Part shown: piece by piece, positions 1 to 64,000 of the stretch
Numbering within the stretch: the first letter of the stretch is position 1
How the letters are laid out: each line of letters opens with the position of its first letter
Source of the DNA: Saccharopolyspora dendranthemae
GTDB lineage: Bacteria > Actinomycetota > Actinomycetes > Mycobacteriales > Pseudonocardiaceae
Length of the DNA stretch: 64,000 nt
Reading direction: 5' to 3'
Assembly: GCF_007829955.1 (NCBI RefSeq)
Contig: NZ_VIWX01000001.1
Location: 620,001-684,000, forward strand
Notes under the pieces: model-generated
The model's input: only the letters and a program-made list of their open reading frames with translations
Database searches by the model: none
Told to the model about the DNA's origin: nothing
Position numbers and translations under genes: made by a program

Positions 1-273
1 GATTTCGGCACGCGCCGCGATCATGACCTCCACGACGTAGTCGGCGGCCGTCGTCGCCTCCTCGCGGGCTCGCTCAGTCACCCGCGAGATCGCCTGGATC
101 GCCGCCTTCTCCAGCGCCTCGGACGCGAGCTGGTCCAAACCGCCGAAGTGCGCGTATATCGTCGGCCGTGACAGCCCCGAGATCCGGGAGACGGAGCTGA
201 TCGAGAGCCCGTCGTAGCCGGCGGTCGCCAAGCGCTGGATCGCAGCGTCGACGATCCTGGTGTGGACATCCAT
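1..273 (-). CDS. TetR-family transcriptional regulator (C-terminus off window)
   Basis: The first 91 codons of a TetR-type repressor are visible; the gene runs off the left edge. The N-terminus (MDVHTRIVDAAIQRLATAG) followed by the recognition-helix region ISGLSRPTIYAHFGGLDQL is the classic TetR_N helix-turn-helix. The start is the ATG complementary to 271-273. It lies 32 nt downstream of the PIG-L gene on the same strand, so it may be the last gene of that operon or have its own promoter. The ligand domain is missing, so no effector can be suggested. Confidence 0.85.
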   Translation of the reverse strand, partial: MDVHTRIVDAAIQRLATAGYDGLSISSVSRISGLSRPTIYAHFGGLDQLASEALEKAAIQAISRVTERAREEATTAADYVVEVMIAARAEI

Positions 274-305
274 CGGGGCAGTATGCGGTGTCCGCTTTCG
301 CCCGA

Positions 306-2231
306 TCAGTCGGCCCGCACCTCCGAGCCCGGAGGCCGCACGGCCGGACGCCATCCCGCGAACCTGAGCCCCTCGGGTCCCCGCGCACCGGTGTTGACCA
401 CCAGCGCGCCGTCGAAACCGATGCCCACGAGCGTGATGTCGCCGTTGGGTTCGACCAGCGTCGCCGGGTGATCGGTCACCGCCCCGCCCACATCGAGCCA
501 AGGACCACCCGCCCGGTCCGCGACGCGGACACGGCCCGCGGCGTCCCGGCTGACCCTGATCAGATCAGCGGATCCCCTCGGCCCCGGATCGGTCGCCGTC
601 GGGCCACCGATCCCGCCCGGAGCCGGCAGCGTCGTCCGGCCGCTCCAGCTGCCGGTCGAGGACGAGGTGCGCTCGACAAGCTCCCCACCTCGGTCCGTTC
701 GCACGAGCAGCCGGATCGACCCGTCCCGGGCGTGCTCGGCCACCGGAGCTCCCGCCGGGCGGGCCGCACCGATCGGCACCTGCTCGCCCCTCGCCCCTCC
801 GGCGCGCGGAATCTCCCAGTGCAGAACCGCTGCGCGCGTCGCCGCGAACAGGTGCACCACGCCGTCGAGGCCCGCGACGAACGAGAGCCCGTCCTGGACG
901 TCCTGAGCACCGAGCTCGGACCACGGCTGCCACCGCCCAGGCGCGGTCTCGCGGCGAACGCTGACCCCACCCGCGGAGTTCTTGACGGCCAGCACGATCC
1001 GGCCGTCGGAATCGGCGATCGCTGCGGGCGCGCCGTTCTCGGCCCCCGCAGGAGCGTCCACCACGTCCCACTGCCGGGACCGGACGTCGGAACTCCCCTG
1101 CCTCAGGAGCAGGATTCGCGCGCCGTCCTCGCTCTGCGCCACCAGCACCGGCCGGCCGCGGCCCTCGCGGAGCAGCGACACCTGCGGGCGGAGCGGTTCC
1201 GGCAGCGGGAGCAGCTCGGGTTCGCTCCAGACGCCTCCGGGAGTCCGCGCCCAGCGGGCGATCCCGTGCGCGCGCACGGAGAATGCCTGCGCACCACCGC
1301 CTTCGGTCGCCATGACCCACTCGCCTCGCCGCGGCCACCGGTAGGCGCTGTTGTCGCTCCAGCTCCGGTAGATCTCGCCCCTGGCGAGGGCGTCGTGGCC
1401 GACATAAGCGGCGAAGGCCTCGCGCGTGGTGGTCTTGTCCGCCTGGGACAGCGCCGACGGGGTGTCGCCGACGTTGTAGTCGCGGTAGGTCAGCACCATC
1501 GGTGAGAACGCCCGCGGCCGGTGCGCGGAGACCGCTTCCTTGGCCAGAGCGGCGCCGGCGACGTGATCGGGGTGGTTGTGCACCCCGATCCAGTTGGACT
1601 GGTAGCGGTGATCCGGCTGGTCGTCCTGCAACCGGATCACCGTGGGCTGGAAGGCGTCCAGCAGCGCGGTGAGGGACTCGACCACGGCACGCCGGTCGAA
1701 CTGCTGCGGGTACCCCACGGCAGCCCCCGCCGGGACCGTCGTGGTGACGCGCAGCGCCGGGTCCTGCCGCAGCCTGGTCAGCGCGTGCCTGCCCTGCTGG
1801 GCGTTCGCGTCTTCGGGCAGGTTCAGCAGCACCAGCCGCACGTCGGGATCCGCGCGCAGGGTGTCGACCTCGGCGAGACGGCCGTGCCCCACCGGAATCG
1901 TGGTGCGCGACCAGTCGTTCGGCTTGCCGACCATCTGCGCGTAGGCGGCCCGAGTGCCCTCCTGCCTCCCGGCGCCGTACCCGGCCTTGTCGGGCATGTC
2001 GGCTTCACCGGCGGTCAGGTAGATGCTCGTGGTCGGCCGCCCGCTGCGCATCCCCTCGGCCAGGTCCGGGTTCATGAACAGCAGGTCGTCGTCGGGGTGC
2101 GCGACCACCTGCGCGTAGTGCTCCTGCGGAACCGGCGGCGGGGGCTCGACCGCGAGCTGCTGCGGAGGTCCCTGGCAGGTGGCCAGGAACGCGAGCACGA
2201 GCCCGACGGAGAACGCGGCCGTCCTGCTCAT
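306..2231 (-). CDS. Secreted PIG-L family deacetylase with C-terminal propeller-like domain
   Basis: 641 aa. An N-terminal hydrophobic segment (MSRTAAFSVGLVLAFLATC) looks like a signal peptide, possibly a lipoprotein one with the Cys near residue 19. The PIG-L/LmbE zinc motif AHPDDD follows, with a later HNHPDH as the probable third metal-ligand region. The last ~350 aa carry recurring W-x-P/G blades (for example RWARTPGGVWSEPELLPL) resembling a PLL-type carbohydrate-binding beta-propeller. PIG-L enzymes remove N-acetyl groups from GlcNAc-type sugars, so an extracytoplasmic sugar deacetylase is likely. The ATG overlaps the upstream stop (ATGA), implying translational coupling to the YfhO-like gene. 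Confidence 0.85.
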   Translation of the reverse strand: MSRTAAFSVGLVLAFLATCQGPPQQLAVEPPPPVPQEHYAQVVAHPDDDLLFMNPDLAEGMRSGRPTTSIYLTAGEADMPDKAGYGAGRQEGTRAAYAQMVGKPNDWSRTTIPVGHGRLAEVDTLRADPDVRLVLLNLPEDANAQQGRHALTRLRQDPALRVTTTVPAGAAVGYPQQFDRRAVVESLTALLDAFQPTVIRLQDDQPDHRYQSNWIGVHNHPDHVAGAALAKEAVSAHRPRAFSPMVLTYRDYNVGDTPSALSQADKTTTREAFAAYVGHDALARGEIYRSWSDNSAYRWPRRGEWVMATEGGGAQAFSVRAHGIARWARTPGGVWSEPELLPLPEPLRPQVSLLREGRGRPVLVAQSEDGARILLLRQGSSDVRSRQWDVVDAPAGAENGAPAAIADSDGRIVLAVKNSAGGVSVRRETAPGRWQPWSELGAQDVQDGLSFVAGLDGVVHLFAATRAAVLHWEIPRAGGARGEQVPIGAARPAGAPVAEHARDGSIRLLVRTDRGGELVERTSSSTGSWSGRTTLPAPGGIGGPTATDPGPRGSADLIRVSRDAAGRVRVADRAGGPWLDVGGAVTDHPATLVEPNGDITLVGIGFDGALVVNTGARGPEGLRFAGWRPAVRPPGSEVRAD

Positions 2232-4453
2232 CGAGCTGCTCCTCGTGACGCGCCGGTCTCCCTGCGTCGAGCGGTGATCTGCTGGAGCCCGACGCCCGCG
2301 GCGAGCAGCGCTCCGCCGCCCGCCGCCGCCAGTCCCAGGCGCATGCTCGGCGGCGTCCAGCTGAGCTCCAACCGCCCCGCGGGACCGTCCGGCACCACGA
2401 CCTCCAGGAGCCCCGCGGGTCCCGCGCGGGCGGGAACCTCGACGCCGTTCCAGGTCGCCGTGTAGCCCGGCCAGGCCGTCCGGGCGAACACCAGTCGGCC
2501 GGTTCCCGCCGCGTTCCGGCGGACCTCGACCTCCTCGGTGCGCGGTCCGCCGGAGACGTCCGAGACCACCTCCAGCTGCGGCGACGCCCAGCTGAGCAGT
2601 CCCGCGCCCACCACCGGCCGGTCCCGGCGCAGCACGCTCACCCGCGAGTTGCGCTCGGCGAGGTGCCAGCCCCGCGCCACCGCGGGCTGCGGAACGAGCG
2701 AGTGCTGGACGACGACCGTGTCCAGCAGCAGCAGGTCCGCGAGCGGGATTTCGGCCCCGCGCGGCGGGTGCCACAGCGCGTCGTAGGCGCCCGGGCAGGC
2801 CGATCCTTCGTATCGCAGGCACAGTTCGTCGGAGAGCTCGCGGAATCCGAGGCCGGTGTAGGAGCCGATGCTGTCCACATCGGAGAGCAGGAAACCGTTG
2901 CCGATGACCGCGTCTCGCCACACCTCGCGCTCCGGATCGGGTGCGTTGAGCACGGGGTCGGCGATCTGCAGCACGCGCCCCTCGTACCGACCGGCGAAGT
3001 TCTCCCGCATCTTCTCCGGCGACGTGGGGAAGTACTGCCCCAGGTCCGTTCCCCCGACGAACCACAGGCACTGCGCGCAGAAGGTCAGCGCAGTGCCGAG
3101 CTGCAGCACGAGCACCAGCGGCCCGGTCCCGAACCTGCGGTGGACCGCCACGGCGGCGGCGACCAGCAACCCGATCAGCACCGCGATGAAACCCGCCCGG
3201 CGCAACGTCACCACGTCCGGAGCGCGCTCGGCGGTGAAGTACATCGACAGCAGCAGGAACCCCGCGGTCGCCGTCGCGCGCGCACGCAGGCGGTCCCGCC
3301 GCAGCCCTGCGGTGAGCACCACCGCCAGCAGCACGGCCAGGGCGAGGTAGCCGTAGTGCACCACCCGCAGCGGCCAGCGGAACATCCACACCTCGGAGGG
3401 CCCGAGAGCGAACAGCAGGTACGTGACGGCGACGACCACGGGCGCGATCAGCTCGCGGAGTCGCTCGCGCAGCGCGGACCAGTCGCACCAGAACGCCAGC
3501 GGGACCGCGAACCAGCAGAAGTACACCGCGGGCACCCCCACCTCGGGGATCTCCGGGACGTAGGTGGGCGCGCTGAGGTTGAGCAGATCGGCGAGGTGCG
3601 GGGCGAGCGTGCCGCTGTTGTCCACGCCGCCGGAGGTGGTCCGCCACGTCATGTGCGCCGAGCGCACGAGCGGCAGGTACACCAGCGGGACGATCGCGGC
3701 GATCGCCGCCGACACCAGCGCGAGCCGGCGCGCGGCCGCCCACCGGCGCCGCGCCCCGCACTCCACCAGCAGCGCCGCGAGCACCACGGAGACTCCGAGC
3801 AGGCCGTAGGGGTTCCCCGCGGTCACCGCGAGCGCGCCCACCAGGAAGACCCAGAAGGCGTTGGTGCGACCGCGAACCATGCGGCGCGCGAGCAGCCAGA
3901 CGAACGGGACCCACACGAACGCCAGCAGCGCCGCCGGCCACTTCGCGGCGTCGAAGTGCAGCAGCGGACCGGCCAGCGGAAGCGCGGTGGCGAGCGCGCT
4001 AGACGACCAGCGAGCGGCACCGTGCTCGCGGCACAGCAGGTAGCAGCCCAGCGCGATCACCGCGAAAGCGACCGTCCGCACGACGATTCCGGCGATCCCG
4101 ATGTCGGTCGAGTACGACACCCCCAGCCACACCAGCGCGTTGGCCGGGCTCCAGACGCCGAACAGCGTCTCGGCGGCGAGGTTCCCGCCCATCATCAGGT
4201 CGGGATCCAGCACCGGCGGCCACACGCCCTGCCGCAGCTGATGCCCCAGGTGGTACCACATCGGCAAGATCTGGGTCGCCGCGTCGTCGACGAAGTAGAA
4301 CCACCCCGGGCGCAGCACCGGCACCTGCGCGAGCGCGGCCACGAACAGGCACGTGAGCAGCGGCGCCATCACCCGCCCGCGATCGCGCGCGGGTGCCGTC
4401 CCGCGAGGTTCCGCGTTCTCCGCCGCGGTGACCTCGTCGAGCAGTTGGGTCAC
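2228..4453 (-). CDS. YfhO-like polytopic membrane protein
   Basis: 741 aa from a GTG that overlaps the upstream stop (GTGA). The N-terminal two thirds hold about a dozen hydrophobic helices with conserved loop residues (FVDDAATQILPMWYH, DPDLMMGGN). A soluble tail contains GRLVFARTAWPGYTATWNG, close to the 'YPGW' signature of YfhO proteins, and ends in one more helix. YfhO-type proteins resemble GT-C glycosyltransferases and decorate cell-wall polymers in Gram-positives using polyprenyl-phosphate sugars. Downstream of GT2 and GtrA, it probably transfers a lipid-linked sugar outside the membrane. The acceptor is unknown. Confidence 0.75.
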   Translation of the reverse strand: MTQLLDEVTAAENAEPRGTAPARDRGRVMAPLLTCLFVAALAQVPVLRPGWFYFVDDAATQILPMWYHLGHQLRQGVWPPVLDPDLMMGGNLAAETLFGVWSPANALVWLGVSYSTDIGIAGIVVRTVAFAVIALGCYLLCREHGAARWSSSALATALPLAGPLLHFDAAKWPAALLAFVWVPFVWLLARRMVRGRTNAFWVFLVGALAVTAGNPYGLLGVSVVLAALLVECGARRRWAAARRLALVSAAIAAIVPLVYLPLVRSAHMTWRTTSGGVDNSGTLAPHLADLLNLSAPTYVPEIPEVGVPAVYFCWFAVPLAFWCDWSALRERLRELIAPVVVAVTYLLFALGPSEVWMFRWPLRVVHYGYLALAVLLAVVLTAGLRRDRLRARATATAGFLLLSMYFTAERAPDVVTLRRAGFIAVLIGLLVAAAVAVHRRFGTGPLVLVLQLGTALTFCAQCLWFVGGTDLGQYFPTSPEKMRENFAGRYEGRVLQIADPVLNAPDPEREVWRDAVIGNGFLLSDVDSIGSYTGLGFRELSDELCLRYEGSACPGAYDALWHPPRGAEIPLADLLLLDTVVVQHSLVPQPAVARGWHLAERNSRVSVLRRDRPVVGAGLLSWASPQLEVVSDVSGGPRTEEVEVRRNAAGTGRLVFARTAWPGYTATWNGVEVPARAGPAGLLEVVVPDGPAGRLELSWTPPSMRLGLAAAGGGALLAAGVGLQQITARRRETGASRGAAR

Positions 4454-4890
4454 GGAGTCCTCCCGATGGGCATCGACACGTCGGGGCGCGGGTGGGCAAC
4501 GCGTCCGCGAGAGGTCAGGATCAAGCGGCTCACGAGGTAGGTCGCCGGGGTGGCCAGCAGACCGCCGAGGACCGTGGCCAGCAGCGGGTGGACGCCGAAC
4601 ACCTCGACCAGCAGCCACATCGCGGTGACGCTGAGCGCGAGGTTGACGCAGTTCGACGCCGGGTACAGCAGGAAGGTCCGCCATCGCGGCCGGACCCGGA
4701 AGGTGAATCGGCAGTTGAGTAGGTAGGACACCGACATCGCCGCGATCGTGGCGAGCACGTGCGCGAGCAGGTACCCGACCACGAACCACGCCGGGAGGTA
4801 GACGAGGTAGTGCACGACCGTGTTCACGGCCCCGACCACCACGAAGCGCCCGAAGCTCCCGGTTCCGCTCAGTCGGCGCACTTCTGCCAT
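4450..4890 (-). CDS. GtrA-family membrane protein
   Basis: 146 aa with four hydrophobic helices and the GtrA hallmark start GRFVVVGAVNTVVHYLVYL, then NCRFTF before the third helix. GtrA proteins are proposed to flip or present polyprenyl-phosphate sugars made by a GtrB-type glycosyltransferase. The ATG at 4890 lies 22 nt inside the end of the glycosyltransferase gene, and its stop overlaps the next start, so the three genes are tightly coupled. The ATG was chosen because residues upstream in this frame are out-of-frame translation of the glycosyltransferase. Confidence 0.85.
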   Translation of the reverse strand: MAEVRRLSGTGSFGRFVVVGAVNTVVHYLVYLPAWFVVGYLLAHVLATIAAMSVSYLLNCRFTFRVRPRWRTFLLYPASNCVNLALSVTAMWLLVEVFGVHPLLATVLGGLLATPATYLVSRLILTSRGRVAHPRPDVSMPIGRTP

Positions 4891-5894
4891 CCGTTGCTCG
4901 CGGCGCCGTCGGTCATCACCGGGACGGAGGTGGGGCGGCGAGGAGCGATCACCCGCTGCGCGGCCGCCGGATGCGCGAGGCCGCCGGCCTCCTTGATGAA
5001 GTAGGCCGGACGGTGCTTGGACTCGACGTAGATGCGCCCGACGTACTCCCCGACCACGCCCAGCAGCAGCAGTTGCATCCCGCCGAAACCGCTGATGCCC
5101 ACCATCAAGGTCGCGTACCCGGGCACGCCGGGATGACCGGCCAGCGCGCACCAGACGACGTAGACCGCGTAGGCGAAGGCCAGCGCGGTGACGGCGCCGC
5201 CCAGGTACACCGCTGCGCGCAGCGGCGTGCTGTTGAACGAGACCACGCCGTCGATCCCGTAGTTGACCAGCTTGCCGAAGCTGTAGCAGGACTGGTCGTG
5301 CTTGCGGGTCACGTTGCGGTAGGGAACGGTCGCGGTCGGGAAGCCCACCCAGGCGAACAGGCCCTTGGAGAACCGGTTGCTCTCCGGGATGGCCAGCACC
5401 GCGTCCGCCGCGCGCCGGGACAGAACCCGGAAATCACCCACCCCGTCCTGCAGCGGGACGTCGGTGAGCTTGTTGACCCCGAGGTAGTACAGCTTCGACA
5501 GCAGCGACCTGGCGCGCGGTTCCCCGTGCCGATCGCGGCGGGCGACGACCTGGTCGTACCCGGTGTCGAGCAGCCGCAGCATCTCCGGGACCAGCCACGG
5601 CGGGTGCTGCAGGTCGGCGTCCATCAGCAGCACCCGGTCACCGTTCGCCTCGTGCAGTCCGGCGAGCATGGCCGACTCCTTGCCGAAGTTGCGGCTCAGC
5701 GACAGGTACCGGTACCGCGAGTCCAGCGAGCACAGCCGACGGACCTCCTCGAGCGTGCCGTCGGTGCTGCCATCGTCGACGAGCACGACCTCGAACCGGC
5801 CCACCAGCGCGGGCAGCACGGAGTTGAGCTCGTCGCGGAGCTCGTGCAGACCGCGCGCCTCGTTGAAGCAGGGAACCACCACAGAAAGATCCAT
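4869..5894 (-). CDS. GT2 polyprenyl-phosphate glycosyltransferase (GtrB/DPM1-like)
   Basis: 341 aa. The family-2 nucleotide-sugar fold is clear: SVVVPCFNEARG near the N-terminus, VLVDDGSTDGT, and the DxD-type metal motif MDADLQHPP. Two C-terminal helices (around residues 230-300) precede VGRIYVESKHRPAYF, the arrangement of GtrB/ArnC enzymes that load a sugar onto undecaprenyl phosphate on the cytoplasmic face. It is the first gene of the GT2-GtrA-YfhO-PIG-L operon. The start MDLSVV was chosen over a longer reading because the family begins right at the first beta strand. Confidence 0.9.
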   Translation of the reverse strand: MDLSVVVPCFNEARGLHELRDELNSVLPALVGRFEVVLVDDGSTDGTLEEVRRLCSLDSRYRYLSLSRNFGKESAMLAGLHEANGDRVLLMDADLQHPPWLVPEMLRLLDTGYDQVVARRDRHGEPRARSLLSKLYYLGVNKLTDVPLQDGVGDFRVLSRRAADAVLAIPESNRFSKGLFAWVGFPTATVPYRNVTRKHDQSCYSFGKLVNYGIDGVVSFNSTPLRAAVYLGGAVTALAFAYAVYVVWCALAGHPGVPGYATLMVGISGFGGMQLLLLGVVGEYVGRIYVESKHRPAYFIKEAGGLAHPAAAQRVIAPRRPTSVPVMTDGAASNGWQKCAD

Positions 5895-6358
5895 AATCGC
5901 TCTCGCGCAAGATTGAAAACGTGAAATGATCTGCCGAAATCGCTCGAACAATGGAATTGATCAGGGTGGAGCGACCTCATCGGAAAATGATCCGCACCCA
6001 GCGGGAGAGGACCGCGAGAAACCCTCGGTCAGCGGGGACCTCGTGGTGAACATGCCGCAGGGCTCGCTCTCCCACGCGCCGGTGACCAGCACGAAGCACC
6101 TCCACGCTCGCGACCCCACGTCTCTTGCGCTGCTACCGGCGAGCCGGTGGAAATCCGCGAAAGAGACTCACGCCTGAATTCTGATCAGTTCTGATCGACA
6201 TTAAATGAACATGATCCTGGCCGCACAATTCAGTGGACATGCTCACCCCTTAGCATGGAGTCGGTGAGCAGTTCTCTCAGCGCTGCGCAATCGTCTCCGG
6301 ACCAACGCGGGTGCCGAAGCGGGCGGTATCACCGGTTCAGGTACCGGAGGTGGTCATC
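5895..6358. other. Non-coding stretch upstream of the glycan operon
   Basis: No convincing gene is seen; short open frames here lack codon bias or a ribosome site. The 3' part (about 6170-6240) is unusually AT-rich for this DNA and contains a 10-bp near-tandem repeat (TTCTGATCAG then TTCTGATCGA, 6179-6198). This stretch probably carries the promoter of the minus-strand GT2 operon, but no clear -35/-10 pair could be fixed. Confidence 0.4.
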
Positions 6359-6392
6359 GGCGCCGAGGCGACTGCAGTCGCCACTCGGCGCC
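6359..6392 (-). terminator. Strong hairpin after PH-domain gene
   Basis: Stem GGCGCCGAG (6359-6367) pairs with CTCGGCGCC (6384-6392), continued by GCGACT/AGTCGC around a GC turn, with a 2-nt bulge. It starts 8 nt past the stop of the minus-strand gene. No U-run follows, which is common for actinomycete terminators. Confidence 0.6.
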
Positions 6393-6399
6393 GGAGCGA

Positions 6400-6777
6400 T
6401 CAGCGGGCGACGAAGGTGCTCAGCAGCGCCTGGACCTCGTAGACGTCGACGCCCTTGCCGAACTGCTGCGAGACGGGCTCAGCGGTGCTGGAGATCCAGA
6501 TCTTCAGCTCGGCGTCGAGGTCGAAGGTGCCCGCGGTCTCGACGGAGAAGTGCGTGATGCTGCGGTACGGGATCGAGTGGTACTCGGTCTTGCGACCGGT
6601 CATGCCTTGCTTGTCGATGAGGATCAGGCGCCGGTCGGTGAAGATCAGCGAGTCCCGGATGAGCTGGTAGGCGGCGTGGATCTGCTCGCCGTCCGCGAGC
6701 AGGCGCCCGAACTCCTTCGCCGCCGCCCGGGGATCGATCCCGGACGCGTTGCCCATCATCCCGCCGAACAGACCCAT
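6400..6777 (-). CDS. Bacterial PH-domain protein
   Basis: 125 aa, soluble. The middle (residues ~35-120) matches the bacterial pleckstrin-homology fold: RDSLIFTDRRLILIDKQGMTGRK, then YHSIPYRSITHFSVET and AELKIWI, the strand pattern of bPH/YvbH-like proteins. A glycine/methionine-rich start (MGLFGGMMGNASG) precedes the domain. A good ribosome site (GAGGGGCGAGGC) is next to the ATG. Such proteins occur widely with no fixed biochemical role. It appears to be a single-gene unit with its own terminator. Confidence 0.85.
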   Translation of the reverse strand: MGLFGGMMGNASGIDPRAAAKEFGRLLADGEQIHAAYQLIRDSLIFTDRRLILIDKQGMTGRKTEYHSIPYRSITHFSVETAGTFDLDAELKIWISSTAEPVSQQFGKGVDVYEVQALLSTFVAR

Positions 6778-6863
6778 GCCTCGCCCCTCGCTGAAGATCC
6801 TCTCCCGCCACCGTACAGAAGATCCGCGCCGCGTCGGGCCACGCGCTCGGACTGCAGGCACAA

Positions 6864-6898
6864 GTCGGCCGGCCCGCGGAATTCGCGAGCCGGCCGAC
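6864..6898 (-). terminator. Hairpin after chaplin-like gene
   Basis: GTCGGCCGGC (6864-6873) and GCCGGCCGAC (6889-6898) form a perfect 10-bp stem around a self-complementary loop, 12 nt downstream of the stop of the minus-strand secreted protein. Confidence 0.6.
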
Positions 6899-6910
6899 AC
6901 CGGGGGCGCT

Positions 6911-7366
6911 TCAGCCTGTGACGGCCACGTGGCCTTCGGTCATCTCGGGTGCCGGCGCCATGGGCAGCTCCTCGGAGACGTGCTCGACCGGCGGCTTCGG
7001 GTGGTGCGGGTGGTGGTGGTGGTGGTGCGGGGGCTTCGGGTGGTGAGTCGGAGGCTCCGGGTGCTCGGTCGGCGGCTGCGGGTGCTCCGTCGGCGGTTCC
7101 GGCTTCTCCGGCTTCTCCGGGTGGTCGACGATCGGAGCGTTCACGCACTCGGAGTTCTGCGGCGAGGCGATCGGCGCCACGAGGCCGAGCACCCCGACGT
7201 TGTTGCCGCACAGCTGAACCGGAAGAACGCTGAGGTTGTTGTCGTTGCCGATGTTCAGGCCGTCGTTGTCGGAGCTGTCGGCGGACGCAGGCGTCGCGCC
7301 GACGAGCAATCCCGCACCGAGAGCGAGAACAGCTGTCCAGTAAGCAGATTCACGAACGGTTCGCAC
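6911..7366 (-). CDS. Chaplin-like secreted protein with Pro/Glu/His-rich tail
   Basis: 151 aa from a GTG. A signal peptide (ESAYWTAVLALGAGLLVGATPASA) ends before DSSDND. Residues ~40-75 resemble a chaplin domain: an N-x-LSVLPVQLCGNNVGVLGL core with a second Cys in SECVNAP, the spacing expected of the chaplin disulfide. The C-terminal half is a repetitive tail of EHPQPP/EHPEPP/HHPKPP units and a run of six His, suggesting metal binding or wall association. Chaplins are amphipathic proteins coating aerial hyphae and spores. A longer start (ATG at 7414) is possible but would put 16 polar residues before the signal peptide. Confidence 0.7.
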   Translation of the reverse strand: MRTVRESAYWTAVLALGAGLLVGATPASADSSDNDGLNIGNDNNLSVLPVQLCGNNVGVLGLVAPIASPQNSECVNAPIVDHPEKPEKPEPPTEHPQPPTEHPEPPTHHPKPPHHHHHHPHHPKPPVEHVSEELPMAPAPEMTEGHVAVTG

Positions 7367-7737
7367 CGCTACCCCACTTTCGCCAGTGGACAACGCCCGA
7401 ATCCGGTCGCACATCCACGAAATAGAGAGATCAACGCGGAGCGAACGTTAATTCTCCCCCGGCGAGCTCGCCACACGAGCGGATCAACATGAGAGGGAAA
7501 CGGACATTCCGGCTGACCTGCGGAAACGATCTCCCCCTAGATCAAATCGGCCACGAACCGTCCGCATGATCACCCGATCGTGGATCTTCGAACTACCCAT
7601 CAGAGCGACAGGTGCGCCTGCTCCCGGCCTGACGGGCCGCGCGGCGGTCTCGCCGATCGTTGTCCCTGGGCGGTTTTGGTCCGAACCGTCCGTGATCAAT
7701 GTCCCTTGTGTCCGGTCAGTTCGGACCAGAACTGTCC
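7367..7737. other. Non-coding stretch with small repeats
   Basis: No credible gene. CGAACCGTCCG occurs twice (7554-7564 and 7682-7692), and TGGTCCGAAC (7677-7686) is inverted as GTTCGGACCA (7719-7728). The proximal part should carry the promoter of the chaplin-like gene; no clear consensus was found. Confidence 0.4.
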
Positions 7738-7765
7738 GGGGGAAGTTTCCATGAAAACTTCCCCC
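7738..7765. repeat. GGGGAAGTTT-type palindrome, copy 1
   Basis: Arms GGGGGAAGTTT (7738-7748) and AAACTTCCCCC (7755-7765) flank CCATGA, giving an 11-bp stem. One base in the centre departs from the perfect palindrome at 22366-22391. Both copies lie between same-direction minus-strand genes. A shared intergenic element or bidirectional terminator is likely. Confidence 0.7.
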
Positions 7766-7773
7766 GAGGTGCT

Positions 7774-7823
7774 CCCGGGGCGGGAGGGTTGCGCCCGGCA
7801 GTGCGCTCGTCTCCCGCCCCGGG
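7774..7823 (-). terminator. Terminator hairpin after the FAH-family gene
   Basis: CCCGGGGCGGGAG (7774-7786) pairs perfectly with CTCCCGCCCCGGG (7811-7823), a 13-bp GC stem with a 24-nt loop, starting 3 nt beyond the minus-strand stop codon. Confidence 0.65.
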
Positions 7824-7826
7824 CCC

Positions 7827-8666
7827 CTATCCCCGCACCGTGGATCGCTGGCGCCCGAGGTGCTGGACCTCGATCTCGATCACGTCGTGGGGACGGAGGT
7901 ATGGGCGCGGCTCCGGGTGGAGAGCCGCCACTCCCGCCGGGGTCCCGGTCAGCACCAGGTCACCCGGGTGAAGCGTCATCAGGCCGCTGAGGTGCGACAC
8001 CAGCTCGGCGACCCCGAAGACCATGTGGGCCGTGCTGCTCCTCTGCCGCGGAGTGCCGTTGACCCGCAGATCCATGCTCAACGCCTGCGGGTCCGGGATC
8101 TCGTCGGCGGTCACCAGCCACGGGCCCAGCGGGCTGAACGTGTCGTGGCACTTGCCGCGCACCCAGGTCGGGCCGCTGCCGAGGTGCGCGCGCTCGGTGA
8201 CGTCGTTGGCCGCCACGTACCCGGCCACCGCGCGCAGCGCCGTCGCGGGATCCGGGCAGGAGCGCAGCCGGGTGCCGATCACGACGCCCAGCTCCGCCTC
8301 CCAGTCGGTGTGATCGCTGCCCGGTGGCAGCACGATCTCGTCCGTCGGCCCGGTGATCCCGCTGCTGGGCTTGAGGAACACGATGGGCTCGGCGGGCGGT
8401 TCGGTGCCCGCCGCCGCAGCGTGGTCGTGGTAGTTGAGACCGATGCCCACGATCTTGCCCGGCTGCGCGACGGGCGGCCCGAACCGGCTGGTGGGCAGGA
8501 CCGGGAGCGCCTCCCGGCCCGCCTCGATCGCGGCGAGCCGCTCAGGATCGGCCAGCAGCTCGCCGTCGATGTCGTGGGCGAACCCGGACACGTCGCGGAC
8601 CAGGCCCGCAGCGTCCAACACCCCCGGCCGCTCGGCGCCGGGTTCACCCACCCTGACCAGTCTCAC
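7827..8666 (-). CDS. Fumarylacetoacetate hydrolase family protein
   Basis: 279 aa from a GTG overlapping the gcl stop (GTGA). The C-terminal ~200 aa are a typical FAH domain: [13 protein letters not shown], the metal-binding [37 protein letters not shown] and the [15 protein letters not shown] signature. Members hydrolyse or decarboxylate beta-diketo acids (fumarylpyruvate, acylpyruvates, oxaloacetate) with Mg/Mn. Coupling to glyoxylate carboligase suggests a small oxo-acid as substrate, but the sequence does not define it. It is the last gene of the hyi-glxR-gcl operon. Confidence 0.85.
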
Positions 8667-10438
8667 GACCGGCCCGCTACTGCGGTCGGAGCGTCGTCGC
8701 CGGACTCCGCCAGCGCCTCGAACTCGTTGACCGCATCGATCTCGTTGCCCATCGACACGTTGGTGACCCGCTCGACCACGACCTCCACCACCACCGGGAC
8801 CCGGTGCTCGGCGACGAGCTTCTTGGCCTGCTCCAAGGCGTCGAAGATGCTCTCGGACTCGAAGACCCGCAGCGCCTTGCACCCCAGCCCCTCGACGACC
8901 TTGACGTGGTCGACGCCGTAGCCGGCGACCTCCGGTGCGTTGATGTTGTCGAAGGCCAGCTGCACGCAGTAGTCCATGTCGAAACCGCGCTGCGCCTGCC
9001 GGATCAGGCCGAGGTAGGCGTTGTTGATGAGCACGTGCACGAACGGGACGTTGAACTGCGCGCCGACCGCGAGCTCCTCCACGAGGAACTGGAAGTCGTA
9101 GTCGCCGGAGACCGCGACCACTGTGGACTCCGGGTCCGCGGTGGCCACCCCGATGGCGGCGGGCACCGTCCAGCCCAGCGGGCCGGCCTGGCCGGCGTTG
9201 ATCCAGTGCCGCGGACGGTAGACGTGCAACATCTGCGCCGCCTGGATCTGCGAGAGCCCGATCGTGGAGACGTAGCGCGTATCAGGTCCGAACGCGCGGT
9301 TCATCTCCTCGTACACCCGCTGCGGCTTGATCGGAGCCGCGTCGAAGTGGGTCTTGCGCAGGAGCCCGGTCTTGCGGACCTGGCACTCCTGGCTCCACCC
9401 GCTGCGGTCGGCGAGCTTGCCGCTCCCCCGCCACTCGCGCGCCACCTCGACGAAGACCTCCAGCGCGGCGCGCGCGTCGGAGACGATCCCGTAGTCCGGG
9501 GCGAAGACGCGCCCGATCTGCGTCGGCTCGACGTCGACGTGGACGAAGGTCCGTCCCCGTCGGTAGGTCTCCAGACCACCGGTGTGCCGGTTGGCCCAGC
9601 GGTTGCCGATGCCGAGCACGAAGTCCGACTCCAGCATCGTCGCGTTGCCGTAGCGGTGCGCGGTCTGCAGTCCGACCATGCCTGCCGACAGCGGGTGGTC
9701 GTCGGGGATCGCGCCCCAGCCCATGAGCGTGGGCACGACCGGAACGCCCAGCGTTTCGGCGAACTCCACGAGCAGGTCGGCAGCGTCGGCGTTGATGACG
9801 CCGCCACCTGCGACGATCAGCGGCCGCTCGGCCGCGTTGAGCATCTCCAGCGCGTGCTCGACCTGCGCTCGGGTCGCCACCGGGGTGGCCACCGGCAGCG
9901 GCTCGTAGGTGTCGATGTCGAACTCGATCTCGGCCAGCTGCACGTCCAGCGGCAGGTCGATCAGCACCGGCCCCGGCCGACCTGAGCGCATCAGCTGGAA
10001 GGCCTTCTGGAAGGTGCCCGGGACCTGAGCGGGTTCGAGCACCGTCACGGCCCACTTGGTGACCGGCTGGGCCACCGACTGGATGTCGACCGCCTGGAAG
10101 TCCTCCTTGTGCAGCTTCGCGACCGGGGCCTGGCCGGTGATGGCCAGGATCGGGATCGAGTCGGCCGATGCGGAGTACAACCCGGTGATCATGTCGGTGC
10201 CCGCGGGACCCGAAGTGCCCACGCACACACCGATGTTGCCCGCATCGGCACGCGTGTAGCCCTCAGCCATGTGGGACGCGGCTTCGACGTGCCGGGCCAG
10301 CACGTGGTGGATGCCGCCGTGCTTCTTCATCGCGCTGTAGAACGGGTTGATCGCGGCGCCGGGCAGCCCGAAGGTCTGCGTGGCGCCCTCCTTCTCCAGG
10401 ATGAGGGCGGCGGCGTCCACGGTGCGCATTCGCGTCAT
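8663..10438 (-). CDS. gcl: Glyoxylate carboligase (tartronate-semialdehyde synthase)
   Basis: 591 aa ThDP enzyme joining two glyoxylates to tartronate semialdehyde plus CO2. It closely follows E. coli Gcl by eye: [48 protein letters not shown]. Residue 51 is Val where other ThDP enzymes have the catalytic Glu, a known diagnostic of Gcl. The ThDP/Mg motif [17 protein letters not shown]...NNAYLGLI is intact near the C-terminus. It sits between glxR and the FAH-family gene, the usual glyoxylate-pathway order. Confidence 0.95.
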
Positions 10439-10462
10439 GTTCGTCCTCGTTTCGGCGGAGGG

Positions 10463-11347
10463 TCAGGTGTCGCTGAGACCGGAGAGTCGTTCGACGCCGC
10501 GCAGCAGCGCGGAGTGGTCGAGCCCGCCGTCACCGTGGGCGCGAGCGGAGGCCATCAGCTGCGCGAGCAGCGAGCCCAGCGGCACGACAGCACCGGATTC
10601 GCGGGCGGCGGCGGTGACGATGCCCAGGTCCTTGTGGTGCAGGTCGATGCGGAAACCGGGGGCGAAGCTGCGGTCGAGCATGTTCCGGCGCTTCTGCTCC
10701 AGCACCGCCGACCCGGCGAGCCCGCCGCCGAGAACTTCCAGCGCTGCTTCGGTGTCCACGCCGTAGGATTCGACGAACACCACCGCTTCCGCCAGCGCCT
10801 GGATGTTCGAGGCGACGATCAGCTGGTTCGCGGCCTTGACGGTCTGCCCAGCTCCGGTCGGGCCGACGTGCACGACGGTCTTGCCGACGTGCTCGAAGAC
10901 CTGTTCCGCGGCGGCGAAGTCCTCGTCGGACCCACCGACCATGATGGACAGAGCGGCGTTCTTGGCGCCCGCCTCACCGCCCGAGACCGGGGCGTCGAGC
11001 AGCCGGAAGCCCTTGTCCGACGCTTCCCGGGCGAGCTCGATGGTGACGTCCGGCCGGATGCTGGAGAAGTCGATGATCAGCGCGTTCGGCTTGGCGTTGG
11101 CGTAGACCCCGCCCTCACCGGTGAGCACGTCACGCACGTCGGGGCTGTCGGGAACCATCACGCAGACGATCTCGGCGCCCGCGACGGCCTCGGCGATCGA
11201 GCCTGCCGTGCTGCCGCCCGCGGCCGTGAGCGGGCCGTACTTGTCCGGCGAGAGGTTGTATCCGGTCACGTCGTGGCCGGCGTTGGCGAGGTGCACGGCC
11301 ATGGGACTGCCCATGACACCCAGGCCGATGAACGCGATCGAGCTCAT
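10463..11347 (-). CDS. glxR: 2-hydroxy-3-oxopropionate (tartronate semialdehyde) reductase
   Basis: 294 aa beta-hydroxyacid dehydrogenase. The N-terminal Rossmann motif IAFIGLGVMGSPMAVHLANAG, the substrate signature DAPVSGGEAGAKNAALSIMVGG and the catalytic-Lys region GQTVKAANQLIV are all present. It reduces tartronate semialdehyde to D-glycerate with NAD(P)H. It is 24 nt upstream of gcl and 29 nt downstream of hyi. The name garR would fit the same chemistry; glxR is chosen for the glyoxylate context. Confidence 0.92.
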   Translation of the reverse strand: MSSIAFIGLGVMGSPMAVHLANAGHDVTGYNLSPDKYGPLTAAGGSTAGSIAEAVAGAEIVCVMVPDSPDVRDVLTGEGGVYANAKPNALIIDFSSIRPDVTIELAREASDKGFRLLDAPVSGGEAGAKNAALSIMVGGSDEDFAAAEQVFEHVGKTVVHVGPTGAGQTVKAANQLIVASNIQALAEAVVFVESYGVDTEAALEVLGGGLAGSAVLEQKRRNMLDRSFAPGFRIDLHHKDLGIVTAAARESGAVVPLGSLLAQLMASARAHGDGGLDHSALLRGVERLSGLSDT

Positions 11348-11376
11348 GTCTTGCTTCCTCCTCGAAGTTCTGTCGT

Positions 11377-12189
11377 TCAGCTGCGGCGCTCGCGCGGGAG
11401 CCAGTCGAAGGGGCCCGCTTGGCCGCTGGCCTTGTACTCCAGACCGACCCAGCCGCGGTAGCCGCCGTTCTCGATCGCGGCGAGCTGGCGCTGCAGCGGC
11501 AGGGATCCCGTGCCCGGCTCGTTGCGGCCCGGGTTGTCGGCGATCTGCACGTGGGCGATGCGGTCGACGTGGTCGGCGATGACCTTGTCGACGTCGTCGC
11601 CGTTGGCCGCGAGGTGGTACAGGTCGGCGAGCAGCCCGAGGTTGGTGGCGCCCGAGTCCGCCTGCACGCGGTCGATGACCGCGAGGGCGTCGGCGGCGGT
11701 CCGCAACGGGTACGGCTGCGGGCCGCTGACCGGCTCGACCAGCACCGTTCCGCCGATCCGCGCGGCCGACCGGGCCGCGAGCGCGAGGTTCTCCAGCGCC
11801 AGGGCGTCCTGCTCCTCCGGCGAGGCGTCGTCGACGCGATTGCCGTAGAGGGCGTTGAACGCGGTGCAGCCCAGGCGCTCGCCGATCTCGACCGTGAGGT
11901 CGATGTTGTCGCGGAACTCGCGGCTGCGCGCCGGCCACGAGACCAGACCGCGCTCACCCCCGGGCATGTTGCCCGCGAAGAAGTTCAGCCCGACCAGCCG
12001 CACTCCCGCCTCGTCGATGGCGCGCACGAAGGCGTCCACGTCGCGCTGCGCGGGCACCGCGGTGTCGAAGGGCCACCAGAACTCCACGGCGTCGAACCCG
12101 GCCGCCTTGGCCGCGGCCGGTCGCTCCAGCAGCGGCAGGTCGGTGAGCAGGATCGAGCAGTTGACCTCGTAGGGCAGTGCGTGACTCAT
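11377..12189 (-). CDS. hyi: Hydroxypyruvate isomerase
   Basis: 270 aa TIM-barrel protein of the xylose-isomerase-like family. Recognisable Hyi segments are FDAVEFWWPFD, LVGLNFFAGNMPGGERGL, TAFNALYGNR, VLVEPVSGPQPYPL, LGLLADLYHLAANGDD and HVQIADNPGRNEPGTG, holding the acidic/His metal ligands. It interconverts hydroxypyruvate and tartronate semialdehyde. First gene of the operon, preceded by AAGGGGACGGCTGCG and the promoter at 12242-12270. Confidence 0.93.
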   Translation of the reverse strand: MSHALPYEVNCSILLTDLPLLERPAAAKAAGFDAVEFWWPFDTAVPAQRDVDAFVRAIDEAGVRLVGLNFFAGNMPGGERGLVSWPARSREFRDNIDLTVEIGERLGCTAFNALYGNRVDDASPEEQDALALENLALAARSAARIGGTVLVEPVSGPQPYPLRTAADALAVIDRVQADSGATNLGLLADLYHLAANGDDVDKVIADHVDRIAHVQIADNPGRNEPGTGSLPLQRQLAAIENGGYRGWVGLEYKASGQAGPFDWLPRERRS

Positions 12190-12241
12190 CGCAGCCGTCC
12201 CCTTAATTCCGTATCGCGGATGTATATTTCCGGTTTCCAAA

Positions 12242-12270
12242 ATAGTGGCCGTCATCACCGGGTTTGTCAA
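12242..12270 (-). promoter_or_regulatory. Sigma-70-type promoter of the hyi-glxR-gcl operon
   Basis: On the minus strand, TTGACA (12265-12270), a 17-nt spacer and CACTAT (12242-12247) are spaced ideally, giving a leader of about 45 nt before hyi. Downstream, GGAAACCGGAAA forms a direct repeat that could be a regulator site. Confidence 0.65.
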
Positions 12271-12397
12271 CACTTTGTTTAACGCCCCCGGGCTCGCCTC
12301 CCCCGCCACCGACCACGAACCACGCGCACGAAGAGCGCAGGAATCGTCGGTGCGAAAACCGCAGGATTCGGGGTCGCGACTGGGTAGCGTGGGCGGG

Positions 12398-13084
12398 GTG
12401 AGGCGCCCGCACGTACTGCTCAGCGTTGCCGTGAGCGCGGACGGCTGCATCGACGACGTGGGCGCGCAGCGGTTCCCGCTGTCCAACGCCGCGGACTTCG
12501 ACCACGTCGATCAGATGCGCTCGGAGTCGGACGCGATCCTGCTCGGCGCGGGAACGGTCCGGAAGGACGACCCGCGCCTGCTCGTCCGTTGCGCGCACCG
12601 GTGCGCGCAACGGGCCGCGCGCGGACGTCCGGAGCACCCGCTCAAGGTCGTCGTCACCGGCAGCGGCGAGCTCGACCCGGCGTCACGGCTGTGGCACCTC
12701 GAAGGCGGAAAGCTCGTCTACACCACCGACTCCGGCGCGGCCGCAGCCCGGAGGTCACTGGCCGATCTGACCGAAATCGCTTCTCTCGGACGAACGCTCG
12801 ACTTCGGCGCGCTGCTCGACGACCTGGCCGAACGCGGCGTCGAGCGACTCCTGGTCGAGGGCGGCACCGGCATCCACACCGAGTTCCTCAGAGCGGGACT
12901 GGCCGACGAGATCCGCATGGCGATCGCGCCGATGTTCATCGGGCAGGCCGCTGCGCCGCGCTTCCTGAACCCCGCCGAGTTCCCCGGCGGCCCCGCCCGC
13001 CGCTTCCACCTCGAAGACGTGGCGAAGATCGGCGATGTGGCCGTGCTGCGCTACTTCCCGAACATCGATTCCGAGACCGGCTGA
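12398..13084 (+). CDS. RibD C-terminal-like pyrimidine reductase
   Basis: 228 aa from a GTG. The DHFR-like fold of RibD_C is clear: LLSVAVSADGCIDD at the N-terminus, AILLGAGTVRKDDPRLLVR and the C-terminal GVERLLVEGGTGIHTEFLRAGLADEI. Such enzymes reduce the ribosylamino side chain of the riboflavin-pathway pyrimidine with NADPH. It stands alone from riboflavin genes but beside a GTP cyclohydrolase II-like enzyme, a creatininase-family protein and a PTPS-fold protein, so it probably works on a related pyrimidine. Divergent from hyi; convergent with the CDP-alcohol phosphotransferase gene with a 149-nt overlap. Confidence 0.85.
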   Translation: MRRPHVLLSVAVSADGCIDDVGAQRFPLSNAADFDHVDQMRSESDAILLGAGTVRKDDPRLLVRCAHRCAQRAARGRPEHPLKVVVTGSGELDPASRLWHLEGGKLVYTTDSGAAAARRSLADLTEIASLGRTLDFGALLDDLAERGVERLLVEGGTGIHTEFLRAGLADEIRMAIAPMFIGQAAAPRFLNPAEFPGGPARRFHLEDVAKIGDVAVLRYFPNIDSETG

Positions 13085-13745
13085 GCCACAGCACGTCCCG
13101 CCCGAACGACCACAGGAGTGCCAGCAGCGCCAACGCGATCAGCTCGCGTGCGCGCGGCACGATCCCCGAGGACGCGGCGACGAGCACGATCCCCTGCACC
13201 GCGGCGACGGTCTTGCGGGCCAGGCTCGGCGGCAGCCCGGCGCGAAGCCACGGCGCGGCCCAGGAAGCGGCCCCGAACGCGTAGCGCATCGCTCCGATCG
13301 TCAGCACCCACCACCCGAACGCCACCGAGACGTGCGCGCTGAGCACCAGGATCAGGAACGCGTCGACCTCCATGTCCAGCCGCGCGCCGAACTCCGACAC
13401 CGTCCCGGTGCGCCGGGCCAGCTTCCCGTCGACGAAGTCGCTGATCAACGCCAGCACTCCGAGCACGACGATGATCGTCGGCTCCGCGCGGTCGACCACC
13501 AGGGCGGTGATCACGATGGTCAGCACCGCGCGGACCAGCGTGATGCGGTCGGCGGGGTGCAGCGACGTCCTGCCGTGCCGTCGCATCGCGCGTCGCAGCA
13601 GCCCTCCGACGACGATCGCGCAGACGATCCCCGCTGCCCAGCCGACCGGCCCGAGACCGGTCGTCGCAGCCACCGCGGCGAGCGCGCCGACCTGGACAGC
13701 GGCCCACGCCAGGTGCTCGGCTGTGTTGCGGTGGAGTTCGATCAT
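12936..13745 (-). CDS. CDP-alcohol phosphatidyltransferase family membrane protein
   Basis: 269 aa, six or so hydrophobic helices. The family motif D-x2-D-G-x2-A-R-x8-G-x3-D-x3-D is recognisable as DFVDGKLARRTGTVSEFGARLDMEVD. Enzymes of this family move a phospho-alcohol from a CDP-alcohol onto another alcohol. The last ~55 residues are a low-complexity Arg/Ser/Gly tail read antisense through the end of the reductase gene, so the functional protein may end near DVLWLSRSR. The start lies only 26 nt from that of the divergent dehydrogenase gene. Confidence 0.8.
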   Translation of the reverse strand: MIELHRNTAEHLAWAAVQVGALAAVAATTGLGPVGWAAGIVCAIVVGGLLRRAMRRHGRTSLHPADRITLVRAVLTIVITALVVDRAEPTIIVVLGVLALISDFVDGKLARRTGTVSEFGARLDMEVDAFLILVLSAHVSVAFGWWVLTIGAMRYAFGAASWAAPWLRAGLPPSLARKTVAAVQGIVLVAASSGIVPRARELIALALLALLWSFGRDVLWLSRSRNRCSGSSAARPHRRSSPRLRGGSGGRGRRGTRRGSGSAAQRPAR

Positions 13746-13771
13746 CGCCACCCTGGTTTCGGAGGTCGTCC

Positions 13772-14743
13772 ATGGCTGAGGCCGCACGAGCATTGTGGGT
13801 CACTTCGGCGGGCAAGTGCGAGATTCGGCCCGTCGCGCTCCCGGCGTGTCCGCCGGATCAGGTCGAGGTGCGCACCCTGCACTCGGCGGTGAGCAGGGGA
13901 ACCGAAAGCCTCGTGCTGCAGGGGCGAATCCCCTCCTCCCAGCACCAGCGGATGCGGGCTCCGTTCCAGGAGGGCGAGTTCCCGTGGCCGGTCAAGTACG
14001 GCTACCTCAACGTCGGCGTGGTCGAGACCGGCCCGCCCGGGTGGGAAGGGCGAACCGTGTTCTGCCTGTTCCCGCACCAGACCCGCTACGTGGTCCCGGT
14101 CGACGCGGTCACGCCCGTGCCGCCCGAGGTGCCGCCGGAGCGCGCCGTGCTGGCCGGCACCGTCGAGACCGCGATCAACGCCCTGTGGGACGCGGCTCCG
14201 CTGCTCGGCGATCGCGTCTCCGTCGTCGGCGGCGGGATGGTCGGGTGCGCGGTGACCGCGCTCCTGGCGCGCTTCCCAGGCGTCGAGGTGCAGCTGGTGG
14301 ACGTCGATCCCGCGCGCGAGGCGACCGCGAACGCGCTCGGCGCGTCCTTCGCGACACCGGAGAACGCCGTCGGGGATCGCGACCTGGTGGTGCACGCCAG
14401 CGCCAGCGAGGAGGGCCTGACCCGGTCGCTGGAACTGCTCGCGGCGGAGGGCCGCGTGGTGGAGCTGAGCTGGTACGGCGATCGGCGGGTGAGCCTGCCG
14501 CTGGGCGAGTTCTTCCACTCCCGGCGGCTCACCATCCGCAGCAGCCAGGTCGGGGTGGTGGCACATCCGCGCCGCGACCACGGCGAGCGGATGGCGCTGG
14601 CGCTCCGGCTCCTCGCCGATCCGGTCTTCGACTCCCTGATCACCGGGCAGAGCCGCTTCGAGGAGATGCCGGAACTGCTCTCCGGCGAACTTCCGGCGCT
14701 GTGCCACCGGATTGACTACGGTGCGGACCATGCTCGCCGGTGA
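13772..14743 (+). CDS. Zinc-type MDR dehydrogenase lacking the catalytic Cys
   Basis: 323 aa medium-chain dehydrogenase/reductase. Residues ~35-50 read HSAVSRGTESLVLQG, where zinc enzymes have C-G-T-D; the SRGTE form is seen in BchC-like members, so the usual zinc site is absent. The Rossmann motif VSVVGGGMVGCAVTALLAR is intact and followed by QLVDVDPAR, an NAD(P) acceptor loop. A strong ribosome site GGAGG precedes the ATG. It is co-transcribed with the creatininase-family gene. It probably oxidises or reduces an intermediate of the cluster's unknown pathway. Confidence 0.85.
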   Translation: MAEAARALWVTSAGKCEIRPVALPACPPDQVEVRTLHSAVSRGTESLVLQGRIPSSQHQRMRAPFQEGEFPWPVKYGYLNVGVVETGPPGWEGRTVFCLFPHQTRYVVPVDAVTPVPPEVPPERAVLAGTVETAINALWDAAPLLGDRVSVVGGGMVGCAVTALLARFPGVEVQLVDVDPAREATANALGASFATPENAVGDRDLVVHASASEEGLTRSLELLAAEGRVVELSWYGDRRVSLPLGEFFHSRRLTIRSSQVGVVAHPRRDHGERMALALRLLADPVFDSLITGQSRFEEMPELLSGELPALCHRIDYGADHARR

Positions 14744-15419
14744 CACGACGGAGGACGTGCGGAATCGCGGGGCCGATGTCGCGGTGCTCCCGATCGGCAG
14801 CCTCGAGCAGCACGGCGCCCACCTGCCGCTGGTGACCGACACGGTCATCGCCTGCACGATCGCGCGTGAGCTCGCCGCCGCCCACCCGGTGCAGCTGCTG
14901 TCCCCGGTGACGATCTCCTGCTCGCAGGAGCACTCCGGCTGGCCGGGAACCGTGAGCATCTCCGCGCGGACGCTGAGCCTGGTGGTCGCCGACGTGTTCG
15001 ACTCGCTGCGCCGCTCGGGGGTGCCGAAGCTGGTGCTGGTCAACGGTCACGGCGGCAACTACGTGCTGTCCAACGTGGTCCAGGAGGCCGCCGGGGACAT
15101 GGCGCTGTTCCCGATGCCCGGTGACTGGGACGCCGCGCGCTCCGCCGCGGGCGTCGAGACGCCGTCCCGCAGCGACATGCACGCGGGCGAGGTGGAGACC
15201 TCGATCCTGCTGCACGCCCACCCCGAGCTGGTCCGGCCCGGGTACGAGACCGGCGATCACCTCGCCGACGACCGCAGGCACCTGCTCACCACCGGGATGC
15301 CGCGCTACGCCGAGTCGGGCGTGATCGGGAGGCCGTCGCTGGCCTCAGCCGACAAGGGACGCGACCTTCTCTCCGCTCTCGTCACGACCTTCGGCGACCA
15401 CCTCGCGGCGCTGCGCTGA
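14730..15419 (+). CDS. Creatininase-family metallo-amidohydrolase
   Basis: 229 aa. Metal-binding residues of the family are present in order: PIGSLEQHGAHLPL, D of TDTVIA, VNGHGGNYVLS and the late Glu of AGEVETSILL. Known members include creatininase, mycofactocin peptidase MftE and archaeal ArfB, which deformylates the formylamino-pyrimidine made from GTP. Given the atypical GTP cyclohydrolase II and RibD-like reductase nearby, an ArfB-like deformylase is the most attractive guess, but unproven. Starts at TTG 14712 or GTG 14721 are also possible; ATG 14730 matches the usual family start. Confidence 0.85.
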   Translation: MLAGDTTEDVRNRGADVAVLPIGSLEQHGAHLPLVTDTVIACTIARELAAAHPVQLLSPVTISCSQEHSGWPGTVSISARTLSLVVADVFDSLRRSGVPKLVLVNGHGGNYVLSNVVQEAAGDMALFPMPGDWDAARSAAGVETPSRSDMHAGEVETSILLHAHPELVRPGYETGDHLADDRRHLLTTGMPRYAESGVIGRPSLASADKGRDLLSALVTTFGDHLAALR

Positions 15420-16283
15420 ACGCCGGAGGAGCACCAGAGCACCCGGCAGCGCGGCGACGACCGCGAGCACGCCGTAGACCACCGCGGTCGCCAGGCCCAG
15501 TGCCGGGACGAGCCCGGTGGCGGCGAAGGCGACCGCCAGGAACGCCTCCCGCGGCCCCCACCCGCCGACGTTGACGGGCAGGGCCATCACCAGCAGCGCC
15601 AGCACGAACAGCGGGAGCAGCGTCTCGAACGGCACGTCAGCGCCCGCGACCCGCGCGGCGACCAGGAACATCGCCAGGTGCCCCGCGACCGTCACGACCG
15701 AGGAGACCGCCACGGGACCGGCCGCCCGCAGGGTGAACACGCCGCGACGCGCGTCCCGCCAGAGCGCCAGCACCGCCCGGCGCACCGCCGGGACCAGCAG
15801 GCTCAGGCCCGCCAGGGCCGCGACGACGATCAGCCCCGGACCGAGGTGGAACGGCAGCGACGGGCCGGTGACCAGGACGGCTCCCGCGACGGCGACGAGG
15901 GCGAGCTGCCCGGCGAAGCGTTCCAGCACGACGGCTCGGACACCGGCGCCGATGTCGCCGGAACGGTGGCCGTGGCTGACGGCTCGGTGCACGTCTCCGA
16001 GCACTCCGGCGGGCAGCACCGCGTTGAGCAGCAGCGCGCGGTAGTAGTCGGCCACGGCGACGCGCAGCGGCAGCCGCAGACCGAGACCGCGCGCGACCAC
16101 GCACCAGCGCCACGCGCTGCAGCCGGTGGTGACCAGCCCGATTCCCAGCGCCGCGAGCACCGCGGGCGGGTCGATCGACCGCACGCCGTCCAGGAACGCG
16201 TCCGTGCCCAGCCGCCACACCAGCACCGCGAGGATGCCGACCGCCACGAGAACGCGCAGCCAGGGCCACATCCGCCGGATCAC
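15345..16283 (-). CDS. Flippase-like (LPG synthase TM / UPF0104) membrane protein
   Basis: 312 aa with about eight hydrophobic helices. The conserved polar motif GVLGDVHRAVSHGH and the late GGWGPREAFLAV are characteristic of the UPF0104/AglD/LPG-synthase transmembrane family, several members of which handle lipid-linked or hydrophobic substrates. GTG start overlaps the upstream stop (GTGA). Its 3' end overlaps the convergent creatininase-family gene by 75 nt. It ends a four-gene fully overlapping operon (PTPS-fold, GT4, methyltransferase, this gene), suggesting the pathway product is membrane-associated or exported. Confidence 0.85.
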   Translation of the reverse strand: MIRRMWPWLRVLVAVGILAVLVWRLGTDAFLDGVRSIDPPAVLAALGIGLVTTGCSAWRWCVVARGLGLRLPLRVAVADYYRALLLNAVLPAGVLGDVHRAVSHGHRSGDIGAGVRAVVLERFAGQLALVAVAGAVLVTGPSLPFHLGPGLIVVAALAGLSLLVPAVRRAVLALWRDARRGVFTLRAAGPVAVSSVVTVAGHLAMFLVAARVAGADVPFETLLPLFVLALLVMALPVNVGGWGPREAFLAVAFAATGLVPALGLATAVVYGVLAVVAALPGALVLLRRSAQRREVVAEGRDESGEKVASLVG

Positions 16284-17053
16284 GCCGACTCCCCCGGCAT
16301 CGCCAGCAGATCGGCGTGGTGGACCACGACCCGCACGTCCCCGGTCCGCCGGCGCAGGTAGCCGGACTCCTCCGGGAGCAGGTCCGGATCCTGCTCGCAC
16401 GCGGCGCCGACCCAGCCGCGCAGCCACTCCTCGGCCAGCGGACCCGGCCCGAGCCGCCAGGGGCTCGGCCGGGTGAGGACCCCCGCGCCGAGCGCTTCGA
16501 ACGCGTCGACGGCGACCGGCACCGCGTCGGGTCCCAGCAGGTGACGGCGCTGGTGCCGGTTGAACGCGGCTTCGAACCGCGCGTCCAGCGGCTCCACCGG
16601 ATCGAGTTCGACGCGGCCCACCACGGTCAGCGTCAGCAGTGCGGGACAGCGGGCTTCGACGCACGCGGCGGCCAGCGCGCGCACCTCGGCGGGGGTGAGC
16701 ACGTCGAGCAGGGCCGAGGCCGTGACCAGCGAGGTTCCGTGGAGATCGGGTCCGCGCAGGGCGGCCAGATCGCCGTGGCGGAGCTCGACCGTGACGTCGT
16801 CACCGGTCACCGTCGCGCCCGCGAGTTCCAGGAGGCGCGGGTCCCGGTCGTGCAGCACCCAGTGCTGCGGTCCGTCGAGGTGCCCGGTCAGCCAGCGGCC
16901 CATGGAGCCGGTGCCGCAGCCCAGGTCGCGGATGACCAGGCGCGACTTCGGCAGCGACTCGCGCAGCGGTACCAGCAGGTCCGCCGCGCGGGCCTCGGCA
17001 TCGGCGCGTTCGCGGAGCGTCAGCCACTCCGGGGCGAAACCGGCGGCGGTCAT
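16280..17053 (-). CDS. Class I SAM-dependent methyltransferase
   Basis: 257 aa. The SAM motif I is IRDLGCGTGSMGRWL, followed by an acidic motif II region (VLHDRDPRLL) and motif III/IV (SLVTASALLDVLTPAE). The C-terminal domain has no family-specific signature I recognise. It overlaps its neighbours by 4 nt on both sides in the PTPS-fold/GT4/methyltransferase/flippase operon and probably methylates a biosynthetic intermediate or sugar of that pathway. Confidence 0.85.
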   Translation of the reverse strand: MTAAGFAPEWLTLRERADAEARAADLLVPLRESLPKSRLVIRDLGCGTGSMGRWLTGHLDGPQHWVLHDRDPRLLELAGATVTGDDVTVELRHGDLAALRGPDLHGTSLVTASALLDVLTPAEVRALAAACVEARCPALLTLTVVGRVELDPVEPLDARFEAAFNRHQRRHLLGPDAVPVAVDAFEALGAGVLTRPSPWRLGPGPLAEEWLRGWVGAACEQDPDLLPEESGYLRRRTGDVRVVVHHADLLAMPGESA

Positions 17054-18069
17054 GCCTCCAGGCTAGCCAGCGCCGCGCCCAGCTGCCGCGCGTTCGCCGA
17101 CCACGTCTGCAGCTCCTCCCTGCGTCGGCGCGCCGCCGCCCGCATCCCGGACCGGAACCCGGGGTCACCCACCCACCGGTGCAGGGCCTCGGCGAGCGCA
17201 CCGGGATCGCCGGGTGGCAGGAGCAGGCCGCCGTCGCCGAGCGCGTCCGGGGTGGCGCTGGCCATCACCGGGATGCCGCGCGCCAGCGCCTCGGTCACGG
17301 CCATGCCGTAGGTCTCGGCGCGGGAGGGGTGCACCAGCAGGTCGGCGGCGGCGTAGGCGTCGCCGAGATCGGCACCTGTCAGCGGGCCGCGCAGGGTCAC
17401 CCGCCGGCCGAGCCCGTGCTGCTCGATCAGCGCCCGGAGCAGGTCCAGGGTGGCAGGATCGGGCTGCGGTCCGACGACGTCGCAGGTCAGGGACGTTCCC
17501 GCGAGCGCTTCGAGCAGGACGTCGTGGCCCTTCCGAGGCGTCACCGAGGCGACGCAGAGGATCCGCGACACGCCGTCGGTGCCGGGCGAGAGGGGCGCCG
17601 GTTCCGTCCCGGGCGCAGCGGTGCGCACGCGGTCGGGGTGGAGTCCGTGGTGGTCCACGAGCCGCTGCGCGGCCTGCGGGCTGGTGCTGATGACGAGATC
17701 GGCCGCGCGCAGCGTCCGGCGTTCGGCGGCGTCGAGCATCGCGGCCTCGTCCGGGTTCAGCCCGGTCTCGTCCGCCAGCGGCAGGTGGACCAGCACCGCG
17801 ATCCGCAGCCGGCCCGCGTGGGCCCCGACCACCTCGGGAACGCCGCAGGCCACGAGCCCGTCGAGCAGCACCGCTCCCCCGTCGGCGACGGCGGCGAGCA
17901 CGTCGGACAACCGGGCCCGCGCCGCCTCGTCCGGCCGTGGCCAGGTTCCCGCGACGGCGACCTCCCGCACGTCGAACCCGAGCGCCGAGAGCCCGGCGGC
18001 GGCGTGTGCGTCGTAGGCGTTGCCGCCGCTGGGGTGCTGGGCATCCGGGAGGACGAAGTGGACTCTCAC
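17050..18069 (-). CDS. GT4-family glycosyltransferase
   Basis: 339 aa GT-B glycosyltransferase. The N-terminal domain opens with [20 protein letters not shown], the glycine-rich acceptor loop. The C-terminal domain holds [17 protein letters not shown] and the donor-binding [22 protein letters not shown] (E-x7-E motif). It probably transfers a nucleotide-sugar residue to the cluster's product. GTG start overlaps the PTPS-fold gene stop (GTGA). Confidence 0.9.
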
Positions 18070-18464
18070 AGCGCGCGTTCGTACCCGGCCCAGGCCACGT
18101 GCGACTCGTGCAGCGTGACCCGCAGGCCCTGCAGCCCGCGCCCGCCTTCGCCGAGCGCCCCCGCGTGCACCCGCTCGGCGATCCGGTCGGCGATGACCTT
18201 CGCCAGGAACTCCGTGGAGGTGTTCACCCCGGCGAACTCCGGTTCGTCGTCGAGGTTGCGGTAGTTGAGGCCGCCGAGGACGTCGCCGAGCTGTTCGGTG
18301 GCGCGTCCGATGTCGACGACGATGTTGTCGTCGTCGAGCTCCTCGCGCGTGAACGTCGCGTCCACCACGAAAGTGGCGCCGTGCAGCCGTTGCGCCGGAC
18401 CGAAGACCTCGCCCCGGAAGCTGTGGGCGACCATCACGTGATCACGAACGGTGACGGTGAACAA
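18066..18464 (-). CDS. PTPS/QueD-fold protein lacking canonical catalytic residues
   Basis: 132 aa. It aligns by eye along the 6-pyruvoyl-/6-carboxy-tetrahydropterin synthase fold: [49 protein letters not shown] and [12 protein letters not shown]. Key differences from E. coli QueD: the zinc motif HGH reads HGA (His28, Ala30), the catalytic Cys position is Ala24, and the catalytic Asp-His pair reads Asn67-Tyr68. His14 and the C-terminal Glu remain. A standard PTPS reaction is therefore unlikely. TTG start chosen because GGAGG lies 5 nt upstream. First gene of its operon. Confidence 0.8.
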
Positions 18465-18548
18465 GGTGACCTCCGTTGTCCTGGCGAGTTACTGTCGGGG
18501 TTCCGAACCGAGCGTAGTGATCGGTGGCCGAGGTGACGAGGGGGTCGC
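18465..18548. promoter_or_regulatory. Divergent promoter region between PTPS-fold and ribA-like genes
   Basis: 84 nt separate the two divergent starts and must carry both promoters. Ribosome sites are clear on each side (GGAGG for the TTG start, GAGGGGG for the ATG); no consensus -35/-10 pair was certain. Confidence 0.5.
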
Positions 18549-19190
18549 ATGCGCGAGCGAGCGAGTCGGGACATCATCGCGGAAGGGGACGTCGCCGAGT
18601 CGCGGTTGGCGACGCGGCGAGGCCCGTTCCGCGCCTTGGCGTTCCGCGACCCGGTCGACGGATTCGAGCACATGGCGCTGGTCTTCGGCTCCGCGACGAG
18701 CGAGGACGTCCTGGTGCGGGTCCACTCGGAGTGCCTGACCGGCGACGTGTTCGGGGCGCTGCGCTGCGAGTGCGGTGACCAGCTCGACCTCGCGCTGGAT
18801 CGGATCGTCGAGGAGGGCCGCGGCGTGCTGGTCTACCTGCGCGGTCACGAGGGACGCGGGATCGGCCTGGTGGCGAAGGTGCGCACCCAGGTGCTGCAGG
18901 ACTCGCGCGGGCTGGACACCGTGGACTCGGCGACGACGCTGGGCTATCCCGTCGACACCCGCGACTACGGTCCCGCGGCGAGGGTGCTCCGGCATCTTGG
19001 GGTGCGCTCGGTCCGGCTGCTGTCGAACAACCCGGACAAGTCGCGCGGGTTGGAGCGCTCCGGAGTCACGGTCGTGGAACGGGTTCCGCTGCTCGCCCCG
19101 GCGCACGAGCACAACCTCGACTACCTCACCGCCAAGCGCGACCGCCTCGCCCACGACCTGCCGCACATCGACGCGCACGCCCTGGACTGA
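18549..19190 (+). CDS. GTP cyclohydrolase II-like enzyme with Tyr-to-Gln active site
   Basis: 213 aa, close to the usual length of single-domain RibA. Zinc ligands are present in SECLTGDVFGALRCECG (Cys62, Cys73, Cys75). GHEGRGIGL, VDTRDYG with the nucleophile Arg, and LLSNNPDK are also intact. The position equal to E. coli Tyr105 (KIRAY) is Gln114 here (KVRTQ). In Streptomyces coelicolor RibA paralogues, loss of that Tyr is reported to stop the reaction at the formylamino-pyrimidine (FAPy). It is thus predicted to open a branch pathway rather than serve riboflavin. Its stop directly abuts the convergent MFS gene stop (TGATCA). Confidence 0.85.
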   Translation: MRERASRDIIAEGDVAESRLATRRGPFRALAFRDPVDGFEHMALVFGSATSEDVLVRVHSECLTGDVFGALRCECGDQLDLALDRIVEEGRGVLVYLRGHEGRGIGLVAKVRTQVLQDSRGLDTVDSATTLGYPVDTRDYGPAARVLRHLGVRSVRLLSNNPDKSRGLERSGVTVVERVPLLAPAHEHNLDYLTAKRDRLAHDLPHIDAHALD

Positions 19191-20666
19191 TCAGCGCGCC
19201 CGCCAGGGGCCGCCGCGCGCCAGCGACAGCACGAGCCCGGACAGCGCGGCCAGACCCATCGCTCCGGCGGCCACCGCGAAACCCAGCCGCACGGTGCTGT
19301 CGTCGGCGTTCGCGGCGTAGGAGGCGACGCCCGAGGATCCGAGCCAGCTGGTCAGGATCAGCAGCGCCACCGCGGTCCCGGCCGCTTGAGCGCTGTTGAA
19401 CAGCATCGAGCGGATCCCGTTGGCCACCGCGCGCCGGTCGCTGCTGACACCGGCCATGATCGAGCCGGTGTTCGGGGCGGTGAACAGACCGGTTCCACCA
19501 CCGATGAGCCCCAGCCACAGAGTCATGAGCAGCAGCGGCGCTCCCGCGGTCGCCAGCTGACCGGCGAGGCCGACGATGCCGAGCACGACCAGCACCGCAC
19601 CGAGGCTCGACAGGGTGCGCGCCGACCAGCGGGACGACAGCCGGCCGCTCAACGGCGCGCACAGCATCATCAGCAGCGCCAGCGGCATCACGATGAACCC
19701 GGCCTCCAGCGCCGTGCGGTGCTCCACCATCTGCTGGTGCAGGCCGACCAGGACCACGACGCCCGCGCGGCAGAAGGAGTTGAAGAACGCGGCCCCGTAG
19801 GCCTGTCCGCGGCCGGGGCGGCGCACCAGCTGGAAGTCCAGCAGCGGAGCCGAGATCCGCAGCTCCACCAGCACGAACGCCACGAGCAGCGCGATTCCGA
19901 GCAGGATCGCCGTCCACACCCGCGGGTCGGCCGCGCCCCACGGGCCGATGCGGTTGATGCCGAACAGCAGCACGGCCAGCCCGGTGCTGGACAACGCCGC
20001 TCCCGCGACGTCGAAGCGCTCTTCGGGCCCGCGAGTGCGCGACAGCTTCGGCAGGAGCCTCGCGCCCAGCGCCACGGCCAGGATCCCGATGGGAACGTTG
20101 ACCAGGAACAGCGCTTGCCAGCCGACGAAGGTGACCAGCAGTCCGCCCAGAGCCGGACCGATCATCTGCGCGATGGACGCGGCGGTGATGTTCAGGCTGA
20201 GGCCGCGCACCAGCCGGTCGGACGGGAAGACGTCGGTGAGGATCGCGGTGGTGTTGGTGACGGTGGTGGCGGCCGCGATGCCCTGCAGCGCGCGCAGCAC
20301 GATCAGCGCGGTGGCGTTCGGCGCGAAGGCGCACAGCAGGCTGATCGTGGTGAAGCAGACCAGACCGGCGAGGTAGATCGTCCGCCGCCCCAGCATGTCG
20401 GAGATCCGGCTGAACACCAGGATGGACGCGGTGTTGCTGAGCATGAACGCCACCAGGAACCAGTCGGCCGTGGCAGCCGGGACCTGGAAGGAGGCCGACA
20501 GCGCGGGCAGCGCCAGGTTCAGCGACGTGGTGTTGACCAGCACCAGCATCAACCCGAGCGTGGTGACCCCGAGCGCCCGGCGACACCGGCGGCGAACCTC
20601 CCGCTCGTCCTCCGCGGCTGGAACCGCCGCATCGCTCCCACTCGCGTCCTGCGCGCGCCTGGTCAC
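19191..20666 (-). CDS. MFS drug-type exporter (DHA2-like, 14 TM)
   Basis: 491 aa with about 14 hydrophobic helices. DHA2-type motifs are visible: SDMLGRRTIYLAG between TM2 and TM3, RALQGIAAATTV, and IGPALGGLLVTFVGWQALFLVNVPIG in the motif-C region. Such proteins export hydrophobic compounds by proton antiport. The GTG at 20666 was chosen because AAGGAG lies 8 nt upstream; a GTG at 20675 has no spacing from it. No regulator adjoins, but a 15-bp inverted repeat lies about 80-150 nt upstream. Confidence 0.9.
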   Translation of the reverse strand: MTRRAQDASGSDAAVPAAEDEREVRRRCRRALGVTTLGLMLVLVNTTSLNLALPALSASFQVPAATADWFLVAFMLSNTASILVFSRISDMLGRRTIYLAGLVCFTTISLLCAFAPNATALIVLRALQGIAAATTVTNTTAILTDVFPSDRLVRGLSLNITAASIAQMIGPALGGLLVTFVGWQALFLVNVPIGILAVALGARLLPKLSRTRGPEERFDVAGAALSSTGLAVLLFGINRIGPWGAADPRVWTAILLGIALLVAFVLVELRISAPLLDFQLVRRPGRGQAYGAAFFNSFCRAGVVVLVGLHQQMVEHRTALEAGFIVMPLALLMMLCAPLSGRLSSRWSARTLSSLGAVLVVLGIVGLAGQLATAGAPLLLMTLWLGLIGGGTGLFTAPNTGSIMAGVSSDRRAVANGIRSMLFNSAQAAGTAVALLILTSWLGSSGVASYAANADDSTVRLGFAVAAGAMGLAALSGLVLSLARGGPWRAR

Positions 20667-20745
20667 GATCAGCACTCCTTAGCGTCTAAAACATCCTAAC
20701 CTCCCTTCCCTTCCTGCTGGTCACGATGTCTCCTTCCTCACCAAG

Positions 20746-20815
20746 TCCCAGTTTTAGTCCAAACTGAGCAGACATTTCGGGCACGAAAGCCGCCCAATTA
20801 GGACTAAAACTGGGA
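20746..20815. repeat. 15-bp perfect inverted repeat
   Basis: TCCCAGTTTTAGTCC (20746-20760) is exactly inverted as GGACTAAAACTGGGA (20801-20815), spanning 70 nt. A smaller CAGTTT/AAACTG pair (20749-20766) and GGGC/GCCC are nested inside. It begins 6 nt past the arylsulfotransferase stop and lies upstream of the MFS gene, so it could terminate the former or regulate the latter. Confidence 0.75.
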
Positions 20816-20821
20816 ACTGCC

Positions 20822-22312
20822 TCACGCCACAGCAACCGCAGCGGACCTGCCGAGGACCGTTCCGCCCGTGTCGAGGGCTTCGACCGCTACGAAGGCTTGG
20901 GGGCCTTGGACGTCGATCTTGGTTTCGAAGCCGGACTTGGGGGCGTCGAGGACCGGGGCGAGGTTCTGGTCGTCCGGGCCTGCCAGGACTCGCCAGGTGG
21001 CCACCTCCGTGGCGCCGTTCCAGCTGGCGTAGACGCTGGTCACGCCGTCGCCGGGTTGCCCGGCCACCGCGGGGGAATCGGTCGGTTTGCCGACCCACTG
21101 CGCGCGGTAGGCGCGGTAGGAGCCCATCGACTCCGCGAAGCGGCCGTGGAACAGCACCTCGTCGTTCGGGCCGAACTCGGTGAAGTACGGCTTGCCGCCC
21201 CAGCCGACGAACATGTGCCCGTTGGCCAGCATCTGGGCGTTGCCCTGGTTGGGCGCCAGCAGACCCTCCGGGCTCTCGGCGCTGCGCAGCAACGTCGCCG
21301 TCTTCGCCGACTCGTCGACCTGCAACGTCATGCCGCGCGACTTGCCACGACCGGCCGCGTCGGCGTTGTCGAACAGGCTGAGCGAACCGTCCGCGTGCCG
21401 GCGGACGTCGTGCTGCCAGGCGAACGCCGCGTCGTCACCCATCGCGAAGTCGCTCTTGCTCCCGCACAGCCGCCACTTCACGTCCCCGCTCTTGCGATCG
21501 ATGCGGTAGACGGCGTGCGTGCAGCGAGCGGAGATCAGCACGGCGTCGCCGTCCTCGCAGATGGAGTTGAGGTGGATGTAGTCGTGGAACTGCTCGGGGT
21601 CCTTCGGCACCGGGAAGAACGTCTCGTCCAGGCCCACGTGCTCCAGACTGTTCCACTCGAAGACCAGCTCGCCGGAGGCGATGTCGATCTCCTGCACCAC
21701 GCCTTCCAGCACCTTCGAGTTCGGTTGCCCGCCCACCGGCGTCGTGTCGACGCGGACCTCGCGGTAGGCCAGCAGCAGGGCCGTGCCCTGCGGCGTGATG
21801 ATGAACTCGTGCAGGTCACCGGTCAGGCCGTTGACCGGGGCGACCTCGGCGATCCGGGTGTAGGTCTCGTCGAGGACCACGAACGTGCCGTGACCGAACC
21901 CGGGCGGCACCACGACGGAGCCCTCCCAGAACGTCAGGACCGGTTTCCCCTGGTACTGCTGGACCTTCAGGTCGAACTGCACACCGTCGGTCGCCGGCCC
22001 GAACCAGACCGCCTGCCCGGTGTCGTCCATGAGCATCGAACCCGGCTGGATCGGCGCGCGGGGTGCGGGCGCGCTCGCGTCCATCGTGCTCGCGCCCGTG
22101 GGCGTGAGCAGCACGTACCCCGGCTCGGTACCCGCCGCCGGGGTGATGATCTCCATCAGCGGCGGGTGCAGGTCGGGGCGGCTGACCAGGTCGGCACCCA
22201 GCGTGCCGGCGCGGGGCGCGGCCTGCGCCGTGCCCGACAGCGCTGCGGGGACCAGCGGTGCTGCGGCGAGCAGCCGCAGCACCGATCTGCGGTCCAACTT
22301 GTTGGCGGACAT
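20822..22312 (-). CDS. Tat-exported arylsulfotransferase (ASST) family protein
   Basis: 496 aa. The N-terminus DRRSVLRLLAAAPLVPAALSG is a twin-arginine signal with cleavage after AQA. The body is a beta-propeller of the arylsulfotransferase type with conserved segments DLHEFIITPQGTALLLAYRE, EWNSLEHVGLDE, HDYIHLNSIC and FAWQHDVRRHADG; the His residues correspond by eye to the catalytic region. ASST enzymes move sulfate between phenolic compounds without PAPS. It follows a PAPS-making operon and a sulfotransferase gene, linking it to sulfate-ester metabolism outside the cell. Confidence 0.82.
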   Translation of the reverse strand: MSANKLDRRSVLRLLAAAPLVPAALSGTAQAAPRAGTLGADLVSRPDLHPPLMEIITPAAGTEPGYVLLTPTGASTMDASAPAPRAPIQPGSMLMDDTGQAVWFGPATDGVQFDLKVQQYQGKPVLTFWEGSVVVPPGFGHGTFVVLDETYTRIAEVAPVNGLTGDLHEFIITPQGTALLLAYREVRVDTTPVGGQPNSKVLEGVVQEIDIASGELVFEWNSLEHVGLDETFFPVPKDPEQFHDYIHLNSICEDGDAVLISARCTHAVYRIDRKSGDVKWRLCGSKSDFAMGDDAAFAWQHDVRRHADGSLSLFDNADAAGRGKSRGMTLQVDESAKTATLLRSAESPEGLLAPNQGNAQMLANGHMFVGWGGKPYFTEFGPNDEVLFHGRFAESMGSYRAYRAQWVGKPTDSPAVAGQPGDGVTSVYASWNGATEVATWRVLAGPDDQNLAPVLDAPKSGFETKIDVQGPQAFVAVEALDTGGTVLGRSAAVAVA

Positions 22313-22365
22313 GGGTCTCCTCGAAGAGGCTCGAAACGCAAGGATGTGTGGCCAGTGCGGAAGTG

Positions 22366-22391
22366 GGGGAAGTTTTCATGAAAACTTCCCC
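22366..22391. repeat. GGGGAAGTTT-type palindrome, copy 2 (perfect)
   Basis: A perfect 26-bp palindrome: GGGGAAGTTTT, central CATG, AAAACTTCCCC. It lies 8 nt past the sulfotransferase stop and matches the element at 7738-7765. It may end the sulfate operon transcript before the arylsulfotransferase gene. Confidence 0.8.
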
Positions 22392-22398
22392 GTTTCCC

Positions 22399-23055
22399 TC
22401 AGGCTTCGAACGGCGAGGAGTACTTGCCCTCGCGCTGGGTCTGCTCGACCAGGTCGCGGATCGAGCCGGAGTCGTTGACGTGCGGGAACCCCTGCTCGGG
22501 AACAGGGACGTCGAGGAACTCGCACAGCCGGTCCCAGCCCTCGCCGACCTTGTAGACCAGCAGCCGGTCCGCAGGGACGGCCTCCTGGACCGCGGCGTTG
22601 TGGTCCTCGAAGACCTTGATGGCGTGCTCCCGGTCCTCGAAGCGGCCGTCGAAGGTGCCGTTCCAAATCATCCGCTCTATGGTCGGCCGCATCTGGGTGC
22701 TGAACGCGTCGTCGGCCGGCGGCTCCTTGACGAACTGGTAGATCGTGTTGAAAACGCTGTCGTACCAGCGCTCCGGGTCGCGGACGGTGAGCAGCACCTT
22801 GGCGTCCGGGTAGAAGTCCATGAGCTCGCGCCAGAAGGTGCAGCCCGGCCAGTCCACGGTGGACTCGAATCCGCCGAGCACCGTCTCCCAGTCGTCGACC
22901 GCTCCGTCGAGCGCGCGGTCCCAGTCCTTCGCCCGCTCGGGTTGGGCGATGACCTCGAACATGTGGTAGCACGGCGCGAAACCGAGGTGCTCCAGCGCCG
23001 CCTTCATCGACGCGGTACCGGTCCGGCCGAACCCGGCCCCGATGATCTTGACCAT
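22399..23055 (-). CDS. PAPS-dependent sulfotransferase family protein
   Basis: 218 aa. The 5'-phosphosulfate loop reads IIGAGFGRTGTASMKAALE at residues 4-22, followed by LLTVRDPERWYDSV, the 3'-phosphate-binding strand and helix seen in this cytosolic sulfotransferase-like family. The acceptor is unknown; related proteins sulfonate lipids, sugars or aromatic compounds. It sits 33 nt after cysN in the same direction, so it is made together with the PAPS-generating enzymes. Confidence 0.88.
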   Translation of the reverse strand: MVKIIGAGFGRTGTASMKAALEHLGFAPCYHMFEVIAQPERAKDWDRALDGAVDDWETVLGGFESTVDWPGCTFWRELMDFYPDAKVLLTVRDPERWYDSVFNTIYQFVKEPPADDAFSTQMRPTIERMIWNGTFDGRFEDREHAIKVFEDHNAAVQEAVPADRLLVYKVGEGWDRLCEFLDVPVPEQGFPHVNDSGSIRDLVEQTQREGKYSSPFEA

Positions 23056-23088
23056 TCTTTGCTCCTTCGTCGTGCTGTTCCCGGTCTG

Positions 23089-24357
23089 TCAGTGCGCTTC
23101 GCGGATCAGGACCGCGCCGACCGTCGCGTGGCTGGACTCGTCGATGAGCACCGCGCCACCGGTGAACCTGTTGCGCTCGTAGGGATCGCAGAACACCGGC
23201 TGCGCCAGGCGGATCGCGACCTCGCCGATGTCGTTGAGCTCCAACGACTCCGCGGGTCCGCGTTCCAGCGTCGTGACGTCGAGCCGTTCGCGGACCTCGG
23301 TGACGATCGCCTTGACCACCCGGGTGGTGTGCTTGAGCAGCACCCGGGTTCCCGGGGTCAGCGCGGACTTCGGCGACATCCAGCACACCGTCGCGGTCAG
23401 CTCCTCAGCGGCGACCGGCGGCTGCCCGACCGCGCAGAGCACGTCGCCCCGGCCGACGTCGATGTCCTCGGCCAGCCGCAGCGCGACCGACTGCGGTGCC
23501 CGGCCCCGGTCCAGCTCGCCGTCGGCGGTGTCGACCGCGTCGACGCGGCTGCGCATCCCGGAGGGCAGGTGCAGCACCTCCTCGCCGGGCGCGATCGAGC
23601 CGCCCGCGATCTGACCGGCGTAACCCCGGTAGTCCTCGTCCTGCGCGCGGATCGCGTACTGCACGGGCAGCCGGAACGGGCCGGTCTCGTCGGTGACCTC
23701 GACCTGCTCCAGGTGTTCCAGCAGCGACGGTCCCTCGTACCAGGGCATCGTCACCGAGCGGTCCACCACGTTGTCACCGCGCAGCGCCGAGATCGGGATG
23801 GCGGTGACGTCCTGGAGGTTCAGACGCTCGGTGAACGCGGCGAACTCCGCGGTGATGGAGTGGAAGGCGGATTCGTCGTAGCCGACCAGGTCCATCTTGT
23901 TGACCGCCAGCACCAGCCGGGGCACCCGCAGCAGACCGGCCAGCACTGCGTGCCTGCGGCTCTGCTCGGTCAGCCCGTTGCGGGCGTCGACCAGCACGAT
24001 CGCCAGGTCGGCGGTGGAGGCACCGGTGACCATGTTGCGGGTGTACTGGGCGTGGCCGGGGGTGTCGGCGATGATGAACGCGCGCCGGGCCGTCTCGAAG
24101 TAGCGGTGCGCGACGTCGATGGTGATGCCCTGCTCGCGCTCGGCCCGCAGGCCGTCGGTGAGCATCGCCAGGTCCAGCTGCTCGTCGCCGCGCTCCTTGC
24201 TGGCCACCTCCAGCTGTTCGAGCTGGTCGGCCAGCAGCGACTTGGAGTCGTGCAGCAGCCGCCCGATCAGCGTGCTCTTGCCGTCGTCGACAGCACCGGC
24301 CGTGGCGAAGCGCAGCAGGCTGTCGGCCGGGGCGAAGACCGGTTCGGTGGTGGTCAT
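23089..24357 (-). CDS. cysN: Sulfate adenylyltransferase GTPase subunit
   Basis: 422 aa, without a fused APS-kinase domain. GTPase motifs are AGAVDDGKSTLIGRLLHDSK (G1), GITIDVAHRYF (G2), ADTPGH (G3), NKMD (G4) and a G5 region (ISALRG), followed by EF-Tu-like beta-barrel domains. CysN hydrolyses GTP to drive APS synthesis by CysD. The ATG shares one base with the cysD stop (TGATG). Confidence 0.95.
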   Translation of the reverse strand: MTTTEPVFAPADSLLRFATAGAVDDGKSTLIGRLLHDSKSLLADQLEQLEVASKERGDEQLDLAMLTDGLRAEREQGITIDVAHRYFETARRAFIIADTPGHAQYTRNMVTGASTADLAIVLVDARNGLTEQSRRHAVLAGLLRVPRLVLAVNKMDLVGYDESAFHSITAEFAAFTERLNLQDVTAIPISALRGDNVVDRSVTMPWYEGPSLLEHLEQVEVTDETGPFRLPVQYAIRAQDEDYRGYAGQIAGGSIAPGEEVLHLPSGMRSRVDAVDTADGELDRGRAPQSVALRLAEDIDVGRGDVLCAVGQPPVAAEELTATVCWMSPKSALTPGTRVLLKHTTRVVKAIVTEVRERLDVTTLERGPAESLELNDIGEVAIRLAQPVFCDPYERNRFTGGAVLIDESSHATVGAVLIREAH

Positions 24358-25262
24358 CAGAAGTATCCCTCCCGCTTGCGGTCCTCCATCGCCGCCGCGC
24401 TGGTGCGGTCGTCGGCGCGGGTCTGGCCGCGCTCGGAGATCCTGGTCGCGGCGATCTCGGCGATCACCTCGGACACCGTGACCGCAGCGGACTCGACGGC
24501 ACCGGTGCAGGTCATGTCGCCGACGGTGCGGAACCGCACGGACCGCTCGATCAGCGGCTCCTCGGCACCGCGCGGCAGGAAGGGGTTGTCGGCGAGCAAC
24601 ATCCCGTCGCGCTCGAACACCTTGCGGTTGTGCGCGAAGTACAGCGACGGCAGCTCGACGTCCTCGTGGTCGATGTAGGTCCAGACGTCGCGCTCGGTCC
24701 AGTTCGACAGCGGGAAGGCGCGCACGTTCTCGCCCGGGTGGATCATGCCGTTGTAGAGGTTCCACAGCTCCGGCCGCTGGTTTCGCGGATCCCACTGGCC
24801 GAAGGCGTCGCGGAAGGACAGCATGCGCTCCTTGGCTCGGGCGCGTTCCTCGTCCCTGCGGGCCCCGCCGAACAGCGCGTCGAAGCGGTGCTGCGCGATG
24901 GCTTCCAGCAGCGACGCCGTCTGCAGCCGGTTCCGGCTGACCGATCCCTCGGGTTCGGTGGTGCGCCCGGCGTCGATGGACTCCTGCACCGACCCGACCA
25001 CGAGTCGCACGCCGAGCTCGGCGACGCGGCGGTCCCGGAAGTCCAGGACCTCCTCGAAGTTGTGGCCGGTGTCGACGTGCAGCACGGGGAACGGGATCGG
25101 CGCCGGGGCGAAGGCCTTCTCGGCGAGCTTGAGCAGCACCGCGGAGTCCTTGCCACCGGAGAACAGCAGCGCGGGACGGTCGCTCTCGGCGACGACCTCT
25201 CGGATCAGGTGCACCGCCTCGGATTCCAGCACGTCCAGACGGGACAGTCCGGCGGGCATCAT
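24357..25262 (-). CDS. cysD: Sulfate adenylyltransferase catalytic subunit
   Basis: 301 aa ATP-pyrophosphatase-fold enzyme. The PP-loop motif LLFSGGKDSAVLL is near residue 35, then VDTGHNF, FGGARRDEE and SNWTERDVW, all typical of CysD, and a C-terminal region ending KREGYF. It makes adenosine 5'-phosphosulfate from ATP and sulfate together with CysN. Start: two adjacent ATG codons overlap the cysQ stop; a GGAGAGGAG ribosome site lies upstream. Confidence 0.95.
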   Translation of the reverse strand: MMPAGLSRLDVLESEAVHLIREVVAESDRPALLFSGGKDSAVLLKLAEKAFAPAPIPFPVLHVDTGHNFEEVLDFRDRRVAELGVRLVVGSVQESIDAGRTTEPEGSVSRNRLQTASLLEAIAQHRFDALFGGARRDEERARAKERMLSFRDAFGQWDPRNQRPELWNLYNGMIHPGENVRAFPLSNWTERDVWTYIDHEDVELPSLYFAHNRKVFERDGMLLADNPFLPRGAEEPLIERSVRFRTVGDMTCTGAVESAAVTVSEVIAEIAATRISERGQTRADDRTSAAAMEDRKREGYF

Positions 25263-26011
25263 CGACTCCTCTCCAACGGGTCGGGCAGAGCGGCGAGCAG
25301 GTCCACGGCCAGCTCGCGGCGGCAGACCAGCAGGTCCGGCAGCCACGGGTCGGGGCGGTCGTAGACGAGTTCGGTGCCGTCGAGCCGGCTGGTGTGCAGT
25401 CCGGCGGCCTGCGCGATCCCGACCGGGGCGGCGCTGTCCCACTCGTACTGCCCGCCGGCGTGCAGGTAGGCGTCGACGTCACCGAGGACCACGGCGGTGA
25501 TCTTCGCGCCCGCGGACCCCATCGGGACGAGCTCGGCGCCGATCTCCTCGGCGATCTGCGCGACGAACTCCGGCGGCCTGCTGCGGCTGACCGCGATGCG
25601 CGGGCGCACCAGGCCGTGCGTGGGTTGCGCCGGCGGCTCTCCGGTGCCGAGCACGACGTCCTGGGCCGGGAGGGCGACGGCGGAGGCGATGACCCGGTGG
25701 CCTTCCGCGAGGGCGACGTGCACCGCCCAGTCGGAGCGGCCGGCTTCGGTGAACTCGCGCGTCCCGTCGAGCGGATCGACGATCCACACCCGCTCCCCCG
25801 CAACCCGTTCCGGTCCGGCGATGCCGTGCTCGGACAGCACCGGATCCCCCGGGCGCTCCTGCGCGAGCGCGTCGACGAGCAGCTCGTGGGCCGCCGCGTC
25901 GCCCGCGTCGCCGAGCGCGCGGGGCTCCAAGTCGGACCCTTCGCGCACCTCGAGCAGGCGTTGCCCCGCCCGTCGTGCCAGCCGCACGGCCAACTCGTGG
26001 TCGTCGCTCAC
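25259..26011 (-). CDS. cysQ: CysQ-type 3'(2'),5'-bisphosphate nucleotidase (internal start)
   Basis: 250 aa if translated from the GTG at 26011, which is preceded by a good ribosome site (AAGGGAGGT, about 8 nt upstream) inside the longer TauE-CysQ frame. The inositol-monophosphatase fold is clear: metal site DPLDGTREF (DPIDGT type) and WDSAAPVGIAQAAGL (WD-AA motif) near the C-terminus. It hydrolyses PAP left after sulfotransfer, and PAPS, relieving product inhibition. Its stop overlaps the cysD start. Whether it exists free of the permease cannot be settled from sequence. Confidence 0.55.
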   Translation of the reverse strand: MSDDHELAVRLARRAGQRLLEVREGSDLEPRALGDAGDAAAHELLVDALAQERPGDPVLSEHGIAGPERVAGERVWIVDPLDGTREFTEAGRSDWAVHVALAEGHRVIASAVALPAQDVVLGTGEPPAQPTHGLVRPRIAVSRSRPPEFVAQIAEEIGAELVPMGSAGAKITAVVLGDVDAYLHAGGQYEWDSAAPVGIAQAAGLHTSRLDGTELVYDRPDPWLPDLLVCRRELAVDLLAALPDPLERSR

Positions 26012-26890
26012 CCCACTACCTCCCTTTCGATCATTCGCGGCGGGCGCCCGCCGCGACGAAATCGCGCTGCGCAGCAGTGGAATCACCGCGCCGAACAGCA
26101 CCACCAGCAGTCCTGCCGAGACTCCCGGGAGGACGTCGCTGCCGAGCATCATCAGCCCGGTGGTCACCAGCATGCCGCCGAGCAGCAGCCGGACCGGCCG
26201 GTCCGGGACCTTGGCCGAGATCAGCGAGCCCACCAGCACACCGGGGATCGAACCGGTCAGCAGCGAGCCGACCAGTCCGATGTGGACGTCACCGGCGAAC
26301 AGGTGCCCGATCGCCGAGACCAGCACCAGCGGCACGGCCTGGACGAGATCGGTGCCGACCAGCCGCGCCGAGCTCAGCCCCCGGTTGAGCAGCAGCAGGA
26401 CCACGATGATGATCGAGCCGGAGCCCACCGAGGTCGTGCCCACCACGAGTCCGGCCACCGCGCCGAGCAGCACGGTGGGAACGGGGCTGGCCCGGGTGCC
26501 GTCCGATGTGGAGGGACGATGGGACAGCAGCATCCGGGCGAACAGCGTGATCGCGGCCAGCAGCACCGCGCCGCCGACGACCTCCTTGAGCACCGATTCG
26601 GCGCCGCTGCCCAGCGATCCGGCCAGCAGCGACCCGACCGCAGCGCACGGCAGCGAACCGAGGCACAACCAGCCGACGAGCTTCGGCTGCACCGTTCGGC
26701 GCCGCAGGTGCACCGCGGCGCCCAGCGGCTTCATCACCGCCGAGGCCACCAGGTCCGAGGACACCGCGGCCAGCGGCGGCACGCCGAAGACCAGCGTCAG
26801 CAGCGGCATGGTCAGCGCTCCGCCACCCATGCCGGTCACGCCCACCATCAAGCCGGTGAGCAGTCCGGTCCCCGCTACACCGAAGTCCAC
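25259..26890 (-). CDS. TauE/SafE permease read through into CysQ phosphatase (one ORF)
   Basis: A single uninterrupted frame of 543 aa. Residues 1-270 are a TauE/SafE (sulfite/anion exporter) protein with about eight helices and two related halves (VGVTGMGGGALTMPLL, TTSVGSGSIIIVV). After a hydrophilic linker (SSRRAPAANDRKGGSG) comes a complete CysQ domain (residues ~294-543). No stop codon lies between them. Either the genes are fused or CysQ is also made from an internal GTG. TauE/SafE proteins export sulfite or organosulfonates. The first GTG overlaps the upstream APS-kinase gene by 16 nt. Confidence 0.7.
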   Translation of the reverse strand: MDFGVAGTGLLTGLMVGVTGMGGGALTMPLLTLVFGVPPLAAVSSDLVASAVMKPLGAAVHLRRRTVQPKLVGWLCLGSLPCAAVGSLLAGSLGSGAESVLKEVVGGAVLLAAITLFARMLLSHRPSTSDGTRASPVPTVLLGAVAGLVVGTTSVGSGSIIIVVLLLLNRGLSSARLVGTDLVQAVPLVLVSAIGHLFAGDVHIGLVGSLLTGSIPGVLVGSLISAKVPDRPVRLLLGGMLVTTGLMMLGSDVLPGVSAGLLVVLFGAVIPLLRSAISSRRAPAANDRKGGSGVSDDHELAVRLARRAGQRLLEVREGSDLEPRALGDAGDAAAHELLVDALAQERPGDPVLSEHGIAGPERVAGERVWIVDPLDGTREFTEAGRSDWAVHVALAEGHRVIASAVALPAQDVVLGTGEPPAQPTHGLVRPRIAVSRSRPPEFVAQIAEEIGAELVPMGSAGAKITAVVLGDVDAYLHAGGQYEWDSAAPVGIAQAAGLHTSRLDGTELVYDRPDPWLPDLLVCRRELAVDLLAALPDPLERSR

Positions 26891-28380
26891 GACCGCACCC
26901 AGCCCCGCTCGCGCAACAGCGCGACGACGCGCTCCACCGCCTCGTCCTGCGACAGCTCCGAGGTGTCCAGCGCGAGATCCGCGTCGTCGGGGACCTCGTA
27001 AGGCGCCGAGACACCGGTGAACTCCGGCAGCGACCCGCTGCGCGCCTTCCGGTAGAGGCCCTTGCGGTCCCGGCGCTCGCACTCGCCCAGCGGTGTCGCG
27101 ACGTGGACCAGCACGAATCCCCCCGCATCGCGCACCATTCGGCCCACCGCCTCGCGGTCGGCGTGGTACGGCGCGATGGGAGCGCAGATGGCCGCACCGC
27201 CGTGCCGCGTGACCTCAGCGGCGACGTAACCGATGCGGCGGACGTTGCGACTGCGGTCCTCGGCGGAGAAGCCCAGCCCCTCGCACAGGGTCCGGCGCAC
27301 CACGTCGCCGTCGAGCAGCGTCACCGCGCGGTGGTCGTGGCGGCTGAGCTCGTCGCGCAGCGCTCGGGCCAGCGTCGACTTCCCCGCCCCGGACAGGCCG
27401 GTGAACAGCACCGTGAACCCGCGCGCGGTCAGCGGGGGGTGCAACCTGCGCTGCTGCTCGGCGATCTCGGGCGTGGTGAACCAGTCGGGCAGCTCGGAGC
27501 CGCTGTCGAGCAGTGCGCGCAGCCCCTCGTCGCTGAGCCCGGGCCTGCGCTCGGTGGGTGCGACCTGAGCGGCGGGACGCCACTGGTCCGCGCGATCGCG
27601 GACCAGTTCGGGGGGTTCGAGCACGTGGAGCGGAGCCTGTTCGAGGGGACCGTCCGCGATCAGGTGGGTGGCACCGTACGCGGCCGCGACGTGCGCGGCG
27701 AGCAGGGCGTCGCGCTTCGGATCGGCGCGACGCACCAGCGGGACCGGGATGATCGTGGTGCCCTCGGGCAATTCCGGGCGAGCCGCCAGCACCGACTGCA
27801 CCAGCGCTTCCGGGCGCGGGCCCGCCATCCGCGGCAGCACCAGCACCTGCGCGTCGAGCTCCGCGGACAGCTGGCGGATCTGGGCGAGCTCGCGGTGGTG
27901 CAGCGGCGCCTCGGGCAGCACGGCGAGCACCTCGCGCGACGGGAGCTCCGCGCGGACCTGGCAGGCGGGCGGGCGAATCTTGCGCAGCACTCCGACGGGT
28001 TCCTCGGCGGCCACCACCGGGCCCGCCGGGTGCCACCCGGACCCGTCGCACCAGGGCTCGTCGTTGCGGACGACCGCGACCGGGGCGCCCTCGACATCGC
28101 GCAGCTCGATCTCCTCGGCCGCCGCGACCTCGGCGGGCACGGTCAGCATGACCGGCTCGGGCCACGGCACGTCGTCACCGAGCTGCTGCCTGGTGCGCAC
28201 CGACTCGACGTCGGCGGCGGAGAGGAAACCGCGCAGCGGCCGGAAAGCACCGTCCAGAAGCAGTTCCACATCGGACAGTTCGGCGGGCTCGGGAACCCAG
28301 ATCGCGCGGCGCTGCGGACCGGTGGGGACGTCCGTTGACCCGCTCGGGTCGGGATCCGTTCCGTTCGCGCTCACAGGCAC
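26875..28380 (-). CDS. cysC: APS kinase with degenerate ATP-sulfurylase-like N-terminal region
   Basis: 501 aa. Residues ~320-501 are a full APS kinase: P-loop FTGLSGAGKSTLARAL, LLDGDVVRRTL, DRSRNVRRIGYVA, CAPIAPYHADRE and KGLYRKAR. The first ~310 aa resemble ATP sulfurylase (LSDVELLLDGAFRPLRGFLS matches its PUA-like part), but the catalytic Q-x-R-N-P-x-H and G-R-D-H motifs are absent. So this half is probably structural or regulatory, with CysDN supplying APS. GTG starts at 28380 or 28374 are both possible. First gene of the sulfate operon. Confidence 0.88.
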   Translation of the reverse strand: MPVSANGTDPDPSGSTDVPTGPQRRAIWVPEPAELSDVELLLDGAFRPLRGFLSAADVESVRTRQQLGDDVPWPEPVMLTVPAEVAAAEEIELRDVEGAPVAVVRNDEPWCDGSGWHPAGPVVAAEEPVGVLRKIRPPACQVRAELPSREVLAVLPEAPLHHRELAQIRQLSAELDAQVLVLPRMAGPRPEALVQSVLAARPELPEGTTIIPVPLVRRADPKRDALLAAHVAAAYGATHLIADGPLEQAPLHVLEPPELVRDRADQWRPAAQVAPTERRPGLSDEGLRALLDSGSELPDWFTTPEIAEQQRRLHPPLTARGFTVLFTGLSGAGKSTLARALRDELSRHDHRAVTLLDGDVVRRTLCEGLGFSAEDRSRNVRRIGYVAAEVTRHGGAAICAPIAPYHADREAVGRMVRDAGGFVLVHVATPLGECERRDRKGLYRKARSGSLPEFTGVSAPYEVPDDADLALDTSELSQDEAVERVVALLRERGWVRSWTSV

Positions 28381-28829
28381 CTCTGTCCTCTGATCGAGGG
28401 ACGAACCGGTCCATCCCGTGGGACATCTGGATCCATACGGTGACCGACCGCCCCCACCCGGAGAAGCCCGCTGACGATTACTCGCCAGTTCTGATTTTTC
28501 CCACGGGCAGGAACGGTTTCACGCCAGAACAGAGGGCACAACCAGACAAAGTGCGCCGCCCTGGCGGACAACCGAACCAGGGCGGCACCAGCGCACGGAC
28601 CAACACCGCACGGCACTCAGCGGACGTTAAGCGCAGGGCACCTCGCGTTAACGTGACGGGCGAACTTTCCCAGTTTTCCCGAAGAGGCGGAGGAAATCCG
28701 CGAACGCCGCCGGACCGCGCAGCGCGTGCGCAGGAACGACGGGCCCAACACCGGAATTCAGGCGTGTGGGCGGATCGAGTCCGCGCAGCAGGTGCTCACG
28801 CCACCGAGCGACCGAGTCTGCAGGAGTCC
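28381..28829. other. Non-coding region upstream of the sulfate operon
   Basis: No gene is evident. It should carry the operon promoter. It contains a hairpin (next entry) and an imperfect inverted pair GTTAAGCG/CGCGTTAAC (28626-28652) that could be an operator. I found no cysteine-rich leader ORF of the sort that precedes some actinobacterial sulfur operons. Confidence 0.4.
28555..28586 (-). terminator. Hairpin between nitroreductase and sulfate operon
   Basis: GCCGCCCTGG (28555-28564) pairs perfectly with CCAGGGCGGC (28577-28586) around a 12-nt loop. On the minus strand the next bases include CACTTTGTC. It may terminate the nitroreductase transcript or act in the leader of the sulfate operon. 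Confidence 0.45.
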
Positions 28830-29765
28830 TCAGGCAGGGTAGCCGAAGCGCATGATCGCCTGCGGGATCAGCGAGGTGCCCAGGCGTTCGGCGAGGCCCG
28901 TGCGGATCTCCAGCATGTGCAGGGGCTGCGTCATCATCGACACCGCGAGACCGGAGCTGGTCGCCTCCAGCCACGCCCGCTCGACGGCCTGGCCCACGCG
29001 CACGTGGTCCTCGGCGCGGTCGCCTCGGGTGCCCACCAGCAGCACCGATTCATCGTGGAGGAGCCGCGCCAGGACCTGCTCGTCGGGCAGGTGCGTGCTC
29101 GGCGCCGTCAGCCCCACTGCGGCGAGGCCGCGGAGCTCACCGGACTCGCTCCTGAGGCTCCGGCCCTCCGGCGTCACCCACCCGGTCAGCTCGCGGTCGT
29201 ACTCGACGTCGGCGTGGAAGGCGCCTGCCGATCGCCCCAGCATCCGGCTCACCTCGAGCGCTTCGGCCTCGGACTTGATCCAGCGCCCGCCGCAGCGGTG
29301 GCCCGCGGCAGCGTCCCAGATCTTCTCCCGGAGCAGCTCCGGCACCCGCTTGCGGGCGAACGGCGCGCGGTGGCTGTGGCGCTCGGCGATGGCGCGCGCC
29401 CAGGCCGCTTCCCGCGGGCTCGGCGCGTCCGGGTCACCCGCGTTGACGGCCGCGGAGACCAGGCCGCCGGCGGCCCCGACCTCGACCTGCGCGCTGAACC
29501 CCAGGCTCCGCACCGCCAACACCAGGTTCGTCAACGCCGCACCGCAGGAGATGCGCTGGTCACGGCCCTGCGGGTCGTGCTGCATCCGCGCGGCCGGGTC
29601 CTCCCGGAGCACCGCCGCGCGCTGGCGCAACGTCAGGGACCACGGGCGGCTGTTGTGCACCGACGGAGCTCGCCAGACCGCCGCGTCGAGCTCCGCGGCC
29701 TCTCCGGGAGACCACTCGGCCCCCTGCGTTCGAACGTCCGTCCGGGTCACCTGTGCGACGACCAT
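28830..29765 (-). CDS. Acg-type nitroreductase family protein
   Basis: 311 aa. The N-terminal WRAPSVHNSRPWSLTL is the FMN-binding start typical of the Acg/Rv2032-like nitroreductase group, followed by CGAALTNLVLAVRSLG and ERHSHRAPF. A degraded second repeat carries GTRGDRAEDHVRVGQAVERAWLEATSSGLAVS and QPLHMLEIR. In mycobacteria these are dormancy-regulon proteins that bind FMN poorly and may store flavin. ATG with GGGGAGGG upstream. Single gene, divergent from the DoxX gene. Confidence 0.82.
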   Translation of the reverse strand: MVVAQVTRTDVRTQGAEWSPGEAAELDAAVWRAPSVHNSRPWSLTLRQRAAVLREDPAARMQHDPQGRDQRISCGAALTNLVLAVRSLGFSAQVEVGAAGGLVSAAVNAGDPDAPSPREAAWARAIAERHSHRAPFARKRVPELLREKIWDAAAGHRCGGRWIKSEAEALEVSRMLGRSAGAFHADVEYDRELTGWVTPEGRSLRSESGELRGLAAVGLTAPSTHLPDEQVLARLLHDESVLLVGTRGDRAEDHVRVGQAVERAWLEATSSGLAVSMMTQPLHMLEIRTGLAERLGTSLIPQAIMRFGYPA

Positions 29766-29958
29766 CTGATCCCTCCCCGTGGTTCCGCCCTGCTCAGGGC
29801 GAGGTGGCCACCAGGCGCACCGCACCCGAGCCGACATCGAGACTCCCGGTCACCGCGGGGGCCGCACAGGGGCCAAAGTCCCGGTCGCCCCGGCGCCCGA
29901 GCGGGAGTGTGACCTATCTCGTCCACCGCACCGCGCCGCGGTGAACTACGTTCGCTCC

Positions 29959-30357
29959 ATGACCTCACGCTCGGTGCCACTGGACCTCCCGATCGCCGGA
30001 CTCGCCGGGCTGTTCGCAGCCTCCGGCACGTTGCACCTGGTCAAGCCGCAGGTATTCGAGCCGCTGATCCCGTCGGCGCTGCCCGCTGCCCGCAAGGTCG
30101 TGAAGGTCTCCGGCGTCGCCGAACTGGTGTGCGCCGCGGGGCTGCTGCACCCGCGCACCCGGCGGGCCTCCGGGCTCGCCAGCGCCGCGCTCCTGGTCGG
30201 GGTCTTCCCCGGCAACGTCAAGATGAGCGCGGACGCGGGCAAGCGCGCTGAGCGCAAGCGCGACCCGAAGTCGGCGGCGTTCTTCGCGGGCACCCTCGCC
30301 CGCCTGCCGCTGCAGTGGCCGATGATCCGCACCGCGCTCCGAGCCGGGGGACGCTGA
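29959..30357 (+). CDS. DoxX-like small membrane protein
   Basis: 132 aa with four hydrophobic segments and the DoxX pattern of FAASGTLHLVKPQVFEPLIPSALPAARKVVKVSGVAEL followed by AAGLLHPRTRRASGLASAALLVGVFPGNVKM. Biochemical role unknown; relatives occur with redox and stress genes. No ribosome site is obvious before the ATG. Neighbours give no functional hint beyond the divergent nitroreductase. Confidence 0.8.
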   Translation: MTSRSVPLDLPIAGLAGLFAASGTLHLVKPQVFEPLIPSALPAARKVVKVSGVAELVCAAGLLHPRTRRASGLASAALLVGVFPGNVKMSADAGKRAERKRDPKSAAFFAGTLARLPLQWPMIRTALRAGGR

Positions 30358-30364
30358 GCGGCAC

Positions 30365-31585
30365 TCAGAACGCGCAGGGCAGTTCCAGGACGCCGTTGAC
30401 GAAGCTGGCGCGCTGCCGCACCGGCTCCGCGGTGGCGTGGATGTCCGGCACCCGGATGAACAGCTCCCGCAGCATCAGGCTGATCTCGCGGCGCGCCAGG
30501 TGCGCGCCGAGGCAGAAGTGCGGCCCGCGCGAGCCGAAACCGAGGTGCGGGTTCGGGTTCCGCATGATGTTGAACCGGTACGGGTCGACGAACACGGTCT
30601 CGTCCCGGTTGGCCGACACGTAGTACATGATCAGCCGGTCGCCTTCCCGGTAGGCGTGACCGAGGAGCTCGGTGTCGCGGGCCACCGTGCGCCGCATCCA
30701 GTTCACCGGGGTCGCGTAGCGGATCACCTCCTCGATCGCCGCGGGCATCCGCTCGTCGAGGTCGGCGAGCAGCAGGTCCCGCTGCTCCGGGTGGTCGGTG
30801 AACAGCGTGAGCGCGTGCGACAGGGCGTTGCGGGTGGTCTCGTTGCCCGCGACGACCAGCAGCACGAAGAACTTGCCCAGGTCGGCGTCGCTGAGCGCTT
30901 CACCGCTGACGTCACCGGCGACCATCGCCGTGATGATGTCGTCGGCGGGCTTCTCGCGGCGGTGGCGGGCGAGCTCGCGCATCAGCTCGTGCAGGAACCG
31001 CGCGTTGTCGGCCAGCACCGCGCTCCTCGGCTTGCCGCCGGGGTCCTGGTGATCCGGGTCGCCGAGGGCCCCGATGAGCGCGTTGGTCGCCTCGACGACC
31101 TCGGGCCGGACGGAGTCCGGCACGCCCATCATCCGGCACACGATCTCCAGCGGCATGGGCATCGCGACCTCGGCGACGAAATCGCACGGGCCTCGCAGCA
31201 CCAGCGAGTCGACGATCTCGGTGGCCAGCGTGCTGACGTCCTCGGCGGCCTTGGAGATCATCCGCGGCGTGAAGGCGCGGGCGACGATGCGGCGCAGCTG
31301 CGCGTGTCTCGGGTCGTCCAGGCTCAGCATCGACCCGAGCAGCGCGGCCACCTCCGGCGGTGGGTCGTCGAGGCCCACCGCGATGGGCTCCGAGCTGAAC
31401 AGCTGCGGGTTGCGGCTCGCCTCGGCGATCTGGTCGTACCGGGTGATCGCGTAGAACCCCGGGCCGTCCTCGCGCGGGCAGAACACCGGCTCGTCGGCGG
31501 CCCGCAGCGCGGCGAACGTCTTGTCCCACTCGCGCCGGGGCCTCGCCCAGAAGTCGAGGTCGGAAAGGTCGATGGTGGTGGTCAT
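30365..31585 (-). CDS. Cytochrome P450 (CYP125/142/124-like)
   Basis: 406 aa soluble P450. The I-helix oxygen motif is VVAGNETTRNALSHAL, the K-helix ExxR is EEVIRYATPVNWMRR and the heme-binding loop is FGSRGPHFCLGAHLAR with the axial Cys. The general pattern resembles actinobacterial P450s acting on steroid or fatty-acid side chains; substrate assignment is only a guess. No ferredoxin or reductase gene adjoins. Divergent from an alpha/beta hydrolase. Confidence 0.9.
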   Translation of the reverse strand: MTTTIDLSDLDFWARPRREWDKTFAALRAADEPVFCPREDGPGFYAITRYDQIAEASRNPQLFSSEPIAVGLDDPPPEVAALLGSMLSLDDPRHAQLRRIVARAFTPRMISKAAEDVSTLATEIVDSLVLRGPCDFVAEVAMPMPLEIVCRMMGVPDSVRPEVVEATNALIGALGDPDHQDPGGKPRSAVLADNARFLHELMRELARHRREKPADDIITAMVAGDVSGEALSDADLGKFFVLLVVAGNETTRNALSHALTLFTDHPEQRDLLLADLDERMPAAIEEVIRYATPVNWMRRTVARDTELLGHAYREGDRLIMYYVSANRDETVFVDPYRFNIMRNPNPHLGFGSRGPHFCLGAHLARREISLMLRELFIRVPDIHATAEPVRQRASFVNGVLELPCAF

Positions 31586-31711
31586 CCTGTTCTCCCCAAG
31601 TCGATCACCGACGCTAGGAGGAGGCGCTTGCACCCGGCTTTCACCAGCGGAACCGATCCATCACCGCCACGGGTGTTCTCGGGTGCTCGCAGTCGATTAG
31701 CGTCGCGGTTC

Positions 31712-32590
31712 ATGACGCCGCGCGAGCACACCGTCTCCCTCCCGACGCACGACGCCGGAGTGCTGGAGTGGGGCCCGGCCGACGGTCAGCTCCTGGTGGC
31801 GCTGCACGGTTTTCCGGACACCGCGTGGACCTGGCGCGCGGTCGCACCGGCGCTCGCCGAAGCCGGGTACCGGGTGGCCGCACCGTTCCTGCGCGGGTAC
31901 GCCCCGACCGAGATCCCGCTGGACGGCGACTACGCGGTGAGCGCGCTCGCCGACGACGCCAAGGCCCTGCACGAACGCCTCGGCGGCGACTCCTCCACCG
32001 CGCTGATCGGTCATGATTGGGGCGCGATCGCCGCGGGTGCGCTCGCGGCCGACCCGTCCTCGCCCTACGCGCGGGTGGCGCTGCTCGCGGTGCCGCCGCT
32101 GGCCTGGATGAACCCGACGTCGGCGACGGCCAGGACCTGGATCTCCGCGCTGGTCAGGCAGCCCGCGCACTCCTGGTACATGGCCTACAACCAGCTCCCT
32201 GGCTTGGCCGAGCGGCACTTCACCTGGCTGACCCGGAGGCTGTGGCGCGCGTGGTCACCGGGCTACGACGCCACCGAGGACCTCGCCCATCTGGCGCGAG
32301 CGGTCCCCGACCGGGCACGGGCGAAGGCGGTCGTCTCCTACTACCGGGCGCTCGCCTCGCGGGGCAGCCGAGCGGCGACCGCCGAGCCCCGCAGTCCGCT
32401 GCTCTACCTCCACGGCGACCGGGACGGGGCCATCGACCCGCGCTTCTTCCCGGCGGTGGAGAGCCGGATCTTCCCTCCCTCGCGCGCCGCCCTGGTGCGC
32501 GGGGCCGGGCATTTCGCGCACCTGGAGAAGCCGGCCGAGGTCAGCGGTCACCTGCTGGAGTTCCTGCGCGAAGCCGCCACAGCGAGGTGA
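31712..32590 (+). CDS. Alpha/beta-hydrolase
   Basis: 292 aa. The oxyanion motif is LVALHGFPDTAWTW, the nucleophile elbow GHDWGA (Asp, as in epoxide hydrolases and haloalkane dehalogenases), the acid region LHGDRDGAID and the catalytic His is in GAGHFAHLEKP. The Asp nucleophile favours epoxide hydrolysis. The gene overlaps the convergent methyltransferase gene by 50 nt. Confidence 0.85.
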   Translation: MTPREHTVSLPTHDAGVLEWGPADGQLLVALHGFPDTAWTWRAVAPALAEAGYRVAAPFLRGYAPTEIPLDGDYAVSALADDAKALHERLGGDSSTALIGHDWGAIAAGALAADPSSPYARVALLAVPPLAWMNPTSATARTWISALVRQPAHSWYMAYNQLPGLAERHFTWLTRRLWRAWSPGYDATEDLAHLARAVPDRARAKAVVSYYRALASRGSRAATAEPRSPLLYLHGDRDGAIDPRFFPAVESRIFPPSRAALVRGAGHFAHLEKPAEVSGHLLEFLREAATAR

Positions 32591-33779
32591 TCTCGTCCCG
32601 CCGTGCCCGGTGCAGCGGGTCCGCCGGGTCCGAGGCGCGGGGATGGCTCGGCTCGGTGTCGTAGCGGGCCTCCACGCTCAACCCCGCGCCTGCGATGCGT
32701 TCCAGCAGTTCGGCTCTCGTGCGCAGCCCGAGCCGCTCGGCGAGGTCGGAGAGCACCAGCCAGCCCTCCCCTCCCGGGTTGAGGTGGTCGGCGAGTCCCG
32801 CGATGAACTGGTGCAGCATCCCGGATTCGTCGTCGTAGACGCCGAGCTCCAGGGCCGACGTCGGCCGGGAGGGGATCCACGGCGGGTTGCACACGACGAC
32901 GTCGGCGCGTCCGCTCGGCCACAGGTCGGCGGCCTGGACCGTCACCCGCTCGGCGAGGCCGAGGCGGTCGATGTTCGCCCGGGCGCACGCCACGGCTCGC
33001 GGGTTGATGTCGGTGGCCACCACTCGAGCTCCGCGCTGCCCGAGAACCGCTGCGAGCACGCCGGTTCCGGTTCCGAGGTCGAAGGCCACGGGGCTCGGCC
33101 CCGGCAGCGGCGCTTCGGCGACCAGGTCGACGTACTCGCCGCGGACGGGTGCGAAAACGCCGTAGTCCGGGTGGATCCGCGCGCCGAGCGCGGGGACCTC
33201 GACTCCCCTGTCGTGCCACTGCTGCGCGCTGAGCACTCCCAGCAGCTCCTGCAGGGACACGCACAGCGGTTCGCCGGTGGCGGGACCGTAGGCGTTCAGG
33301 CACGCTTCGCGGACGTCCGGCGCGCGCGGGAGCGACAGGGCGTGGTCCTCGTCCAGCAGCACCAGCACCCGGCCCAGCAGTTGCGAGCGGGCCGCGCGCG
33401 CGGCGCGGTGGGCGTGGAACTGCTCGGTGATGTCGCCTTCCGCAGCGGGTCGGCGGAGCCGCCGGTCCAGGTCCTGCACGAGTCGGCGGGCGACGTGGAA
33501 ATCCCCGCGCCACAGCATGGCCACGCCCGACTCGGCGGTGCGCTGGGCGGCTCGGGCCGTGGTGCGGTCGTCGACGACCACCACGGTGCGCGGGACCGGT
33601 GCCGAGTTCTCGGAGTGCCAGCGCGCGAAGTGCGACGATCCGTTCTCGGACCAGTTGATCGTGGCCAAGGCCTGCTCCAGCGGACGACGAAGGGCTCCTC
33701 GGGTCGGGGCAGCGCCACACCGCTGGAATGCGTCGGAGATCGCGACCGAATCCCTCGTCGAGTCGGCCAATCGTCCCAC
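32541..33779 (-). CDS. Class I methyltransferase with NPPW motif
   Basis: About 412 aa from GTG 33779 (start uncertain; no ribosome site seen). The N-terminal ~190 aa include MLWRGDFHVARRLVQDL and HPDYGVFAPVRGEYVDLV, as in the RlmG/RsmC-like and DUF7059-type proteins. The C-terminal half has the SAM motif VAFDLGTGTGVLAAVLGQRG and VVVCNPPWIPSRP, which marks enzymes methylating a planar nitrogen in rRNA or in glutamine. The target cannot be decided. Convergent overlap with the hydrolase gene. Confidence 0.75.
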   Translation of the reverse strand: MGRLADSTRDSVAISDAFQRCGAAPTRGALRRPLEQALATINWSENGSSHFARWHSENSAPVPRTVVVVDDRTTARAAQRTAESGVAMLWRGDFHVARRLVQDLDRRLRRPAAEGDITEQFHAHRAARAARSQLLGRVLVLLDEDHALSLPRAPDVREACLNAYGPATGEPLCVSLQELLGVLSAQQWHDRGVEVPALGARIHPDYGVFAPVRGEYVDLVAEAPLPGPSPVAFDLGTGTGVLAAVLGQRGARVVATDINPRAVACARANIDRLGLAERVTVQAADLWPSGRADVVVCNPPWIPSRPTSALELGVYDDESGMLHQFIAGLADHLNPGGEGWLVLSDLAERLGLRTRAELLERIAGAGLSVEARYDTEPSHPRASDPADPLHRARRDEITSLWRLRAGTPAGDR

Positions 33780-33925
33780 ACCCGTCTGGACGTTGGGCCA
33801 GACGATCGAGATTCGTGCGCTGTTCGTGTGGCAATAACGGGAAAAGGGCCGGAACGCAGGGAGAATCGACACCGCTGCCGGGTGTCGCGCGTGGCGTGCG
33901 CGACCGCGTCAGGGGGGTGCGGGAC

Positions 33926-35266
33926 ATGTCCGACGGATTGTCGGGATCACGGCCGAACATCGTGCTCATCGTCCTCGACGACCTGGGGTACGGGGACCTG
34001 AGCCGGTACGGCTCGCAGGTCGCCACACCGCGCATGGACGAGGTCGGCCGCGCGGGGATGACCTTCCGCCAGGCGTGCTCGGGAGCGCCGATCTGCACGC
34101 CGTCGCGGACGGCGCTGATGACCGGCCGCTACGCGCAGCGGGTCGGGCTGCCGCAGGTGCTGTGGCCGGACGAGGACCGCGGCCTGCCCGACTTCGAGCA
34201 CACCGTCGCGGAGGCGTTGCGCGGCGCCGGGTATCGCACCGGCATCTTCGGCAAGTGGCACCTCGGGGATCCTCGGCTCACCGGCAACCCGTGGAACGCG
34301 CAACCCCGGTTCCTGCCCTCCTCGCACGGTTTCGACCACTTCTGCGGAATCCCCTACAGCAACGACCAGGGCTGGGGCGCGGAGCAATGGCTGCCGCTGT
34401 ACCGGGGCGACGCCGTGGTCGTCGACAACGTCAACACCGAGCAGGGGCAGGAGAGCCTGGCCGGGGAGTACACCGACGCCGCGATCGCGTTCATCCGCAG
34501 GAGCGTCGCGCTTCAGCGCCCGTTCTTCGCCTACATCCCGCACAGCTCGGTGCACCAGCCGTTCCACGTGCCCGAGGAGACGGGCGGGGTGGACGGCAGC
34601 TACCCCGACGTCATCCGCGAGGCCGACCGGCAGGTGGGCCGGGTGCTCGACGAGCTGCGCGCGCTGGGCCTGGTGGATTCCACCCTCGTGATCGTCACCA
34701 GCGACAACGGGCCGTGGTTCGAGGGCAGCACCGGCGGTCTGCGCGGCCGCAAGACCGACCCCTTCGAGGGCGGGATCCGGGTGCCGTTCATGGCGCGCTG
34801 GCCGGGCCGGGTCCCCGTCGCCGAGAACCGGTACCCGATCTCGTTCGTGGACGTGCTGCCGACGCTGATCGACCTGGCCGGAGCTCCACCACCGCCGGCG
34901 GACCGCCCGATCGACGGCATCAGCGTCGTGGGCGCGCTGGAGGGCCGGGCGATGCCGGCCGGGCGCACGCTCTACATCTACGGCGACCTGGAGGAGGGGC
35001 CCACCGGCGAGGTCGACCCGGACTGGGTGTGGAACGTCGCCGCCGTCCGGCAGGACAGGTGGAAGCTGCTCTGGCCCGCGACCGTCTGGCCCGACCTGGG
35101 GCGCGAGATGCTCGTCGACCTGGACCGCGACCCGGCGGAGTCCACCGACGTCGCCGACGCCCACCCGCTGATCCTCCACTCCCTCGCCGAGCGCGCCCGC
35201 ATCTTCAACGACGACATCCTGCGCCACCGCTCGGCCGCGATCGAGCGCACCCGGCGGCACCGGTGA
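33926..35266 (+). CDS. Arylsulfatase-type sulfatase (Cys-type)
   Basis: 446 aa without a signal peptide. The N-terminal metal motif is IVLIVLDDLGYGDLSRYG; the activation site is ICTPSRTALMTGRY, a C-x-P-S-R sequence whose Cys is converted to formylglycine. TSDNGPWFEGSTGGLRGRKTDPFEGG carries the second metal and catalytic Lys region. It hydrolyses sulfate esters. No formylglycine-generating enzyme gene is in the window. The sulfonation operon 5.5 kb away suggests turnover of sulfate esters in the same organism. Confidence 0.9.
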   Translation: MSDGLSGSRPNIVLIVLDDLGYGDLSRYGSQVATPRMDEVGRAGMTFRQACSGAPICTPSRTALMTGRYAQRVGLPQVLWPDEDRGLPDFEHTVAEALRGAGYRTGIFGKWHLGDPRLTGNPWNAQPRFLPSSHGFDHFCGIPYSNDQGWGAEQWLPLYRGDAVVVDNVNTEQGQESLAGEYTDAAIAFIRRSVALQRPFFAYIPHSSVHQPFHVPEETGGVDGSYPDVIREADRQVGRVLDELRALGLVDSTLVIVTSDNGPWFEGSTGGLRGRKTDPFEGGIRVPFMARWPGRVPVAENRYPISFVDVLPTLIDLAGAPPPPADRPIDGISVVGALEGRAMPAGRTLYIYGDLEEGPTGEVDPDWVWNVAAVRQDRWKLLWPATVWPDLGREMLVDLDRDPAESTDVADAHPLILHSLAERARIFNDDILRHRSAAIERTRRHR

Positions 35267-35287
35267 GGCGGATGAGAGGCTTCACGG

Positions 35288-35668
35288 GTGAGCGCGAACC
35301 TGTGCCCCTGCGGACTTGGCGAGCCCTACGACGACTGCTGCGGCCCGCTGCACCGCGGTGATCGCGAGGCGGCCACCGCCGAGCAGCTGATGCGCTCCCG
35401 CTACTCGGCGTTCGCCGTCGGCGACGCCGACTACCTGCTGCGCACCTGGCACCCGGCGACGCGCCCCGAGGAGCTGGACCTGGACCCGGCGCAGCGCTGG
35501 CTCCGGCTGGAGATCGTCGACCGCACCGGCGGCGGCCCCTTCGACACGGAGGGCACCGTGGACTTCCGGGCCCACTACCGCCACCGAGGCGCGACCTCGG
35601 CCCTCGCCGAGCACAGCCGGTTCACCCGCGAGGGCAAGACCTGGCTCTACGTCGACGGCGACCACTGA
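35288..35668 (+). CDS. YchJ/UPF0225-family SEC-C protein
   Basis: 126 aa from a GTG 21 nt after the sulfatase. The N-terminal zinc-binding SEC-C motif is CPCGLGEPYDDCCGPLH and the NTF2-like core follows (AEQLMRSRYSAFAVGDADYLLRTWHP), as in YchJ. Function unknown; probably co-transcribed with the sulfatase. Confidence 0.9.
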   Translation: MSANLCPCGLGEPYDDCCGPLHRGDREAATAEQLMRSRYSAFAVGDADYLLRTWHPATRPEELDLDPAQRWLRLEIVDRTGGGPFDTEGTVDFRAHYRHRGATSALAEHSRFTREGKTWLYVDGDH

Positions 35669-35681
35669 CCGGTCGAACCCC

Positions 35682-36461
35682 TCAACCGACGTCGAGGATC
35701 CGGCTCAGGAACCGGCGGGTCCGGTCCTGCTGGGGATCGCCGATGACCTCGTCGCTGGTGCCCCGCTCGACGATCACCCCGTCGTCGAGGAACAGCACCT
35801 GGTCGGCGACCTGGCGGGCGAATCGGATCTCGTGCGTGACGATCACCGTCGTCCACCCCTGGGAGGCGAGGTCGGTGATGACGGCCAGCACCTCGCCCAC
35901 CAGCTCGGGGTCCAGCGCCGAGGTGGGCTCGTCGAACAGCACGACCTTCGGCTTGAGCGCGAGCGCCCGCGCGATGCCGACGCGCTGCTGCTGACCACCG
36001 GAGAGCTCGAACGGGTACGTGTCGCCCCGGTCGCCGAGACCGACCTGTTCCAGCAGCGCGCGGGCGTCGGCGACGGCTTCCTCGCGCGGGCGCCGCTGCG
36101 CGACGACGGGGCCTTCGACGACGTTCTCCACAACCGTGCGGTGCGGGAACAGGTTGTGGGCCTGGAACACCATCCCGCTCTGCGCGCGCAGCTCCCCGGT
36201 CTTCTTGCGACCGGCGCGGCCCGCCGGGAGCCCGGCGAAGTCGATCTCGACCTCGCCGATGGCCACCGATCCGCGCTCGGGGACCTCCAGGGCGTTGAGC
36301 GACCGCAGCAGGGTCGACTTGCCGGAGCCGGAGGCCCCGAGCACGACCGTCGAAGTCCCGGCCGGGGAGTCGAAGTCGATGCCGCGCAGGACGTGCCGGT
36401 CGCCGAAGGACTTCTCGAGGCCGCGCACCCGGATTCGGAGGTTCTGCTGGGTTTCGGTCAT
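35682..36461 (-). CDS. Polar amino-acid ABC transporter ATP-binding protein
   Basis: 259 aa. Walker A GASGSGKSTLLRSL, Q-loop MVFQAHNLFPHRTV, signature LSGGQQQRVGIARAL, Walker B VVLFDEPTSALDPEL and the H-loop IVTHEIRFA are all intact, in the form typical of GlnQ/HisP-type importers. The ATG overlaps the stop of the upstream substrate-binding/permease gene (ATGA), so the two make a complete importer. Confidence 0.92.
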   Translation of the reverse strand: MTETQQNLRIRVRGLEKSFGDRHVLRGIDFDSPAGTSTVVLGASGSGKSTLLRSLNALEVPERGSVAIGEVEIDFAGLPAGRAGRKKTGELRAQSGMVFQAHNLFPHRTVVENVVEGPVVAQRRPREEAVADARALLEQVGLGDRGDTYPFELSGGQQQRVGIARALALKPKVVLFDEPTSALDPELVGEVLAVITDLASQGWTTVIVTHEIRFARQVADQVLFLDDGVIVERGTSDEVIGDPQQDRTRRFLSRILDVG

Positions 36462-37936
36462 CGGGCCACGTACCTGTCCAGTCGGGTTTCCAGTCGTTTC
36501 TGCGCCGCCGACAGCGCGACGCACATCAGCCAGTAGTACAACCCCGCGAAGGCGTACAGCGCGAGGAACTCGTTGCTCTGGGCCGCCGCCAGCTGCGATT
36601 GCCGGAACAGCTCGGTCAGCAGCACCACCGAACCCAGCGAGGTGTCCTTGAGCAGCGACAGCAGGGTGTTCGACAGCGGCGGAACGGCGGTGCGGGTGGC
36701 CTGCGGCAGGATGATCCGGCGCAGCGTCTGCGGGTAGTCCAGCCCGATCGTGGCCGCCGCTTCGAACTGGCCCTTGGGCACCGCGAGGATCGCCGAGCGC
36801 ACGACCTCGGCGGCGTAACCGGCGACGTTGAGGCTGAAGGCGATGACCGCCGCGGTGAACGGCGGGAACTTCACGCCCAGCTGCGGCAGCCCGTAGAAGA
36901 CGATGAACAGCTGCAGCAGCAGCGGCGTTCCGCGGATGATCGAGATGAACGCGCGGGCGAGACCGGAGAGCACCCGGTACGAGGAGATCCGGGCGAGCGC
37001 GACGAGCAGCGCCAGCGCCAGTCCGATGGCGAAGCTCAGCGCCGTGAGCGGGATGGTCACCTGCACCAGACCGACGAACATCGGCCACGCCGTGTTGCGC
37101 ACGACTTCCCAGGTGGACAGGTGGTCCCGCCCCTGCGACGGGTCGGCGCTGCCGCCATCGGGCACCGAGACGTCGGCCTTGAAGTACTTCTCGGAGATGC
37201 CGCGCAGCGTGCCGTCGGCCCTCAGCGAGCTGATCGCGCGGTTGGCCGCATCGAGCGTCGCGCGGTCGTTCTGCCGGAACGTGAGGACCTGTTCACTGGT
37301 CTCCGAACCGGCGTTGCCCGCGATCTCCACGTCACCGGATCCGGTGCTCGCCTGGTAGTCGAGCACCGCGATGTTGTCGTTGACGATCGCGTCGACGCGG
37401 CCCTGCGACAGCAGCGCGGCGGCCTGCGCGAAGCCCTCGACGGACTCGACCCGAGCGCCTGCCTCGCCGGCGATGCGCGCCCAGTTCGAGGTGGCCGACT
37501 CCGCGGTGACCTTGCCCCTGAGGTCCTCGAGGGTCTTGATCCTCTCGTCGCCGGTCCGCCGGACGATCACGCCGCGGGAGTAGGTGTAGGTGTCCGACAA
37601 CCCGTACTTGGCGGCGCGCTCGGAGTTCTTGGACACCTGGTTGGCGATGACGTCGATCCGACCGGCGTCCAGCGCGGGGAACACCGCGTCCCACTGGGTT
37701 TCGACGAACTCCAGCCGCCACCCGGCGCGTTCGGCGATCGCCTGGACGACCTCGATGTCGTATCCGGTGAGCGCATCGGACCTGGGGTCGTGGAACGAGA
37801 ACGGCGGGTAGGTGCCCTCGGTTCCCACTCTGATCACGGGTTGCTCTGCGCCCTGCGCGGCCGCGACACCCGCCTGCGCAGGAGCGAGCACCACCAACGT
37901 CAGCAACAGCAGCGCGCACCTGAGCGCATGCCGCAT
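36458..37936 (-). CDS. Fused substrate-binding/permease subunit of an amino-acid ABC importer
   Basis: 492 aa. A signal peptide (MRHALRCALLLLTLVVLAPAQAG) leads into a family-3 solute-binding domain (residues ~35-265: VGTEGTYPPFSFHD, GYDIEVVQAIAERAGW). The C-terminal ~220 aa are a His/Glu-type permease with IRGTPLLLQLFIVFYGLPQLG and the EAA loop EAAATIGLDYPQTLRRIILP. The fusion tethers the receptor to the channel. Substrate is a polar amino acid, otherwise undefined. GAGGAG precedes the ATG. Confidence 0.92.
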   Translation of the reverse strand: MRHALRCALLLLTLVVLAPAQAGVAAAQGAEQPVIRVGTEGTYPPFSFHDPRSDALTGYDIEVVQAIAERAGWRLEFVETQWDAVFPALDAGRIDVIANQVSKNSERAAKYGLSDTYTYSRGVIVRRTGDERIKTLEDLRGKVTAESATSNWARIAGEAGARVESVEGFAQAAALLSQGRVDAIVNDNIAVLDYQASTGSGDVEIAGNAGSETSEQVLTFRQNDRATLDAANRAISSLRADGTLRGISEKYFKADVSVPDGGSADPSQGRDHLSTWEVVRNTAWPMFVGLVQVTIPLTALSFAIGLALALLVALARISSYRVLSGLARAFISIIRGTPLLLQLFIVFYGLPQLGVKFPPFTAAVIAFSLNVAGYAAEVVRSAILAVPKGQFEAAATIGLDYPQTLRRIILPQATRTAVPPLSNTLLSLLKDTSLGSVVLLTELFRQSQLAAAQSNEFLALYAFAGLYYWLMCVALSAAQKRLETRLDRYVAR

Positions 37937-38088
37937 CGGCCACTCCTCACCGTCCACAGTGCTCGGTTCGCGCACCGTGCCCGGGAGCATACGACTCGCG
38001 CGGCGAGCCCGCTTCAAGATCCACTATGTGGAACCGGGAGTTGACCGAACCTCAGCACCGCACCCGTTCCTTCGGGCACGATGCCGGT

Positions 38089-38673
38089 ATGGCGATGGGT
38101 ACGAACGCGGTTCTGGCGCTGCACTGGCAGATCAACGTGATCAAGCCGGAGGGCTTCTTCGGCGCGATGCTCGCCGACCCGGTGGCCCGCAGCGGCGTGG
38201 TCGAGCGGGCGGCGAGCTTCCACGCGGCAGCCGGGGTGCCGGTCCTGTTCACGCGCTTCACGGTCCCGGAGGACGAGGGGGAGCTGGTGCGCAACACCGA
38301 CTTCATGCGCGCGGTCGGCGACGCCCAGGAGCAGTTCCGCCCCGACTCCCCCGGCGCCCGGCTGATCCCGGAGATGTCCGGCGGTGGCGTCGTGGTGGAC
38401 AACCAGAAGCTCTCCGGCCTCGCGGGCAACGACCTGGCCTCGCGATTGAAGGCCGGCGGCGTCGACACGGTGTTCATCACCGGCGTCGCCACGAACCTCA
38501 CGGTCGAGCAGACAGCGCGCCACGCCACCGACCTCGGGTTCACCACGCACGTGGTGAGCGACTGCACCGCAGCGGCGGACACCGCCGTGCACGAGACCTC
38601 GGTGGCGAACCTGAACCTCACCACCGCGGGCTGCCTCAGCAGCGCCGAGGCGCTCGCCCTGCTGGGCGCGTGA
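38089..38673 (+). CDS. Isochorismatase-like protein with degenerate active site
   Basis: 194 aa. The fold is recognisable (VPVLFTRFTVPEDE, VFITGVATNLTVEQTARHATDLGF), but the usual start 'IDMQ' reads LHWQ, so the catalytic Asp is His. The Cys of 'TxxCVxxT' is Thr in ATNLTVEQT. A conserved Lys may remain in NQKLSG. It therefore probably does not perform standard cysteine-hydrolase chemistry. ATG 38089 is preferred; an in-frame ATG at 38026 would add residues with no family match. Confidence 0.78.
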   Translation: MAMGTNAVLALHWQINVIKPEGFFGAMLADPVARSGVVERAASFHAAAGVPVLFTRFTVPEDEGELVRNTDFMRAVGDAQEQFRPDSPGARLIPEMSGGGVVVDNQKLSGLAGNDLASRLKAGGVDTVFITGVATNLTVEQTARHATDLGFTTHVVSDCTAAADTAVHETSVANLNLTTAGCLSSAEALALLGA

Positions 38674-38682
38674 CCCGGCGGC

Positions 38683-39231
38683 TCACCTCGCGGGCTTGGG
38701 CCGGAACTCCTTCGGGCTGAAGGTGAAGATCGTGTACGGGCGGTCGTCGAGGGTGAACCTGGCGTGCTTGGTCATGCCGAGCGCGCGGTGCACCTTCACC
38801 GAGCGCTGGTTGCTGTTCTCGATGAACAGCGCCGCGCTGGGATACCGGTCGCCGAGCATCAGCGCCATCCCCGACAGCAGCAACCGGAGGACGCCCTTGC
38901 CGCGGTACTTCGGCGCGACCACGACCGGCCCGTAGTAGAGGACAGGCGCTTCGAGCTTCTGGGTCAGCTCCACGGTCCGCCGCGCCGGTTCGGGCAGCGA
39001 ACCACCGCCCTCCGAGGTGAGCAGCACCCCGGCGAGCTTGTCCTTCTCCTCGGCCAGGAAGATGCCCGGACCAGCGCTGAAGGCGGCGAGCTTGTCCTCG
39101 TCCCACTCGCCCTGGACGAACCCCTGTTCCCCGCGCTCGCCCTCCGGCACGACGTCCTGCTGCGCGGACTGGAGCAGCGCGAGGACCGCGGGGCGATCCT
39201 CGGCGGTGGCGAGGCGTACGGACATCGGCAT
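38683..39231 (-). CDS. GNAT-family N-acetyltransferase
   Basis: 182 aa. The acetyl-CoA site is VVVAPKYRGKGVLRLLLSGMAL (R-x2-G-x-G/A form), followed by AALFIENSNQRSVKVHRALGM, the typical helix alpha4/beta6 region. Substrate unknown. The ATG at 39225 is an alternative start. It is convergent with the isochorismatase-like gene. Confidence 0.85.
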   Translation of the reverse strand: MPMSVRLATAEDRPAVLALLQSAQQDVVPEGERGEQGFVQGEWDEDKLAAFSAGPGIFLAEEKDKLAGVLLTSEGGGSLPEPARRTVELTQKLEAPVLYYGPVVVAPKYRGKGVLRLLLSGMALMLGDRYPSAALFIENSNQRSVKVHRALGMTKHARFTLDDRPYTIFTFSPKEFRPKPAR

Positions 39232-39265
39232 GCCCGCGAGCCTATCCGGGCAGCTCACCTGCTGT

Positions 39266-39745
39266 TCAGTGGTGGTACTGGTGGGCGACCGCGTGCCCCT
39301 TGCCCCGGCTGATCAAGGCCCGGTTCACCGGGACGGTGAGGACGAAGGCCACGGCCAGGGACGCGGCGAGGGATCCCCAGAACAACCAGCTGGTCAGCCC
39401 GGCCTCCATCGCACCGGGAATGAGCACCATGAACAGGTTGTCGACGACCTCCATGACGGTGATCGACAGGGTGTCGGCGGCCAGGGCCACGCCGAGGGCC
39501 GCGCCCAGCCCCACCCCGGCGCGCAGCACCGGCAGCATCGTGAGGCTGTAGCCGAAGAAGAAGGCCAGCACGATCGCGAGCACGATGGTGCCCAGGTTTC
39601 CCCAGCCCAGCGCGGTGCCGATCACCATGCCCAGAACTTCGCCGATGGCGCAGCCGGTCAGGCAGTGCGCGGTCGCGCTGATCGCCGAGCGGGTCAGCGC
39701 CCGCCCGCCCTGCTGCGCTCCCGCGCCGTGGTGTTCGTGGTTCAT
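39266..39745 (-). CDS. DUF4396 membrane protein, probably metal-related
   Basis: 159 aa with four hydrophobic helices. It begins with MNHEHHGAG and has TAHCLTGCAIGEVLGMVIG, the signature I associate with DUF4396, with two Cys and a His near the start of the first helix. A second motif, VMEVVDNLFMVLIPGAMEAGL, lies mid-protein. These proteins often occur with copper-handling genes. The promoter overlaps a CsoR-like palindrome, consistent with metal induction. It ends HQYHH. Confidence 0.8.
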   Translation of the reverse strand: MNHEHHGAGAQQGGRALTRSAISATAHCLTGCAIGEVLGMVIGTALGWGNLGTIVLAIVLAFFFGYSLTMLPVLRAGVGLGAALGVALAADTLSITVMEVVDNLFMVLIPGAMEAGLTSWLFWGSLAASLAVAFVLTVPVNRALISRGKGHAVAHQYHH

Positions 39746-39785
39746 GACGCCCCCTCACAACGGTGCTCCATTCGCCCGCGCTTGA

Positions 39786-39814
39786 GATATACCCCCTAGG
39801 GGTATTGACGTCAA
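39786..39814 (-). promoter_or_regulatory. Promoter with CsoR-like operator for the DUF4396 gene
   Basis: On the minus strand TTGACG (39809-39814), a 17-nt spacer and TATATC (39786-39791) form a near-consensus promoter. The spacer and -10 contain ATACCCC/GGGGTAT (arms 39799-39805 and 39789-39795), the C-tract/G-tract palindrome typical of CsoR-family copper-sensing repressor sites. Confidence 0.7.
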
Positions 39815-39876
39815 GACTCACGCCCCCGTCGACGAAAGCCGGCGTGACCTGCGACGACGCCGGCGGAAAAAATCTG

Positions 39877-39906
39877 TTGCCCGCCGGGCCGCACAGGTCA
39901 TAGCCT
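39877..39906 (+). promoter_or_regulatory. Candidate promoter of the leader RNA
   Basis: TTGCCC (39877-39882), an 18-nt spacer and TAGCCT (39901-39906, TANNNT form) lie about 20 nt upstream of a perfect Shine-Dalgarno sequence, implying a short plus-strand transcript. Confidence 0.5.
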
Positions 39907-39937
39907 GCGGGCACACAGGAAAGGAGGTGGTCCGAAG

Positions 39938-39976
39938 TTGAATACCAACAGGACTTGTGAGGTGGCTGTCCGCTAG
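39938..39976 (+). CDS. 12-codon leader ORF (MNTNRTCEVAVR)
   Basis: A TTG-initiated 12-residue peptide ends at TAG 39974-39976. It is preceded by AAAGGAGGTGG, an unusually complete anti-16S match, 10 nt from the start. GGTGGTCC in the ribosome site (39926-39933) can pair with GGACCGCC (39976-39983) just past the stop, and GGAC (39951-39954) with GTCC inside the ORF. This arrangement suggests a translational or attenuation switch. No plus-strand protein gene follows closely; dctA lies on the opposite strand. Confidence 0.5.
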   Translation: MNTNRTCEVAVR

Positions 39977-40066
39977 GACCGCCCCGGCAACACAGCCGAC
40001 CCGTCGTGCGCGGATCCCTGGATCTCGCCGCGGGAGAGCGGTCGGCGAATTCCAGGCAGCTACCCG

Positions 40067-40129
40067 GCCCCGGAGCCCCGAACTGCGTCCGGTTCGGCCT
40101 CCTCATCGAGGAGGAAACGGCTCCGGGGC
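40067..40129 (+). ncRNA. Three-way-junction structured RNA/terminator after the leader ORF
   Basis: GCCCCGGAGCC (40067-40077) pairs with GGCTCCGGGGC (40119-40129), enclosing two perfect hairpins: CCGAAC/GTTCGG (40078-40083 with 40092-40097) and CCTCCTC/GAGGAGG (40098-40104 with 40108-40114). TGCTGCTTTCC follows. On the plus strand it would end the leader transcript; on the minus strand it could terminate dctA, whose stop is at 40141. Confidence 0.55.
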
Positions 40130-40140
40130 TGCTGCTTTCC

Positions 40141-41472
40141 TCAGACCTCCGACCGCTCCGCAGCGGACCGGTCGGCGAGCACCGCGCGGGCGTGATCCAC
40201 GTCGAGCGCTCCGTCCCACTTCGCGATGGCCAGGGTCGCCACGGCGTTGCCGTAGAAGTTGACCAGAGCCCGGCACTCGGACATGAACTTGTCGATGCCG
40301 AAGATCAGCATGATGCCCGCCGCAGGAACGGTCCCGATGGTCGACAGCGTGGCCGTCAGCGCGATGAAACCGCCACCGGCCACACCCGCCGCCCCCTTCG
40401 AGGTCAGCAGCATGACCGCCAGCAGGCCGAGCTGCTGGCCGATGCTCAGCGGTGTGTTCGTGGCCTGCGCGATGTAGAGCGTGGCCAGCGAGAGGTAGAT
40501 CGCGGCGCCGTCGAGGTTGAAGCTGTACCCGGTCGGGACCACCAGGCCGACGGTCGACCGGTCGGCACCGAGGAACGTCATCTTGCGCATCAGACCGGGA
40601 AGCGCCGGCTCCGCGGTGGAGGTGCCCAGGACCAGGAAGAACTCGTCCTTGAGGTAGGCGAAGAGCTGGAAGATGTTCAGCCGCACGTAGACGGCGAGGA
40701 ACCCGCCCAGGACCACCACCACGAACACCAGCGACGTGACGTAGAACAGCGCGATCAGCGAACCGAGGCTGGTCAGCGTGGAGAGCCCGAACTTCCCGAT
40801 CGCGTAGGCCATCGCGCCGAACGCGCCCAGCGGCGCCGCCCTCATCACGAAGCTCAGGACCTTGAACACGATCTCGGTGAGCCGCTTGACCCCCGCCACC
40901 ACGGGCTCGCCGATCTCCCCCACCGCTTTGATGGCGATGCCGAACAGCACGGCCAGGAAGATGACCTGCAGGATGTCGCCCTCGACGAACGCGCCGAAGA
41001 AGCTCTCCGGGACGAGTCCGGTGAACAGCTCCCACCAGTGCTGGTCCTGACCCGATTCGACGTACTGCTGGGCGGTTCCGCTGGCGTCGAGCGTCGAGGG
41101 ATCGGCGTTGACGCCGTCGCCGAGCCGGACCAGGTTGATCGCCACCAAGCCGATGGCGAGCGCGACGACGGTGCCGACCTGGAAGTAGGTCAGCGCCTTC
41201 AGCCCGGTCAGACCGACCTTCTTCAAGTCCGCGACGCCCGCGATCCCGCCGATGATCGTGAGGAAGACGATGGGGCCGATGAGCATCTTCATCGCGGCGA
41301 TGAAGGTCTCCCCGATCGGCTGCATCGACTCGCCGACGTCGGGCCACACCCCGCCGACCACGATCCCGAGGACGATGGCGATGAGCACCTGCACGTACAA
41401 CTGGCGGTACCAGGGCTTCGGTTCAGGTCGAACCCCGCTGTGCGGCACCGGGTTCTGTGCGGTCTGCGTCAT
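40141..41472 (-). CDS. dctA: C4-dicarboxylate/cation symporter (DctA-type)
   Basis: 443 aa of the DAACS (GltPh-fold) family. Helices and hairpin motifs are visible: KMLIGPIVFLTIIGGIAGVADLKKVG, the hairpin-1 region LGTSTAEPALPGLMRKM, TGYSFNLDGAAIYLSLATLYIAQA (TM7 NMDGT equivalent), hairpin-2 SKGAAGVAGGGFIALTATL and the TM8 region. It imports succinate/malate/fumarate-type acids with H+ or Na+. Divergent from a LysR gene and close to a tartrate dehydrogenase gene, which suggests tartrate or another C4 acid. CAGGAG precedes the ATG. Confidence 0.9.
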   Translation of the reverse strand: MTQTAQNPVPHSGVRPEPKPWYRQLYVQVLIAIVLGIVVGGVWPDVGESMQPIGETFIAAMKMLIGPIVFLTIIGGIAGVADLKKVGLTGLKALTYFQVGTVVALAIGLVAINLVRLGDGVNADPSTLDASGTAQQYVESGQDQHWWELFTGLVPESFFGAFVEGDILQVIFLAVLFGIAIKAVGEIGEPVVAGVKRLTEIVFKVLSFVMRAAPLGAFGAMAYAIGKFGLSTLTSLGSLIALFYVTSLVFVVVVLGGFLAVYVRLNIFQLFAYLKDEFFLVLGTSTAEPALPGLMRKMTFLGADRSTVGLVVPTGYSFNLDGAAIYLSLATLYIAQATNTPLSIGQQLGLLAVMLLTSKGAAGVAGGGFIALTATLSTIGTVPAAGIMLIFGIDKFMSECRALVNFYGNAVATLAIAKWDGALDVDHARAVLADRSAAERSEV

Positions 41473-41624
41473 TGCACACTCCTGCACATCGATCAGGACG
41501 CCCTCGTCGGCGCGAATCTGGGGAGCACCACCGTGGCCCCGGGCGCGACGGCAGGTCCAACAGGGAATCACTACCCGACTGATAGGTTGCGCGAATGAAT
41601 GAGCTCTGACCAGGGAGGTCGTCA

Positions 41625-42527
41625 GTGGACGCGCGCCAGCTCGAATACTTCCTCGCGATCGTCGACCACGACGGCTTCGGCAAGGCCGCTGGGCGGCTGC
41701 ACATCGCCCAACCCTCGCTGTCGCAGACGATCGCCGGCCTCGAGAAGTCGCTCGGCGTGCGGCTCTTCCACCGGATCGGCCGCGGCGTGGTGCTCAGCGA
41801 AGCAGGTCGGGAGCTCATCGAGCCCGCGCGCCAGGTCCTCCGCGACCTGCGCACCGCCCGCGCGACGATGGAGTCGGTCAAGGGCGTCGCGCGCGGCCGG
41901 GTGGAACTGGTGACGATGCCCTCCCCCGGCATCGAGCCGCTCGCGACGCTGACCCGCGTGTTCTGCGAGCGGCATCCGGGCATCACGGTCGGCGCCGACG
42001 CCGCCTTCACCCCGGACGAGGTGGTGGACAAGATCCGGCACGGGGCGTGCGAGCTCGGCCTGGTCGGCACCCCGGGTCCCGTGCGGGCGCCCGGTGTCGA
42101 CGTGCTGCCGCTCGGCTCGCAGGACTTCGTGCTCGTCGGCACGCCGGAGGCCGGAATGCCCGAGGGAACACCGGTTTCCCGTTGGGCGCTGGACGGCGCC
42201 CGACTGATCGTCTCCCCTCGCGGCAGCCTGATGCGCCAGATCGCGGACGAGGTCCTCGCTTCCGGTGTCGACGCGCAGATCGTCGTCGAGGCGGCGCACC
42301 GCACCTCGATCCTGCCGCTGGTCACCCAGCACGTCGGGCTCGCGATCCTGCCTTCCGCCTGGGCGCCGCTGGCCCGCCGCGCGGGAGCGCGAACGGCGCG
42401 CATCGAGCCGTCCGCCGAGCTGCACGTCGCCCTGCTGAGCCGGTCCGCTCCGCTGTCGCCGGCCTCCCGCGCCTTCCTCGACGTCGCCCGCGCTCACCCG
42501 CTCAAACCCGTGGAACAGGACGCATAG
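41625..42527 (+). CDS. LysR-family transcriptional regulator
   Basis: 300 aa from a GTG with GGGAGG upstream. N-terminal winged HTH: QLEYFLAIVDHDGFGKAAGRLHIAQPSLSQTIAGLEKSLGVRLFHR; the periplasmic-binding-like effector domain follows. Its divergence from dctA (152-bp spacer) and position before the tartrate dehydrogenase gene make it the probable dicarboxylate/tartrate-responsive activator. Confidence 0.92.
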   Translation: MDARQLEYFLAIVDHDGFGKAAGRLHIAQPSLSQTIAGLEKSLGVRLFHRIGRGVVLSEAGRELIEPARQVLRDLRTARATMESVKGVARGRVELVTMPSPGIEPLATLTRVFCERHPGITVGADAAFTPDEVVDKIRHGACELGLVGTPGPVRAPGVDVLPLGSQDFVLVGTPEAGMPEGTPVSRWALDGARLIVSPRGSLMRQIADEVLASGVDAQIVVEAAHRTSILPLVTQHVGLAILPSAWAPLARRAGARTARIEPSAELHVALLSRSAPLSPASRAFLDVARAHPLKPVEQDA

Positions 42528-42633
42528 CCAGGGCCTATCGGTGCGATCGGCTTCGGGTCTTGGACGGATCGCCTTCCGGCGCGCTTCACTCGAACCCGCA
42601 AACGGTCGTCAGCGCAGCGGGGAGTGACCGACA

Positions 42634-43707
42634 GTGGCAGCACAGGAGTTCAAGATCGCCGCCATCCCGGCCGACGGGGTGGGTGCGGAGGTCGTCGCCG
42701 CGGGCCGCGCCGTGCTGGACGCGCTCGCCTCGGGTTCGGGTGGCAGGTTCTCCTTCTCGTGGACCGAATTCCCCTGGGGGTGCGGCTACTACGAGAAGAC
42801 GGGCCGCATGATGGACGAGGACGGCCTGGAGGAGCTCCGGAACTTCGACGCCCTCTACTTCGGCGCGGTCGGCTGGCCCACGGTGCCCGACCACATCAGC
42901 CTGTGGGGGCTGCGGCTGCGGATCTGCCAGAACTTCGACCAGTGGGCCAACGTCCGGCCGGTGCACTTCCACCCCGGCATCACCTCGCCGCTGCGCAAGG
43001 CCGACAGCACCCCGCTGGACTGGGTCGTGGTCCGGGAGAACAGCGAAGGCGAGTACGCGGGCCTGGGCGGCCGGAACCTCGCGGCCCGGGGTCCGGGCAA
43101 CGAGGTGGCGCTGCAGACCGCGCTGTTCACCGAGAAGGGCTGCGAGCGCATCATGCGCTTCGCCTTCGACCTCGCCCGCGGGCGGGAACGCAAGAAGGTG
43201 TCGTCGGTGACCAAGAGCAACGCCCAGCAGTACGGGATGGTGCTCTGGGACGAGGTATTCGAGCGCGTCGCCGCCGACTACCCGGACGTGGAGACCGAGA
43301 GCGTGCTCGTGGACGCGATGTCCGCGAAGTTCGTCCTCAAGCCCGAGGACCTGTCGGTGGTGGTGGCCTCCAACCTCAACGCCGACATCCTCTCCGACCT
43401 GGGCTCTGCGCTGGCCGGCAGCCTCGGGCTCGCGGCCAGCGCGAACCTCAACCCGGACCGCCTGTTCCCTTCGATGTTCGAGCCCGTCCACGGTTCCGCG
43501 CCGGACATCGCCGGGCAGGGACTGGCCAACCCGATCGGCGCGATCGGCAGCGCGGCGCTCATGCTGGAGCACTTCGGCCTGACCGAGGAGGCCGCCCGGG
43601 TCCGCGCTGCGATCGAGGCCACCACCGCGGCGGGCCTGCTCACCCCGGACGTCGGCGGGAGCGCCGGGACCGACCGGGTCGTCGAAGCGATCCTGGCCAA
43701 CCTCTAA
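42634..43707 (+). CDS. ttuC: Tartrate dehydrogenase/decarboxylase-type enzyme
   Basis: 357 aa beta-decarboxylating dehydrogenase. Family residues: IAAIPADGVGAEVVAAG, the substrate Arg loop LRLRICQNFDQWANVRPV, RENSEGEYAG, the catalytic Lys region VTKSNAQQYGMVLW, metal-binding NLNADILSDLGSALAG and PVHGSAPDIAGQG. The ENSEGEYAG and WGLRLRICQ forms fit tartrate dehydrogenase rather than isopropylmalate dehydrogenase. It oxidises tartrate or malate with NAD+ and can form glycerate or pyruvate. GTG start. TAA stop overlaps the convergent aldolase stop by 4 nt. Confidence 0.88.
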   Translation: MAAQEFKIAAIPADGVGAEVVAAGRAVLDALASGSGGRFSFSWTEFPWGCGYYEKTGRMMDEDGLEELRNFDALYFGAVGWPTVPDHISLWGLRLRICQNFDQWANVRPVHFHPGITSPLRKADSTPLDWVVVRENSEGEYAGLGGRNLAARGPGNEVALQTALFTEKGCERIMRFAFDLARGRERKKVSSVTKSNAQQYGMVLWDEVFERVAADYPDVETESVLVDAMSAKFVLKPEDLSVVVASNLNADILSDLGSALAGSLGLAASANLNPDRLFPSMFEPVHGSAPDIAGQGLANPIGAIGSAALMLEHFGLTEEAARVRAAIEATTAAGLLTPDVGGSAGTDRVVEAILANL

Positions 43708-44471
43708 GAGCCGCCCCTCGCCGCCTGGAGGTGGCCGGCCGCGGCCGCCTCCAGGTGCAGGAGATCGCAGGAGACGCTGGCGAAGGTGTAGCCCTGGGCC
43801 AATCGCGGCGCGACACCGCTGCCCTCGGAGACGTGAAACCCAGCGGCGATCCCGGCCTCGGCCGCCGCCCGCCGGATCGTCTCGACGGCTGCCTCGAACT
43901 CCTCTGCCACCTCGGGATCGCCCGGGTGAGCACCGCCGACGGCCAGGCACAGGTCAGCGGGGCCGACGTAGACGCCGTCGAGCCCGTCGGTCGCGCAGAT
44001 CTCGCGAACGTGGGCCAATCCCTGCGGGGTCTCGATCATCGCGATTACCACGGTTGCCTCGTCGGCTTCCGACGGCCGCGGGCCGATCCGCAGGCTCGAC
44101 CGCATCGGCCCGTAGGACCGGCGCCCGCGCGGCGGGTAACGGGTGGCCGCGACCGCGGCCGCGGCGTCCTCCGGCGTGTCGACCAGCGGCACGATGACGC
44201 CCGCAGCCCCCGCGTCCAGGGCGTGGCCGATCGCACCGGGGTCGTTGGCCGTCACGCGGACCAGACCGTGGGCACCGCCTGCCGCGTCGATGGCGAGCAT
44301 CGCGTTGAGCATCCCGGAATGGCCGATGAGCCCGTGCTGGGCGTCCACGACCAAGTAGTCGTAGCCCACCCGCGCGACCCGCTCCGTGGCCGCGGGCGCG
44401 TCCAGCGCGATCCAGTAACCGACCAGTTCGTCCCGAGCGCGGAGTTTGCGCGCGAATTCGGCTGCGGACAC
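43704..44471 (-). CDS. HpcH/HpaI-family class II aldolase
   Basis: 255 aa TIM barrel from a GTG with GGGAGG upstream. YLVVDAQHGLIGHSGMLNAM carries the catalytic His. The Arg/metal region is RRSYGPMRSSL and the metal-binding Glu/Asp are in VVIAMIETPQGLAHVREI and LDGVYVGPADL. These enzymes split 4-hydroxy-2-oxo acids to pyruvate (or oxaloacetate) plus an aldehyde such as glyoxylate or tartronate semialdehyde. With tartrate dehydrogenase next door and gcl/glxR/hyi in the window, glyoxylate- or glycerate-yielding cleavage is plausible. Confidence 0.88.
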   Translation of the reverse strand: MSAAEFARKLRARDELVGYWIALDAPAATERVARVGYDYLVVDAQHGLIGHSGMLNAMLAIDAAGGAHGLVRVTANDPGAIGHALDAGAAGVIVPLVDTPEDAAAAVAATRYPPRGRRSYGPMRSSLRIGPRPSEADEATVVIAMIETPQGLAHVREICATDGLDGVYVGPADLCLAVGGAHPGDPEVAEEFEAAVETIRRAAAEAGIAAGFHVSEGSGVAPRLAQGYTFASVSCDLLHLEAAAAGHLQAARGGS

Positions 44472-44599
44472 GAGGAACCCTCCCGGCGTGGTGATCAGGG
44501 GCGAGCCCAGCCGCTGCCGCGCTCATCCCCCGTTCCTACCGATCCGCACGCGGAGTTCCAACAGACCGCACCGGGGGTCTTCGGCACCACCTGGAAGCC

Positions 44600-44622
44600 C
44601 TGTGAGCCGGGGTGGCTCACAG
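44600..44622 (-). terminator. Terminator overlapping the stop of the small membrane gene
   Basis: CTGTGAGCC (44600-44608) and GGCTCACAG (44614-44622) form a perfect 9-bp stem with a 5-nt loop; the TGA stop (44617-44619) of the 57-aa gene is inside the stem. Confidence 0.6.
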
Positions 44623-44790
44623 GCCGAACATCGACACGACCGAGACGAGCGCCAGTCCCACTACCGCGAGTGCACCGGAGGTGACCGCGAGCCGCTGCGC
44701 GACGACCTTGCGGCCGACCATGGCGGCGGCCGTCCCGATCACCACGGCGAGCGGGATCAGCACAGCGCACAGCAGGTCAAGAGGCGCCAT
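44617..44790 (-). CDS. 57-aa two-helix membrane protein
   Basis: Short gene with ATG 44790 and GGGGAGGGATC upstream. The product starts MAPLDLLCAVLIPLAVVIG, has a short positively charged loop (GRKVVAQR) and a second helix (SGALAVVGLALVSVVSMFGL): two membrane spans. I do not recognise a family. The strong ribosome site and dedicated terminator argue that it is real. It lies 145 nt upstream of the aldolase gene on the same strand. Confidence 0.6.
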   Translation of the reverse strand: MAPLDLLCAVLIPLAVVIGTAAAMVGRKVVAQRLAVTSGALAVVGLALVSVVSMFGL

Positions 44791-45039
44791 CGCCCGATCC
44801 CTCCCCGTAACAGCGTCGTCAAGTCCGGACAGCGGTTCCCAAACTAACGATCAGGCGGTCCACCGTCCACACCTCACGGTCAGTGACTTCCGGCACCCAC
44901 CGCGAACCCCGCCTCCCCGCACGAGTCCCGCGTCGGGGATTCAGTGCTCGCACCCGCGGATCCGACGGTTCTCGTGGAGGCCGACGGGGTGCGGAAGAGC
45001 CGCGCTCTCGCAGCCGATCGCGCGAACCGCTCCACGACA

Positions 45040-46158
45040 TCAGCGGACGCGTGAGCCCTCGCAGCACTCGCGCACGGCGTCGCAGACGCGCTCGACCTCG
45101 TCGTCGGTGAGGTGCGGGTGCACCGGGAGCGCCAGGATCCTCGCGCAGGCGTGCTCGGCGTTCACCCATCGCTCGCCGACCGGGGCGTGCGGCGCGAAGG
45201 CGGCCTGCTCGGGCAGCGGGCGCGGGTAGTGCACGTGCGATCCGATCCCCCGGGCGGCGAGGAATTCGCGCAGCTCCTCCCGTCTGTCGCTCTGCACGCA
45301 GTAGACGTGGTGGCACCGCCCGTCGCGCGCGGCCGGAGGTGGGACCACACCGGGCAGCGAGGCGAAGCGCTCGTCGTAGCGCTCCGCGATGCGCGCCCGC
45401 CGGGCCAGGCGCTCGGCGAAGCCTGCGAACCGGTAGGTCTGGAACGCCGCCTGGATCTCGTCGAAGCGGCTGTTGAGGCCCACGACCTCGTGCACGAACC
45501 GCTCCCGCTGACCGTGGTTGCGCAGCATCCGGACCCGCGCTCCCAGCTCGGCGTCCCGGGTCACCACCGCACCGCCCTCGCCCGGCATCCCGAACGACTT
45601 GACCTGGACGAACGAGTAGACGCCCGCCTCTCCCCACAACCCGGCCGGAGTTCCCGCCATGACCGCGCCCTGCGCCACCGCGGAGTCCTCCACGAGCCGG
45701 AGCCCGCGCGACGCCGCGATCTCGGTCAGCCGCGGCATGTCGGCCATCACCGAGAACATGTGCGCGGGCATGATCGCCTTCGTGCGGTGGGTGATCCGCG
45801 CGGCCACGTCGTCCGGGTCGACGACCAGGGTGCGCCGGTCGACGTCGGCGAACACCGGGTGCGCGCCGACCTCCAGCACCGCCGAGGCCAGCGGTGCGCA
45901 GCCGAAGGCCGGCACCACGACCTCGTCTCCGGGCCCGATGTCCATCGCGCGCAGCACCAGGCCGAGCGCGCTGGTCCCGCTGCCGCAGGCGATGACGTCG
46001 GCAGCGCCGAGCTCCTCGCGCAGGGTTTCCTCGAACACGCGGGTGTGCTCACCGAGGATGAACTTCTGCTCCGGCGCGACACCGATCTCGCGGATCAGGT
46101 CGAGCATGACCTTGCGGTCGTCCTCGAACAGGTCCGGCGGGAAGAACGGGATCTGCAT
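45040..46158 (-). CDS. DegT/DnrJ/EryC1/StrS aminotransferase (second of pair)
   Basis: 372 aa PLP enzyme. Substrate/PLP residues: ACGSGTSALGLVLRA, VVVPAFGCAPLASAV, the PLP-binding Asp in LRLVEDSAVAQGA and the Schiff-base Lys in YSFVQVKSFGMPGEGGAVV. Members aminate keto-sugars on nucleotide carriers, or act as sugar dehydratases if the Lys is lost; here the Lys is kept. Its ATG shares one base with the upstream stop (TGATG). Confidence 0.88.
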   Translation of the reverse strand: MQIPFFPPDLFEDDRKVMLDLIREIGVAPEQKFILGEHTRVFEETLREELGAADVIACGSGTSALGLVLRAMDIGPGDEVVVPAFGCAPLASAVLEVGAHPVFADVDRRTLVVDPDDVAARITHRTKAIMPAHMFSVMADMPRLTEIAASRGLRLVEDSAVAQGAVMAGTPAGLWGEAGVYSFVQVKSFGMPGEGGAVVTRDAELGARVRMLRNHGQRERFVHEVVGLNSRFDEIQAAFQTYRFAGFAERLARRARIAERYDERFASLPGVVPPPAARDGRCHHVYCVQSDRREELREFLAARGIGSHVHYPRPLPEQAAFAPHAPVGERWVNAEHACARILALPVHPHLTDDEVERVCDAVRECCEGSRVR

Positions 46159-47324
46159 CAGGGCCTCCCGGCGTAGAACTCGCGGATCGTCGCGCACACC
46201 CGGTCGACCTGCGCCGGCGTCAGGTCGGGGTGCATCGGCAGCGCGAGGGCTCGTGCGCTGGCGGACTCGGCGCGCGGGAAGTCACCGCGCTCGTGCCCGT
46301 GCTCGGCGAAGCACGGTTGCAGGTGCAGCGGTGCCGGGTAGTAGGTCTCGGTGCCGATTCCCCGCTCCGCGAGGTGGTGCGCCAGCTCGTCGCGCAGCTC
46401 GACCTCGATCAGGTGCACGTAGAACACCGGGTCCTCCCCCGGGTCCGGCAGCCGCACGACGCCTTCGAGGCCGCCCCGGTAGCGCTCGGCGAGTTCCGCC
46501 CGGCGAGCGATTCCTTCGTCGAGGTGCCGGAGCTTGACGAGCAGGATCGCGGCCTGGATGTCGTCCATCTTGCTGTTGGTGCCGCACAGCGCGGTCTCGG
46601 TGGAGATCGCGGTGAAGTCGTTGAGGGTGCGGCCCCGGCGCCCGTGGTGGCGCAGGCTCGCGACGGTGTCGGCCAGCCGGTCGTCATCGGTGAGCACCGC
46701 GCCAGCGTCGCCGAGCGCACCGAGCGTCTTGGTGGGGAAGAACGACAGCACCCCGCCCGCTCCGTGCAGGCCCGCGTGCACCCCGCGCTGCCGCATCCCG
46801 ATGCCCTCGGCGCTGTCCTCGACGACGGTCAGCTCGAGATCGCGCGCGACCTGGTTCAGCCCGCTCATGTCGGCCATCCGGCAGAACAGGTGCGCGGGCA
46901 TCACGAATCGGGTTCGCGGTGTGGCGACCCTGGCGACCTCCGCCGGGTCCAGCGCGTGGGTGACGGGGTCGATGTCGGCGAAAACCGGTGTGCCGCCTGC
47001 CAGGACCACGGACGTGGCGGTGGCGATGAAGGAGTACGCCGGGACGACGACCTCGTCACCCGGGCTGATCCCGAGAGCCCGCAGAAGCAGGACCAGCGCG
47101 TCGGTTCCGCTGTTGACGCCGACCACCCGACGCGCGCCGGTATATGCCGAAAGCGCGGATTCCAGTTCTCCGACCTGCTTTCCGTGGGAGAACTTGCCGC
47201 TGTCGAAGACCTCGGCCACGCGGGCGCTGATCTCCGGCCAGAGCCGTTCGAAGGTGCGCGCCTGGGAGAAGAACGGAATCGGCTCTTCCGCCGCTACCCC
47301 AACGAATTCCGCCCCGAGGGACAC
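46158..47324 (-). CDS. DegT/DnrJ/EryC1/StrS aminotransferase (first of pair)
   Basis: 388 aa. Conserved regions: FDSGKFSHGKQVGELE, VNSGTDALVLLLRALGI, VVVPAYSFIATATSVV, VVEDSAEGIGMRQRG and the Lys in LSFFPTKTLGALGDAGAV. GTG 47324 chosen because AGGGGGTT lies at proper spacing; a TTG at 47333 abuts that sequence. It probably transaminates a UDP- or TDP-keto-sugar or cyclitol. No sugar dehydratase, epimerase or glycosyltransferase adjoins, so the pathway is unclear. Confidence 0.88.
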   Translation of the reverse strand: MSLGAEFVGVAAEEPIPFFSQARTFERLWPEISARVAEVFDSGKFSHGKQVGELESALSAYTGARRVVGVNSGTDALVLLLRALGISPGDEVVVPAYSFIATATSVVLAGGTPVFADIDPVTHALDPAEVARVATPRTRFVMPAHLFCRMADMSGLNQVARDLELTVVEDSAEGIGMRQRGVHAGLHGAGGVLSFFPTKTLGALGDAGAVLTDDDRLADTVASLRHHGRRGRTLNDFTAISTETALCGTNSKMDDIQAAILLVKLRHLDEGIARRAELAERYRGGLEGVVRLPDPGEDPVFYVHLIEVELRDELAHHLAERGIGTETYYPAPLHLQPCFAEHGHERGDFPRAESASARALALPMHPDLTPAQVDRVCATIREFYAGRP

Positions 47325-47933
47325 TTGACCCAACCCCCTGTGAAGTGCTCGGTACCGCTGCCGGACCTAGATCGAACCTAACGACTCCTGATCGTTCCCG
47401 ATGGCCGAGAACGCCATCTTCACTCCTTCCAGTGAGACGGCTTTTTCCCGTCCGCAGAACGACTTCCGGCGGTTGCTCCGATCCGCAGGGTCGCCTTCGG
47501 CCGGATCTCCGGCATCCCCACCCACCTTCCAGTCCACAGAGGACGTCGAGCGGTGCTGCAACCCTTCATCATCGGGCACGGGTTGCCCGAATGGCTCCGC
47601 TCCGGCGAGCCGGCCAGGTGGAAGCCCGCGCCCGCGCGCAGCCCGCGACCGGCTCTGGAGCCACACGCGAGAACACCGCGATGGCCGTCAAGGGCGAAGC
47701 GACCGCGTGTAAGCCCCCGGGGTAGCAGACCGAAGGCGTCGTGAGCACGACGATGGGTGGAGCTGCGGCTCCGCCCATCGTTCTTCCGCTAAGGAGCAGT
47801 TCCAGAATCGGTTTGCTCGGCGGTGCGGGTAGCGGAACCTCACACGCCGACGGCTACCGCCGCACTCTGAAACGACCCCTAAATCAATCAGTCGTGCTTG
47901 CTTTTTTTCGTCGCCCAGCCCACCCTTGTCCGC
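47325..47933. other. Non-coding stretch with orphan hairpins
   Basis: About 600 nt without a convincing gene. It holds a strong hairpin (47751-47780), a smaller GGTAGC/GCTACC hairpin (about 47827-47862) and a T7 run (47902-47908) just before the next gene. Short frames in it lack ribosome sites. It should contain promoters for the DegT pair and the acyl-CoA operon. Confidence 0.4.
47751..47780 (+). terminator. Orphan terminator-like hairpin
   Basis: CGATGGGTGGAGC (47751-47763) pairs with GCTCCGCCCATCG (47768-47780), 13 bp with one G-U pair and a TGCG loop, followed by TTCTTCCG. No gene ends nearby on either strand. Confidence 0.5.
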
Positions 47934-48725
47934 ATGGCCGACGTGGGCGCTCTGCTGAACGACATGTGCGCGGAAGGCGATGAGCTCGACGAGCTCGTCG
48001 CAGGACTGGACGGGCAGCAGTGGGCGCTCGCGACCCCCGCGCAGGGGTGGACGATCGCGCACCAGATCGCCCACCTCGCGTGGACCGACGGCGTGGCGCT
48101 GCTGTCGGCCAACGATCCGGACGGGTTCGCGGCGGTGGTCGAAGAGGCGATGCGGAACCCGTTCGGCTTCGTCGACGAGGCCGCCGACGACGGCGCCCGC
48201 GCGCGCCCAGCGGACCTGCTCTCCACCTGGCGGCTCGGCCGCGCACAGCTGGCGGAGGCGCTGCGCGGCGTCGATGACGGGCGCAAGCTCCCGTGGTTCG
48301 GCCCGCCGATGGGCGTCGGCTCGATGGCCACCGCACGGTTGATGGAGACCTGGGCGCACGGCCAGGACATCGCCGACGCGCTCGGCGTCACGCGAGCTCC
48401 TACCGCACGGCTGCGCAACGTCGCGCACATCGGCGTGCGCACCCGCGACTTCGCCTACGCCACCCACGGCCAGAACCCGCCGTCCGAGCCGTTCCGCATC
48501 GATCTCGTCGGGCCGCGCGGTGAGGCGTGGGAGTGGGGCCCGGCCGACGCCGCGCAGCGGATCTCCGGTTCCGCGCTGGACTTCTGCCTGCTGGTCACCC
48601 AGCGCAGGAACCGCGACGACCTCGCGATCGAGACCGTCGGCGAGGACGCCGCGCACTGGCTCACCATCGCGCAGGCCTTCGCCGGAGCGCCGGGCAAGGG
48701 CAGGAAGGCGGGGCAGCACTCGTGA
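47934..48725 (+). CDS. TIGR03084-family DinB-like metal-binding protein
   Basis: 263 aa. The maleylpyruvate-isomerase/DinB-like core is visible: [28 protein letters not shown], with the His residues of the metal site, and [15 protein letters not shown] later. The family (TIGR03084) is found beside AtuA-type genes in actinomycetes. Exact reaction unknown. First gene of a coupled operon; the ATG was chosen over an in-frame TTG at 47898 that would add a Phe-rich extension. Its stop overlaps the next GTG. Confidence 0.85.
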
Positions 48726-50428
48726 TCGGCTCCCACCCGGAACTCCTCCGCATCGGCAACTGCTCGGGCTTCTACGGCGACCGGTTCTCGGCCATGCGCG
48801 AGATGCTCACCGACGGCGAGCTCGACGTGCTCACCGGCGATTACCTGGCCGAGCTGACGATGCTCATCCTGGGTCGAGACCGGATCAAGGACTCCGACCT
48901 GGGGTACGCCCGAACGTTCCTCCGCCAGCTGGAGGACTCCCTCGGGCTCGCCGTCGAGCGCGGTGTGCGGATCGTCGCCAACGCCGGTGGCGCCAACCCC
49001 GCCGGTCTGGCGGCGCGGATCCGCGAGCTCACCGAGAAGCTCGGTCTCGACGTCGCGGTCGCGCACGTCGAAGGCGACGACCTCACCGCGCGGGCCGCCG
49101 AGCTCAACCTGGGCTCTCCCCTGGTCGCCAACGCCTACCTCGGTTGCTGGGGAATCGCGGAGTGCCTCAACGCCGGTGCCGACGTCGTGGTCACCGGACG
49201 GGTCACCGACGCCTCGGTCGTCGCCGGTCCCGCGGCAGCCCACTTCGGCTGGGGACGCGACGACCACGACGCGCTCGCCGGGGCGGTCGCGGCGGGCCAC
49301 GTCATCGAGTGCGGAACGCAGGCGACCGGCGGCAACTACGCGTTCTTCACCGAGGTCGACGACCTGACCCACCCGGGCTTCCCCATCGCCGAGCTGCGGC
49401 GCGACGGGTCCAGCACGATCACCAAGCACCCGGGAACGGGTGGCGCGGTCACCGAGGACACCGTGACCGCGCAGCTGATGTACGAGGTCCAAGACGCCCG
49501 CTACGCCGGTCCGGACGTCACCACCAGGCTCGACACCGTCGAGGTCGCCCAGGAGGGCCCCGACCGGGTCCGGCTCAGCGGCACGCGCGGTGAGGCGCCG
49601 CCACCCGCGCTCAAGGTCTCGCTCAACGCCCTCGGCGGGTTCCGCAACGAGATGGCCTTCGTGCTCACCGGTCTGGACATCGAGGCCAAGGCCGCGCTCG
49701 CACGACGCCAGCTGGAAGCGGGGTTGGTGCGCCGGCCCGCGGAGCTGACGTGGACCCTGGCCCGGCTCGACCGCCCGGACGCCGACACCCAGGAGCAGGC
49801 CAGCGCGATCCTCCGCTGCGTGGTGCGGGACTCGGACCAGGACGTGGTGGGCCGCGCCTTCTCCGGCGTCGCCGTGGAGATGGCGCTGGCCAGCTACCCC
49901 GGGTGCTCTCTGACCAGTGTGCCCGGGAAAGCCTCGCCCTACGGCGTTTTCACCGCGGGCTACGTCGATCCGGCCCTGGTTCCGCACACCGCCGTGCTTC
50001 CGGACGGCGACCGGGTGGAGGTAGCGCCGCAGGCGGAGACGCGGAAGCTGGAGATCCAGCCCGAACCGCGCCTGCCGCAAGCCCTTCCGGAAGGACCCAC
50101 CCGCCGGGTCCCGCTCGGGACGTTCGTGGCGGCGCGCAGCGGCGACAAGGGCGGCAACGCCAACGTCGGTGTGTGGGTGCGCACCGAACAGCAGTGGCGC
50201 TGGCTGGCGCACGCGCTCACGACCGACCGCCTGCGAGAGCTGCTTCCGGAAGCAGCCGAACTGCCGATCTCCCGCACGGTGCTGCCGAACCTGCGAGCGC
50301 TGAACTTCGTGGTCGAGGGCATCCTCGGCGAAGGCGCGGCGGCGCAGGCACGTTTCGACCCGCAGGCCAAGGGACTCGGCGAGTGGCTGCGGTCCCGGTA
50401 CATCGAGATCCCGGAGGTGCTGCTGTGA
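48722..50428 (+). CDS. AtuA-family (DUF1446) acyclic-terpene-utilisation protein
   Basis: 568 aa from a GTG (GTGA overlap). The DUF1446 domain fills residues ~5-450 ([63 protein letters not shown]). A C-terminal AtuA-associated ferredoxin-fold-like domain ([19 protein letters not shown]) follows. AtuA is needed for citronellol/geraniol-type catabolism in Pseudomonas, though its reaction is unknown. The operon also codes for acyl-CoA carboxylase subunits, as in atu clusters. Confidence 0.9.
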
Positions 50429-51573
50429 ACCCGTGGGACGACGACGAGCGACGGGCGCTGCGGGAAACCGTGCGCCGCTTCGTCGAGACCGACGTGCTGC
50501 CCCACCAGGACGGCTGGGAGCGAGACGGCGAGCTGCCGCGCTGGCTGCACGAGAAGGCCGGCGATCTGGGGCTTCTCGGTGCAGCGCTGCCGGTCGAGGT
50601 GGGCGGTGGCGGCGGTGATCTCATCGACGCGGCGGTCATCGCCGAGGAGATGCACTACGCGGGTGGTTCCGGCGGCACTTTCGCCTCGCTGTTCACCTGC
50701 GGGATCGCGGTGCCGCACATGGCCGCCGCCCACGACCCGCGGCAGATCGAGCGCTGGGTGAGACCCACGCTGGCCGGTCGCAAGATCGGTGCGCTGGCAA
50801 TCACCGAGCCCGGCGGTGGTTCCGACGTCGGCCACCTGCGCACCCGCGCCGACCGCGACGGCGAGCACTACGTGGTCAACGGTGCCAAGGCGTTCATCAC
50901 CTCCGGCTGCCGCGCCGACTACGTCGTGACCGCCGTGCGCACCGGCGAGGACGGGGCCGGCGGTGTGTCGCTGCTGGCGGTGGAGAAGGGGACGCCCGGG
51001 TTCACCGTCTCCCGCCAGCTGGAGAAGATGGGCTGGCAGGCCTCCGACACCGCCGAGCTGTCGTTCACCGACGTCCGCGTGCCCGCGGAGAACCTGGTGG
51101 GCCCGGAGAACTCCGGTTTCCTGCAGATCGCGCAGGCCTTCCTCAGCGAACGCCTGTCCTTGGCCGTGCAGGCCTACGCCAGCGCGCAGCGCTGCCTCGA
51201 TCTCGCCGAGCAGTGGTGCCGGGACCGGGAGACCTTCGGCCGCGCGCTGATCACCCGGCAGTCCGTGCAGACCACGCTCACCGAGATGGCCCGCAAGATC
51301 GACGTCGCCCGCGTCTACACCCGCAGGCTCGCCGAACGCGCGGTCGCGGGCGAGCAGGACCTGACGGTCGAGGTGTGCTTCGCCAAGAACACCGCCGTGG
51401 AAGCCGGTGAGTGGGTGGCGCACCAGGCGCTGCAGCTGTTCGGCGGGCTCGGCTACATGCGCGAGTCCGAGGTCGAGCGCCAGTACCGGGACATGCGGAT
51501 CCTGGGCATCGGCGGCGGAACCACCGAGATCATGACCGGACTGGCGGCGAACCGATTGGGGTACCGAGCATGA
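50425..51573 (+). CDS. Acyl-CoA dehydrogenase
   Basis: 382 aa FAD enzyme, GTG start overlapping the upstream stop. N-terminal helical domain, then the FAD/substrate strand region (GALAITEPGGGSDVGHLRTRA, YVVNGAKAFITSGCRADY), the C-terminal helical domain with RETFGRALITRQSVQTTLTEM and the LFGGLGYMRE...IGGGTTEIM signature. It introduces the 2,3-double bond of an acyl-CoA, the step before carboxylation in leucine/citronellyl-type pathways. Confidence 0.93.
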   Translation: MNPWDDDERRALRETVRRFVETDVLPHQDGWERDGELPRWLHEKAGDLGLLGAALPVEVGGGGGDLIDAAVIAEEMHYAGGSGGTFASLFTCGIAVPHMAAAHDPRQIERWVRPTLAGRKIGALAITEPGGGSDVGHLRTRADRDGEHYVVNGAKAFITSGCRADYVVTAVRTGEDGAGGVSLLAVEKGTPGFTVSRQLEKMGWQASDTAELSFTDVRVPAENLVGPENSGFLQIAQAFLSERLSLAVQAYASAQRCLDLAEQWCRDRETFGRALITRQSVQTTLTEMARKIDVARVYTRRLAERAVAGEQDLTVEVCFAKNTAVEAGEWVAHQALQLFGGLGYMRESEVERQYRDMRILGIGGGTTEIMTGLAANRLGYRA

Positions 51574-53168
51574 CGATCCTGCGATCCGCGCTGGACACCG
51601 GTTCCGGCGAGTACGCGGAGGCGGTCGAGTCGATGACCGGCAAGCTCGCCGAGGTCGAGGCCGCGCACGAGACGGCGGTCGCCGGTGGTGGCCCGTCGAA
51701 GGTGGAGCGCCACCGCGCACGCGGCAAGCTCACCGCGCGGGAACGCATCGAGCTGCTCCTCGACGAGGACTCGCCGTTCCTGGAGCTGTGCCCGCTGGCC
51801 GCGTGGGGCAGCGACTTCCAGGTGGGCGCCTCGGTGGTCACCGGCATCGGCGTCGTCGAGGGCGTCGAGTGCATGATCGTCGCGAACGACCCGACCGTGC
51901 GCGGAGGCACCAGCAATCCGTGGACGTTGCGCAAGTCGTTGCGCGCCAACGAGATCGTGGAGCGCAACCGGCTCCCGGTGATCTCCCTCGTCGAGTCCGG
52001 TGGAGCGGATCTGCCGACGCAGAAGGAGGTCTTCATCCCGGGCGGCGCGCTGTTCCGCGACCTCACCCGCCTGTCGGCGGCGGGGATTCCCACCATCGCG
52101 CTGGTCTTCGGCAATTCCACGGCGGGCGGCGCCTACATCCCGGGCATGTCGGACCACACGGTGATGGTCAAGGAGCGCTCGAAGGTGTTCCTCGGCGGTC
52201 CACCGCTGGTGAAGATGGCCACCGGCGAGGACTCCGATGACGAGTCGCTGGGCGGCGCCGACATGCACGCCGGGGTGTCCGGTCTGGCGGACCACTTCGC
52301 GCTCGACGAGCCCGACGCGCTGCGCATCGGCCGTTCCATCGTCAAACGCCTGAACTGGCGGAAGAAGGGACCGGCCCCTCGCGCGGAGGTCAGCGAACCG
52401 CTGCACTCCCCCGACGAGCTGCTGGGCGTGGTGCCCACGGACTTGAAGGTGCCGTTCGATCCGCGCGAGGTGATCGCCCGCATCGTCGACGGTTCCGACT
52501 TCGACGAGTTCAAACCCCGGTACGGGTCCAGTCTGGTCACCGGGTGGGCCGAGCTGCACGGCTACCCGGTCGGCATCCTCGCCAACGCGCGGGGCGTGCT
52601 GTTCTCCGAGGAGTCGCAGAAGGCGACCCAGTTCATCCAGCTGGCCAACCGCGCCGAGACGCCGCTGCTGTTCCTGCACAACACCACCGGCTACATGGTG
52701 GGTGCCGAGTACGAGCAGGGCGGCATCATCAAGCACGGTGCGATGATGATCAACGCGGTGTCCAACTCGAAGGTCCCGCACCTCTCGCTGCTGATGGGCG
52801 CCTCCTACGGCGCGGGGCACTACGGCATGTGCGGCAGGGCCTACGACCCCCGGTTCCTGTTCTCCTGGCCCAGCGCGAAATCCGCGGTGATGGGGCCTGC
52901 GCAGCTGGCCGGGGTGATCTCGATCGTCGGCCGCGCGGCCGCGGAGGCCAAGGGCCAGCCGTTCGACGAGGCCGGTGACGCGGCGATGCGCGAAGCCGTC
53001 GAGAACCAGATCGAAGCGGAGTCGTTGCCGATGTTCCTGTCCGGTCGGCTCTACGACGACGGCGTCATCGATCCGCGCGACACCCGGACGGTGCTGGGGA
53101 TGTGCCTGTCGGCGATCCACAACGCCCCGATCGAAGGCGCCGAGGGCTTCGGCGTCTTCCGGATGTGA
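51570..53168 (+). CDS. Acyl-CoA carboxylase carboxyltransferase (beta) subunit
   Basis: 532 aa. Two crotonase-like carboxyltransferase halves: [47 protein letters not shown] and, later, [39 protein letters not shown]-like sequence, with [27 protein letters not shown], the methylcrotonyl/geranyl-CoA type oxyanion region. It transfers CO2 from carboxybiotin to an unsaturated acyl-CoA. ATGA overlap with the preceding gene; 11 nt before the alpha subunit gene. Confidence 0.92.
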   Translation: [532 protein letters not shown]

Positions 53169-53179
53169 GGAGCCACGCG

Positions 53180-55174
53180 ATGATCACCCACGTTCTCGTC
53201 GCCAACCGAGGTGAGATCGCCCGGCGCGTCTTCGCCACGGCCCGCCGGATGGGCCTGTCCACGACCGCGGTCTTCTCCGACGCCGACGCCGCAGCACCCC
53301 ACACCGCCGAAGCCGACGTGGCCGTCCGGCTCCCCGGCGACACCCCCGCCGAGACGTACCTCCAAGCCGCGCAGCTGGTGCGGGCCGCGCGGTCGGCGGG
53401 CGCCGACGCGGTGCATCCCGGCTACGGCTTCCTCTCGGAGAACGCCGCGTTCGCCGAAGCCGTCATCGACGCCGGCCTGCGCTGGGTGGGTCCGCCGGTC
53501 AAGGCGATCGAATCGATGGGGTCCAAGGTCGAGGCCAAGGCGCTGATGTCGGACGCCGGGGTCCCGGTCCTGCCCGAGCTCGACCCGGCCACCGTCACCG
53601 AATCCGACCTCCCGGTACTGGTCAAGGCCTCCGCGGGCGGTGGCGGTCGCGGCATGCGGGTGGTCCGGACGCTCTCCGAGCTGCCCAGGCAGCTCGACGC
53701 CGCGCGCCGCGAAGCCGAATCGGCATTCGGCGATCCGGCCGTGTTCTGCGAGCGGTACCTGGAAACCGGCAGGCACATCGAGGTGCAGGTCCTGGCCGAC
53801 CAGCACGGGACGGTGTGGGCGCTGGGCGAGCGGGAGTGCTCGATCCAGCGCAGGCACCAGAAGGTCGTGGAGGAAGCCCCGTCCCCGCTGGTGGAGCGGA
53901 TCGGCCCGCAGATGCGCACGCGCCTGTTCGACGCGGCGCGGCTGGCCGCCTCCGCCATCGGCTACGAGGGCGCGGGCACGGTCGAGTTCCTCGCCGACGA
54001 GGCGGGCGAGTTCTACTTCCTGGAGATGAACACCCGTCTGCAGGTGGAGCACCCGGTCACCGAGAACACCACGGGCGTCGACCTGGTCCGGCTCCAGCTG
54101 CAGATCGCCGACGGATACGCACTGCCGCCGGAATCGCCTGCCTGCCACGGTCATTCGATCGAGGTCCGGCTCTACGCCGAAGATCCCGCACACGACTGGC
54201 GCCCCCAGAGCGGAACGCTGCGGCACCTCGAATTCCGCGGCACCGCAGCGGAGTTCGAGGTGCTCACGTCCCCGGGCGTGCGGCTGGACTCCGGTTTCCG
54301 CAGCGGTGACGCGGTGAGCATCCACTACGACCCGATGTTGGCCAAGGTCATCTCCTACGGCGACACCAGGGACGAGGCCGCCCGGCTGCTGGCCGCGAGC
54401 CTGTCCCGCGCGCAGGTCCACGGCCTGGTCACCAACCGCGACCTGCTCGTGCGGATCCTGCGGCACCCGGCGTTCCTGGCCGGCGACACCGACACGGCGT
54501 TCTTCGACCGGCACGGCCTGGACGCCCTCGCGCGACCGCTGGCTTCCGAGGACTCCGCGGATCTCGCCGCCGTGGCCGCGACCGTCGCTTCCGCTGCCGA
54601 GAACCGGCTCGCCGCAGGCGTCAACGCGCGGATCCCCTCCGGGTGGCGGAACCTGCCGTCGGTCCCGCAGACGAAGGTGCACACCTGCGGTGAGCGTGAG
54701 ATCGCGGTGTCCTACCTGGCGAAGCGCACCGGGTTCGAGTTCGTCGAGCACCCCGGTCTCGCGGTCGTCGAGGCCTCGCCGTCGCGGGTGGTGCTCGACG
54801 TCCCGTGTGAGAACGGCTCGCTCCGGCGGAGTTTCGGCATCGCCCGCTACGACGACCTGGTCTGCGTGGACTCCCCGCTGGGCCCGGTCTCGCTGGTGCG
54901 GCGACCGCGGTTCACCGACCCGGCGGAGCGGGTCGTGGAGGGATCGCTGCTGGCACCGATGCCGGGCAAGGTCATCCGGCTGGCCGCAAATGCCGGCGAC
55001 CGCGTCACCGCAGGACAGCCGATCCTGTGGCTGGAGGCGATGAAGATGGAGCACACCGTGGCCGCGCCCACCGACGGAGTGCTCGCAGAGCTGAACGTGA
55101 CCGAGGGACAGCAGGTCGAGGTGGGAACCGTGCTGGCCGTGGTCGACACCCCGGACTCCGAGGAGAGCCGATGA
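53180..55174 (+). CDS. Acyl-CoA carboxylase biotin carboxylase/BCCP (alpha) subunit
   Basis: 664 aa. The biotin-carboxylase part spans residues 1-~450 (LVANRGEIARRVFATARRMG, GYGFLSENAAFAEA, ATP loop KASAGGGGRGMRVV, MNTRLQVEHPVTE). A BT-like linker region follows, then a biotinyl domain with EAMKMEH near residue 620. With the preceding beta subunit it forms a methylcrotonyl/geranyl-CoA-type carboxylase. A separate 386-aa dehydrogenase gene follows with an ATGA overlap. Confidence 0.93.
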   Translation: MITHVLVANRGEIARRVFATARRMGLSTTAVFSDADAAAPHTAEADVAVRLPGDTPAETYLQAAQLVRAARSAGADAVHPGYGFLSENAAFAEAVIDAGLRWVGPPVKAIESMGSKVEAKALMSDAGVPVLPELDPATVTESDLPVLVKASAGGGGRGMRVVRTLSELPRQLDAARREAESAFGDPAVFCERYLETGRHIEVQVLADQHGTVWALGERECSIQRRHQKVVEEAPSPLVERIGPQMRTRLFDAARLAASAIGYEGAGTVEFLADEAGEFYFLEMNTRLQVEHPVTENTTGVDLVRLQLQIADGYALPPESPACHGHSIEVRLYAEDPAHDWRPQSGTLRHLEFRGTAAEFEVLTSPGVRLDSGFRSGDAVSIHYDPMLAKVISYGDTRDEAARLLAASLSRAQVHGLVTNRDLLVRILRHPAFLAGDTDTAFFDRHGLDALARPLASEDSADLAAVAATVASAAENRLAAGVNARIPSGWRNLPSVPQTKVHTCGEREIAVSYLAKRTGFEFVEHPGLAVVEASPSRVVLDVPCENGSLRRSFGIARYDDLVCVDSPLGPVSLVRRPRFTDPAERVVEGSLLAPMPGKVIRLAANAGDRVTAGQPILWLEAMKMEHTVAAPTDGVLAELNVTEGQQVEVGTVLAVVDTPDSEESR

Positions 55175-56331
55175 GCTTCATCGAAACCGACGAGCAGAAG
55201 GAGCTGCGGGCCTCCGTCGCCAAGCTCGCCCAGCGCTACAACCACGTCGACTACGTGCTGCCGAAGGCGCGGAAGCAGGAGCCGCTGACCGAGCTCTGGG
55301 CGGAGGCGGGCAGGCTCGGCTTCCTCGGCGTCAACATCCCCGAGGAGTACGGCGGGGGCGGCGCCGGGATCTACGAACTCGCGCTGGTGCAGGAGGAGCT
55401 CTCCGCCGAGGGCGCCGGGTTGTTGCTGGTGGTGGTCTCGCCCGCGATCTGCGGCACCATCATCAGCAAGTACGGCACGCCGGAGCAGAAGCAGCGCTGG
55501 CTCCCGGGCCTCGCCGACGCCAGCACCACGATGGTCTTCGCCATCACCGAACCCGGTGCCGGATCGAACTCGCACCACATCAGCACCACCGCGCGGCGCG
55601 ACGGCGCGGACTGGGTCCTCAACGGCCAGAAGGTGTTCATCTCCGGCGTCGACCAGGCCGACGCCGTGCTCGTCGTCGCGCGCACCGAGGACGCGGCGAC
55701 CGGCAAGCTCAAGCCCGCGCTGTTCGTCGTGCCCACCGATTCTCCGAACTTCGTCGCGCATCCGATGGAGATGGACATCATCGCCCCGGACCGGCAGTTC
55801 ACGCTGTTCCTCGACGACGTGCGGCTTCCCGCCGACGCCCTCGTCGGTGAGGAGGACGCGGCGCTGATGCAGCTGTTCTCCGGTCTCAACCCGGAGCGCA
55901 TCCTCGGCGCGGCGCTGTCGACCGGCATGGGTCGCTACGCGCTGTCCCGGGCCGTGGCCTACGCCAACCAGCGGCAGGTCTGGAAGACGCCGATCGGCGC
56001 GCACCAGGGCATCGCGCACCCGCTGGCTCAGCACAAGATCGAGGTGGAGCTGGCGAAGGTGATGATGCAGAAGGCCGCCACCCTCTACGACGCCGGGCAG
56101 GACATGGAGGCCGCGGAGGCGGCGAACATGGCCAAGTACGCCGCGGCCGAGGCGAGCATCGCCGCGCTGGACCGGGCCATCCAGACCCACGGCGGTTCCG
56201 GCCTGACCGCCGAGCACGGTCTGGCCGCCATGCTCGGTGCCGCGCGCATCGCCCGCGTCGCCCCGGTCAGCCGTGAAATGATCCTGAACTACGTCGCCCA
56301 GCACAGCCTGGGCCTGCCGAAGTCGTACTGA
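55171..56331 (+). CDS. Acyl-CoA dehydrogenase (second)
   Basis: 386 aa, paralogous to the dehydrogenase upstream but only distantly similar. FITDEQ-type N-terminus (MSFIETDEQKELRASVAKLA), FAITEPGAGSNSHHISTTA, VLNGQKVFISGVDQAD, QVWKTPIGAHQGIAHPLAQHKIE and TAEHGLAAMLGAARIARVAPVSREMILNY. The C-terminus lacks the usual GTTEI loop, having APVSREMI in that place. Acts on another acyl-CoA of the same pathway. Confidence 0.92.
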   Translation: MSFIETDEQKELRASVAKLAQRYNHVDYVLPKARKQEPLTELWAEAGRLGFLGVNIPEEYGGGGAGIYELALVQEELSAEGAGLLLVVVSPAICGTIISKYGTPEQKQRWLPGLADASTTMVFAITEPGAGSNSHHISTTARRDGADWVLNGQKVFISGVDQADAVLVVARTEDAATGKLKPALFVVPTDSPNFVAHPMEMDIIAPDRQFTLFLDDVRLPADALVGEEDAALMQLFSGLNPERILGAALSTGMGRYALSRAVAYANQRQVWKTPIGAHQGIAHPLAQHKIEVELAKVMMQKAATLYDAGQDMEAAEAANMAKYAAAEASIAALDRAIQTHGGSGLTAEHGLAAMLGAARIARVAPVSREMILNYVAQHSLGLPKSY

Positions 56332-56386
56332 GCGGCGCCGACCCGGCCGGGGACGGTGCGAGCTGCCAGAGCGGGGGACCACGGAG

Positions 56387-56989
56387 ATGACGTCGCGCGA
56401 GCCGAAGCAGGACCGCAGCCGAGCGACGCGGCAACGCCTGCTGGAGGCCACCATCGACTGCCTCGCGACCCAGGGCTGGGACGCGACGACGGTCACGGCC
56501 GCCGCCCAGCGGGCCGGGGTGTCGCGCGGCGCGGCGCAGCACCACTTCCCGGCTCGCGAGGACCTCATCACCGCTGCCCTGGAGCACATGTTCAACGCGC
56601 GGATGTCGGAGATCCGCGCGGAGAGCACGCAGCTGCCCGAAGGCCCCGGCCGGACCGAGTACGTGGTCTCCCGGGTCGTCGACTACTACACGGGAGACCT
56701 GTTCAAAGCCGCTCTCCAGGTCTGGACGGCAGCGGCCGCGGACCCGGGCCTGCGGGAACGGATCGTCCCGCTGGAAGCGAAGTTCGGCCGCACGGTGCAT
56801 CAGGTCGCCATCGAGATGCTCGGCGCGGACGACTCCGACCCCACCACTCGGCGCCTCGTCCAGGCCACCCTCGACCTGGCCCGCGGTCTCGGCCTGGCCG
56901 ACGTCCTCACCGACGACTCCCCCCGCCGCAAGAACATCGTCGCCCAATGGGCGACCACCCTCACCCACTCCCTGCCCAGAACCCCATGA
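56387..56989 (+). CDS. TetR-family regulator of the acyl-CoA operon
   Basis: 200 aa. HTH: RQRLLEATIDCLATQGWDATTVTAAAQRAGVSRGAAQHHFPAREDLI. The C-terminal ligand domain resembles the TetR_C_33-like group. It lies 55 nt after the last enzyme gene, same strand, so it probably represses the operon and binds an acyl-CoA intermediate. Confidence 0.9.
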   Translation: MTSREPKQDRSRATRQRLLEATIDCLATQGWDATTVTAAAQRAGVSRGAAQHHFPAREDLITAALEHMFNARMSEIRAESTQLPEGPGRTEYVVSRVVDYYTGDLFKAALQVWTAAAADPGLRERIVPLEAKFGRTVHQVAIEMLGADDSDPTTRRLVQATLDLARGLGLADVLTDDSPRRKNIVAQWATTLTHSLPRTP

Positions 56990-57001
56990 CATCACGGCCC
57001 C

Positions 57002-58108
57002 TCAACCAGAGCCGCACACGGCCCGAACCACGTCGAGCCGAGCGGCCGTCCGCGCCGACGGCATGATCTCGGCGTGCTGCTGCGCGCGGTCGAGAGCGTC
57101 CCGGGCGGCATCCAGATCCCCGGCTCGTGCGTGGGATTCGGCGAGCCACGACGAGTAGAGCGCGACCTCCCGAGCGTGATCCGGCGGGTAGTGGGCGATC
57201 GCCCGCGCCAGCAACGGCTCGGCATCAGCCGGCCGACCCAGTTCGATCATGCAGCGACCCGCCATGACATCGATCTCCGAACGATCCAGCCAGTAGACCC
57301 ACTCCGGCTCGCTACCACTCCCGCCGCGCCGCTCGTACGCCTCGTCCACCGCATCCAACGCTCGCCAGGTACCGGTGACGTCAGCGGCTCTCACCGATGC
57401 CCAAGCAACCCTCTCCAGGAACAACGCGCGAACGACCGGCGTGGCGCCCACAGTGCCCAGCGCCGCCGTGCGGGCGAGCAGGACCGCGTCGCGCGGGTCC
57501 CCGACGTTCGCGATCTGGTAGCTCAAGCTCGACAACAGCTGCGCACCGAGCACGCGGTCCGAGGCTTCCCCCGCAGCTCCCACGCCGGAGACGTAGAACC
57601 GCTGTGCTTCGGCGTGACGCCCGGCGTCGCTGGCGATCCAACCTGCCAGTTGGGCCAGCTCGCCGACAGCGGTGAACAACCGCCGACCGACCCGCTCCGA
57701 GAAGCTGGCCGAACGGACCAGCCCCTCGGCGTCCGCCAACTCACGGGACACGGCGGGCAGGAGGTCCCGGCACGCCACGACGTCGTCGAGATGCCGGAGC
57801 TCGACCACGCGCCTCTCCAGCTCGGTCGCCAGCTCCGCACCCACCCGTCGCCCCGCCCGCACCTGCACGACCACCGGCGACTCGCCCACGAGCCATTCGT
57901 GCGCGAGCCGCACCGGGTCAGCCGGTGCAGGCCGCAACGGGACACCGAGAACCTGCTCGTAGGCATCGGCCACATCCGCTGCCACGGGCCGTTTCCCGGT
58001 CTCGACCATGCTCAGGTAGGACTTCGCGAAGTGGGTTCGCCGCGCCAGCCCGCACAGGCTCAGCCCAGCCGCTTCCCGGACCGCCCTGAGATCCGCACCC
58101 GTCGCCAT
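57002..58108 (-). CDS. XRE-family regulator with TPR-like C-terminus
   Basis: 368 aa. N-terminal HTH (LRAVREAAGLSLCGLARRTHFAKSYLSMVETGKRPV). The remaining ~290 aa are helical with TPR-like repeats (AEPLLARAIAHYPPDHAREVALYSSWLAESHARAGDLDAARDALDRAQQ). This architecture is common in Pseudonocardiaceae, where it often pairs with a small divergent gene; here a small Cys-rich protein gene lies divergently 157 nt away. Confidence 0.88.
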   Translation of the reverse strand: MATGADLRAVREAAGLSLCGLARRTHFAKSYLSMVETGKRPVAADVADAYEQVLGVPLRPAPADPVRLAHEWLVGESPVVVQVRAGRRVGAELATELERRVVELRHLDDVVACRDLLPAVSRELADAEGLVRSASFSERVGRRLFTAVGELAQLAGWIASDAGRHAEAQRFYVSGVGAAGEASDRVLGAQLLSSLSYQIANVGDPRDAVLLARTAALGTVGATPVVRALFLERVAWASVRAADVTGTWRALDAVDEAYERRGGSGSEPEWVYWLDRSEIDVMAGRCMIELGRPADAEPLLARAIAHYPPDHAREVALYSSWLAESHARAGDLDAARDALDRAQQHAEIMPSARTAARLDVVRAVCGSG

Positions 58109-58265
58109 GCCCCACCCCCGCTGCGAACGCCTGTGAACGGCCGGAGCCTATCGATCACCGTCAGTCATCCCGACACTACTCATGGAAGTTGCCGCTGATC
58201 GTCGTCCGGAAGTCACTGCTCCGCGGCAGCTTCGGAATCCACCGAGCGCAGGGATGAGGTTTCGC

Positions 58266-58499
58266 ATGACAGCGGGAAGAGCGTGGTTGCGCTACTTCTG
58301 GCGCCCGGTGCCGGACGCCACCAGCCACTACGGCCTGGTCCGGCATGCCTTCCTCGGGAACAGCGCGGACGCCGGCCCGTCGGCGACCTCTGCTTGCGAA
58401 GGCGTTTTCGCGTTGGCCAGCCCCTCGGAGTTCGACTGGATCCATGCCCCGACCTGCGCGGACTGCAACGAGGCCTTGAAGAACGCGAAAGGCCCGTGA
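58266..58499 (+). CDS. Small Cys/His-rich (zinc-finger-like) protein
   Basis: 77 aa from ATG 58266 with GAGG 6 nt upstream (ATG 58254 is an alternative). Sequence features: WRPVPDATSHYGLVRHAFLG, SACEGVF and the C-terminal CADCNEAL knuckle, so Cys/His spacing suggests zinc binding. Such short proteins beside XRE regulators are frequent in this family of actinomycetes and are of unknown function. A terminator overlaps its stop codon. Confidence 0.65.
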   Translation: MTAGRAWLRYFWRPVPDATSHYGLVRHAFLGNSADAGPSATSACEGVFALASPSEFDWIHAPTCADCNEALKNAKGP

Positions 58500-58523
58500 C
58501 TCCGGTTTCGCGAGTCACGGGCC
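58491..58523 (+). terminator. Terminator after the small Cys-rich gene
   Basis: GGCCCGTGACTC (58491-58502) and GAGTCACGGGCC (58512-58523) form a perfect 12-bp stem with a 9-nt loop; the TGA stop is inside the left arm. Confidence 0.7.
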
Positions 58524-58593
58524 TGGGAACTGTTGAGGGATGCGGCGGAGCCGTTGTTTCAGGTGTGGGACTCAGCCGGCACCGCCGCGGGTT

Positions 58594-58678
58594 CTGAGCG
58601 CCTTCGTGGCGAGTACGCCGGGACGCCTCGTATTGGCATACTCAAGGAGCGGCGCACGGAGTCCACGAAGGCGCTCAG
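58594..58678. repeat. 16-bp perfect inverted repeat
   Basis: CTGAGCGCCTTCGTGG (58594-58609) is exactly inverted as CCACGAAGGCGCTCAG (58663-58678) with 53 nt between. It lies in the intergenic region between convergent genes. A mobile-element remnant, small RNA or bidirectional terminator is possible. Confidence 0.75.
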
Positions 58679-58740
58679 GTTCCGCCACCCGCACCGCCAC
58701 GCACAGCAGCTCACCAACAGCTCCGGTCGTGGGGCGTCCG

Positions 58741-59196
58741 TTACGGGACGACCTGGACCTCGTCGCCGACCTGGAGCTTGTCGAAGAAGACCTCCGAGGA
58801 CTTCTTCGACAGGTGGAGGCAGCCCGCGGAACGCTCGGTCAGGCTGCCCTGGTGGAACGCCACACCGGTGTTGGTGAAGAACACCGAGTTCGGCATCGGG
58901 GCGTCGAACTCCTTGCTGTGGTGGTCCTTGTCCTTCCACGTCACGTGGAAGACGCCGGCCGGCGTGGGCGTCTCGGGACGTCCACCGAGCGCCGAGGCCT
59001 CGCCGTAGTAGACCTCACCGGCCCGGATCAGCCACGCGCGGTTGGCCGACAGGCTCACGCACGCGTGCGCGGTCGCCGTGCACGGCGTTCCCGGGACGAG
59101 TTCCGGTGCGGCCGGTTCTGCTGCGGCGCTGGCCGCGCCGAGCGGCAGAACGGCGGCCGCAGCGGTCACCGACACCATCGCGATCCTGCTTAACAT
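58741..59196 (-). CDS. Secreted L,D-transpeptidase (YkuD domain)
   Basis: 151 aa. Signal peptide LSRIAMVSVTAAAAVLPLGAASA, then a minimal YkuD domain: NRAWLIRAGEVYYGE, TPAGVFHVTWKDKDHHSKEFDAPMPNS and the catalytic H-x-S/C motif FHQGSLTERSAGCLHL (His and nucleophilic Cys). It would form or exchange 3,3 cross-links, or attach protein, in peptidoglycan. Codon 2 is TTA. An in-frame ATG at 59208 with AGGTGG upstream is an alternative start. Confidence 0.82.
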   Translation of the reverse strand: MLSRIAMVSVTAAAAVLPLGAASAAAEPAAPELVPGTPCTATAHACVSLSANRAWLIRAGEVYYGEASALGGRPETPTPAGVFHVTWKDKDHHSKEFDAPMPNSVFFTNTGVAFHQGSLTERSAGCLHLSKKSSEVFFDKLQVGDEVQVVP

Positions 59197-59358
59197 GGGT
59201 TCTCCCATCGTTGTCCACCTCGCCCGGAACCACCGGTTCACGCGAGGAAGGGACCAGGAACCTGGCTTTCAGTGATCATGACGACACGGACTGTAGCGGA
59301 ACGGGTCTCCGTCCCGAGGCCGAATTCCTGAAAACCACCCGGGACGCGCAATCCCGCA

Positions 59359-60393
59359 TCAGCCGGCGACGCGACGCACCGAGTTGATCTCGCCCATGTA
59401 CTCGACCTCTTCGACGCTGACCGTCTGCCCCTCGGTCGGAGCGTGGACCATCTTGCCGTTGCCGATGTAGATGCCGTCGTGGCTGGCGGAGCTGTAGAAG
59501 AAGATGATGTCGCCGGGCTTCATCTCCGACTGCGACACCGAACGCCCCACCGACACCTGCGAACGCGTCGAACCCGGCAGATCGACCCCGGCCTGCTTGT
59601 AGGCGTACTGCACCAGGCCGGAGCAGTCGAACTGCGAGGGTCCCTTGGCGCCGTACACGTACGGGGAGCCCTGCTTGTTCAGCGCGGCGTTGACCGCCTT
59701 GATCGCGGCACCGGAACCGGCGAGCTGCCCGACGGTGCTCTTCACGCCCGACAGGATCCCCTTGTCCTTCTCGCTGAGGTCGTTGTACTGCTCCTTGACC
59801 TTGGCGACCTGCGCGTCCATCTCCTTCTTGCGGCCCTCGATGTCGCCTTCCAGCCGCGCGGCGTCCGCCTCGGCCTTCTCGGCACCGGCGCGCGCGTCGA
59901 AGGCTTGCCTGCGGGCACCCTCGGCGCGGTGGGTGGCGTCGGAGAAGGCGCGCACCGACTCGGAGTTGTGCTGCGCCATCAGGTCGAGCGTGGAGGCGCG
60001 GTCCAGGAACGCGTCCGGGTTCTCGCTGTCGAGCACCGCCGCGATCGAGTTCATCTGCGAACCCTTGTAGGAGGCCTTGCTCAGCCGGTCGACCTTCCCG
60101 CGCAGCTGCTCCTCCTGCACGCGCGCCTCGCCCGCGACCCGGTCGGCCTGCTGGGCTTCGGCGTTGAACCGGTCGAGGTCGTTGCGCTTGGCGGTGTGAT
60201 CGTCCTGCGCCTTCTTGTAGTCCTCGGTGAGCACTTCCGCCTGCTTGGACAGCTCGCGCAGCTTCTGCGCGGCCTGCGAGGCCTCGCCCGATTCGGGCTC
60301 GGCGGTGGCGGGCGTGCTTCCGAGCACCACGGTGGACAGCGCTGCAGCCGCCACCAGCGCGGTGCGTCGCGGAGCGGGGTTGGCGTTCGACAT
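59359..60393 (-). CDS. Secreted NlpC/P60 endopeptidase with coiled coil
   Basis: 344 aa. Signal peptide (RRTALVAAAALSTVVLGSTPATA), a long coiled coil (residues ~35-220, rich in Ala/Glu/Lys/Arg) and a C-terminal NlpC/P60 domain: QFDCSGLVQYAYKQAG (Cys nucleophile), GDIIFFYSSASHDGIYIGNGKMVHAP (His pair). RipA-like enzymes cut peptidoglycan stem peptides at division. AAGGAG lies about 12 nt before the ATG. Confidence 0.9.
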   Translation of the reverse strand: MSNANPAPRRTALVAAAALSTVVLGSTPATAEPESGEASQAAQKLRELSKQAEVLTEDYKKAQDDHTAKRNDLDRFNAEAQQADRVAGEARVQEEQLRGKVDRLSKASYKGSQMNSIAAVLDSENPDAFLDRASTLDLMAQHNSESVRAFSDATHRAEGARRQAFDARAGAEKAEADAARLEGDIEGRKKEMDAQVAKVKEQYNDLSEKDKGILSGVKSTVGQLAGSGAAIKAVNAALNKQGSPYVYGAKGPSQFDCSGLVQYAYKQAGVDLPGSTRSQVSVGRSVSQSEMKPGDIIFFYSSASHDGIYIGNGKMVHAPTEGQTVSVEEVEYMGEINSVRRVAG

Positions 60394-60430
60394 GAGAGCC
60401 GATCACTCCTTCGAGTGGGGACTGCGGCAA

Positions 60431-60488
60431 TGGGCGGTCACCCTAGATCCCCGCCGCAGCACCTCCGAGACCCGGGCGTGACCGCCCA
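60431..60488. repeat. 11-bp inverted repeat in the nlpC/P60 leader
   Basis: TGGGCGGTCAC (60431-60441) pairs with GTGACCGCCCA (60478-60488), 36 nt apart, just upstream of the NlpC/P60 gene. It could fold in its mRNA leader or be an operator. It did not fit the ydaO/c-di-AMP riboswitch consensus. The rest of 60394-60699 shows no gene. Confidence 0.5.
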
Positions 60489-60699
60489 ACGGGGTCGTGC
60501 GCAGGATGTATTGCTGAAACGGCGGGCTTTCGTCCGGCTCTCGACCACCGCTGGCAGATCGTGATCCTTCGCACCGCTGGAACCGGCTAACGCTCGCCGC
60601 CCCGGGAACGACATGCCGCGGCGTCCGGCGCAACGCGACGCGGCATTCCGACGCCGCGGATGCAGCGCTCGGCCGAGAGTCGTTGCGTAGTCCCGCCAA

Positions 60700-60743
60700 A
60701 CTGGTCTAGACCCATTGACTGGGTGACCTGGTGCACATACCTT
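60700..60743 (+). promoter_or_regulatory. DasR-like operator and promoter of the GH18 pair
   Basis: ACTGGTCTAGACCCAT (60700-60715) matches 13 consecutive bases of the DasR-responsive consensus (ACTGGTCTAGACCAGT). It abuts TTGACT (60715-60720), 17-nt spacer and TACCTT (60738-60743), a good actinobacterial promoter. This fits chitin/GlcNAc control of the downstream chitinase-like genes. Confidence 0.75.
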
Positions 60744-60809
60744 CCTCCGCGCTGGAGATCTCCGCAGCGCACGTCCGGAGCCGAGCGCGCCACGCTTCCG
60801 GATCGATTC

Positions 60810-60835
60810 ACGACCCGGCCGATCGGCCGGGTCGT
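60810..60835 (+). repeat. Perfect 26-bp palindrome in the 5' leader
   Basis: ACGACCCGGCCGA mirrored as TCGGCCGGGTCGT forms a strong hairpin directly upstream of the GAGGGGAG ribosome site of the GH18-like gene. It could stabilise or regulate the mRNA. Confidence 0.7.
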
Positions 60836-60852
60836 CACGAGGGGAGCACCCT

Positions 60853-61848
60853 TTGACCAGGAAACCGGCCCGATGGGCGGCACTGGCCGCCGGCCTGCTG
60901 ATGCTGCCGATCGCGGGCGCCATGACGGCGCAGGCCGCTCCGGGCGAGCTCAAGGCCGCGCCGTACTACATGCCGCTGGACAACGAACCCCAGGACATCG
61001 CCGAAGCCATCGAGGCCAGCGGGCAGAAGGACTACATCTTCGCCTTCGCCCTGGCCCCGTCCACCGACTCCTGCACGCCCACCTGGGACGGCAAGGTCGG
61101 CCAGGAGGTGGCCACCGACACCGCGGTGAAGGCCAAGGCCGACGCCGTGCGGGCCGCGGGCGGCAACATCTCCGTGTCCTTCGGCGGCTACAACGGCATC
61201 GAGCTCGCGGCCGCCTGCGCTGACGCCGCGGCGCTGGCCGATGCGTACCAGCAGGTCATCGACAAGTACGAACTGACCCACATCGACCTCGACATCGAGG
61301 GCGACGACCTGGGCGACGTCCCCAACGAGACCAAGCGCTTCGAAGCCATCAAGACGCTCAAGGAGCGCAACCCCGACCTCCACGTCACCCTGACGCTGCC
61401 GATGACCACCGTCGGGCTCAACGAGGCGGGCAAGGCCGAGATCCAGCGCGCCAAGGACATGGGCGCTGAGATCGACCTGTTCAAGATCATGGACTTCGAC
61501 TACGGCGGCCCCGGTCAGGACATGGCCAACAGCGCCATCTCGGTCGCCGAGGCGTTCCACCAGCAGCTGCGCGAGCTGCACCCCGAGTTCGACGACGCCG
61601 CGGCCTACGCGCGCACGGGCGTGATCCTCATGAACGGCCACACCGACCAGCCGTCGGAGCTGTTCACCCCGGACACCTTCCGCGCGCTGCTGGACTACGC
61701 CAAGCAGAAGCAGATCGGCCGCCTCTCCTACTGGGCGCTCAACCGCGACCGCGTCTGCACCCAGCCCGGCGGTTGGGCCGACGGCAAGTGCAGCAGCGTC
61801 GAGCAGCAGCCCTACGAGTTCACCAAGATCATCTCCGAGTTCCAGTGA
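60853..61848 (+). CDS. Secreted GH18-like chitinase family protein
   Basis: 331 aa from a TTG with GGGGAG upstream. Signal peptide KPARWAALAAGLLMLPIAGAMTAQA, then a GH18 barrel: FALAPSTDSCTPTWDGK, VSFGGYNGIELAAAC and the catalytic D-x-D-x-E in THIDLDIEGDD. LFKIMDFDYGG and LSYWALNRDR match later barrel strands. No chitin-binding module is attached. It probably hydrolyses chitin or another beta-1,4-GlcNAc polymer outside the cell. A paralogous gene follows 17 nt later. Confidence 0.87.
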   Translation: MTRKPARWAALAAGLLMLPIAGAMTAQAAPGELKAAPYYMPLDNEPQDIAEAIEASGQKDYIFAFALAPSTDSCTPTWDGKVGQEVATDTAVKAKADAVRAAGGNISVSFGGYNGIELAAACADAAALADAYQQVIDKYELTHIDLDIEGDDLGDVPNETKRFEAIKTLKERNPDLHVTLTLPMTTVGLNEAGKAEIQRAKDMGAEIDLFKIMDFDYGGPGQDMANSAISVAEAFHQQLRELHPEFDDAAAYARTGVILMNGHTDQPSELFTPDTFRALLDYAKQKQIGRLSYWALNRDRVCTQPGGWADGKCSSVEQQPYEFTKIISEFQ

Positions 61849-61865
61849 TCCCCTGGAGTAGCAGC

Positions 61866-62825
61866 ATGCGAATCCCCCGAAAGATCGTCACCGCGCTGGT
61901 CGCGGGCTCGATGCTCCCGCTGGCCGCGGGTTCCGCGCTCGCGCAGGAAGCGCCTGCCGACATCAAGTCCGCGCCCTACATCGACGTGATGCAGGAGAAG
62001 CCCACCCTGGTCGACGTCGCCAAGGCGACCGGTCAGCAGCACTTCACGCTGGCCTTCGTGCTCGGCAGCGCCGCAGGCTGCACCCCGATGTGGGGCGGCG
62101 AGCGGGCCATCGACGACCCGGCGATCAAGGGTCAGATCGACGAGCTGCGCGGCATGGGCGGCGACGTCATCGTCGCCACCGGCGGCGCCATGGGCCCGTA
62201 CCTGGAAAGCGTGTGCGGCACCGCCGACGAGCTGCTGGGCGCCTACAAGACGATCCTCGACGCGACCGGCGCCAACCACCTCGACGTCGACGTCGAGGCG
62301 ACCATCCCGCACGACGTCGTCAACGAAGCCCTGGCCAAGCTGCAGGCCGAACGCGGCACCAAGGTCAGCTACACGCTGCGGGTGCAGGCCGACGAGACCG
62401 GCCTCGACCCCTACTCGCTGCAGGTTCTGCAGAGCGCCGCGGCGCACGGCGTCGACGTGCTGGTCAACCCGATGGCCATGGAGTTCGGCTCGCAGAAGCC
62501 CTGGGGCGACGCGGTGATCGCAGCCGCCGAGAGCACCCTGCGCCAGATGAAGGAGATCTGGCCGGACCTCAGCGACGCCGATCTCAAGGCCCGGCTGGGC
62601 GTGACACCGATGATCGGCCGGAACTTCAACGGCAACATCTTCAACCAGGACCACGCGCATCAGCTGCTGGACTGGGCGAACACCAACGGCATCGGCCTGC
62701 TGTCGTTCTGGTCGGCCGGCCGCGACAACGGCGACTGCCCCGGCGGGGCGGTGTCGCCGACCTGCAGCAGCATCGAGCAGCAGCCGTTCGAGTTCACCAC
62801 CCTCTTCAAGGGATTCGGCGCCTGA
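61866..62825 (+). CDS. Second secreted GH18-like protein (paralogue)
   Basis: 319 aa. Signal peptide RKIVTALVAGSMLPLAAGSALA, same fold as the gene upstream: LAFVLGSAAGCTPMWGGE, VIVATGGAMGPYLESVC, catalytic D-x-D-x-E in HLDVDVEATI and LLSFWSAGRDNGDCPGG near the C-terminus. Sequence identity between the two proteins is modest by eye, so they have diverged. The YGG strand after the catalytic motif (IMDFDYGG) reads LVNPMAMEFG here, suggesting a different substrate cleft. Confidence 0.85.
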   Translation: MRIPRKIVTALVAGSMLPLAAGSALAQEAPADIKSAPYIDVMQEKPTLVDVAKATGQQHFTLAFVLGSAAGCTPMWGGERAIDDPAIKGQIDELRGMGGDVIVATGGAMGPYLESVCGTADELLGAYKTILDATGANHLDVDVEATIPHDVVNEALAKLQAERGTKVSYTLRVQADETGLDPYSLQVLQSAAAHGVDVLVNPMAMEFGSQKPWGDAVIAAAESTLRQMKEIWPDLSDADLKARLGVTPMIGRNFNGNIFNQDHAHQLLDWANTNGIGLLSFWSAGRDNGDCPGGAVSPTCSSIEQQPFEFTTLFKGFGA

Positions 62826-62840
62826 CCGGCCGGAACCACT

Positions 62841-62872
62841 ACGAGCCGGCGGCCGAGGGGTCGCCGGCTCGT
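62841..62872 (+). terminator. Terminator after the GH18 pair
   Basis: ACGAGCCGGCG (62841-62851) pairs with CGCCGGCTCGT (62862-62872), an 11-bp stem with a 10-nt loop followed by TCTCTCG, 15 nt past the stop and shared with the convergent hydrolase gene. Confidence 0.65.
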
Positions 62873-62888
62873 TCTCTCGTGATGAGGC

Positions 62889-64000
62889 TCAGGGCGTCTC
62901 ACCGAGGCACTCGTAGGCGGTGCGCACGTAGTCGCGGGTCTTGGCCGCGCCGATGAGCTCGGCGGCCATCTTGTTCATCGTGTAGGCCAGGGTCATCCGC
63001 CGGTCGAGGTCGTTGACCACCACGGCGCCGCCGTTGCCGACCCACCAGCAGATCCGCCCCGACGGCGTCGGCATCAGCTCCGGTGCGGCCAGCGCGTAAC
63101 CGAGCCCGAACGGGATGCGGCGACCGAGAACCCTGTCGCGCGAATCGGATTGGACCTCGAAGATCCGCTCGATCACCTCGGGCGACAGGTAGCGCCTGCC
63201 CCCGACCGCGCCGCCGTGGGAGATCAGCGATTGCAGCCGCGCGACCGAGCGGGCGTTGCCCTGGCCGTTGAACCCGCCCAGTTCGGCACCCAGGAACTCC
63301 CGCGTGGTGGTCACCTTCATCGAGAACAGCGGGTTGCCCAGCGCTCGCTTGCCGAACTCGTCGAGGTCGGGGGCGTGCGGCGGTGATTTCAGCATCGCGA
63401 CCCGGCCGTCGACGGATTCCGGTGCGCCGAGCCAGAAGTCAGCGCCCAGCGGTTCGGCGTAGTCGGTGCGCAGCACGGTTCCGGCGGTGTGGCCGGTGAT
63501 GCGGAGCACGAGCTCGCCGATCAGGTGCCCGTGGCTGATCGCCTGGTAGCCCGACCCGTCCCCCGGTTCGAACCACGGCTTCTGCGCGGCCAGCAGCGCA
63601 GCGGGACGGCGCGGGTCGTAGAGGTCTTCCAGGGTCATCTTCTCGTCCCAGCCCGGAAGCCCGCTGCTGTGCCCGAGCAGGTGCCTGACCAGGATTCCCG
63701 ACTTCCCCTCCGCGGCGAACTCGGGCCAGTAGCGGGCGACCGGCGCGTCGGGATCGAGCTCGCCGGAGTCGATGAGGCCGAGCGCGACGAGCGCGAGCAT
63801 CGTCTTGGTCACCGAGAAGGTGTTGACCAGCGTGTCCCGCTCCCACGGCACGCCTTCGCGCGCCTCGCCGGCCCACAGGTCGACCACCACTTCCCCGTCC
63901 TGGACGACGCAGAGCGAGGCACCGCGTTCCTCACCCTCGTCCAGCCTGCGGTCCAGCAGGTCGCGCAGCGGTGCGAAGCGGGGTGCGCAGTCGCCGTTCA
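62889..64000 (-). CDS. Serine hydrolase of beta-lactamase/EstB type (N-terminus off window)
   Basis: About 370 aa visible; the start lies beyond the right edge. Conserved motifs: upstream ERGASLCVVQDGEVVVDLW, the catalytic S-x-x-K in FSVTKTMLAL, HLLGHSSGLPGW, the Tyr region GYQAISHGHLIGEL and the C-terminal GNGGAVVVNDL strand. EstB-like members hydrolyse esters rather than lactams. No signal peptide can be judged. Confidence 0.87.
   Translation of the reverse strand, partial: NGDCAPRFAPLRDLLDRRLDEGEERGASLCVVQDGEVVVDLWAGEAREGVPWERDTLVNTFSVTKTMLALVALGLIDSGELDPDAPVARYWPEFAAEGKSGILVRHLLGHSSGLPGWDEKMTLEDLYDPRRPAALLAAQKPWFEPGDGSGYQAISHGHLIGELVLRITGHTAGTVLRTDYAEPLGADFWLGAPESVDGRVAMLKSPPHAPDLDEFGKRALGNPLFSMKVTTTREFLGAELGGFNGQGNARSVARLQSLISHGGAVGGRRYLSPEVIERIFEVQSDSRDRVLGRRIPFGLGYALAAPELMPTPSGRICWWVGNGGAVVVNDLDRRMTLAYTMNKMAAELIGAAKTRDYVRTAYECLGETP

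What the first reader, a model, noticed from the sequence alone, without database searches (positions are those of the whole stretch)
12398..19190. Undescribed pyrimidine/pterin-like branch pathway with lipid/glycan genes
Nine genes combine a GTP cyclohydrolase II-like enzyme, a RibD_C-like reductase, a creatininase-family hydrolase and a PTPS-fold protein with a CDP-alcohol phosphotransferase, MDR dehydrogenase, flippase-like protein, methyltransferase and GT4 glycosyltransferase. The minus-strand genes overlap by 4 nt. Inference: GTP is opened, deformylated and reduced as in archaeal riboflavin synthesis, then the product is methylated, glycosylated and membrane-attached or exported. I know of no assigned product for this gene set.
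Basis: partly seen in the sequence, partly recalled or inferred. Interest (0 to 1): 0.9.

Follow-up and report, generated by a model that had tools for sequence, protein, structure and literature searches.

The report
Widespread orphan GTP-to-pyrimidine lipid-linked pathway
These nine genes belong to a gene cluster, with a product nobody has identified as far as I could find, that occurs in many bacteria and in reduced form in salt-loving archaea; it appears to open GTP as in riboflavin synthesis and then turn the fragment into something methylated, sugar-bearing and probably attached to a membrane lipid.

Summary
The nine genes are real, and three minus-strand pairs overlap by 4 nt. The set is not local. 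A core of MDR dehydrogenase, PTPS-fold protein, GT4, methyltransferase, flippase-like protein and CDP-alcohol phosphotransferase recurs across Actinomycetes, in Proteobacteria, and reduced in haloarchaea. It includes the Streptomyces coelicolor SCO6650 gene.

Interchangeable GTP-opening modules sit on this core. Cluster GCH II lacking the Tyr105-equivalent accompanies a creatininase-family hydrolase in 97 of 98 loci. GCH II keeping the Tyr never does (0 of 13), and sits with a RibD-type reductase. Two Haloarcula plasmids carry GTP cyclohydrolase III instead. This supports GTP -> formamidopyrimidine -> diaminopyrimidine as the entry. The window has Gln at the Tyr position, a creatininase and its own RibD.

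The PTPS-fold protein has lost the catalytic Cys and third zinc His, so it is no ordinary PTPS/QueD. My mechanism: reduction to the ribityl compound, polyol oxidation by the MDR, ring closure to a pterin-like head group, then methylation, glycosylation and lipid attachment. Everything after the reductase is inference. The product is unknown, and the front end was partly studied in S. coelicolor (recalled).

The parts
12398..13084 (+). RibD_C-type reductase, no deaminase domain; best NCBIfam model is the archaeal/fungal 2,5-diamino-6-ribosylaminopyrimidinone 5'-P reductase (134.5 bits, below its 186.45 cut-off)
12936..13793 (-). CDP-alcohol phosphotransferase with intact D-x2-D-G-x2-A-R-x8-G-x3-D-x3-D motif (motif recalled, read by eye); a start at 13745 is possible; C-terminal part overlaps the RibD 3' end
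13772..14743 (+). MDR-superfamily dehydrogenase, fold like polyol/alcohol dehydrogenases
14712..15419 (+). creatininase-family amidohydrolase, putative formamidopyrimidine deformylase; residues E32, H34, D43, H113, E160 invariant
15345..16283 (-). flippase-like LPG_synthase_TM membrane protein
16280..17053 (-). class I SAM methyltransferase, 4-nt overlaps at both ends
17050..18069 (-). GT4-type glycosyltransferase
18066..18464 (-). PTPS-fold protein, orthologue of SCO6650 (PDB 3d7j); catalytic Cys and third zinc His replaced (PAQRLHGAT)
18549..19190 (+). GTP cyclohydrolase II homologue, Gln114 in place of E. coli Tyr105 (2bz0)

Best explanation
A conserved orphan biosynthetic pathway that starts from GTP. 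(1) The GCH II homologue opens GTP and, lacking the Tyr, probably stops at the formamidopyrimidine 2-amino-5-formylamino-6-ribosylamino-pyrimidinone 5'-P. (2) The creatininase-family enzyme removes formate. (3) The RibD-type reductase, without a deaminase, gives 2,5-diamino-6-ribitylamino-pyrimidinone 5'-P. (4, inferred) The MDR dehydrogenase oxidises a side-chain hydroxyl, most simply C2', and the 5-amino group condenses with the ketone on the PTPS-fold protein, closing a 7,8-dihydropterin ring: the same net outcome as the Amadori step of GTP cyclohydrolase I, by reduction plus oxidation. (5, inferred) The methyltransferase and GT4 enzyme decorate the head group, the CDP-alcohol phosphotransferase joins it to a lipid, and the flippase-like protein moves it across the membrane. 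Steps 1-2 rest on strong comparative evidence, step 3 on good evidence, steps 4-5 on gene content and chemistry only. My confidence figure is for steps 1-3 feeding a lipid-associated glycosylated product; I give step 4 as drawn about 0.3.
For: Conserved core in bacteria, with MDR, PTPS and often the CDP-alcohol enzyme also in haloarchaea. Swap rule: non-Tyr GCH with creatininase 97 of 98, Tyr GCH with creatininase 0 of 13; six of six proteobacterial cluster GCHs read keep Tyr and have no creatininase in the stretch (annotations); core tree needs at least 3 changes between the two front ends. Of the 31 top GCH hits, the window and three cluster loci lack the Tyr and the other 27 have it. GTP cyclohydrolase III in the cluster of two Haloarcula plasmids (Pfam 272.6 bits for L206). 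GCH-RibD and GT4-MT fusions in L144 (the MT half scores below Pfam's cut-off there). RibD family gene in 7 of 7 annotated proteobacterial loci. Bacterial precedent: BrbF, annotated creatininase, deformylates the same intermediate (PMC9478397, abstract and passages). PTPS-fold protein without Cys and third His in 128 of 128 readable copies. MDR model closest to threonine, sorbitol, idonate, butanediol and other alcohol dehydrogenases.
Against: No product or activity has been shown here. In 86 of the 97 loci with non-Tyr GCH and creatininase no RibD gene is recognisable in the stretch (10 have a distant one, the window a close one), so the reductase must come from elsewhere or is not used. The type-A GCH genes form one clade, so the residue/creatininase link is few events, not 97. 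18 of 129 loci have no GCH in the stretch held. Some PTPS genes stand alone (L115; L210). In haloarchaea GCH III is seen in 2 of 6 records viewed, both Haloarcula, RibD in none, and most of the methyltransferases and one glycosyltransferase there show no BLAST similarity to the window's. Not every creatininase-family protein is such a formamidase: two distant BrbF homologues did not complement (PMC9478397), and the window's scores far below the ArfB cut-off and closest to the mycofactocin peptidase model, itself below its cut-off. The own genome has a second creatininase-family gene.
Confidence: 0.6

Rival explanations
1. A dedicated second route to riboflavin or a flavin/lumazine analogue: the cluster makes the reduced pyrimidine for a flavin-type product that is then glycosylated and exported.
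For: GCH and RibD_C are riboflavin families; in several actinomycete genomes close RibD relatives sit beside or fused to a deaminase-like protein (L188 by Pfam; neighbourhoods), as in riboflavin synthesis; BrbF works in riboflavin synthesis.
Against: No riboflavin deaminase, lumazine synthase or riboflavin synthase is listed in the annotated relatives viewed (the plasmid gene tables are incomplete), and none is among the nine genes; the own genome has a separate GCH II in a 474-aa open frame, probably RibBA, with a RibD_C match 1.4 kb from it; PTPS-fold and CDP-alcohol enzymes are not riboflavin genes.
Confidence: 0.15
2. A pterin or 7-deazapurine (QueD-type) small-molecule pathway in which the PTPS-fold protein is the key enzyme and the lipid genes are bystanders.
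For: PTPS Pfam match; the Glu that anchors pterins in this fold (role recalled) is kept as E120 in 127 of 127 readable copies.
Against: Catalytic Cys and third zinc His missing in 128 of 128 readable copies; the recalled abstract of the SCO6650 structure paper says no zinc and no PTPS activity; no QueE, QueC or folate gene is listed in the annotated relatives viewed; in the 80 named loci the lipid genes are as conserved as the rest.
Confidence: 0.15
3. Scavenging or detoxification of damaged guanine nucleotides (formamidopyrimidine repair) rather than biosynthesis.
For: The creatininase and GCH may both act on formamidopyrimidines.
Against: GTP is the substrate of this GCH family (established knowledge), and glycosyltransferase, flippase and CDP-alcohol enzymes have no obvious place in such a pathway.
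Confidence: 0.03

Closest known systems
S. coelicolor SCO6650-SCO6655 locus
   Same: PTPS homologue SCO6650 (3d7j) matches the family profile at 2.5e-79; SCO6655 is listed as GTP cyclohydrolase II (PMC2853524, passage); the commonest order PTPS, GT4, MT, FLIP, CRE, GCH fits SCO6650 to SCO6655 (the numbers in between are inferred by counting)
   Different: The window carries RibD in the cluster, has Gln instead of Met at the switch position, and the PTPS-to-CRE block lies in the opposite orientation between MDR and GCH
Archaeal riboflavin entry (ArfA/GCH III, ArfB, ArfC)
   Same: Same logic: formamidopyrimidine, separate deformylase, reduction before deamination
   Different: GTP-opening enzyme is a GCH II variant; the creatininase matches the ArfB model only weakly (39.4 bits, cut-off 180)
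BrbF, S. meliloti SMc02977
   Same: Bacterial creatininase-family formamidase on the same intermediate (PMC9478397, abstract and passages)
   Different: BrbF serves riboflavin; its GTP-opening partner was not known to the authors; I did not align the two proteins
Canonical bacterial GCH II (RibA)
   Same: Zinc Cys motif and sequence family (2bz0 1.4e-48)
   Different: Tyr105 replaced by Gln114
PTPS / QueD (COG0720)
   Same: Family and one anchoring Glu
   Different: Catalytic Cys and third His lost

Membership tests
Canonical GTP cyclohydrolase II | Three zinc Cys (CLTGD...CECG; role recalled) | tested here: met
   Motifs RVHSECLTGD at 57 and ALRCECG at 70; aligned with 2bz0
Canonical GTP cyclohydrolase II | Tyr at E. 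coli position 105 | tested here: not met
   Gln114 aligned to 2bz0 Tyr105; role of the Tyr recalled
Creatininase-family amidohydrolase | Metal ligands Glu, His, Asp, His, Glu | tested here: met
   E32, H34, D43, H113, E160 invariant in 14 of 14; identity as ligands recalled
ArfB / BrbF deformylase | Deformylates the formamidopyrimidine | not testable with these tools
   Only indirect: exclusion of Tyr-type GCH
Archaeal ArfB model (NF033501) | Score above curated cut-off | tested here: not met
   39.4 against 180 bits
Archaeal-type RibD reductase (TIGR01508) | Score above curated cut-off | tested here: not met
   134.5 against 186.45 bits, but best of the seven models listed
PTPS / QueD | Catalytic Cys and His-x-His zinc site | tested here: not met
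   0 of 128 readable copies have the Cys or the third His; one copy is incomplete
SCO6650-SCO6655-type cluster | MDR, PTPS, GT4, MT, FLIP, CDP-OH, CRE and GCH together | tested here: met
   All eight in the window, the same eight in one order in 58 of 80 named loci
Riboflavin operon | Deaminase, lumazine synthase, riboflavin synthase | tested here: not met
   None among the nine genes or the genes at 19191-25262; genes upstream of 12398 were not run through Pfam
CDP-alcohol phosphotransferase | D-x2-D-G-x2-A-R-x8-G-x3-D-x3-D motif | tested here: met
   Read directly in the translation; Pfam 4.1e-15; motif recalled

The most novel reading that the evidence does not exclude
A lipid-anchored, glycosylated dihydropterin made without GTP cyclohydrolase I: GTP is opened by a GCH II or GCH III route, reduced to the ribityl compound, reoxidised at C2' and closed to a pterin, then joined to a diacylglycerol phospholipid in bacteria and an archaeol lipid in haloarchaea, serving as a membrane redox or envelope molecule. 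Cytochrome b genes beside proteobacterial copies (L199, L200, L201, L216; L199's is a b561 by Pfam) hint at a redox role.
Probability: 0.2. Interest if true: 0.92.

Novelty: new variant of a known kind. Interest (0 to 1): 0.66.

Why it matters
The interchangeable GTP-opening modules fix the likely entry chemistry, so a short list of enzyme assays and one lipid comparison could identify a widespread unknown metabolite. It would also give a pathway role to the formamidopyrimidine-forming GCH II of Streptomyces and to a PTPS homologue of known structure and unknown function.

Tried and rejected
Rejected: (a) the PTPS gene as ordinary QueD/PTPS; (b) the in-cluster RibD as the genome's only RibD: the own genome has several RibD_C matches, one 1.4 kb from its other GCH II; (c) RibD co-occurrence (48 of 58 PTPS genomes against 50 of 336 others, tallied by hand, in-cluster RibD counted, Fisher) as proof that RibD belongs to the pathway: the sample is phylogenetically uneven, and in several genomes this RibD sits beside or fused to a deaminase-like protein, so it may be the riboflavin enzyme; (d) the Fisher p as independent evidence: type-A GCH is one clade.

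Led nowhere: promoter/terminator scan (chance level); phage collection (one weak hit); paper searches for the cluster; methyltransferase fold search (generic). A sample of the whole phylum gave 30 of 149 genomes, but outside the class nearly all scores were low (71 bits or less, one at 117), so I did not use it for distribution. The first neighbourhood clustering was swamped by antisense ORFs and replaced. In the tree, M-type rows were thinned to 22 random ones plus a few chosen, and three rows (L002, L006, L009) were read on the wrong strand and are to be ignored; one search shows them with Tyr. In one search, M-type named rows were thinned to six random ones plus three chosen, nine loci were dropped by hand (L036-L040, L076, L115, L129, L153), rows with a short MDR match were dropped, and only ten plasmid loci were added. 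A first count of the PTPS motif listed 128 of 129 copies; redid it.
Full report
WHAT IS THERE. The nine genes between 12398 and 19190 are found by Pfam. Three minus-strand junctions overlap by 4 nt, which suggests a PTPS-GT4-MT-FLIP operon; the five others (RibD, MDR, CRE and GCH on +, CDP-OH on -) flank it. The GCH gene ends one base before the end of a convergent DHA2-type MFS transporter gene (19191-20675). The window lies in contig C1 of a 6.4 Mb genome that also holds a second GCH II with Tyr in a 474-aa open frame (probably RibBA), a RibD_C match 1.4 kb from it, GTP cyclohydrolase I and a second creatininase-family gene. Ordinary riboflavin and folate supply therefore need not depend on this cluster.

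THE SET IS A UNIT. In these 80, CDP-OH is present in 79, MDR in 79, GT4 in 79, MT in 78, FLIP in 77, CRE in 75 and GCH in 74; 58 have one identical order. Some loci are cut by contig ends; L115 has the PTPS gene alone. On plasmids, PTPS and MDR queries hit 27 and 28 of 72,556 records, 23 shared. Seven annotated proteobacterial records were viewed (Methylosinus, Thiodictyon, Agrobacterium, Peteryoungia, Rhodobacteraceae SC52, Palleronia, Rhizobium SL42): MDR next to PTPS and a RibD family gene in 7 of 7, ribA in 4, CDP-alcohol phosphotransferase in 4. Identity to the window proteins is 45-55% for MDR and 52-62% for PTPS. Two unannotated Rhizobiaceae records (L204, L208) hold MDR, PTPS, GT4, MT, FLIP, CDP-OH, GCH and RibD matches and no creatininase match. 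Six haloarchaeal records were viewed: MDR and PTPS in 6 of 6, CDP-alcohol enzyme in 4, annotated GTP cyclohydrolase IIa in 2 (both Haloarcula), creatininase in 1, RibD in none. MDR identity is 31-36% and PTPS 27-34% in the five compared; the methyltransferases show little or no BLAST similarity to the window's. The 'GTP cyclohydrolase IIa' of L206 is Pfam GCH_III at 272.6 bits; that of L215 rests on its annotation.

THE SWAP RULE. I examined 139 stretches (window, L032-L169) and took as cluster loci the 129 with a PTPS match of 45% identity or more (a few, such as L115, hold little else). 98 have a GCH without the Tyr (M 83, H 7, L 6, Q 2): 97 have a creatininase, the exception is L142. 13 have a GCH with Tyr: none has a creatininase, all have a RibD (11 at 42% identity or more, one at 33%, and L144 as a GCH-RibD fusion). 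18 have no GCH in the stretch; of these one has a creatininase and six a RibD. Near kin count separately, and the 98 are mostly Streptomyces. In a GCH tree the non-Tyr genes are one clade (97/84, 39 rows) with the window at the base of the Actinomadura-like group (100/100, 17 rows). On a core tree (PTPS plus MDR, quick method, many weak branches) at least 3 changes between the two front ends are needed. So the rule rests on a few coupled events plus long maintenance, not on 111 independent points. Six of six proteobacterial cluster GCHs read keep Tyr (four by eye, two), with no creatininase in the stretch. Of the 31 loci of top GCH hits, 27 have Tyr; the four without are the window and three cluster loci (the 27 were not each checked for their neighbours).

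WHY THE TYR MATTERS. From memory of the abstract of Spoonamore et al. 2006 (Biochemistry 45:12144; not held; cited in PMC3509567), SCO6655 makes the formamidopyrimidine instead of the diaminopyrimidine, and the switch is a Met at the Tyr position. The window has Gln there. A creatininase-annotated formamidase acting on this intermediate is shown in Sinorhizobium and Brucella (PMC9478397; abstract and passages read); the same paper reports two more distant homologues that did not complement. The exclusion of creatininase by Tyr is what that chemistry predicts.

THE REDUCTASE. The window RibD has no deaminase domain. In genomes with the PTPS gene, 48 of 58 have a RibD at E 1e-30 or better, against 50 of 336 without (hand tally, in-cluster RibD included). 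Of the 10 lacking it, four of the Streptomyces genus code carry a more distant RibD inside the cluster (L146-L149), and L144 and L169 a fused or distant one; for four none was found. But 86 of the 97 creatininase-type loci have no RibD in the stretch. Several of the RibD genes elsewhere sit near or fused to a deaminase-like protein (L188 by Pfam), so they may be riboflavin enzymes that share their product.

THE PTPS-FOLD PROTEIN. It is the orthologue of SCO6650, solved as 3d7j. In 128 of 128 readable cluster copies the Cys and the third His of the Cys-x3-His-x-His motif (recalled) are replaced, and E120 is kept in 127 of 127; the five haloarchaeal copies printed keep His-Ser-His. I recall that the structure paper reports no zinc and no PTPS activity. 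It therefore most likely binds a pyrimidine or pterin and does different chemistry.

MECHANISM. See Best explanation. The MDR model (pLDDT 90.4) folds like threonine, sorbitol, idonate and butanediol dehydrogenases among others, which fits oxidation of a polyol side chain but does not prove it; the Cys ligand of zinc MDRs is not conserved (SxGTE instead; ligand position recalled). L144 fuses GCH to RibD, and GT4 to MT (the MT half below cut-off), a sign of consecutive steps. A sulfatase-superfamily protein recurs in 12 of 60 stretches compared, in both phyla (the two tested score below Pfam's cut-off).

EXPRESSION HINT. SCO6652, which by counting is the cluster methyltransferase, is listed among the 53 conserved uncharacterised genes most changed in S. 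coelicolor development (log2 0.8, 4.3, 4.1 at 24, 48, 72 h; PMC3610822, passages).

NOVELTY. Ten paper searches in an open-licence library found no description of the cluster or product; most subscription papers are not held, and the Spoonamore work (recalled) shows that part of it was studied. I file it as a new variant of a known kind: known entry chemistry, unknown and possibly new product class.

Noticed in passing
window 20825-25262: Arylsulfotransferase, sulfotransferase and what look like sulfate adenylyltransferase subunits directly beyond the MFS gene (Pfam); whether the cluster product is sulfated is unknown.
   Followed up: partly
window 12936-13084: CDP-alcohol phosphotransferase and RibD ORFs overlap tail to tail by 149 nt on opposite strands.
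   Followed up: no
window 8663-12190: Neighbouring genes look like a glyoxylate carboligase, a 2-hydroxy-3-oxopropionate reductase-like protein and a hydroxypyruvate isomerase-like protein (by eye from the translations).
   Followed up: no
L144 10253-12154 and 13099-14451: GT4-methyltransferase fusion and GCH-RibD fusion in one compact cluster.
   Followed up: yes
L188 8256-9383; L171, L183, L184 and others: Inverted RibD: reductase first, deaminase fused behind it (L188, Pfam) or a similar-sized family member next door.
   Followed up: partly
L210 9001-9426; L115: PTPS-family gene standing alone among unrelated genes.
   Followed up: no
L199, L200, L201, L216: Cytochrome b gene beside proteobacterial clusters (b561 by Pfam in L199); FkbM methyltransferase in L201, L207, L216.
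   Followed up: partly
L134, L166, L063, L207: Inositol monophosphatase-family gene in or beside the cluster (annotated as such in L207), a candidate for removing the 5'-phosphate.
   Followed up: no
L047: More distant cluster with GCH running into a RibD-like stretch (by eye), MDR, PTPS and GT4 at 32-51% identity; PTPS keeps His-Ser-His.
   Followed up: partly
G000:C1:844679-845299: Second creatininase-family gene in the window's genome, 190.8 bits; not identified further.
   Followed up: no
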